DNA of 32,965 nucleotides from a virus: positions 1-32,965 of IMG/VR virus record IMGVR_UViG_3300017917_002060, one strand, 5' to 3'. Position 1 is the stretch's first letter. Every line of letters begins with the position of its first letter. A program made the position numbers and the translations under genes. Positions 1 to 32,965 of the stretch are shown here, in pieces. Under the pieces are notes generated by a model. That model did no database searches. It had not been told where the DNA came from and was given only the letters and a program-made list of their open reading frames with translations.

Positions 1-2550
1 ATCTACAATAGTTTGAATAAAAGTATTAAGAATATTTTTGGTGTAGTTACAAGAGTTGGGGATAGAATCAGTTTAGTTTTCAGTGATGGAACATTTGGTA
101 ATTTGCCTTTAGGAAGTTTTAGAGTTTATTATAGAGTTAGTAATGGTTTAGCCTATACAATTAATCCCAAAGACATTAGAGGAGTTACGCTTTCTATTCC
201 TTATCTAAGCCATACTAGACAAGTAGAAACACTAACAGTTACTTTAAGTCTTCAATCTAGTGTAACCAATGCTAGTGCAGCAGAATCTAGTTCTTCAATT
301 AAACTAAATGCACCTGCCAATTATTATACACAGAATAGAATGATCACAGGCGAGGATTATAATATTAGTCCGTTGTCAATCTCTCAAGATGTATTAAAAG
401 TAAAAGCCGTTAATAGAAGTAGTAGTGGTATTAGCAGATATTTTGATCTAGTAGATCCCACAGGAAAATATAGTAAAACAAATTTGTTCTCCGATGACGG
501 TGTGCTTTATAGAGAAGAGTACACTGACAGTTTCAAATTTTCTTATGCAACAAAATCTGATATTGAATATGTAATCTATAATGAAATTTTTGCACAATTA
601 AAGAAGGATACACTTAAGAATTTTTATTACAAATATCACTATAAAGATACTACTCAGAGTGTAAGCAGTGTATGGTATCAAAAGACAGTTGATACTAATC
701 AGAGTACCGGCTATATCGGTGACAGCATTGATGCCGTGCCTTATCCGGTCGGTTTTACTAGCGGTAGTAACAGTACTACTGCATATACTAGCACAGACTT
801 AAAATTTATCGAATCAGGGGCAATCGTAAAATTTATTGCCCCAACAGGCTACGTTTTTGATAAAACTAACAATAACATTTTACAAACTCAATCTACAATA
901 CCTACACCTAATACATCTAATTACATTTGGAGTAAAATTATTAGCGTTACTGGTAATGGTACTGCAAATAATACCGGTGAGTTAAGTGACGGTAGTGGTC
1001 CCATTGTGCTTAATGATGTGCTACCTAGTGGTGTCGGCATAGCGAAAATTATTCCAAAATTTAAAAATTTTATTGATTCAGCAACAATCAATACCATGAT
1101 TGATTTGATTTTTGCAAACAAGCCATTTGGTTTAAGATATGACACGGAAAGTCGATCATGGAAGATTATTTTTGAAGCCAACCTTAATCTTGTAGATAGT
1201 TTTAGTTTAGGAAAACAAGGAGACAAAAGTAATCAACAATTAGATGCTAGTTGGTTATTGTTGTTTACTACTGACAATGAATATTATACTGTTAAGACAA
1301 GATTACTGCGTTATATCTTTGAAAGCGACCAACAGATTAGATTTTATTTTGATTCTAGTGATAAAATTTATGATACTAGGAACAACACAATTGTTAAGGA
1401 TAAAATCAAAATACTAAGTATCAATACTGATCCCGCTTCGGCTGGAGAAATTCAACCTTTTACATTCGATAAAGAATGGGAAATTTTAGAAGAATTTAGA
1501 GGTTTAGATGGATATGTTGATACTAAAAAGATAGAAGTTACTTTTGCTGATTCAGACGAAGACGGCTGTGTAGACGATCCAGAAATTTTTGATGTTATTA
1601 TTAATACTGCTAGTCTTACAGAAAATAAGTATGTTTTACAACAAAAATATCAAATTGGCGAAAGACAAGAAGATTACAAATATGTTGAAAATACAAACTA
1701 TAGTGATGTAATAATTCTTGATGCAGAAACAAATTTAAGTTCTTTAAATTTATACAAAGACGGACAATATTTTTACTTTAAGGATAAAGATGTTGTTAAA
1801 CAGTTAAATTTAACTACCAGTACACTCAATGTCAGTTTAGATTATAAGGTATATGTAGGTAGAGATAATCTCAAGTTTCAATATATTCATAATGCAGATT
1901 ATGAAAGCAGAATAGATCCTGCAATTACAAATATTATAGATATTTTTGTTTTAACTAAACAGTATGATTTGTCATTTAGACAATGGTTATTAGGAAGTAT
2001 AGAGCAAGAACCATTACCACCAAGCAGTGACAGTTTGTATAACACTCTATCTGTTGGTCTTAACAAAATAAAATCACTAAGCGATGAAATAATTTATCAT
2101 CCAGTCAGATACAAAGTATTATTTGGTAAAAAAGCATCATACGATGTTCAAGCTACATTTAAAATTGTAAAGAATAATGAGCAGGTAATCAGTGATAATG
2201 ACGTGAAAAGTAAAACATTGGCAGCAATAAATGAATTCTTTTCTATTGAAAATTGGGAATTTGGAGATAAATTTTATTTTAGCGAATTATCAGCTTATGT
2301 TATGGCCAAACTTACACCTTACATAACTAATTTCTTAATTGTACCTAAAAAAGAAGATTTAAGTTTTGGTAGTTTATATGAAATAAATTCAGAAAGCGAT
2401 CAAATTTTTATCAATGGTGCTACAGTAGAAGACATTGAAATTATATCCGGTATAACTGCTAGTAACATTAAATCTTCCGGATCAATTACAAATTCTCCCG
2501 TGATTTTAAATCAACAAAATATCACAAGTGCTAGAATTGGAGATTATTAA
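1..2550 (+). CDS. 6: Baseplate wedge protein, T4 gp6-like (5' end missing)
   Basis: Resembles the T4 gp6 family, which joins neighbouring wedges into the baseplate ring. Visible hallmarks, counted from the TTG at 13, are an early segment with a FSDGTFGNLPLG loop, YYTQNRMITGEDY near residue 103, a following LFSDDGVLYREE segment, and a C-terminus with SFGSLYEINSESDQIF. The reading frame has no stop before base 1, so the TTG at 13 is probably not the true start and the gene continues off the window. Even cut short it exceeds 840 residues, against about 660 for T4 gp6, so it carries extra sequence. Its TAA overlaps the next ATG by one base (TAATG), with GGAG just upstream, which suggests translational coupling to the giant gene. 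The family call rests on remembered motifs, not a search. Confidence 0.82.
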   Translation: MYNSLNKSIKNIFGVVTRVGDRISLVFSDGTFGNLPLGSFRVYYRVSNGLAYTINPKDIRGVTLSIPYLSHTRQVETLTVTLSLQSSVTNASAAESSSSIKLNAPANYYTQNRMITGEDYNISPLSISQDVLKVKAVNRSSSGISRYFDLVDPTGKYSKTNLFSDDGVLYREEYTDSFKFSYATKSDIEYVIYNEIFAQLKKDTLKNFYYKYHYKDTTQSVSSVWYQKTVDTNQSTGYIGDSIDAVPYPVGFTSGSNSTTAYTSTDLKFIESGAIVKFIAPTGYVFDKTNNNILQTQSTIPTPNTSNYIWSKIISVTGNGTANNTGELSDGSGPIVLNDVLPSGVGIAKIIPKFKNFIDSATINTMIDLIFANKPFGLRYDTESRSWKIIFEANLNLVDSFSLGKQGDKSNQQLDASWLLLFTTDNEYYTVKTRLLRYIFESDQQIRFYFDSSDKIYDTRNNTIVKDKIKILSINTDPASAGEIQPFTFDKEWEILEEFRGLDGYVDTKKIEVTFADSDEDGCVDDPEIFDVIINTASLTENKYVLQQKYQIGERQEDYKYVENTNYSDVIILDAETNLSSLNLYKDGQYFYFKDKDVVKQLNLTTSTLNVSLDYKVYVGRDNLKFQYIHNADYESRIDPAITNIIDIFVLTKQYDLSFRQWLLGSIEQEPLPPSSDSLYNTLSVGLNKIKSLSDEIIYHPVRYKVLFGKKASYDVQATFKIVKNNEQVISDNDVKSKTLAAINEFFSIENWEFGDKFYFSELSAYVMAKLTPYITNFLIVPKKEDLSFGSLYEINSESDQIFINGATVEDIEIISGITASNIKSSGSITNSPVILNQQNITSARIGDY

Positions 2551-5500
2551 TGGCATTTGAAAATAATCAAAACGACTTTAGTTTGCCTGATGAATTTACG
2601 TCTAATCGTAAATCTACTGCCTTTTTACCTAAATATTATAGAACTGACAGTAATAATAAATTTTTAAATGCTACATTAGATCAATTAATTCAACCTGGAA
2701 AACTAAAAAAGGTAAACGGATATATCGGTCGGCAGAATAGTAAGGCAACAACAGCAAATGACATTTTTGTTGAAGCTACAGATACAAAAAAACAAAACTA
2801 TCAGTTAGAACCTTCAGGAATCATTAAAGATAGTTTAGATAATGTTACATTTGTAAAAGACTATCTTGATTTTATCAATCAAATTGATGTTTTAGGTGGT
2901 ATAACTAACAATCATAGAAGGATTAATAAGCAAGAATCTTATAGTTGGGATCCTCAAATTGATTGGGATAAGTTTGTAAATTACCAGCAATATTATTGGC
3001 TACCTTACGGTCCTGCGTCCATAAACGTTGTAGGACAACAACAAGAGATTATCAGTACATATACAGTAGTAGGAGTTGACGAAGGAGATAATATTGCTTA
3101 TCTGTTTACACCCAATGGTTTAACTAGAAATCCTTTATTGACTCTTTATAGAGGGCAAACTTATCGTTTTAATTTAAATGTTCAAGGACATCCTTTTAGC
3201 ATTAAAACTGAAAGGATAGCCGGCGACATTCGTAGATATAATACAGGTGTAAGTCAACAGGCAGTTGAAGAAGGTGTTGTTGAATTTACAGTACCGCATG
3301 ACGCTCCTAATGTATTATATTATGTAAGTGAAAATGATGCTAACACCGGCGGAGTCTTTCAGATACAAGACATATTAGAAAATACATTTTTAGATGTAGA
3401 AGCAGATATTATAGGAAAATCTGAATATGTTTTACCAGACGGTACAAGTATTAGTAATGGCATGAAGTTGAAATTTGCAGGAAATGTTGTGCCTGCAAAA
3501 TACAGTTATGATTATTGGTATGTGGAAGGTGTCGGACAAAGTATCCAACTAATAAACAGTAAAGATTTAGAAATTGTAAGTGCTTATAGTGAACAAAAAT
3601 CTATTCTGTTCGACGATACGGCATTTGATATTTTACCATTTGATGATGCCAGTGCTTATGCCCAGGACAAAGATTACATTACAATAAATCGTGCCAGTCT
3701 TGATAAAAATCCATGGACTAGATATAATAGATGGTTTCATAAAAATGTAATAGAAACTGCTGCAAGATTAAATGATACAACTGTTGAATTAGATCAAGTT
3801 GCTCGTGCAAAAAGACCTATTATAGAATTTAAAGAAGGATTAAAATTATTCAATTTTGGAACTGTAGCTAAGAAAAATATTGATTTAATAGATACATTTA
3901 CTGTAGATGCATTTAGCACCATTGAAGGTAGTTTAGGGTACAATATCGACGGCGTAGATATTGCAGAAGGACATAGAATTCTGTTTACTGCCGACACTGA
4001 TAAAAGGGTAAATGGTAGAATATTCCAAGTTAAATTTATCAATGTGCAGGTTAACGAATCTAGAAGAACTCAAGTAACTCTAATTCCTACAGATGATAGC
4101 GAACCAATAGCCAATGAAACAGTGTTGGTAAAATTAGGTTCTAATCAAGGAAAAATGTATTTTTATAATCAAAATCTTGGTTGGCAACTGGCTCAGCAAA
4201 AAATAGGAATTAATCAGGAACCATTATTTGATGTTTTTGATTCTATTGGTAATAGTTTCGGTGATAATGTCTATTATGATGGAACTACCTTCCAGGGAAC
4301 TAAGATCTTTTCTTATAAAAGGGGACAAGGTGTAAATGATTCTGAACTAGGCTTTCCGCTGAGTTACCGTAATATATCAAATATTGGTGATATTGTTTTT
4401 AATTTTAATCTTTTAGAAGATACATTTAACTATAAGACAACATCAACTGTATTAACTGAAAGCATTAATATAGGTTATTTGTTTATCAATACAAACTTGA
4501 ATTCAAATTTTGTCAATGGTTGGGTAAAAACAATTATTGATAATTATCAACCTATAATAAGAATTTTTAAAGGTAATGATCAAACAAATAATTTTTATCT
4601 TGATGTTTTTGATAATATCAATGATTTAGATGATTTAACCTTAAACGTTTACATTAATGGAAAAAGACTGGCTAAAAATCTATATACTGTAGAAAATGAT
4701 GGCAACTACAAAAAAATTACATTAAGTACAGATGCTAATCAGAATGATGTTATCACAGTAAAATGTTTAGCTAGCCAAGCAAAAAATCAAAATGGATATT
4801 ATGAAGTCCCAATTAGTTTTCAAAATAATCCTTTAAACAATCAAGTTGTATCATTCACACTAGGTCAAATTATTGATCATGTAGACAGCATAGTGGATTT
4901 GATTCCAGGGTTTAACGGAGAATATCCAGGCAATAGTAATTTAAGAGATTTAGGTTATTCTAGTCAATACGGATATAAATTTGTGCAACACAGCGGCCCT
5001 GGTTCATTGAGCCTTTACCATGTGTGTAATAAAAATATAAATGCTTTTAAAGCAATAGAAGAAGCCAGAGAAGATTACGGCAAGTTTAAACGTAATTTCA
5101 TTAGAGTAGCAGAATCGTTAGGCTTTACTACATTGTCAATTAGAACACAGGTTGACGAAATATTAAATGAAATTACCAAAGATAAAAGTAAAAATCAAAA
5201 ATATTATCTTAGTGACATGGTGCCATTTAAGGCACCAATAGTAAATCAATTTGTAATTCAAGATAGTAGAATTAAAACATACCCATTATCTAATATTTTT
5301 TCCTTAACTGAATTATCCAACAAAGCAGTTTTGGTTTACTATCAACATGAACAATTAACTTATCAACAAGATTACACAATAAACAGTGAAGGTTTTGTGG
5401 TTGTTTCTAAAGAAATTCAAGAAGAAGCTATTTTAGAAATAATCGAATACGCAACAACTGATGGAAGTTTTGTTCCAGCTACACCTACTAAACTGGGATT

Positions 5501-8500
5501 ATATCCTAAATTTGCTCCTAAGAAATATTTAGATACTAGCTATATAGATCCTACCGAAGTAGTGCAAGGGCATGATGGCAGTATAACTATTGCCTATGGA
5601 GATTATAGAGATGATCTACTATTAGAATTAGAAAAAAGAATTTTCAATAATATAAAAATTGATTACGATCCTGAAATTTTCAGCATACATGACATTATAC
5701 CGGGATATAATAGAAAAACGGAATATTCATTAGAAGAATTTAATCAAGTTTTACGGCCAAGTTTTTATCAATGGTTGTCTTTTGTAGATACAGATTTTGC
5801 AAGAAACACTTTTTATCGACAGGATAATAGTTTTACATGGAATTATAGTTTAAGTTATACGCCCGACGGTGCAAATGCACCGGGTTTTTATAGAGGTGTT
5901 TATAGGTGGTTATTAGATACTGATAGACCAAATATTTGTCCTTGGGAATGTCTTGGTTTCAGCATTCAACCTGATTGGTGGGAAGAAGTTTATGGACCAG
6001 CCCCTTATACAAGTAATAATCTTTTACTTTGGGAAGATTTAAGTAAAGGAATTATTAGACAGCCTGGTCAGCCTGTAAGAATAAACAAAAAATATCTTAG
6101 ACCTTACTTAACAAACTGTATACCAGTAAACGAAGACGGAGATTTGTTATCTCCCAAAGACAGTAACAGTACTTTTGGACCTAATGACAATACAGGTAAT
6201 ACTTCTTTTATTTTTGGTGATGTAAGCCCAGTTGAATCAGCATGGCGTAGAAGTAGCTATTATCCTTTTAGTTTGATTCAAGCAGGATTGTTAATGTATC
6301 CTAATGTAATATTAGGAAAGTTATTTGACCGAAGTAGGATTCAAAAGAATCTCTGTAATCAGTTAATTTATTCTGAAACAAATTTAAGAATTAGAACAAA
6401 AGATGCAATTTTACCTAGCATTGTACAAAATGATACTAGAAATTTTTCCAGCGGTATAGTTAATTGGTTAGTTGATCAAGTAACTGGCGATAATAGACTT
6501 TCTTATGATCGTTATACTGAAGATTTAAAAAATATTACATTTTGCCTTACTAGCAAATTAGAAGGTTTTACCTCTAAAGAAAAATTTAAATTATTGTTAG
6601 ATAGTAAAAATCCTGCTAGTTCCAGTGGAGTTTTTGTTCCAAGTGAGAATTATAATATTATTTTAAATTCAAGCAGTCCGGTTAAAAAAGTTGCTTATAG
6701 CGGAGTTATAATTTTCATTGTTAGTCGTAATCCTTTAGTATTCCAGATTAAAGGTTACTCTCAGGATACACCATACTTTAATTATTATCTGGCTAATAAT
6801 TCAAGAGGTAAGATTGTTAATATTGGCGGAATAAGTGAAACATATAGTGACTGGGCAAGAGAAAATTTATATATTGTCGGACAGGTAGTAAGATACCAAC
6901 AATCATACTACAGAGTTGTAACAGGACATACTAGCAGTAATAATTTTGATCCCTCTAAATTTATTCAGCTTGATAGATTGCCAATTATAGGCGGAAAAGA
7001 AGCTGTATTTAGAACTCAATTTTCAAACGATCTACAAACAGTAAATTATGGTGCTACATTTTATAATGTTCAAGAAGTTGTCGATTTTCTTTTGGGTTAT
7101 GGCAATTATTTAGAAAGACAAGGATTTATATTTGACAACTTTAATTCTGCAATGAATACTGTGAACAATTGGGAAACAAGTGCTAAAGAGTTTTTATTTT
7201 GGTCTACTCAAGGATGGGCACCCGGCAGTATTATAACTCTTAGCCCTAGTGCTAAAAAAATAGTTTTAAAAACCAACAACACAGTTGTAAATGATATTAA
7301 AGATCCGTTTTACAAATATAATATTCTACAAGCTGATGGTACTAAGTTAGAAGATAACTTTGTTAATGCTTATAGGAGCCAGTCTGAATTTACACTACTA
7401 CCTGTTAATACAAACAACGGCATTTATGCAGCTACTTTTTATCTAATACAAAAAGAACATTTGTTAGTACTTGATAATTTCACTAATTTTAATGATGTAA
7501 TATACGATGTCGAACCAGGCTATAGACAGGAAAGAATTAAAGTTGTAGGATATAAAACTGCTGAATGGAATGGAAATTTTGATACTCCAGGATTTATTTA
7601 CGATAGTGCTGAAATTAAAAATTGGGAGGCATGGACAGATTATTACATTGGTGACACTGTTAAGTACAAAGAATTTTATTGGAGTGCAAATAAATTTATT
7701 GCTGGCGCCGATAATTTTGTTGCCGATGATTGGATACGGTTATCATCTAAACCCACGTCTAAACTAGTGCCTAACTGGGACTATAAAGCAGAACAATTTA
7801 CTGATTTTTATGATTTAGATTCTAGTAATTTTGATACAGGTCAGCAAACGGCCGCACAGCATCTTATCGGTTATCAGAAACGTCAGTACCTTGAAAATAT
7901 TATCAATGACGATGTAAGTCAATATAAGTTTTATCAAGGTATGATTATTGAAAAAGGCACACAAAATGTCTTTAATAAATTATTTGATGTCCTGAGTGCC
8001 GACAATGAAGAGAGTTTAAAGTTTTTTGAAGAATGGTCTATAAGAGTAGGCCAATATGGAGCTAGTGACGGATTTGACGAAATTGAATTGACATTGAAAG
8101 ATGAGTTATTCAAATTAAATCCTCAACCTATAGAATTAGTACAGAACTTAGATAATAGCAAAGTAGATTTTGTTATTAGACAAACACCTAATGACATTTT
8201 CATTAAATCAAAAAACTATAATAATCAACCATTTCCTTTAAATCAAAAAACAAATAGTTTTTTAAGATCTGCTGGATATGTTAGATATGACAATGTAAAT
8301 TACTATTGCGACACATTAGATAATTTACTAGCAACTAATAATATTAGTGAATTTAGAGAAGGGGATTATGTCTGGTGCGGTTTTGAAGGCCGTAGTTGGA
8401 ATGTTTATAGATTTACTAAGGTTTCTTTTGTTGTAGAAGATTTAGAAGATAATCAAGGTTTAATTAAAATAAGATGTAATAAATTGCCTGATGTGTCTGC

Positions 8501-11500
8501 TGACGATATAATTGGTATTATAAACGTAGCCAGTTTAACAGGTTTTCATAAATTAAGTAAGGTAGATAAAAGAGAAATTTTCTTTTATGCAGATGCAGGA
8601 CAAAACTTTGAGTTTGCAGATTCTAGTCAAATACTAATTTACAAATTTGTTTCGGCTAGAATTGATAATATAGATTTAGCCAATGATGCATTACCTAATA
8701 TTATTAAAGCAAATGAATTGTTATGGACTGATAATAATGGCGATAATTTATGGACAGTTTGGCAAAATAATCCTGTTTATGCTAAAGATTTAATTCAACT
8801 GCCTACGGCCCAACTTGAACGGAATTTTGGTTTAGCAACTGCTACTAATGCTTTAGGTAATAAATTAGTAGCGTCTGATAACTTAGGGATTGTAAGAATA
8901 TTTGAAAAAGATATTAATGGTACATTCATTGAAAAACAGTCTCTTCAGTCGGTAACAGGTATAGCTAACACAAACGATAAGTTTGGTTTTAGCCTATCAT
9001 TAAGTTCCGATAATCGTTGGTTAGTAATTGGCAGTCCTTTAGCTAGCAATGTGAAAACAAATTATGCAGGAGAATATAATCCTAGCGGTACTTATCAAAT
9101 AGGTGATGTAGTAAGACAAGGAAATACACATTGGGAAGCTACCCGAGTCATGTTAGGCGACGGCAGCACAATAGATAGGTTTAGTCAAGATTGGGAACCA
9201 GCTAGATTAGTTGAAGCTGATATAACAAAAACAGCCAGCGGTTTAAGCAATCAAGGATTAATTTATATCTATGAAAAAGACAGTGCCAGCACATATTTGT
9301 TGTCACACATTATTGTTAGTCCTTATCCAGTTGCTAATGAACAATTTGGTTATAAAGTTAAAATAGCCGGATCAAATGGAGAATATACTCTAGTCGTTAG
9401 TGCTCCTGGATACAATAACAATCAAGGAAGATTGTATACCTATAGATTTAGCAGTGTAGATACTGTCAGTGGGTATGTGTGGCACATGGATTATGATAGG
9501 AATTACAGAGGACATCATAATCCTTTACTATCATATAATGCAGGTGACATTGTTTTTTATGAATCTAGGCTATACCAGGCTATTGCAGATGTACCTGTAG
9601 ACCCGTTTATAAACAATCCAAGTCTATGGACTGCTATAGAAGATACTAGTATATTAGGATGTATGCCTCAACAGGTAACAAATACCTATGTATCTGATGT
9701 TAACCTAATTTATCGTCCTACAGTTACAGAAAACGTAGAAAGTGTTTTTGTTGGTGATATGTTTGGTGATGATTTTGATTTGTCCGCCGACGGAACTAGA
9801 TTAGTTGTAACTGCACCTAATAGTGATAATTTTAGTTTAGATCCTTATAAAGGTCCATATAGAGAAAATTTATCTTATCAAGCTGGGGATATTGTCAAGT
9901 ACAATAACAGCTATTGGGTGTTTGATGGTCCTGTTGACAGTGCTACAGACGGCTCCACTTTTGATTTTACACCAGTAGGTCCTTGGAATCAAAGCCGTTG
10001 GACACCGTTCACCGGAAATTATGAACCAAGCCAAGGAAAAGTTTTTGTTTATGAATATAGTGGAACAAAGTTTGTTCTTACTGATACTATCAGTGGTAGA
10101 AATTTTGATCAAGAAGGTATAATTAGGTTTGGAGAATCAGCAGCAATTTCCCATGACGGATACAATTTAGCTGTTGGTGCTACACTATTTGATAATACAA
10201 AAACTGATCAAGGTGCAGTATTTGTTTTTAATTATGACACTAGTGCATTTACATTCAAACAAACAATTACTAGAAAATATGCAGAAGTATCAGAAAAGTT
10301 TGGTGAAAAAGTATTCTTCTCTAACAAAGGTAAAACTCTAATCGTCTATTCAACTAATGGATCTGCTAATTTGATTAGCACTTTTGACAATGATACTACA
10401 ACCTTTGATAAGTTTCAATTTAGATTATTAGACACTGTGTTTAACAGCGGAAGAATTGACATTTATAACAAATATAATGAAAATTATATCTTTGGAGAAA
10501 GCCTAGTAGAATACACAGATGTTTATGCAGATAAGTTTGGTTACAGTATTTCCTGCGGAGAAAACAATATATTTGTAAGTGCTCCGTTGGCTACGTATCA
10601 GTCTGTGTCTAAAAATGGTTTGATTTTTGAATACAAGAAAAATGCTAATAATTACAGCTGGACTATTTTAAGTCAAGAAATACCTTCTGTAGACATTGCA
10701 AAAATTAAAAAAGTTTATCTGTATAATGCAAAAACTAATCAATTAATCAGATATTTAGATGTCATTGATCCGGTACAGGGTAGAGTTGCAGGTATAGCTG
10801 ACCAAGAAATAAAATATAAAACTTTTTATGATCCAGCTGTATACACTCAAGGATTCAGTACATTACAGATAGATGAAAATAACAATTGGACTAAAAACAA
10901 GATTGGTGTTCTATGGTGGGATTTAACTAGAGCTAAGTTTTTAGAAAGCCAGGATTCTAGCATAACCTACAGAAATTCAACCTGGAACACACTTTTTGAT
11001 ACAGCTAGTATTGACATTTATGAATGGGTAGAGTCTAAATATTTGCCAGAGGACTGGGATAAACTTGCCGATACTGAAAGAGGGTTAAGTCAGAATATCA
11101 GTGGCACCAGTGTATACGGAAATAACGCCTATAGTGTTGATAGGAAATATGACACAGTTACTAGGAAATTTAATAATACCTATTATTTCTGGGTAAAAAA
11201 TAAAAAAACTGTTCCAGCAGTTTCAGGTCGAACATTGTCTTCAGCCGAAGTAAGTTTATTAATTTCAGATCCTAAAGCTCAAGGTTATAAATTTGTTGCA
11301 TTTACTAGCCCTAATAGTGTTAGCTTGTTTAACTGTAAAAACGAGTTGTTAGATTCTGAAGTTAAGTTAGCTGTGCAATTTTGGACTATAGATAATATTG
11401 AAACTAATATACACAGTCAATGGAAAATAGTTAGTTTAGATCCTAATAGCAATATTCCAAATACCATAGAACAAAAATGGATAGACAGTCTTGTTGGCAA

Positions 11501-14500
11501 AGACATCAATGACAGAGTTGTTCCAGATTATACATTACCTCCTAAAAAGAGATATGGTATAGAATTTAGACCTAGACAAAGTATGTTTGTTAATAGGTAT
11601 GAAGCTCTAAAACAGGTTGTTGAAAAAACTAATTCTATACTTAAATCACAGTTAGTGGCTGAGACAAGAAATCTAAGCGATCTTATGTCAGCTGATCCTG
11701 CACCAACAGAGCTTAGTGGTTTGTATGATGTTACTAAAGATATCAGTGCAGAATTGCAATTCATTAGTACAAATAACTTAAGAACAGCTTCATTATTACC
11801 TATAATTGTTGATGGTAAAATTACAGATGTAGAAATAGTTGATTCCGGTTACGGATATCAAAATGCTCCTTTTATTAAAATAAACGGAGCAGGCATAGAT
11901 GCATCAATAAGAACTATTATAGATACCAAAGGTAGAATAACTGGAGTTAGCATCTCCAATTCTGGAAAAGGTTATGGTGAAAATACAACTTTAAGTGTTA
12001 GAGATTATAGTGTTTTAGTTAGATCAGACGAAGGCGCCGGCGGAAAGTGGAGTATCTATGCATGGGATACTCAAGGAAAACAATGGTATAGAATAAAGAG
12101 TCAAAGTTTTGATGTAACAAGATTCTGGAGCTACATTGATTGGTATGCTTTAGGATATAATCAATTTACTAAAGTGGATTTTAGTGTAGATTTTACCTAT
12201 CAATTAGCCTCGTTGAAAGCAGTTATTGGACAAACTGTCAAAGTTAACAATGTAGGAATTGGCGGCTGGCTCTTATTAGAAAAATATGCTGATGGTACAA
12301 TTGTAGATTACACAACTTCTTATAGAGTAATTGGTAGGCAGAACGGAACTATTGCCCTAAGTGACTCTCTATATTATTTTATAGATAGTCCACTGGGATT
12401 TGACGGTTCTTTGTTTGATAGTAATTTATATGACAACAATGCGTCTATAGAATTGAGAATAATTTTAGAATCTTTAAAAAATCACATTTTTGTCGATGAT
12501 TTAAAGAGAGCTTGGTTAGAAATATTTTTTACTAGTTTAAGGTACGTATTATACGAACAGTATTATGTAGATTGGTTGTTTAAGACTAGTTTTATAAAGG
12601 CACAACATAATGTTGGAGATCTCAAACAAAAAACTAATTACAACAATGATAATTTAGAGAATTTTGAAGACTTTGTTAACGAAGTAAAGCCTTATAGAAC
12701 AAAAATCCGAGAATATATTAGTCAATACTCAAAAGTTACAACAGCATCTATGACTGTTACTGACTTTGATCTTCCGCCTACCATTAATAGGAACGGAGAA
12801 ATAACCCCTGTTTTAGTAACAACAGCAGCAGATGAAAAATTTGTATTTTCTTCAAATGTTGTTGAAACATATCCTTGGAAATATTGGTTAGACAATGTAG
12901 GATTTATTATATCGTCGATAGAAATCGTAGATGGAGGAAGTGGTTATGTAACTCCTCCTGTGGTTAAGATTGAAGGTGATGGAACTGGTGCTTTAGCACA
13001 GGCTTATATTGCTAATGGCAAAGTTAATAGAATTGTGCTTTATAATAATGGAACTGGTTATACTAAAACTCCAAGTGTTACATTAGACGGCGGCCTAAGA
13101 TTAAACGGTGTGGCTGCTCGAGTCGTCCCAATAATGAAAAGTGAAGTTGTACGGTCGATGTTTGTTGGCATCAAGTTTGATAGAACATCTGGATCATACT
13201 ACGTAGATCAATATATTAAAACTGAAAACTTTACAGGCACGGGCAGTAGAAAACAATTTGTTCTTCAATGGGTTCCTGATATCCGTATCGGTAAAAGCTC
13301 GGTCTATGTAAATGGACAGCAATTATTAAGAGAAGAATATAGTTTAGAAAGAAAAACATCAACAAGTAGGGGATATACTTACAAGTACGGAGTCTTAACT
13401 TTAGCAAGTAGTCCAGCTGTAGGAGACTCAATTCAAATAGAATACTATAAAGATGTTGATGTCTATAATGCTATAGATAGAGTAAAATATTTTTATGAAC
13501 CAACAACAAAAATGTTGGGAAAAGATATATCTCAAATTTATACAGGTATAGATTATGGTGGTGTTAGTATTACAGGATTAGGATTTGGAGCAGGAGCTGG
13601 GTGGGATGCATTACCATGGTTTAGCGACCAATGGGATGGTTTTGATGCAGCTTTTGACGATTATCTAATTACTGTAGATGATAGCACCTACACATATACC
13701 TTACCTTATACACCGGCATTAGGTCAGGAAATAAATGTGTATGTTAACGGACAACGTATAGATGATCCGTATTTTGATTTATACGACGGAAGTACAATCC
13801 AACCTAATGGAAGAACTGTTCCTGCTAATGGCATAGTTATGAAAACAATTGTAGGCGACGGAGTTACAAATACTTACAGTTTACCTAACTTAACAGATAA
13901 TCCTCCATTGGATATAAATCAAGGAGATAAAATAATTTTCCGTAAGAGCACTAGCGACGGCAGTTTCTTACCTAACGAAAATGAATATGATACCATATTA
14001 ACAGGTGGAGATTTATCATATTCTACGGCTACTGGTATTGCACCAGAAGATATTATTTTAGATGGTGATGGGTTTGTTACACCTATGACTAGTCATGCAC
14101 CAGAAGAAGTAGTACCAGGGCAGATTGTAGACACTGTGGCAATTAAAGTGTTTGCACGACCATCTAATAACAGTGCAGAAATTAAGTGGTTGAATTATAA
14201 AGCTAATGGTTGTACTTGCGGATTTCCTATTAACCAATTCCCTAACAGTTTAGATGCTACGTTGGTCAAGGTAGCGGGACAAATCAAAAAAGTAAACATT
14301 GATTATACTTTAGATTGGGATAATAAACGCATTCAATTTGCTAGTCCTCCAGCTGCTTTTGATGATGTTGCTATAGCAAGTTGGGGATTTAACGGAAACA
14401 ACATTCTTGATATTGACTATTTTGTCGGAGATGGTAGCACAGTAGAATTTATTACAAAGGCACCGTGGGTAGATAATCCTGCAGGATTAGTGCTAGTAAA

Positions 14501-16181
14501 TGGTAATACACAAAGTTATGATTTATTTAGAACTGACACTACTTACATCAGTAGTAATAGAGTTGGAATAAGATTCAGCGTGGCACCTAATACTGGAGAA
14601 ATAGTTAATTATGTAATTCAAAATCCTACATATTTTGATGATAGTACTGTTTTGCAAACAACTAGTCTAGTAAAGAAAGAAATTTTTGTTTCAGATGGTA
14701 GCACACAGACTTATTATTTGAATAATATATTAGGTGCTAATGAAATATATGAAAATAATACAATTGTTAGAGTAGGACAAACAGTTCTAAGAGGACCTAG
14801 TGCTGCATCTTATGTACTAGCTGACAATGTTAGGACTTATGCTCTACCTCAGCATAAATTTGGTCCTTATCAGTTTGAACCAACTAATGTAAGAGTCTAT
14901 AGAAATGGCCTTCAGTTAGCACCGGGTACTGAATTTGTTTTTAATTACGGAACAGTTGAAATTACTCTCAGCGTCAACGCATATCGAGAAGGTGAAAAGT
15001 TAGTCATTATTGTAGATACAGATGCAGAGTATTCTATGAATGCTAGTTCTTTAACATTAGTTAATACAGTTTTAGAAGGCGTAGAAATTGAAGTTACTAG
15101 TTTTTATAATCATGATGTTTTAGATATTGAAAGAACTGAAGATATTATGTCTCCGGCTATTACTTTATCTGAAGGAACTCCAGACTATTATGATTATAAT
15201 TATAAACGTGGTGGTAAATTTACAGTAAGAAGACCAGCGATCAGCGATAGTTACATATGGATTTCTCGCAATGGAGAATTATTATCTCCTAGCGTCGATT
15301 ATAGATTACTTGAAGATCGCTTGACAATTGAATTTGCAGAGAATTTAGAAGATGATGATAGAATTAGTATTATTGCTTTCAGTCCAGATGTGGTTACAAA
15401 AATTTACAGCTATATGCAATTCAAAGATATGTTAAACAGGGTAACTTACAAACGTTTAAGAAAAACAAAACAAACTTTTATTACTCGTGCATTGTATCAA
15501 AAAGATGTAGATATTATCGTTGACGATGGCAGTATATTAGAAGAACCAAATCCTGAAAAGAATTTGCCAGGCGTTGTTGAGATTATGGGCGAAAGAATTG
15601 AATATTTTGCCAAAGATGGTAATCGTTTAAGTAGATTGAGAAGAGGAACAATGGGAACAGGCGCCAAAGAAGTCTATGCTAGCGGAACATTAATAATTGA
15701 TATAGGCCCTCAAGAAACTATTCCTTATAAAGATGAATATATTGTTGAAACTTTTGTAACTGGCGATAGTAGTGGTATAGTGCCTTTGAACTATATTCCT
15801 AATTTTAAAGAAGGTACCATAGACGATGGCAGTACAGCTTATACAGGCTGGTATAGAGATACTATTCCTGAGGATTACGGTCAGTGTGATGAACTTGAAG
15901 TTTTTGTAGGCGGTTTTAGATTGAAAAAAGCACCATTTATTATGCACGATCAAAATATTCATCCAGAAAGCCCTGACGGGGATCAAGATGTAGAAGCTGA
16001 ATTTAGCGTCAACATTGATACTGCTGGTATTAGATTAACTAATCCGCCAGAAGAAGGAACCAAAGTTGTTATAGTTAAAAAGCTAGGAAAAGTTTGGAAT
16101 GATCCTGGAATTAGTTTAGCCAACAGTGATAATAATATTGCTAATTTCATCAAGCAAGAAGAGGGTATTTGGCCACTATAA
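2550..16181 (+). CDS. Giant multidomain tail/baseplate structural protein (4543 aa)
   Basis: One uninterrupted frame of 4543 codons begins at ATG 2550 after a GGAG ribosome site. It stands where T4 has genes 7 and 8 but is more than four times the length of gp7. Segments in order: an N-terminal region with FLPKYYRTDSNNKFL (about 24) and WDKFVNYQQYYWLP (about 140); a cupredoxin-like domain (197-275); two CBM-like W/Y-GD-V segments (1432-1480, 1691-1734); seven FG-GAP-like repeats with three more CBM-like inserts (2093-2705); two paired GSGY repeats (3091-3152, 3453-3517) around a NEVKPYRTKIREY motif (about 3378); beta-rich GDGST modules (from about 3560); and an LRRGTMGT module (4288-4398). 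No signal peptide or membrane segment is evident. Very large proteins with a similar N-terminus occur beside gp6 in marine T4-like phages, some labelled VrlC-like; that link is recalled, not tested. Probable role: baseplate-peripheral or adhesive structure. Confidence 0.8.
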   Translation: MAFENNQNDFSLPDEFTSNRKSTAFLPKYYRTDSNNKFLNATLDQLIQPGKLKKVNGYIGRQNSKATTANDIFVEATDTKKQNYQLEPSGIIKDSLDNVTFVKDYLDFINQIDVLGGITNNHRRINKQESYSWDPQIDWDKFVNYQQYYWLPYGPASINVVGQQQEIISTYTVVGVDEGDNIAYLFTPNGLTRNPLLTLYRGQTYRFNLNVQGHPFSIKTERIAGDIRRYNTGVSQQAVEEGVVEFTVPHDAPNVLYYVSENDANTGGVFQIQDILENTFLDVEADIIGKSEYVLPDGTSISNGMKLKFAGNVVPAKYSYDYWYVEGVGQSIQLINSKDLEIVSAYSEQKSILFDDTAFDILPFDDASAYAQDKDYITINRASLDKNPWTRYNRWFHKNVIETAARLNDTTVELDQVARAKRPIIEFKEGLKLFNFGTVAKKNIDLIDTFTVDAFSTIEGSLGYNIDGVDIAEGHRILFTADTDKRVNGRIFQVKFINVQVNESRRTQVTLIPTDDSEPIANETVLVKLGSNQGKMYFYNQNLGWQLAQQKIGINQEPLFDVFDSIGNSFGDNVYYDGTTFQGTKIFSYKRGQGVNDSELGFPLSYRNISNIGDIVFNFNLLEDTFNYKTTSTVLTESINIGYLFINTNLNSNFVNGWVKTIIDNYQPIIRIFKGNDQTNNFYLDVFDNINDLDDLTLNVYINGKRLAKNLYTVENDGNYKKITLSTDANQNDVITVKCLASQAKNQNGYYEVPISFQNNPLNNQVVSFTLGQIIDHVDSIVDLIPGFNGEYPGNSNLRDLGYSSQYGYKFVQHSGPGSLSLYHVCNKNINAFKAIEEAREDYGKFKRNFIRVAESLGFTTLSIRTQVDEILNEITKDKSKNQKYYLSDMVPFKAPIVNQFVIQDSRIKTYPLSNIFSLTELSNKAVLVYYQHEQLTYQQDYTINSEGFVVVSKEIQEEAILEIIEYATTDGSFVPATPTKLGLYPKFAPKKYLDTSYIDPTEVVQGHDGSITIAYGDYRDDLLLELEKRIFNNIKIDYDPEIFSIHDIIPGYNRKTEYSLEEFNQVLRPSFYQWLSFVDTDFARNTFYRQDNSFTWNYSLSYTPDGANAPGFYRGVYRWLLDTDRPNICPWECLGFSIQPDWWEEVYGPAPYTSNNLLLWEDLSKGIIRQPGQPVRINKKYLRPYLTNCIPVNEDGDLLSPKDSNSTFGPNDNTGNTSFIFGDVSPVESAWRRSSYYPFSLIQAGLLMYPNVILGKLFDRSRIQKNLCNQLIYSETNLRIRTKDAILPSIVQNDTRNFSSGIVNWLVDQVTGDNRLSYDRYTEDLKNITFCLTSKLEGFTSKEKFKLLLDSKNPASSSGVFVPSENYNIILNSSSPVKKVAYSGVIIFIVSRNPLVFQIKGYSQDTPYFNYYLANNSRGKIVNIGGISETYSDWARENLYIVGQVVRYQQSYYRVVTGHTSSNNFDPSKFIQLDRLPIIGGKEAVFRTQFSNDLQTVNYGATFYNVQEVVDFLLGYGNYLERQGFIFDNFNSAMNTVNNWETSAKEFLFWSTQGWAPGSIITLSPSAKKIVLKTNNTVVNDIKDPFYKYNILQADGTKLEDNFVNAYRSQSEFTLLPVNTNNGIYAATFYLIQKEHLLVLDNFTNFNDVIYDVEPGYRQERIKVVGYKTAEWNGNFDTPGFIYDSAEIKNWEAWTDYYIGDTVKYKEFYWSANKFIAGADNFVADDWIRLSSKPTSKLVPNWDYKAEQFTDFYDLDSSNFDTGQQTAAQHLIGYQKRQYLENIINDDVSQYKFYQGMIIEKGTQNVFNKLFDVLSADNEESLKFFEEWSIRVGQYGASDGFDEIELTLKDELFKLNPQPIELVQNLDNSKVDFVIRQTPNDIFIKSKNYNNQPFPLNQKTNSFLRSAGYVRYDNVNYYCDTLDNLLATNNISEFREGDYVWCGFEGRSWNVYRFTKVSFVVEDLEDNQGLIKIRCNKLPDVSADDIIGIINVASLTGFHKLSKVDKREIFFYADAGQNFEFADSSQILIYKFVSARIDNIDLANDALPNIIKANELLWTDNNGDNLWTVWQNNPVYAKDLIQLPTAQLERNFGLATATNALGNKLVASDNLGIVRIFEKDINGTFIEKQSLQSVTGIANTNDKFGFSLSLSSDNRWLVIGSPLASNVKTNYAGEYNPSGTYQIGDVVRQGNTHWEATRVMLGDGSTIDRFSQDWEPARLVEADITKTASGLSNQGLIYIYEKDSASTYLLSHIIVSPYPVANEQFGYKVKIAGSNGEYTLVVSAPGYNNNQGRLYTYRFSSVDTVSGYVWHMDYDRNYRGHHNPLLSYNAGDIVFYESRLYQAIADVPVDPFINNPSLWTAIEDTSILGCMPQQVTNTYVSDVNLIYRPTVTENVESVFVGDMFGDDFDLSADGTRLVVTAPNSDNFSLDPYKGPYRENLSYQAGDIVKYNNSYWVFDGPVDSATDGSTFDFTPVGPWNQSRWTPFTGNYEPSQGKVFVYEYSGTKFVLTDTISGRNFDQEGIIRFGESAAISHDGYNLAVGATLFDNTKTDQGAVFVFNYDTSAFTFKQTITRKYAEVSEKFGEKVFFSNKGKTLIVYSTNGSANLISTFDNDTTTFDKFQFRLLDTVFNSGRIDIYNKYNENYIFGESLVEYTDVYADKFGYSISCGENNIFVSAPLATYQSVSKNGLIFEYKKNANNYSWTILSQEIPSVDIAKIKKVYLYNAKTNQLIRYLDVIDPVQGRVAGIADQEIKYKTFYDPAVYTQGFSTLQIDENNNWTKNKIGVLWWDLTRAKFLESQDSSITYRNSTWNTLFDTASIDIYEWVESKYLPEDWDKLADTERGLSQNISGTSVYGNNAYSVDRKYDTVTRKFNNTYYFWVKNKKTVPAVSGRTLSSAEVSLLISDPKAQGYKFVAFTSPNSVSLFNCKNELLDSEVKLAVQFWTIDNIETNIHSQWKIVSLDPNSNIPNTIEQKWIDSLVGKDINDRVVPDYTLPPKKRYGIEFRPRQSMFVNRYEALKQVVEKTNSILKSQLVAETRNLSDLMSADPAPTELSGLYDVTKDISAELQFISTNNLRTASLLPIIVDGKITDVEIVDSGYGYQNAPFIKINGAGIDASIRTIIDTKGRITGVSISNSGKGYGENTTLSVRDYSVLVRSDEGAGGKWSIYAWDTQGKQWYRIKSQSFDVTRFWSYIDWYALGYNQFTKVDFSVDFTYQLASLKAVIGQTVKVNNVGIGGWLLLEKYADGTIVDYTTSYRVIGRQNGTIALSDSLYYFIDSPLGFDGSLFDSNLYDNNASIELRIILESLKNHIFVDDLKRAWLEIFFTSLRYVLYEQYYVDWLFKTSFIKAQHNVGDLKQKTNYNNDNLENFEDFVNEVKPYRTKIREYISQYSKVTTASMTVTDFDLPPTINRNGEITPVLVTTAADEKFVFSSNVVETYPWKYWLDNVGFIISSIEIVDGGSGYVTPPVVKIEGDGTGALAQAYIANGKVNRIVLYNNGTGYTKTPSVTLDGGLRLNGVAARVVPIMKSEVVRSMFVGIKFDRTSGSYYVDQYIKTENFTGTGSRKQFVLQWVPDIRIGKSSVYVNGQQLLREEYSLERKTSTSRGYTYKYGVLTLASSPAVGDSIQIEYYKDVDVYNAIDRVKYFYEPTTKMLGKDISQIYTGIDYGGVSITGLGFGAGAGWDALPWFSDQWDGFDAAFDDYLITVDDSTYTYTLPYTPALGQEINVYVNGQRIDDPYFDLYDGSTIQPNGRTVPANGIVMKTIVGDGVTNTYSLPNLTDNPPLDINQGDKIIFRKSTSDGSFLPNENEYDTILTGGDLSYSTATGIAPEDIILDGDGFVTPMTSHAPEEVVPGQIVDTVAIKVFARPSNNSAEIKWLNYKANGCTCGFPINQFPNSLDATLVKVAGQIKKVNIDYTLDWDNKRIQFASPPAAFDDVAIASWGFNGNNILDIDYFVGDGSTVEFITKAPWVDNPAGLVLVNGNTQSYDLFRTDTTYISSNRVGIRFSVAPNTGEIVNYVIQNPTYFDDSTVLQTTSLVKKEIFVSDGSTQTYYLNNILGANEIYENNTIVRVGQTVLRGPSAASYVLADNVRTYALPQHKFGPYQFEPTNVRVYRNGLQLAPGTEFVFNYGTVEITLSVNAYREGEKLVIIVDTDAEYSMNASSLTLVNTVLEGVEIEVTSFYNHDVLDIERTEDIMSPAITLSEGTPDYYDYNYKRGGKFTVRRPAISDSYIWISRNGELLSPSVDYRLLEDRLTIEFAENLEDDDRISIIAFSPDVVTKIYSYMQFKDMLNRVTYKRLRKTKQTFITRALYQKDVDIIVDDGSILEEPNPEKNLPGVVEIMGERIEYFAKDGNRLSRLRRGTMGTGAKEVYASGTLIIDIGPQETIPYKDEYIVETFVTGDSSGIVPLNYIPNFKEGTIDDGSTAYTGWYRDTIPEDYGQCDELEVFVGGFRLKKAPFIMHDQNIHPESPDGDQDVEAEFSVNIDTAGIRLTNPPEEGTKVVIVKKLGKVWNDPGISLANSDNNIANFIKQEEGIWPL
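3138..3374 (+). other. Cupredoxin-like domain lacking copper ligands, inside the giant protein
   Basis: Residues about 197-275 of the giant protein read RGQTYRFNLN, GHPFSIK, a YNTG turn, GVVEFTVPHDAP and LYYVSENDANTGG. This follows the cupredoxin-like pattern seen in many marine phage and bacterial surface proteins, where the last strand normally reads like YYCSNHSGMGG. His214 of GHPF remains, but the Cys position is Val259, the His position is Asn262/Asp263 and the Met position is about Thr266. Inferred: the fold is kept as a structural beta-sandwich and copper binding is lost. Confidence 0.5.
6843..7752 (+). other. Two further CBM5/12-like segments in the giant protein
   Basis: Residues about 1432-1480 (DWARENLYIVGQVVRYQQSY, then a downstream FIQL) and 1691-1734 (NWEAWTDYYIGDTVKYKEFY, then DDWIRLS) share the short aromatic pattern W-x(5)-Y-x-(I/V)-G-(D/Q)-x-V-x-Y ... 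(W/F)-I-x-L. They match the three inserts of the propeller region, making five such segments in one protein. Small domains of this shape bind chitin or other glycans in known enzymes and phage tails; glycan binding here is inference. Confidence 0.42.
8826..10665 (+). repeat. Seven FG-GAP-like repeats (predicted beta-propeller) with CBM-like inserts
   Basis: Within the giant protein, FG-headed repeats begin near residues 2093 (FGLATATN), 2145 (FGFSLSLSSDNRWLVIGSP), 2265 (FGYKVKI), 2405 (FGDDFDLSADGTRLVVTAP), 2527 (FGESAAISHDGYNLAVGAT), 2584 (FGEKVFFSNKGKTLIV) and 2663 (FGYSISC). Most continue as L-V-x-(G/S)-AP and several end in a G-x-(V/I/L)-(Y/F)-x-(Y/F) strand, the pattern of integrin-alpha FG-GAP blades. 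Seven repeats match a seven-bladed propeller. Three segments with the shape Y-x-GD-(I/V)-V ... W interrupt repeats two to four (about 2173-2225, 2319-2368, 2437-2494) and resemble small CBM5/12-type carbohydrate-binding modules. The calcium-loop acidic residues typical of integrins are not clearly conserved. Confidence 0.62.
11820..13100 (+). repeat. Two paired GSGY-type beta repeats in the giant protein
   Basis: Residues about 3091-3152 contain EIVDSGYGYQNAPFIKI and then GVSISNSGKGYGENTTL; residues about 3453-3517 contain EIVDGGSGYVTPPVVKI and then RIVLYNNGTGYTKTPSV. Each unit follows I-x-(I/L)-x(3)-G-x-GY-x(3)-P-x-(V/I)-x-I, so there are four half-repeats in two pairs. The sequence between the pairs includes the conserved-looking NEVKPYRTKIREY helix. 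Such GSGY repeats are common in large structural proteins of marine phages; the function is unknown. Confidence 0.55.
13225..15845 (+). repeat. Tandem beta-rich GDGST / VNG modules and LRRGT module at the giant protein C-terminus
   Basis: From residue about 3560 a degenerate module recurs: a GDGST-x-Y-x-L or similar entry (near 3560, 3706, 3767, 3957, 4045, 4423), a (V/I)-(Y/L)-(V/R)-NG-x-x-L strand such as VYVNGQQL, VYVNGQRI, VLVNGNTQ, VYRNGLQL and ISRNGELL, and often an exit strand ending GD/GE-x-(I/L)-x-I. Between two of the last modules (about 4288-4398) lies a distinct segment with QFKDMLNRVTYKRL, PGVVEIMGERIEYF and LRRGTMGTGAKEV, a motif set recalled from other marine phage structural proteins. 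A repetitive beta-rich stalk or shaft is the likely architecture; this is inferred from sequence alone. Confidence 0.5.
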
Positions 16182-16184
16182 ATA
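16177..16184 (+). promoter_or_regulatory. T4-type late promoter element TATAAATA
   Basis: Exact match to the T4 late consensus recognised by the gp55 sigma factor. It overlaps the TAA stop of the giant gene and ends 22 nt before the ATG of the 202-aa gene. It probably starts a transcript for the 202-aa protein and the fibre genes. Confidence 0.72.
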
Positions 16185-16206
16185 CTAAATTAGAGAGAAT
16201 ACAAAC

Positions 16207-16815
16207 ATGTTTGGAAAAGACTTAACTGGAATTCATGTAGAAGGTCATATCAAGATTTGGTATCCGGAAACTGGGGAAATCGCCATTAATAAACGCAATG
16301 CTATACATTATGAAAATATGAGCATAGCGTTAGCAGAAAGTTTAGCTAATGCTGGACAGGGTTTCATTTATCAAATGGCATTCGGCAACGGAGGTACTAG
16401 TGTTGATCCTACAGGTATTATCACCTACCTTACACCTAATAGTTCTGGCACCAATGCTAGTTTGTATAATCAAACTTATATCAAAGTAGTAGATGACAGA
16501 GCTGTTTCTAACGTAGATCCTACTAGAAATAGGATCGAAACACGGCATATTACTGGATTAAATTACACTGACGTATTTGTAACCTGTCTTTTAGATTACG
16601 GTGAACCAGTAGGTCAACAGGCATTAGATAATACCACAGATGCAGACGGCAATTTTGTATTCGATGAGCTGGGATTAGTTGGATATAATCCCAATGGTAC
16701 CGGTAGATTATTAACTCATGTGATATTTCATCCAGTCCAAAAGAGTTTAAATAGATTAATTCAAATTGATTATACTGTGCGTATACAGAGTTTAACTGGA
16801 ATTAGTGAGATCTAA
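16207..16815 (+). CDS. Virion structural protein, T4-like family of unknown role
   Basis: This 202-residue protein has no transmembrane segment or signal. It opens with HVEGHIKIWYPETGEIAINK and contains YQMAFGNGG, a central ITGLNYTDVFVTC stretch, FDELGLVG and a C-terminal LLTHVIFHPVQKS followed by IQIDYTVRIQSL. This layout (beta-rich, FDELG, THVIFHP, ending in a TVRI strand) is recalled from virion proteins that follow the baseplate genes in marine T4-like phages; an exact T4 equivalent is not clear. Its position between the giant protein and the fibre genes suggests a connector or baseplate-associated component. A late promoter sits 22 nt before the ATG. Its stop lies one base before the ATG of the next gene, so the two are probably co-translated. 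Confidence 0.6.
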   Translation: MFGKDLTGIHVEGHIKIWYPETGEIAINKRNAIHYENMSIALAESLANAGQGFIYQMAFGNGGTSVDPTGIITYLTPNSSGTNASLYNQTYIKVVDDRAVSNVDPTRNRIETRHITGLNYTDVFVTCLLDYGEPVGQQALDNTTDADGNFVFDELGLVGYNPNGTGRLLTHVIFHPVQKSLNRLIQIDYTVRIQSLTGISEI

Positions 16816-16816
16816 C

Positions 16817-18922
16817 ATGGCATATTCAATAAAATATACAGAACAAAACAATCCACTGAAACCGGATATTACAGTCGACGATCAAACTCTAAATTTAGAA
16901 ACCAGTCTAACATTTGTTGGTAAAAATTATGTAGGTTATGCACAAATTATAGCAGAGAATTTCTTACATCTCTTAGAAAATTTTGCAAAAAATACAGCAC
17001 CAACTAGTCCAGTTGAGGGACAGATATGGTTTGATAACACAGAAGGCGTTAGTCAACTCAAAGTATATGACGGTACTAGCTGGCAACCAGCAGGAAGTAT
17101 CAAAAAATCAAACAGTGCTCCTAGCGTACAAAATAGTAGTCTAGGAGATCTCTGGGCCGATACTGACAATCAGCAACTTTACTTATTCTCAGGGTCTAAT
17201 TGGGTTTTAGTTGGTCCACAATACAGTAGCGGATTGAGGACAGGAGCTGAACCTGAAACCATAGTTGATACTAATAATGTTACAAGAAATATTATTAATT
17301 TATGGGCCAATGATGAACGTGTAGCGATAATCAGTAAAGATGCATTTATACCTAAGTTAACTATTGAAGGTTTTACAGAAGTTAAACAAGGATTTAATTT
17401 ATCTACTAAAAATTTTAATAGTAATAGTGCAACAAATAAATTTTGGGGAACTAGTGAAAAAGCAGATGCACTAGTTATTGGAGGCACACCGGTTGCAGCC
17501 AGCAATTTTTTAAGATCAGATACTAGTAGTATAACTAATTTTGGCCTAGGCATACGTAATAACAGTGGTATAAGTGTAGGTGGTGATTTATCATTCAGCC
17601 TTACTGTAGATAGCGGTACTCCGACTTTTTACAATAAAACAAATGGTTCAAGTGTAGATTTTAAAGTTAATAATAATGGTACAGCTAAAGTTGTACTAAG
17701 AATTGATAGTAACACAAATGTGGGTATTAATAATCCTGCACCAGCAGAGGCATTAGATGTTATAGGAAACATTAAAACTGATAGCAATTTAATTGTTACA
17801 GGAACAACAGATTCAACTAACACAGTTACTGGTAGTATAAAAACTTCGGGCGGCATTGGAATTGCAAAAAATTTAAATGTCGGCGGAACATTTACAGTCA
17901 AAGGAACAAGTACAACTTATAGTATTGTTCCCGATGCTGATGGAACTTACGATTTAGGAACTGATCCTACTACCCTAACTGGCAAAGCATGGAGAAGAAT
18001 TTATAGCGATCAAGTTATTTCTCAAGAATTTGTAGGAAATTTGACTGGTAGCGTTACAGGAAGTGTCGCAGGTAGTGCTAGCAGACTAGCTACTCCTACA
18101 ACATTTCAATTAGTAGGCGAAGTAACTAGTAATGCGGTAAGTTTTAATGGCCAAAGTGAGTCTGGATTAGCTACTTTTACTACAGTTATAGGTCAAGATT
18201 TTTTAACAAATAGAACCGCAGTTACAACTAGCCAAATCAACGACGAATTTTTAGTTTATCGTCCAGGGCTAGGTTTAAGAAAGATGACTAAATCTACTTT
18301 AGTCAGTAATATTGCTCTAATGCCTATAGGAACAATATTAGCATTTGGCGGATCTTCTGCGCCTAACGGATATCTATTATGCGACGGTAGTGAATATAAA
18401 ATTGGTGATTATCCAGAATTATTTGCTGTAATAGGCTACAGTTTTAAATCTGTAGGGTTGTTAATAGGTTCGGGTACATTTGCGTTGCCTGATCTGAGAG
18501 GCAGATTTGCCTTAGGTAGGGACAATATGGATAACGGAAATACCGTACCAAGTATTGTTGATGGTGTAACGTTAGTAGATGCTGGCGGTGGAATCGCTGA
18601 CAGAGTTACTGATGTTACAGCAGATACTGTTGGGTTAGGCAGCGGTATTGAACAAAAGGCGTTAACAGTTAACAACTTGCCAGAACACGAACACGACTTA
18701 AGAGGAAATCAAGGAACACAGTTTTATGCTTTTAGAAATTCAAGCACGGTAATTGCAGATACCGATTATATTTCTGGAAATGGTCCTGATGCAGCTGGAA
18801 CTGGTCAGTATTTGCCTACAAGTGGCGGAATTAACACTGCTGGTACATTAGGATTACCTTTTAGCATAATGAATCCTTATTTGACTGTTAATTATATTAT
18901 CTATACAGGTAAAATTTCATGA
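16817..18922 (+). CDS. Tail fibre protein with C-terminal tail-collar (gp12-like) domain
   Basis: ATG at 16817 is preferred to the GTG at 16805, which would lie inside the preceding gene; this gives 701 residues. Residues 1 to about 200 form a domain shared with the next two genes (LTFVGKNYVGYAQIIAENF, HLLENFA, GQIWFD, GDLWADTDNQQLYLFSGSNW). The middle is repetitive beta-sheet shaft. A phage tail-collar domain occupies about 502-575 (MPIGTILAFGG, APNGYLLCDG, FALPDLRGRFALGRDNM), followed by LPEHEHDL near 620, whose histidines recall the metal-binding tip of T4 gp12, and a final NPYLTVNYIIYTGKI. Probable role: trimeric fibre whose tip contacts the host surface. It shares ATGA with the next gene. 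Confidence 0.8.
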   Translation: MAYSIKYTEQNNPLKPDITVDDQTLNLETSLTFVGKNYVGYAQIIAENFLHLLENFAKNTAPTSPVEGQIWFDNTEGVSQLKVYDGTSWQPAGSIKKSNSAPSVQNSSLGDLWADTDNQQLYLFSGSNWVLVGPQYSSGLRTGAEPETIVDTNNVTRNIINLWANDERVAIISKDAFIPKLTIEGFTEVKQGFNLSTKNFNSNSATNKFWGTSEKADALVIGGTPVAASNFLRSDTSSITNFGLGIRNNSGISVGGDLSFSLTVDSGTPTFYNKTNGSSVDFKVNNNGTAKVVLRIDSNTNVGINNPAPAEALDVIGNIKTDSNLIVTGTTDSTNTVTGSIKTSGGIGIAKNLNVGGTFTVKGTSTTYSIVPDADGTYDLGTDPTTLTGKAWRRIYSDQVISQEFVGNLTGSVTGSVAGSASRLATPTTFQLVGEVTSNAVSFNGQSESGLATFTTVIGQDFLTNRTAVTTSQINDEFLVYRPGLGLRKMTKSTLVSNIALMPIGTILAFGGSSAPNGYLLCDGSEYKIGDYPELFAVIGYSFKSVGLLIGSGTFALPDLRGRFALGRDNMDNGNTVPSIVDGVTLVDAGGGIADRVTDVTADTVGLGSGIEQKALTVNNLPEHEHDLRGNQGTQFYAFRNSSTVIADTDYISGNGPDAAGTGQYLPTSGGINTAGTLGLPFSIMNPYLTVNYIIYTGKIS

Positions 18923-20742
18923 CTTACATTATTAATAATTCTATTGGCAGTATTATAGCACAGGTTGCCGATACAAGTATAGATCAGACTAGTACAGATT
19001 TAACGCTTATTGGTAAGAATGTATCTGGGTACGGCGAATACATAAATGAAAATTTTATAAAATTATTAGAAAATTTTGCCAGCTCTAGTCAACCAACTAA
19101 CCCTATTGCAGGACAAATTTGGTACGATACTGCTAGCGGCCGTTTAAAAGTTTACAATGGCACAGGGTTCGGTGTAGGAAGTGGACCAATTGTTAGTGCT
19201 ACTCAACCAGATACTGCAACTTTAGTTGAAGGTGATCTGTGGATTAACAGTGCTGAAAATCAAATGTATTTCTATGATGGTGTTGATCTACAGTTAGCAG
19301 GGCCAATTTGGGGATATAGTCAAGGTCTAAGCGGATTTGAAACCGTTACCATCATAGATAGTAATCTGCAAGAAAGAGTTTGTGTAAAACTGTGGTGCGG
19401 GCAAACACTGTTAGGTATTTTTAGTAAACACACAGAATTTACTCCTTTAAATCCCATTGTAGGCTTTAGCGGTAATGTTAAAAAAGGATTCACTCCTGGA
19501 TCTTTATCAGGACAAAAGTTTTATGTTACAGCTAGTAGTGCCGATGCACTCATTGATACATTAGGAAATTCAAAAGGTGTTAGTAGCTTTATGCTAACTG
19601 AGGATAATACTGCCACAGTGGGTACTGTTACAATTCAAAATTCGACACCATTAATTATTGGTCCAAATCAAAACAATGAAATAAGAGTTAGTTTACTAAC
19701 CTACGAAACAGTTAGTAATATTGCAGGACAAGATTACAAAATACGTACTAAAACTGAAGCCGGTCTTTTTGATGCTTTGACAATTAAGGCACTTAGTCAG
19801 CGAGTAGGAATTTTTACAGCCACTCCTACTGCAACTCTTGATGTAGGTGGAGATGTTTACATCAGTGGAAATTTAACAGTTGACGGTGCTACAACCAGTA
19901 TTCAAACTACTACATTACAGATAGAAGACAAAAATATTGAACTAGCCAAAGTCAATGTTCCTACCGATACTACAGCTAACGGAGCTGGTATTACGGTGTT
20001 AGGCAGTACAGATAAGACATTTAATTGGTTAAGTTCTACAAGTTCCTGGACAAGCAGTGAAAATATTAATCTAGCTTCTGGTAAAACTTTTAAAATTAAT
20101 GGTGTAGATGTTTTAACCGGAACTAGTTTAGGTATTGGAATTACCAGTGCTCCAGGTATTACTAGTTTTGGTCCTCAAACTTCTATTACAGTGGATAATT
20201 TATTCCTAAACGATAATAGGATAAGCAGTACTAATGCCAACGGTGATGTAGAAATTGAACCTAATGGTACAGGTAATCTTTCTTTAATAGGAAATCCTAA
20301 AATTACAGGGTTAGCTGCTCCTACTTCTAGTACAGACGCAGCCAATAAAACCTATGTAGATACTACAGTTAGATCAAGATCTGTAGGATTAGCAGTAGAT
20401 ATAAGTGACTTTGCCCCAGGTGTTGTTAATGCAAAATTAGTGTTAATTTTAACAGATGTATTTCCGCCAGGAGGTTACGAAGTTGGAACTTATGCTAGAG
20501 TACACTGTACAAGTTTTGCGGCTAGCTTCCCAGCTATTGATGTAGCTAGTCAAATTAATCGTACATTTACCACTGTTTTAAGCAATGACGGAAGTACCAC
20601 TGAAAACGTGTTACAAGATTTTGGGGTAAATCCAGTGCCAACCGGATCTGCAACTGTTACTGTTGTACGTAGTTTGAAACGATTTGTTATAAACGGTAGC
20701 GGCGCATGGCAATTTGATGCTGACTTAGTAAGTAGCGTATGA
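18919..20742 (+). CDS. Tail fibre-like structural protein (paralogue 2)
   Basis: This 607-residue protein starts at an ATGA overlap with the collar-domain gene. Its first ~200 residues match those of its two neighbours: DLTLIGKNVSGYGEYINENF, KLLENFA, GQIWYDTASGRLKVYNG, GDLWINSAENQMYFYDG. The rest is shaft-like: SQRVGIFTATPTATLDVGG, an ISGNLTVDGATTSIQTTTLQ segment, KTFKINGVDV and GDVEIEPNGTGNLSLIG, patterns typical of T4-like fibre proteins of marine phages. After AANKTYVD the C-terminal ~120 residues differ from both neighbours and probably form its own tip. No enzymatic motif is seen. Role inferred: virion fibre or baseplate-attached spike. Confidence 0.68.
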   Translation: MTYIINNSIGSIIAQVADTSIDQTSTDLTLIGKNVSGYGEYINENFIKLLENFASSSQPTNPIAGQIWYDTASGRLKVYNGTGFGVGSGPIVSATQPDTATLVEGDLWINSAENQMYFYDGVDLQLAGPIWGYSQGLSGFETVTIIDSNLQERVCVKLWCGQTLLGIFSKHTEFTPLNPIVGFSGNVKKGFTPGSLSGQKFYVTASSADALIDTLGNSKGVSSFMLTEDNTATVGTVTIQNSTPLIIGPNQNNEIRVSLLTYETVSNIAGQDYKIRTKTEAGLFDALTIKALSQRVGIFTATPTATLDVGGDVYISGNLTVDGATTSIQTTTLQIEDKNIELAKVNVPTDTTANGAGITVLGSTDKTFNWLSSTSSWTSSENINLASGKTFKINGVDVLTGTSLGIGITSAPGITSFGPQTSITVDNLFLNDNRISSTNANGDVEIEPNGTGNLSLIGNPKITGLAAPTSSTDAANKTYVDTTVRSRSVGLAVDISDFAPGVVNAKLVLILTDVFPPGGYEVGTYARVHCTSFAASFPAIDVASQINRTFTTVLSNDGSTTENVLQDFGVNPVPTGSATVTVVRSLKRFVINGSGAWQFDADLVSSV

Positions 20743-20743
20743 T

Positions 20744-20751
20744 AATAAATA
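20744..20751 (+). promoter_or_regulatory. Late promoter-like element AATAAATA
   Basis: Seven of eight bases match TATAAATA, and it fits the looser NATAAATA form described for cyanophage late promoters. It lies just after the stop of the 607-aa gene and ends 22 nt before the next ATG, exactly the spacing seen for the perfect element at 16177. Confidence 0.5.
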
Positions 20752-20773
20752 TATAGAACAAGGATTTTGAACA

Positions 20774-22234
20774 ATGCCTTACAACATTGATAGATATGCC
20801 GGTGGCACAACCTACGTTGTAGAAGACGGAACCATAGATAGTAGCCTAGATATTAAGTTAATAGGCAAAAATTATGCTGGCTACGGCGAAGTACAAAACG
20901 AAAATTTCGTACATTTGCTGGAAAATTTCTCCAGTAATAATGCACCTCCAAGACCTTTGAGCGGTCAAATTTGGTATGATAGTTCTAACAAAAAATTAAA
21001 ATTTTATGACGGAACTAAATTTCGTACAACGGGTGGTGCAGAGATAAGTTCTACAGCACCGTCTGGTTTAACTACCGGTGATTTCTGGTGGGACACAGCC
21101 AACGAGCAATTATACTCATGGAATGGCACTGAATTTGTTCTAATAGGTCCCTTAGGTGTAGCTAACGCCGGCACTACTCAATTTAGATCGAGAAATGTTT
21201 TAGATAATATTGGCGGAAATCATGCTATTATTGAAGCTCTAGTAGACGGTGAAGTAATTTATGTAATTAGTGCTGATGAGTTTACACTAAATTCTAGCAA
21301 TCCAATAACTGGATTTAGTATTATCAAGAAGGGCTTAACCCTAGTTTATGCTAATCCATCAACAGGAATTAATACAACCGACCACAGATATTGGGGAACC
21401 GCAGCCAACGCCGACAGATTAGGTGGAGTTTCAGCTGCCAATTTCGTGCAAGTAGGATCACTTAACTTTAGTGGCGGAGTCACATTTGACGATGTAGGTT
21501 TTACTGTCGGTAATGATAACGATTTACAAGTTTTTATTGTAGGCAGTGATACACCTACCATTAGGAATCAAAATGGTACTACTATAAAGTTTCAAACTAC
21601 AGTAGCTTCAGTAACTCAAACACCGTTAACAATTGTTGGTAATGATATATTTCCAGGAGTAACTGCTGTAACTAATATTGGTAGCAATCTATTAAAATTT
21701 AATACCATTTATGCTAACAGTTTTAACGGCACAGCTACACAATCAGATAGTTTAAATGTTGGAGGCAATTATAGAACTGCTAGTACCGCTGCCGGCGCAA
21801 ACACCATAGCTGCTAGAGATGCGAGCGGAAATTTAACAGCTAATATTTTTAATGGTGTTGCTACATCTGCAAGATATGCTGACTTAGCAGAAATTTATGC
21901 TACTGATAAAGAATATCCAGTTGGGACAGTAATGATGATTGGTGGTGAAGCTGAAGCCACTGCTTCTAAATCTGGTCATCGTGCAATAGGAGTAATAAGT
22001 GAAAAGCCAGCATACTTAATGAATAGCGAGGCAGAAGGACAGGCTATTGCTCTTAAAGGCAGGGTTCCTACTAAATTTAGGGGAAAAGTTACTAAAGGTG
22101 ATAAATTAATTGGTGATTCTGATGGAGTAGCTTTTAGTGTAGGCACAACATCTCATCCAGACGTATTTGCTATTGCTTTAGAAAGTGGCGAAGCTGACGA
22201 CGAAAACGATTTAATCGAAGCCATTATACTATAA
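20774..22234 (+). CDS. Tail fibre-like structural protein with YADLAE C-terminal domain (paralogue 3)
   Basis: This 486-residue protein starts after AAGGA. Its N-terminal ~200 residues repeat the anchor domain of the previous two genes (IKLIGKNYAGYGEVQNENF, HLLENFS, GQIWYDSSNKKLKFYDG, GDFWWDTANEQLYSWNG). The centre is short fibre-like repeat (TIYANSFNGTATQ, ARDASGNLTANIFNG). From about residue 365 comes SARYADLAEIYATDKEYPVG, then GEAEATAS, AIGVISEKPAYLMN and GRVPTKFRGKVTKGDKLIG. This C-terminal domain is widespread at the end of T4-like fibre proteins and is reminiscent of the Peptidase_G2 intramolecular chaperone domain (YAEMFEW ... GVVS), but homology and any self-cleavage are unproven. Likely a trimeric fibre with a folding or tip domain. 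Confidence 0.7.
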   Translation: MPYNIDRYAGGTTYVVEDGTIDSSLDIKLIGKNYAGYGEVQNENFVHLLENFSSNNAPPRPLSGQIWYDSSNKKLKFYDGTKFRTTGGAEISSTAPSGLTTGDFWWDTANEQLYSWNGTEFVLIGPLGVANAGTTQFRSRNVLDNIGGNHAIIEALVDGEVIYVISADEFTLNSSNPITGFSIIKKGLTLVYANPSTGINTTDHRYWGTAANADRLGGVSAANFVQVGSLNFSGGVTFDDVGFTVGNDNDLQVFIVGSDTPTIRNQNGTTIKFQTTVASVTQTPLTIVGNDIFPGVTAVTNIGSNLLKFNTIYANSFNGTATQSDSLNVGGNYRTASTAAGANTIAARDASGNLTANIFNGVATSARYADLAEIYATDKEYPVGTVMMIGGEAEATASKSGHRAIGVISEKPAYLMNSEAEGQAIALKGRVPTKFRGKVTKGDKLIGDSDGVAFSVGTTSHPDVFAIALESGEADDENDLIEAIIL

Positions 22235-22243
22235 GGACAAAAA

Positions 22244-23158
22244 ATGCCATCAGGTGTATTTCCCAAAGTTGCCGGTGAAACAATATTTGCAGCTGATTAT
22301 AATTTAATTCAGAGTACTATAGATGGTATTATGGGTGTAGGTGCAGGACAAAGTGGTTACGGCCAGGCAGTTTCTAGCGGACAAATAACTACAAGTCCGC
22401 CAACAGTTGTTGGAGTTAGTCAATGGACTAATCTTCGAAACGACATGCTTAAAGCAAGACAACATCAAACTGGAGTTAGTGAATCAGCTAATTTAACATT
22501 GCCTACTACATCATCAACAATTGATGCTACATTGGCAAATCAGTATTATAATTTTAGTCAAACTATAGTATCAAACAAATTTGCATTAGGCTCGGGACAA
22601 AGTTCTTCTGAAGGTTTAAATGTAGGCACAAGATCAACCAATTGGAACGGTACAATAACCCATACAGTGACACTATCATTTGCTAATGCTAATCAAGCAA
22701 GATATTTTTTTAATGCAGGCGGCGAAATAAGATTTTCAGCTAGTTTAACTGGTCATAGTTCTACCAGTAAGACTAACACATGGGCTACAATGTTGAGTAG
22801 TATGGGAACTATATTTTTCAATTACAATACTACAGGAACAGTTTCTGGGACTGCTTCAAGTGCTGGTACTAGTTACGCAATAGGTTGGTATGGTCTTACC
22901 ACATCAGATCAACTATGTTTTTATAAACCAGCTCCTGCTGGAGCATATGCCGCAAACGATTATTGGATATATGCTAGACGAGATGCCGGATCCACCCAGA
23001 TTATTTTTACAATAAATTTCCAAGATGACGCCGGCGGCAATCCAAACTTTGACGAACCCGTTGACGGAACGCTGACTAGTTCAGTAGGAATGATAAGACC
23101 TTCAGGAGCCAATGTTTCTGTAACTGGTCCTACAACACCCGCTTCAACTTCTCTATAA
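22244..23158 (+). CDS. Virion structural / tail fibre-associated protein (304 aa)
   Basis: Begins with AAGGA six bases before the ATG, nine bases after the preceding stop. The N-terminus (PSGVFPKVAGETIFAADYNL followed by IQSTIDGIMGVG and GYGQ) and the beta-rich C-terminal two-thirds (NQARYFFNAGGEIRFSASLT, WATMLSSMGTIFFNY, DYWIYARRDAG, IIFTINFQDDAGG) recall a family of small structural proteins that close the fibre gene cluster of marine myoviruses. It lacks the anchor domain of the three genes before it. No catalytic residues were recognised. It is the last gene of the structural block; an inverted repeat follows. Role inferred from position and beta-strand content. Confidence 0.58.
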   Translation: MPSGVFPKVAGETIFAADYNLIQSTIDGIMGVGAGQSGYGQAVSSGQITTSPPTVVGVSQWTNLRNDMLKARQHQTGVSESANLTLPTTSSTIDATLANQYYNFSQTIVSNKFALGSGQSSSEGLNVGTRSTNWNGTITHTVTLSFANANQARYFFNAGGEIRFSASLTGHSSTSKTNTWATMLSSMGTIFFNYNTTGTVSGTASSAGTSYAIGWYGLTTSDQLCFYKPAPAGAYAANDYWIYARRDAGSTQIIFTINFQDDAGGNPNFDEPVDGTLTSSVGMIRPSGANVSVTGPTTPASTSL

Positions 23159-23185
23159 TCAAAAATAATTTTCTCTGATTAAAAT

Positions 23186-23214
23186 CTAGATAACTAAAGT
23201 ACGTAGTTATCTAG
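23186..23214 (+). promoter_or_regulatory. 11-bp perfect inverted repeat before the 115-aa gene
   Basis: CTAGATAACTA, a 7-nt loop AAGTACG, then TAGTTATCTAG. The last two bases of the 3' arm (AG) are the first half of the AGGA ribosome site of the gene starting at 23223, so the hairpin in RNA would partly cover that site. No T-run follows on the plus strand, which argues against a standard intrinsic terminator in that direction. It is the only large structured spacer between structural and glycosyltransferase genes. Confidence 0.6.
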
Positions 23215-23222
23215 GATTTCAC

Positions 23223-23570
23223 ATGGACGAACGTTTAGAGAAAGCATTTCAAACAGCTAATTATATGGCTAGCCTTAGCCTTCAGCGAGCAACTATATTT
23301 GAAGAGTACAAACAGTCTTTACTGTTTTATCAAAATGGCTGTAGTTTTACAGCCGATGCCAATTTAATAAATTTAATTTCAAGTCTTACTAGTTCTGGAA
23401 AAGAGTCCGCTGTTATTATAGACAATAACAATATTCCAACTGAAATTTCAAATCTAAAAAAATTTTTAGAAGAATGTTTGGAAAAATATACTAGTGCATC
23501 TTTCCAATATTTAGAAAAATACAGCGCACTGAAAAAACATAGGAAAGTTCAAGACCTTATTGCTTTATGA
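23223..23570 (+). CDS. Conserved phage protein of unknown function (115 aa)
   Basis: Unrecognised function. The sequence is mostly helical in appearance: LEKAFQTANYMASLSLQRA, EEYKQSLLFYQNG, a short INLISSLTSSGKE and a charged C-terminus (KKFLEECLEKYTSASFQYLE, then KYSALKKHRKVQ), consistent with a small coiled-coil or helical bundle. A protein with the same start (MDERLEKA) and an ESAVIIDxNNxPxEIxNL core is recalled from other marine T4-like phages, always without known role. The start follows AGGA partly held in the hairpin at 23186-23214. Its TGA overlaps the ATG of the next gene (ATGA), so it heads the glycosyltransferase run and may be made in fixed ratio with it. Confidence 0.65.
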   Translation: MDERLEKAFQTANYMASLSLQRATIFEEYKQSLLFYQNGCSFTADANLINLISSLTSSGKESAVIIDNNNIPTEISNLKKFLEECLEKYTSASFQYLEKYSALKKHRKVQDLIAL

Positions 23571-24415
23571 ATAAAGGATTTTTAATTTTTGCACAAAATA
23601 ATAGTGACATTGACTATTGTAAAATAGCCATGTTTTGTGCAAAAAGAATTAAGCAGTACATTGACTTACCAGTATCTATAGTTACTGACAGTCCTGATTG
23701 GTTAAAAGAGAGTAATCCAGACTGGAATAATTATATCGATAAAATTATTGTAGCTTATAATAATTTCAAACAAACAAAAAAATACTATGACGGCTCGATG
23801 GCTAATAAACAGTTAGAATTTAAAAATTTAACTAGAACAGATAGCTATGATTTAACTCCCTATGAACAAACAATAGTAATTGACAGCGACTATTTGGTCA
23901 GTAGCGATCTACTTAAAAATGTTTTTGATCAACAATATGATCTTGCCTTATACAGTGCAAGTCATGATATAGCAAGATGGAGAGATACTAGTAGTTTTGA
24001 ATTTTTGAATAAAGAGAGTATTCCCTTTTACTGGGCTACAGTTTGTTACTTTAAAAAAACAGACGAGACAAAGGTATTTTTTAGTTGGCTTAAACACATA
24101 AAAGACAATTGGACCTATTATAGGAATTTGTATAAAATTGATAGCGGAATGTACAGGAATGATTTTGGTTTTAGCATTGCAGTACATATTATGAATGGAT
24201 GCACACAAGGAAATTTTGCAGCAAGACTACCCGGAAAACTTTTTTATACTTTAGATAGAGATTTGTTAATTGAAATTAAAGAAGATAAATTTAAATTCTT
24301 AGTTGAAAAAGAAAAATACCATGGAGAGTATTTAGGCGTCAAAACACAGGGTGTCGATGTTCATGTAATGAACAAATACAGTATTTCAAGGATAATAGAT
24401 GAGTCAACCTACTAA
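23567..24415 (+). CDS. GT-A type glycosyltransferase-like protein, family A copy 1
   Basis: 282 residues. The N-terminus KGFLIFAQNNSDIDY, a strand PVSIVTDS (35-42) and VIDSDYLVSSD around the DxD pair Asp106/Asp108 give a GT-A nucleotide-sugar fold with a metal-binding DxD, in the manner of GT8-like enzymes. FYWATVCYFKK and DFGFSIAVHIM follow as in its neighbour. Expected reaction: transfer of a sugar from a nucleotide donor; donor and acceptor cannot be told. It shares ATGA with the 115-aa gene and overlaps the next gene by 17 nt. It is a clear relative of that next gene, from the shared KGF-(L/I)-I-x-AQN start, the DxD strand and the CYF-(K/Q)-K motif, but quite diverged, so an old duplication is likely. 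Confidence 0.66.
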   Translation: MNKGFLIFAQNNSDIDYCKIAMFCAKRIKQYIDLPVSIVTDSPDWLKESNPDWNNYIDKIIVAYNNFKQTKKYYDGSMANKQLEFKNLTRTDSYDLTPYEQTIVIDSDYLVSSDLLKNVFDQQYDLALYSASHDIARWRDTSSFEFLNKESIPFYWATVCYFKKTDETKVFFSWLKHIKDNWTYYRNLYKIDSGMYRNDFGFSIAVHIMNGCTQGNFAARLPGKLFYTLDRDLLIEIKEDKFKFLVEKEKYHGEYLGVKTQGVDVHVMNKYSISRIIDESTY

Positions 24416-25217
24416 GGGTTTTATTATTGTTGCTCAAAACTCTAATGATTGTAACTATATTGAACAAGCTATGGAATTAGCTAAATCAATAAAGAAATCT
24501 CAAACCATCATAGATTCTGTCTCTATAATAACTAATGACCATGTTCCGGAAGATAATTTATTTGATAATATAATACCCATACCATTTACAGATCATGCTG
24601 CCAACAGCGAATGGAAGGTAGAAAATCGTTGGAAGGCCTATCATGCTAGTCCTTATGACCATACAATTTTATTAGATGCCGATATGCTAATTTTGTCGGA
24701 CATTTTTTACATTTGGAAATGGTTGGACGGTAAAGAACTTTTTTTTACAAACAGTGTTAAAAATTTCAGAAATCAAATTATTACTGACGCAGTCTTTAGG
24801 AAAACTTTTATAGAGAATCAATTACCAAATTTATATTCAGGATTTTGTTATTTTCAAAAATCTGATTTTGCACTAGAATTTTGGAAACTAGTTGAATTTA
24901 TTACCTATAACTGGCAATCATTCTATTATGAATTTACCCCTAAATCTACACAACGATTTTATAGTTTAGATGTAACCGTATCTTTAGCTGCAAAAATATT
25001 AGGTATTGAAGATCAAATTACTGACGTTAACAGTCCTTGTGTGTTCACTCATATGAAAGGATTATTACAAGGTTGGAATAGTAAAAATCCAAATTGGTTA
25101 AAAGTGGCCCATGTTCATGTTAATTCCAATAAAGACATTTTTATCAATCAATATAAACAAAATGGCGTGTTTCATTATGTTGAACCAAAATTTTTAGAGA
25201 GATATAAAGATGGTTGA
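24399..25217 (+). CDS. GT-A type glycosyltransferase-like protein, family A copy 2
   Basis: 272 residues, starting inside the end of copy 1. The order of motifs is the same: KGFIIVAQNSNDCNYIEQA, VSIITND (41-47), WKVENRWKAYHASPYDHTIL, the DxD strand LLDADML (Asp93/Asp95), LYSGFCYFQKSD and SLDVTVSLAAKI; it ends with TDVNSPCVFTHMKG and VAHVHVNS, whose histidines could complete a metal or donor site. A soluble cytoplasmic enzyme is expected, as no membrane segment is seen. The 17-nt overlap upstream and 8-nt overlap downstream place it in one translational unit with copy 1 and the 211-aa protein. The acceptor is unknown; neighbouring fibre genes make a virion protein plausible. Confidence 0.68.
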   Translation: MSQPTKGFIIVAQNSNDCNYIEQAMELAKSIKKSQTIIDSVSIITNDHVPEDNLFDNIIPIPFTDHAANSEWKVENRWKAYHASPYDHTILLDADMLILSDIFYIWKWLDGKELFFTNSVKNFRNQIITDAVFRKTFIENQLPNLYSGFCYFQKSDFALEFWKLVEFITYNWQSFYYEFTPKSTQRFYSLDVTVSLAAKILGIEDQITDVNSPCVFTHMKGLLQGWNSKNPNWLKVAHVHVNSNKDIFINQYKQNGVFHYVEPKFLERYKDG

Positions 25218-25845
25218 ATTGGAACAAGAAGAATATCTATCTGAAGAAGAAATAGCTAAGTCGTTAGCTATAGGAAATATTGACAATGTTTTTAGAATTT
25301 ATTTTGACAAAGACACTGGTGATATTCAGGCTATTTCTAATGAGCCAAGTACAAAGTTTGATAATTTCTTTGAAATAACTTATCCTCGAATCGCTGATTT
25401 CCTATCAGGAAAGTTAAATTTTATTAACTATAAAATTGTTTTTAGTTCACCTAACGATCCTAAAATAGTACCTAAATTTGATGTAGATAACTCAGACACT
25501 AATATTATTATTGATGTAGAAAATGTTGATCATTGGGCCAGTACAATTACTGTTGGTAATTTAGTCAATTTAGGTTATTGGAAAATACAACTAAATCCTG
25601 GAGATAGCTATTTTATTCAACAAAAGAATATTAATACTACTTTGGAATTTTATATAGTTGAAAATACTAATCTTAATTTTTTGATACGTGTAATCAAGAT
25701 TAATTTAAGAGAACTAGCTTATCGAAAAAGTATACTTATACAACACAATTCAACTGTAGAATCTAAAGTAGATAAAATTAAAATATTAACAAAAAAATTC
25801 TTTGACAAATACGGATACAGGATTTTATATGACGAAAAAATTTAA
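25210..25845 (+). CDS. Conserved phage protein of unknown function (211 aa)
   Basis: No known domain was recognised. The N-terminus is acidic (ELEQEEYLSEEEIAKSLAIG), followed by NVFRIYFDKDTGDIQAISNE, FFEITYPRIADFLSGKLN and a beta-rich middle (TNIIIDVENVDHWASTITV, YWKIQLNPGDSYFIQQ), then a basic helical tail (KVDKIKILTKKFFDKYG). The phrase IxNVFxIYFDKxTGDIxxISNE is recalled from other marine T4-like phages next to glycosyltransferase-like genes. It sits between the two glycosyltransferase pairs and overlaps both neighbours (8 and 17 nt), so it is probably made together with them, perhaps as acceptor or accessory protein; that is inference only. Confidence 0.6.
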   Translation: MVELEQEEYLSEEEIAKSLAIGNIDNVFRIYFDKDTGDIQAISNEPSTKFDNFFEITYPRIADFLSGKLNFINYKIVFSSPNDPKIVPKFDVDNSDTNIIIDVENVDHWASTITVGNLVNLGYWKIQLNPGDSYFIQQKNINTTLEFYIVENTNLNFLIRVIKINLRELAYRKSILIQHNSTVESKVDKIKILTKKFFDKYGYRILYDEKI

Positions 25846-26749
25846 AGTTATTGATTATGACATCATTTATCTAAGTTATGATGAACCTAACGCTGAAAAA
25901 AACTATGCAGATTTGTTAAGTAAAGTGCCCTGGGCTAAACGTGTACACGGAGTAAAAGGCAGTGACAATGCTCATAAAGCCTGTGCTAGACTAAGTGAAA
26001 CTGATAGGTTTGTAACTGTTGACGGAGATAATATAGTTCATGAAGATTTTTTAAACCAAGAATTAGATTTTGACGAGCATCGAGATTTGACAAAATGTGT
26101 GATTAGTTGGGCCGGATATAACGTTATCAATGGTTTAATGTACGGCAATGGTGGTTTAAAATTGTGGCCCAAAGAATATGTTTTGAATATGCGTACCCAT
26201 GAAAACGCACCCGCTGACGACCCAAATTCACAAGTGGATTTTTGTTGGGATGCAGAATATATCCAGATGAACAGTTGTTATAGTGATGTATACAATAATG
26301 CCACAGCTTTTCAAGCTTGGAGAGCTGGTTTTAGAGAAGGCGTTAAAATGAGTCTCGAACGAGGTGTTCGAGTATCACACACTGATTTTCATAAGGTTAT
26401 CCATTGGAAAAATCTCAATAGATTATTAGTATGGATGAATGTTGGTATTGATACTGATAATGGAATATGGGCTATTTTAGGTGCCCGTCAAGGTTGCTAT
26501 ATGACTAATTTTGACGATAATTGGGATTATATCAATGTTCGTGATTTCGATCACTTAGAAAATTTATGGGAAAATCTTGCTGAAAAAACTGATGCACAGG
26601 CGTATGATAAAGCTATTGAATATGGAAATGTACTAAAAAATAAATTAGGAATTCCTCTAAGTATTTTAGATGAAGAAGCTAGTAAGTTCTTTAAAAAAGT
26701 TCATACAGATAATACCCGTTTAAACTACAAAATTTTAGATAAAGAATGA
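25829..26749 (+). CDS. Glycosyltransferase-like protein, family B copy 1
   Basis: ATG 25829, eight bases after AGGA, is chosen over the TTG at 25802; this gives 306 residues. Motifs: YDIIYLSYDEPNAEKNY at the start, HGVKGSDNAHKACARLS (40-56), the metal-binding-type DxD in FVTVDGDNIVHEDF (Asp65/Asp67), then VINGLMYGNGGLKLWPK and TAFQAWRAGFREGVKMSLE. This arrangement is that of GT-A fold enzymes related to family 2, and close relatives are recalled in marine T4-like phages as putative glycosyltransferases. YGNGGxK and AWRxGFRE are shared with the next gene. It overlaps the 211-aa gene by 17 nt and the next by an ATGA. Sugar and target unknown. Confidence 0.68.
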   Translation: MTKKFKVIDYDIIYLSYDEPNAEKNYADLLSKVPWAKRVHGVKGSDNAHKACARLSETDRFVTVDGDNIVHEDFLNQELDFDEHRDLTKCVISWAGYNVINGLMYGNGGLKLWPKEYVLNMRTHENAPADDPNSQVDFCWDAEYIQMNSCYSDVYNNATAFQAWRAGFREGVKMSLERGVRVSHTDFHKVIHWKNLNRLLVWMNVGIDTDNGIWAILGARQGCYMTNFDDNWDYINVRDFDHLENLWENLAEKTDAQAYDKAIEYGNVLKNKLGIPLSILDEEASKFFKKVHTDNTRLNYKILDKE

Positions 26750-27786
26750 TTTACTTTTATAAATTTTCTAAATATAAAAAATATATATTAGAAAAATTTT
26801 CTAATGCAGTTCCAGTAAGTTCTTTAGAAGAAGCCATTTTTGTGGCGAATACTCATCAACAAAAAAACATTTGGTATATTGATAAGGATATATGGATCAA
26901 CGACAAATTTGATCCTAACTATACAGTTTATGATTTAGAAAAAGCATACATTCATTGTTTTGTGTCTAATAATAATTTTGGTTTATATTTTGTACCTCAT
27001 CCAAAATTACATATATTACTATACAATGAAAAAAAAGAAATTATGAATAAAAAAATTTCAGAAACAGATGTATTTTCAAAAATTATTTACGATATAATTT
27101 TTCTAAAGTTTCATGAGACAAATGCTAATGAAAATCTATCTAAATTAAAATCTCGATATCCTTTTGTAAAAGTGTCCGATAATGTTAAAGGCGTTCTTGC
27201 TGCTCATAAAGCAGCAAGTAGAAAAATAAGCACCCCTTATTTTTATGTTGTAGATGCAGACACAGAAGTATTAGACACTTTTAGATTTGACTATAATATT
27301 CCCTCTTATGATTTTGACATTGTTCATATTTGGAAAAGTCAAAATTCAATAAATGATTTAGTGTATGGAAACGGTGGTATTAAACTAATACCTAAATTTT
27401 TAATTGATTTAGATCTACCTAACGAAGTGGATATCAGTACAGGTTTAAGTCAAAATATTAAAATAATTGATACTATTGCTAGTATTAATAAATTTGCTTC
27501 GAGTCCGTGGCATGCCTGGAGAGGAGGATTTAGAGAGGCATCTAAATTAGCCAGCCAAGTTGCTAAAGGACATGACATACACGACGCAGGTAAAAGATTG
27601 CAAATTTGGACTACAAAAGGATTGGCTAGACGTTACGGCAGTTATGTAGTACAAGGAGCAAAAGCAGGAAAAAAATTCGGATTAGAAAATTATTCTAATC
27701 CGAACATGTTAAAGAAAATTAATGATTGGAATTGGTTACTTGAACTATTCAAGACACAATATAAAGATTTAAGGATTAAGTACTAA
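26746..27786 (+). CDS. Glycosyltransferase-like protein, family B copy 2 with extra N-terminal domain
   Basis: 346 residues. Residues about 109-346 align with copy 1: YDIIFLKFHETNANENL, NVKGVLAAHKAASRK, VVDADTEVLDTF (Asp170/Asp172), LVYGNGGIKLIPK (YGNGG 207-211) and SPWHAWRGGFREASKLAS. The first ~108 residues have no match in copy 1, but a stretch WYIDKDIWINDKFDPNY (43-59) has the same spacing of D-x-D, D, F and Y as the core segment at 167-183, followed by FGLYFVPHP. It may therefore be a decayed second half-domain. It starts at ATGA after copy 1. Its last 18 bp overlap the end of the opposite-strand thyX gene, so no terminator lies between the two convergent blocks. It lacks a clear strong ribosome site, which suggests coupling. 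Confidence 0.66.
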   Translation: MIYFYKFSKYKKYILEKFSNAVPVSSLEEAIFVANTHQQKNIWYIDKDIWINDKFDPNYTVYDLEKAYIHCFVSNNNFGLYFVPHPKLHILLYNEKKEIMNKKISETDVFSKIIYDIIFLKFHETNANENLSKLKSRYPFVKVSDNVKGVLAAHKAASRKISTPYFYVVDADTEVLDTFRFDYNIPSYDFDIVHIWKSQNSINDLVYGNGGIKLIPKFLIDLDLPNEVDISTGLSQNIKIIDTIASINKFASSPWHAWRGGFREASKLASQVAKGHDIHDAGKRLQIWTTKGLARRYGSYVVQGAKAGKKFGLENYSNPNMLKKINDWNWLLELFKTQYKDLRIKY

Positions 27787-28440
27787 TTGATTGCTCAAGG
27801 GAAAAATAGCAGATATAGCTTTAGCGCACTCTAAAGCTATCAGTTGGTGTTCCTTTTGTGTACCGTTACCTGAACGTAATTCAATAAAATGAACCCAACT
27901 TCTTAGGGTTCCATTCATATAGAGCTTGCTTTCAATTAGGCCTTCAGGAAGGACTGCACGAGCTTGTTCTTTAGCAATGCCGTTAGCAATGGCCCATTCA
28001 TATTCACGTTTGGCAGCAAAAATTACTCTTTGTTGAGCTCGGTACCATTCATTCTGTAATAGATTGTCATCTACTTCTATACTATTTTGTCTGTTCTTCG
28101 TATCTTGTAGTCTAGCTTCTCTTGTAACAAAATTTAAATCTTTTGTAGGATCTGCATATCTCTGACTAAACTCTTGGAAACTAAAACTTCTATGGCGTAA
28201 AATTTGCCGTGCAATATCTCGTGTTGTAGTAATCTCCATGCATGCTGATACCATTTCGAGAGGACTCCAGTGCTGGTGTTTTACTAGATACTTGATGAGT
28301 TTCTCTGAAGTTTCAGAGTTAAATTGATTACTGGGATTTGAAACACGAGCACAATATGCAATTAGTTCCTGTGCATCTGAGATTCCTAAATTAGAAAATT
28401 CTTCTGTAGGCTGTGAATAGGAAACAAGTTTAACAATCAT
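27769..28440 (-). CDS. thyX: Flavin-dependent thymidylate synthase ThyX
   Basis: 223 residues, the usual ThyX length. The signature RHRSFSFQEFSQRY at 82-95 fits the RHR-x(7)-S motif that binds dUMP and FAD, preceded by HQHWSPLEM (55-63) and followed by GTLRSWVHFIELRSGNGTQK in the C-terminal third. ThyX makes dTMP from dUMP with methylene-tetrahydrofolate, NADPH and FAD, unlike the ThyA-type enzyme of T4. It would supply thymidine for an AT-rich genome, in the host cytoplasm. The gene is last in the minus-strand run, starting by an ATGA overlap with the 105-aa gene, and its 3' end overlaps the opposing glycosyltransferase gene. The position after SPxE usually held by His or Asn is Met here. 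Confidence 0.93.
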   Translation of the reverse strand: MIVKLVSYSQPTEEFSNLGISDAQELIAYCARVSNPSNQFNSETSEKLIKYLVKHQHWSPLEMVSACMEITTTRDIARQILRHRSFSFQEFSQRYADPTKDLNFVTREARLQDTKNRQNSIEVDDNLLQNEWYRAQQRVIFAAKREYEWAIANGIAKEQARAVLPEGLIESKLYMNGTLRSWVHFIELRSGNGTQKEHQLIALECAKAISAIFPLSNQLVLNP

Positions 28441-28754
28441 AATTTTCTTTTTCTGAGGAACTTGGTTGTGATTTTTTGTATATCTTTTTTAACTTTATCA
28501 GTGTCTAACTTAAAGTCTATCTGATCTATTTGATCATCATAGGTCTTAAAAAATTCAGCCATCTCTTCTTCAACAGATTCGACCTGTGTTTTCTTTAGAC
28601 GATCTTGTATGGGAATTTCCCATACTCGACCATCTTTAAACTTTATTATAACACAAAAAAGATAACGTAAAGGAATTACTTTGAGATTAATTTCACCGAA
28701 GACTTCGGGCCAACGATCAATGACTTCCTTAGGTAATGTTTTGCCACTAATCAC
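28437..28754 (-). CDS. Conserved phage protein of unknown function (105 aa)
   Basis: Function not recognised. The protein reads ISGKTLPKEVIDRWPEVFGE, IPLRYLFCVIIKFKDGRVWE, then a charged helical half (EEEMAEFFKTYDDQIDQIDF, KLDTDKVKKDIQKITTKFLR). A short beta hairpin plus helices is likely. Similar small proteins (LPKEVxxxWPEVF ... LDTxKVKxDIQ) are recalled from cyanophage and other marine T4-like genomes without assigned role. Its start overlaps the stop of the upstream 197-aa gene and its TGA overlaps the thyX ATG (ATGA), so it is coupled on both sides. Confidence 0.66.
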   Translation of the reverse strand: MISGKTLPKEVIDRWPEVFGEINLKVIPLRYLFCVIIKFKDGRVWEIPIQDRLKKTQVESVEEEMAEFFKTYDDQIDQIDFKLDTDKVKKDIQKITTKFLRKRKL

Positions 28755-29344
28755 TTTTTCTTGGTTGGATCTAATTCTTCTGCCATTTTTCTCAGCTTGG
28801 CTGCTTCCTTATATAACCTATCTGCTTCACTACGGAATTTTGATGCACGTTCCTCGGAAGTCATATTTTCCTCATTCATCGGAGGACTGATATCTTTAAC
28901 CTCAGCAACTTCCTGAATTTCTACATCCCCGTCTTTTAATTCTTTAGTTTGAAGAGGACTTTTTACAGCTAAATCATCAATAGCAACACCGCGTTGTTCT
29001 GCAATTAGTTGATTTAGTTCACTGAGTTTAATACTCATTTGAGGTGTTGGTGTCATCTCAATAGCATCTGTTCCTACTCTAATCATTTTACCTTGAGTAT
29101 GTAGAGCTGCTAACATGACACTGCCGTCTGGAAATTTCGTTCTCGTTAATACGTCAGCAAATTCCATAGCATCTTGACCTGAAGTTGACTGCACTAAATT
29201 AATTAGGGCATCATGGTAACTGTCAGAAAGACTTTCTGTTGGAATAATCAAGCAGTGATATGCATCACCGGGCAGGGTACGAAAAGCTACTAGACATTTT
29301 CGACCAGTAGCAATTACCCTGCCTACATGTTTAAGTTCAACCAT
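28751..29344 (-). CDS. Conserved phage protein of unknown function (197 aa)
   Basis: ATG 29344 is chosen because it overlaps the preceding stop by 8 nt and begins the conserved-looking VELKHVGRVIATGRKCLVAF; an in-frame ATG 30 bases earlier would add MHLYRRDHNK. The first ~115 residues are compact (RTLPGDAYHCLIIPTESLSD, YHDALINLVQSTSGQDAMEF, LTRTKFPDGSVMLAALHTQG), followed by LSELNQLIAEQRGV, an acidic linker and a highly charged helical tail (SEERASKFRSEADRLYKEAA) likely to be coiled coil. No catalytic motif was recognised. Related proteins are recalled from marine T4-like phages. Operon position suggests an early or middle function; nothing more can be said. Confidence 0.64.
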   Translation of the reverse strand: MVELKHVGRVIATGRKCLVAFRTLPGDAYHCLIIPTESLSDSYHDALINLVQSTSGQDAMEFADVLTRTKFPDGSVMLAALHTQGKMIRVGTDAIEMTPTPQMSIKLSELNQLIAEQRGVAIDDLAVKSPLQTKELKDGDVEIQEVAEVKDISPPMNEENMTSEERASKFRSEADRLYKEAAKLRKMAEELDPTKKK

Positions 29345-29579
29345 TTTGTTGTGGTCCCTTCTGTACAGATGCAAGGAAGTTAGTTAGCTTATTATAGGTT
29401 TGACCAACTGCTACCATTTCACCAGGTTTGAAAGCACCTCTTTGACTAGCAACATCAATAATCATTTTCATAGCCTGAAGGTCGCTGATGTTAAGATCAT
29501 TGCTTTCTTGTTGAGCTGCATCGGGTGCGGCCTGAGTAGGATTTTGAGTTGGGTTCTGGGCAGTATTTTGTGTTTCCAT
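29337..29579 (-). CDS. Small conserved phage protein of unknown function (80 aa)
   Basis: Starts seven bases after a strong ribosome site (AAAGGAG), the best in this run. The first ~28 residues are low complexity (QNTAQNPTQNPTQAAPDAAQ), followed by a helical core DLQAMKMIIDVASQRGAFKP and GEMVAVGQTYNKLTNFL. The core resembles small proteins recalled from marine T4-like phages. The repeated QNPT units give a likely disordered N-terminus. It lies 17 nt after the 93-aa gene and overlaps the 197-aa gene. Role unknown. Confidence 0.66.
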   Translation of the reverse strand: METQNTAQNPTQNPTQAAPDAAQQESNDLNISDLQAMKMIIDVASQRGAFKPGEMVAVGQTYNKLTNFLASVQKGPQQNG

Positions 29580-29596
29580 AGTATCTCCTTTGTAAG

Positions 29597-29878
29597 TTAA
29601 TTTATCTTTGAGACAAGATAAGGGCAGGCAAGTTTGAAGAAACTAAGTTCTTTATGTTCTTCAAAACCAATTTTAATTACGTAGTCAATAGTATTGTTTA
29701 CTAGAGCAATACTTTTGCCAATATAATATCGGCCATTTAGATTATGATAAATCCAATGATCGAGATTTTTTAGACTAGAAGGATTAAATTTTTCTTCGCA
29801 ATATACAAAATGTTTTGCTGGAAATTCTACTCTACGTAGTTCTAAAACATTTAGAGGATTAATTTTATTTTTTCTCAT
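29597..29878 (-). CDS. Small phage protein of unknown function (93 aa)
   Basis: A 93-residue basic and aromatic protein (RKNKINPLNVLELRRVEFPA, HFVYCEEKFNPSSLKNLDHW, IYHNLNGRYYIGKSIALVNN, KIGFEEHKELSFFKLACPYL). The alternation of strands suggests a small beta-sheet fold. No family was recognised. Its ATG overlaps the stop of the upstream gene (ATGA), which supports it as a real gene in the run rather than a chance frame. It ends 17 nt before the next start. Confidence 0.55.
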   Translation of the reverse strand: MRKNKINPLNVLELRRVEFPAKHFVYCEEKFNPSSLKNLDHWIYHNLNGRYYIGKSIALVNNTIDYVIKIGFEEHKELSFFKLACPYLVSKIN

Positions 29879-30450
29879 TTAATACCTATCAGCATATATC
29901 TATTATAGGATATTGTTTTGAAATCAAATAATTTTTTATCACTGTAATACACAGTTGATAGAGAAAATCTAGCGTTAAAATCTTCTAGATTTAAGGGTGT
30001 TCTAACATGATCGTTTAATGGTAAATCGTTACCCTGTAAAAGCACAAGAGTACCAGAGGGGATATTGTTAAACCATTGATCTGATTTAAAGTGTTCTGTA
30101 CTAGTATTAATCACACAATTAATTTTTTCGAGGGTAAAATCAATTGTGTTAGCATCTCCTGGATAGGCACGAAATCGCCAATTATCGTAATGCCATGCAT
30201 TGTTAATGATATTAGCATTATGAGATGCAAACACATCAAGATCTACACTCCGACAGTACTCAATCTTAATATTATTTCTCACTGCCAAAATAAAATGTAA
30301 GAGATTATACCAACCTCCGAGAACAAATATTCTAAGAGGATTCAGTTTAATCTCTTTTACTGTAATTTCTAATTGTTCGGCAGCCCATGTCTTACTTAAA
30401 ACTTGACCTGCCGAAAAAGCATCGCTATCAACTCTTAATATCTGACTCAT
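29875..30450 (-). CDS. Putative Rossmann-fold / methyltransferase-like protein (191 aa)
   Basis: ATG 30450 is chosen: it overlaps the upstream stop by 23 nt, whereas a start at 30555 would run 128 bases into the VWA gene and adds an unrelated hydrophobic stretch. Residues include VKEIKLNPLRIFVLGGWYNL (strand-GGW loop resembling the SAM-binding motif I), IEYCRSVDLDVFASHNANII (strand ending in Asp), FRAYPGDANTID (motif near the next loop), KINCVINTSTEHF and SGTLVLLQGNDLP. The order of strands and acidic ends fits a class I SAM-dependent methyltransferase-type fold, but the GxGxG loop is degenerate and no target-specific motif is visible. Alternative: another Rossmann-like binding protein. Confidence 0.5.
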   Translation of the reverse strand: MSQILRVDSDAFSAGQVLSKTWAAEQLEITVKEIKLNPLRIFVLGGWYNLLHFILAVRNNIKIEYCRSVDLDVFASHNANIINNAWHYDNWRFRAYPGDANTIDFTLEKINCVINTSTEHFKSDQWFNNIPSGTLVLLQGNDLPLNDHVRTPLNLEDFNARFSLSTVYYSDKKLFDFKTISYNRYMLIGIK

Positions 30451-31606
30451 AATATGCGTGATTACCCCAGGGCGGAACAATCTCTTTACTGCCGTGAATA
30501 ATAAAAATAGTGTCGCAGTAATGTTCATCGCCCCAACTACCAAATGGATAACCATCTGTGAACATGATGAACTTTTTAGGATTAATATCGTTATCTTTCA
30601 TGTATTTCCAGTTACACATGAATTCGGTACCGCCTCCGCCTGTAGGAGCGTATTGTTCAAAATTGTCCATGGAATATCCATCGTAGTCAGCCTCATTATA
30701 AACTTCAGTGTCAAAACACCAAATTTTAATTTTAAAGTCTTTGTATTCTTCCATGATACCTCGGACTTCTCCAAGGAAATCCTTAGCCATGTCGTCGCTA
30801 ATACTTCCACTCATATCTAGCGACACACAAATATCAATAGTTTCGTCGTAGTTCATTCCGGGTAAAATCGCACCCGTGTGCCACGCTTTACGATTAGGGC
30901 GTTGAAAGGTATAGTCATTTCGAATAGTGCTTTGAATTTGTTGGCGAAGCAGTTCTCGCCAGTTCATTTTAGATTCAGTAAGATCTTTAATCATACGTTG
31001 AATCATAGCTGGAACATTACCTGCACCAGCGGCACTAGCAGCCTGAAGCATAGCATCCTTTAACTCATCGCGGATTTGTTTGAGTTCATCTTTGCTATAC
31101 TGCGGCCTCTTACCATTAGAGTCCTTAGTCCAGTCAATGTGTTCGTCTAACAACTGTCCTAGCGCAGACAATTCTTGTTCGTCTATATCGTTGTAAATTT
31201 CATCATAGACCTGTTCTGCACTTTTACCATAGTGTACAGGATCGTGAAAGATTTTGATCTTAGGAGGAACCTCGCCAATTTTATCACGTACTAATTGACC
31301 ATTGACACAATAGTCAGCAGCCGCATTCCAGATATTCGGATTGCGACCTTCTACGCGAGTCATATGATCGAATACGTTATGGAGAATTTCATGTGCTACT
31401 ACAAATTCTACTTGTTTTGTAGTGAGATTTTGGAAGAACTCGCGATTGTAATAAAGATGACGCCCGTCAGTAGCCGCAGTAGGACACCAGTCGCTACCAT
31501 CTACAATTTTCAATCGAGTAGCCATGTTGCCAAAAAATGGATGACGGAGTAGCAGTCCGACACGGGCTACAATAATTTTATCAGTGACTTCATCAATTTG
31601 CGACAT
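30428..31606 (-). CDS. VWA-domain protein with metallopeptidase-like HEILH motif (DUF2201-type)
   Basis: ATG 31606, seven bases after AGGAG, gives 392 residues; an upstream ATG at 31660 would lie within the promoter. The N-terminal domain has FVVAHEILHNVFDH with HEILH at 72-76 followed by NIWNAAADYCVN, the pattern of the DUF2201 putative metallopeptidase domain (zinc site HExxH). A linker with repeated charged helices (ELKQIRDELKDAMLQAAS) and MNWRELLRQQ leads to a C-terminal VWA domain with a MIDAS site: DMSGS at 264-268, Thr in GGGTEF, and Asp in MFTDGYP (351). In cells, such proteins work with MoxR ATPases, the gene directly upstream here, in complex assembly or metal insertion. The phage target is unknown. 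Confidence 0.83.
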   Translation of the reverse strand: MSQIDEVTDKIIVARVGLLLRHPFFGNMATRLKIVDGSDWCPTAATDGRHLYYNREFFQNLTTKQVEFVVAHEILHNVFDHMTRVEGRNPNIWNAAADYCVNGQLVRDKIGEVPPKIKIFHDPVHYGKSAEQVYDEIYNDIDEQELSALGQLLDEHIDWTKDSNGKRPQYSKDELKQIRDELKDAMLQAASAAGAGNVPAMIQRMIKDLTESKMNWRELLRQQIQSTIRNDYTFQRPNRKAWHTGAILPGMNYDETIDICVSLDMSGSISDDMAKDFLGEVRGIMEEYKDFKIKIWCFDTEVYNEADYDGYSMDNFEQYAPTGGGGTEFMCNWKYMKDNDINPKKFIMFTDGYPFGSWGDEHYCDTIFIIHGSKEIVPPWGNHAYYESDIKS

Positions 31607-31631
31607 TATCTGCTCCTGTTTAACAGTATAT

Positions 31632-31660
31632 AGTATAACAGGGTCCGAAGACCCTGTCAA
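31632..31660 (-). promoter_or_regulatory. Sigma-70 promoter TTGACA-17-TATACT for the VWA gene
   Basis: The -35 box TTGACA (31660-31655) is perfect and the -10 box TATACT (31637-31632) matches five of six bases, with an ideal 17-bp spacer. The predicted start is near 31625, giving a leader of about 19 nt that holds AGGAG before the ATG at 31606. The spacer is almost entirely an inverted repeat (next entry). Confidence 0.75.
31638..31657 (-). promoter_or_regulatory. 8-bp inverted repeat with TTCG loop inside the promoter spacer
   Basis: Minus strand: ACAGGGTC, TTCG, GACCCTGT. The left arm includes the last three bases of the -35 box and the right arm ends directly against the -10 box. In RNA read through from the upstream MoxR gene it would fold as a very stable C(UUCG)G tetraloop hairpin, a type common between T4 genes. 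No T-run follows, so it is not a classical terminator. As DNA it could be a repressor operator. Confidence 0.7.
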
Positions 31661-31677
31661 TTGGTGTTATTCCCAAA

Positions 31678-32766
31678 TTACTTCTTTTCGGTAGCAGCCG
31701 AAATATATTTGCCAAATTTCTTATGGAAATCGTCGAAGCAGTCGATTTCATCCGGATCCAACGGAAGTTGATATTGGGTAAGAGCAAGTTTAGTACCCAT
31801 AACAACCAACTCAGTTTCAAAGTTCTTCATAATGAATTCGAAGAAATGGTTGACCATGGAGTTCCAGTTTTTGGCACCCTTGTCACATGCGTCCTTTAAT
31901 TCGTAGCACAATGACACGGTCAAGGAGTACATGGCACTGATCTCCTTAGCCTCCATGGTCTTAACTTTACCATTCAAAATATCTGTAGGATTAGGCATCT
32001 TAGATGCAACCTTACGATGTGCCATAAACTTAACAGCCAATCCTTCTCCTACAGCACCAGTAACAAGATCAGTTAGAGTATTCTCGTCGGTGTCATCGTC
32101 GTCCAAAAGTTCGGACACAAATGTCCATGAACGAGGAGTAGCAAATGAACGACTAGCACTCTTAGGATCAAAGTCGTATAGATCCTTTTTAGAGAACTGC
32201 AAGAAACCTGCTACATCCTTATGGATACGATTAGTGGTAGCCCACTCGAACCAATCGTCAAAATCTACACGCATCTCCAAATGGATAAAACGGTTAGCTA
32301 ACGGAGCAGGCATACGATAGGTAACACCCTTGTCAGTTTCACGGTTACCAGCGGCAATCATAAGAACATTGTCTGGCAAACGATATTGCCCAACACGACG
32401 ATTCAGCACCAACTGATAAGCCGCAGCCTGAACAGCAGGAGCCGCTGAGTTCATTTCATCCATGAACAAAACCACATACTTGTGCTGACTAGCCATTTGA
32501 GCATCGGGCAGTTCCTGCGGAGGGGCCCAAACCATCTTACTCTCATTAGCATCAAAATAAGGGATACCTTTAATGTCAGTAGGCTCCCAGAGGCTCAAAC
32601 GTACATCAATTACGTGAGCGTCAATAGATTCTGCAATTTGATGAACAACTTCACTCTTGCCAATGCCCGGAGGGCCCCACAAGAACAAAGGACGCTTATT
32701 TTTCATAGCCTTAAGAATGCTCTTTTTTGCAGCCTTCGGGCCAACGGTACGGGTCATCTCGGACAT
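31678..32766 (-). CDS. MoxR-type AAA+ ATPase
   Basis: 362 residues, starting seven bases after AAGGAG. The Walker A motif is GPPGIGKS (31-38), Walker B is VVLFMDEMN (98-106), a sensor-1 type LMIAAGNRETDKG follows, then RMPAPLANRFIHLEM, which fits the arginine-finger region of MoxR proteins. The insert WEPTDIKGIPYFD between Walker A and B is also MoxR-like. MoxR ATPases form hexamers that remodel protein complexes, usually with a VWA-domain partner encoded next door; here the VWA/HEILH gene follows 71 bases downstream. The predicted chaperone activity fits assembly or maturation of a phage or host complex, but the target is not visible. Base composition is richer in GC than the structural genes (about 45% in one sampled line against about 32%). 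Confidence 0.9.
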   Translation of the reverse strand: MSEMTRTVGPKAAKKSILKAMKNKRPLFLWGPPGIGKSEVVHQIAESIDAHVIDVRLSLWEPTDIKGIPYFDANESKMVWAPPQELPDAQMASQHKYVVLFMDEMNSAAPAVQAAAYQLVLNRRVGQYRLPDNVLMIAAGNRETDKGVTYRMPAPLANRFIHLEMRVDFDDWFEWATTNRIHKDVAGFLQFSKKDLYDFDPKSASRSFATPRSWTFVSELLDDDDTDENTLTDLVTGAVGEGLAVKFMAHRKVASKMPNPTDILNGKVKTMEAKEISAMYSLTVSLCYELKDACDKGAKNWNSMVNHFFEFIMKNFETELVVMGTKLALTQYQLPLDPDEIDCFDDFHKKFGKYISAATEKK

Positions 32767-32812
32767 TGTTAACTCCTTGTAAAAAACTGTTGATCAGTGC
32801 CTAAGTGTTAGT

Positions 32813-32841
32813 ATTATATGGCAAAACAGTCTCGAAGTCAA
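32813..32841 (-). promoter_or_regulatory. Sigma-70 promoter TTGACT-17-TATAAT for the MoxR gene
   Basis: The -35 box TTGACT (32841-32836) matches five of six and the -10 box TATAAT (32818-32813) is perfect, separated by exactly 17 bp. The predicted start is near 32806, giving a leader of about 40 nt that carries AAGGAG before the ATG at 32766. It lies between the stop of the partial upstream gene and the MoxR start. Confidence 0.8.
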
Positions 32842-32860
32842 CTTCTTTTTTCTATTTTGG

Positions 32861-32965
32861 CTAAACTTCTTCGTTTTTATTTTGGTTGTTTATGGCTTTG
32901 ATTAGTCCATATTTTCTAATGTCATCCGAAAATAGATAAAGTTCAAAACTCTTTTTTTCGGAAAA
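32861..32965 (-). CDS. 3' end of an unidentified gene (34 codons visible)
   Basis: An open frame enters from the right edge and stops at TAG 32863-32861. The visible C-terminus includes KKSFELYLFSDDIRKYGLIK and ends INNQNKNEEV. The mix of charged and hydrophobic residues looks coding, and the stop lies just upstream of the MoxR promoter, as expected for the preceding gene. Too short to identify. Confidence 0.5.
   Translation of the reverse strand, partial: FSEKKSFELYLFSDDIRKYGLIKAINNQNKNEEV

Follow-up and report, generated by a model that had tools for sequence, protein, structure and literature searches.

Introduction

The heads of integrins alpha-L and alpha-X carry an I domain inserted in an FG-GAP propeller, and in integrins some of the blades bear DxDxDG calcium loops. 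Beta-propellers are also known from phage baseplates, where they have been proposed to contact the host: phi11 RBP has a five-bladed propeller with a modelled GlcNAc cavity, and phiKZ gp131C (4GBF), at the baseplate periphery, has a seven-bladed C-terminal one (PMC4901313).

The window analysed here is a 33-kb virus record, evidently a piece of a jumbo myophage genome, in which a propeller is predicted inside a giant protein associated with the baseplate wedge. Whereas phiKZ gp131C and phi11 RBP are separate peripheral proteins, this propeller is internal, of FG-GAP type and interrupted by loop inserts; since baseplate propellers are already known in phages, it is these features that are new, the inserts being both variable and nested. 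With an integrin alpha head it has in common seven four-stranded FG-GAP blades and extra domains in the loops, a likeness borne by sequence-profile and fold matches. It differs from that head in being embedded in a phage protein, in carrying several small inserts of CBM5/12 type instead of one I domain, and in the absence of any DxDxDG calcium loop from residues 2081-2720, so that it is to be regarded as a fold relative and not as an integrin. No paper pairing FG-GAP repeats with either jumbo phages or propellers of the baseplate turned up in our literature search, which covered few of the subscription journals.

Results

Homology, together with its order behind a T4 gp6-like wedge gene, assigns the 4543-aa product to phrog_10938, a family of giant virion proteins found in jumbo myophages such as PA5oct, Atu_ph07, RaK2 and 121Q (Table 1). 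The start of its ORF (2550-16181) overlaps the stop of the upstream wedge gene. Homologues with 25-29% identity were recovered by tblastn from jumbo phages of Agrobacterium, Sinorhizobium, Pseudomonas, Salicola, Vibrio and enterobacteria, and in six of the eight records inspected (PA5oct, Atu_ph07, Phosso, RaK2, PBECO4 and CBB) the homologue lies directly 3' of an annotated baseplate wedge gene; in the Salicola phage the gp6-like gene sits elsewhere and not directly before it. PA5oct gp355, Atu_ph07 gp180 and RaK2 ORF070 thus match the window protein both in backbone and in place behind gp6. The PA5oct record flags its homologue with ESI-MS/MS, which indicates that it is present in the PA5oct virion. 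The position behind gp6 agrees with that of T4 gp7; no profile homology to T4 gp7 or gp8 was found (hhalign probability below 1% against single T4 sequences, a weak test), which leaves gene order as the one ground for a putative gp7-like role. Near its N-terminus the giant protein contains a domain (3039-3371, residues 164-274) that matches the C-terminal end of phrog_677 (baseplate wedge tail fibre connector, E = 4e-15), lies where P-SSM2 tail fibre/spike proteins also match, and appears cupredoxin/YHYH-like by eye.

Table 1. Coordinates of the wedge gene, the giant protein and its parts in the window.
Feature	Residues	Position	Strand	Basis
T4 gp6-like baseplate wedge subunit, truncated by window edge		13..2550	+	phrog_10646, E = 3e-170
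Giant virion protein, baseplate-wedge region, 4543 aa		2550..16181	+	phrog_10938 'virion structural protein', E = 0
CBM5/12-type module outside propeller	1434-1468	6849..6953	+	best Pfam CBM_5_12 stretch
Second CBM5/12-type module outside propeller	1690-1728	7617..7733	+	motif YYIGDTV...W
Scaffold domain (~160 aa) before propeller	1916-2074	8295..8771	+	in all relatives compared; mostly pLDDT 81-93
Blade 1	2093-2133	8826..8948	+	model strands 182-218
Blade 2, strands A-B	2145-2163	8982..9038	+	sequence motif and model
Insert 1, CBM5/12-type fold, blade 2 B-C loop	2172-2221	9063..9212	+	Y2182xxGDVV; modelled between strands B and C
Blade 2, strands C-D	2236-2256	9255..9317	+	model
Blade 3	2266-2314	9345..9491	+	strands A-C modelled; D from YVWHMD position against insert-free relatives
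Insert 2, CBM5/12-type fold between blades 3 and 4	2317-2366	9498..9647	+	Y2329 motif, profile and model
Blade 4, strands A-B	2405-2423	9762..9818	+	model
Insert 3, CBM5/12-type fold, blade 4 B-C loop	2431-2486	9840..10007	+	Y2443 motif; low model confidence
Blade 4, strands C-D	2496-2515	10035..10094	+	model
Blade 5	2527-2574	10128..10271	+	best FG-GAP_2 stretch; model strands 612-658
Blade 6	2584-2652	10299..10505	+	model strands 669-737; short B-C loop hairpin conserved in family
Blade 7	2663-2710	10536..10679	+	model strands 752-794

Elsewhere in the window, three consecutive proteins of 705, 607 and 486 aa (16805-22234) have an N-terminal attachment-like region in common and differ in their C-termini, with a tail collar domain in the first and a weak Peptidase_G2 match in the third; they are candidate paralogous fibres, and more conventional candidates for receptor binding than the propeller. 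Five ORFs follow in a row at 23567-27786, some of them glycosyltransferase-like by eye and none with a Pfam match at E <= 0.01. On the minus strand, at 30428-32766, a MoxR-like AAA ATPase adjoins a DUF2201 metallopeptidase/VWA-like protein, and ThyX is encoded close by.

An earlier note, made from the letters alone, had read seven FG-headed repeats in a row as an integrin-alpha-type propeller in a baseplate protein, and this reading held, as did its coordinates, the last blade ending at about 10679. Seven FG-headed blades span residues 2093-2710, with FG at 2093, 2145, 2266, 2405, 2527, 2584 and 2663; an eighth FG, at residue 2648, belongs to an outer strand of blade 6. Shuffling puts the expected number of FG pairs in this stretch at 3.1 against the eight observed (P = 0.008). 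The strict FG...LVVGAP motif occurs four times here, while each of 20,000 shuffles gave at most two, and is absent from the other 3918 residues of the giant protein. Pfam FG-GAP_2 (PF14312) passes the Pfam cut-off over residues 1916-2730 (E = 2e-15) and matches 42 of 51 propeller regions, that of the window included.

Searched alone against the PDB with phmmer, the window propeller returned noise only, and the family profile was needed to reach the integrins: a profile built from 31 relatives has sequence matches to integrin alpha-L (E = 9e-5) and alpha-6 (E = 3e-4). The AlphaFold2 model of the window segment (pLDDT 80.3, pTM 0.77) has four strands per blade on our own assignment, with the exception of an uncertain outer strand in blade 3, and its confidence is low at insert 3 and at the blade 3/4 junction. 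Among its best PDB matches in Foldseek are integrins alpha4beta7, alpha5beta1 and alphaLbeta2, the r.m.s.d. to integrin heads being high because the inserts and the leading domain are included in the model. For an insert-free relative (L065) the prediction is clearer (pLDDT 86.8, pTM 0.86), with seven sets of four strands, and it matches integrin alphaM/alphaX and closed seven-bladed WD40 rings at TM 0.6-0.75. Seven four-stranded blades closing into a ring are thus predicted for both proteins, weakly so at the blade 3/4 junction of the window, and the models support a seven-bladed integrin-alpha-type FG-GAP propeller at residues 2093-2710.

The three Y-x-GD-(I/V)-V segments that the earlier note saw interrupting successive blades, and likened to CBM5/12 domains, were recovered as YxxGD(V/I)V at Y2182, Y2329 and Y2443, within inserts in blades 2, 3 and 4, and the profile search agrees (Pfam CBM_5_12, PF02839, E = 8e-8 over residues 1916-2730, above the Pfam cut-off). 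With the two modules outside the propeller, the giant protein has five of the CBM5/12-like kind, in which the buried core Tyr and Trp columns are kept, the Trp missing only at 1434-1468; the module at about 1434 has a conserved counterpart at this position in Atu_ph07, Phosso, PA5oct and SCTP-2. The profile of the modules finds phage tailspike N-terminal modules first (8fqc, E = 2e-14, matched at residues 29-118 of tailspike gp124; 9rkv), and next chitin deacetylases and the chitin-binding domain of ChiA1 (1ed7, E = 9e-6). The CBM5/12 (ChtBD3) domains, the gp124 N-terminal modules and the window modules have the same fold motif, with a buried Tyr and Trp and YxxGD(I/V)V. In propellers generally the B-C and D-A loops lie on one face. 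Inserts 1 and 3 sit in B-C loops of the window model. Insert 2 comes after strand C of blade 3 and after a Trp stretch that aligns with strand D of insert-free relatives, and therefore probably occupies the D-A loop, a weakly modelled part; its likely place would be on the same face as the B-C loops.

A scan with a conserved core alignment gave 597 related stretches at 80 loci, and contigs of 259 and 372 kb carry at least two of these loci; in 54 of the 80 the region between the conserved anchors measures 567-1872 aa. Single-sequence searches with the propeller alone had no match in isolated phages or IMG/VR, because the propeller diverges too fast. Measured as median identity over 31 related pairs, residues 970-1915 stand at 71-74% outside two CBM5/12-type stretches (56% and 61% within those), most of residues 1916-2715 at 42-51%, and residues 2731-2990, downstream, at 66%.

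The blades are present in nearly all of some 50 uncultured relatives, while the inserts range from 0 to 785 aa: across 50 relatives insert 1 measures 2-785 aa, insert 2 12-392 aa and insert 3 0-21 aa, so that the CBM at insert 3 is found in the window only and in none of the 50. In many relatives insert 1 starts and ends CBM5/12-like, with up to several hundred residues nested inside. Beside blade 3, where the window carries a CBM, the nearest clade carries an unrelated 'GM.V.GTGF' module or nothing, and the state of insert 2, with or without a CBM, switches two or more times on the core tree. That the CBM and GTGF modules swap in exactly one loop was considered and rejected: the blade-3 Trp precedes the CBM but follows the GTGF module, hence the two seem to occupy neighbouring loops. 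Two unrelated contigs (L051 and L085, at about 13900) have the giant ORF broken, within or close to the propeller, into two frames that overlap; the cause is either faulty assembly or a genuine frameshift or intervening element.

Isolated phages have other content at this site: about 165-240 aa without a propeller, a LamG-like domain, GxGY repeats (Atu_ph07 and Phosso) or one CBM. The LamG-like domain, judged by eye, is that of Salicola phage SCTP-2 (L005 11767-13185; residues 1924-2396). FG-GAP_2 is absent from the giant protein in all eight cultured-relative records searched, those of PA5oct gp355, Atu_ph07 gp180 and RaK2 ORF070 among them, for which reason no function can be transferred from the isolates. 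The Phosso record (PV764938.1, 48000-69000) has 42 FG-GAP_2 matches, most of them in two other giant ORFs (3182 and 3702 aa) and not in the wedge-type giant protein. With a propeller in the uncultured kin and other content in the isolates, this is a conserved protein of the wedge region in which one site tolerates insertions.

Discussion

We propose that the propeller is a fast-evolving contact platform on the baseplate wedge, whose outward orientation and adhesive function we infer; we give this reading about an even chance of being right, and favour it over a structural spacer or fibre dock and over a lectin based on the CBM modules. The conserved backbone would carry one tolerant insertion site, at residues ~1916-2730, filled in the uncultured lineage by an FG-GAP propeller whose loops would accept small domains (here three CBM5/12-type folds). 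Two conserved flanks would hold the propeller on the wedge, its loops and inserted modules would face the host surface or attached fibres, and turnover of loops and inserts would alter contact specificity, leaving the wedge backbone untouched. That the propeller diverges faster than its flanks, and that its inserts turn over, is consistent with such a platform and makes a receptor device possible, and the propellers of phi11 RBP and phiKZ gp131C are precedents in phages (PMC4901313). Against this, faster divergence can equally reflect relaxed constraint on an exposed, inert domain, and dedicated fibre-type genes, the first with a tail-collar domain, lie directly downstream.

A tenable alternative, on balance somewhat improbable in our view, is that the propeller and the CBM5/12-type modules add thickness to an oversized baseplate and hold its fibres, as rigid spacers or docking sites, the variation in the loops being neutral or tracking co-evolving fibres. 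The modules recur along the protein, and isolated jumbo phages with widely differing hosts conserve the one at ~1434; the closest solved relatives of the modules are the phage tailspike N-terminal modules (gp124, 8fqc), and the three neighbouring genes encode paralogous fibre-type proteins. Such conservation and kinship suggest a structural building block. It would, however, be unusual for a load-bearing part to change so much faster than its backbone, with inserts varying in both size and type, and the enterobacterial relatives manage without a propeller.

The earlier note went further in taking the assembly for a lectin-like propeller that could bind the receptor or capsule; on such a reading the three inserts would bind GlcNAc-containing or capsular glycans and make the propeller a multivalent lectin. 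What stands of this is a propeller with CBM5/12-fold loop inserts in a wedge-associated protein; glycan binding by the inserts is not supported, and we consider the lectin quite unlikely. CBM_5_12 does pass the Pfam cut-off, and the module profile does match the ChiA1 chitin-binding domain and chitin deacetylases. In ChiA1, W687 is the binding Trp of CBM12 type. The loop before the buried Trp, which differs in length from that of ChiA1, holds a Trp in insert 3 and a Phe in inserts 1 and 2, and a CBM12-type sugar site may exist in the inserts. Conservation of the aromatic pair Y282-W283 of CjCBM5 is nearly complete among CBM5 domains, Y265 and W299 being core residues, and an intact CBM5 binds soluble chitohexaose only at about 2 mM (PMC8449059). 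By reading of the sequence, all five window modules are without this pair, the two positions being R-V in insert 1, A-D in insert 2, G-P or D-G in insert 3, T-G at 1434 and K-F at 1690; among 84 modules of relatives none has both aromatics and 29 have one, as scored with our own pattern from the core Tyr, whose register is approximate. CBM5-type sugar binding by the modules is hence unlikely, the fold is found also at an apparently structural position and in tailspike N-termini, and the nearest clade has a different module or none beside blade 3. The missing pair, together with the conservation of the 1434 module in isolates, leads us to read the modules as CBM5/12 folds used as building blocks. 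Finally, a reading of the FG repeats as accidental or degenerate, with no propeller, has a negligible probability: only two FG-GAP_2 stretches in the window pass on their own, but this reading is already contradicted by the profile matches in relatives, the integrin sequence-profile match, the two AlphaFold2 models and Foldseek.

To return to the contact platform, a wider and more tentative version of it, which we regard as rather doubtful, is that a whole uncultured jumbo-phage lineage uses an integrin-like wedge propeller as a dedicated display chassis, with conserved blades and with loops that acquire, swap and nest modules to give variable host contact, a design comparable to the nested integrin I domain. 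The modules also call for caution, since a 'chitin-binding' annotation on phage tail proteins may denote a structural fold without the sugar-binding residues. How most jumbo phages recognise their hosts is poorly understood; in dozens of related genomes a conserved backbone of the wedge, an integrin-type propeller that evolves fast and a turnover of loop modules can be read directly, and they point to one defined candidate part for host contact.
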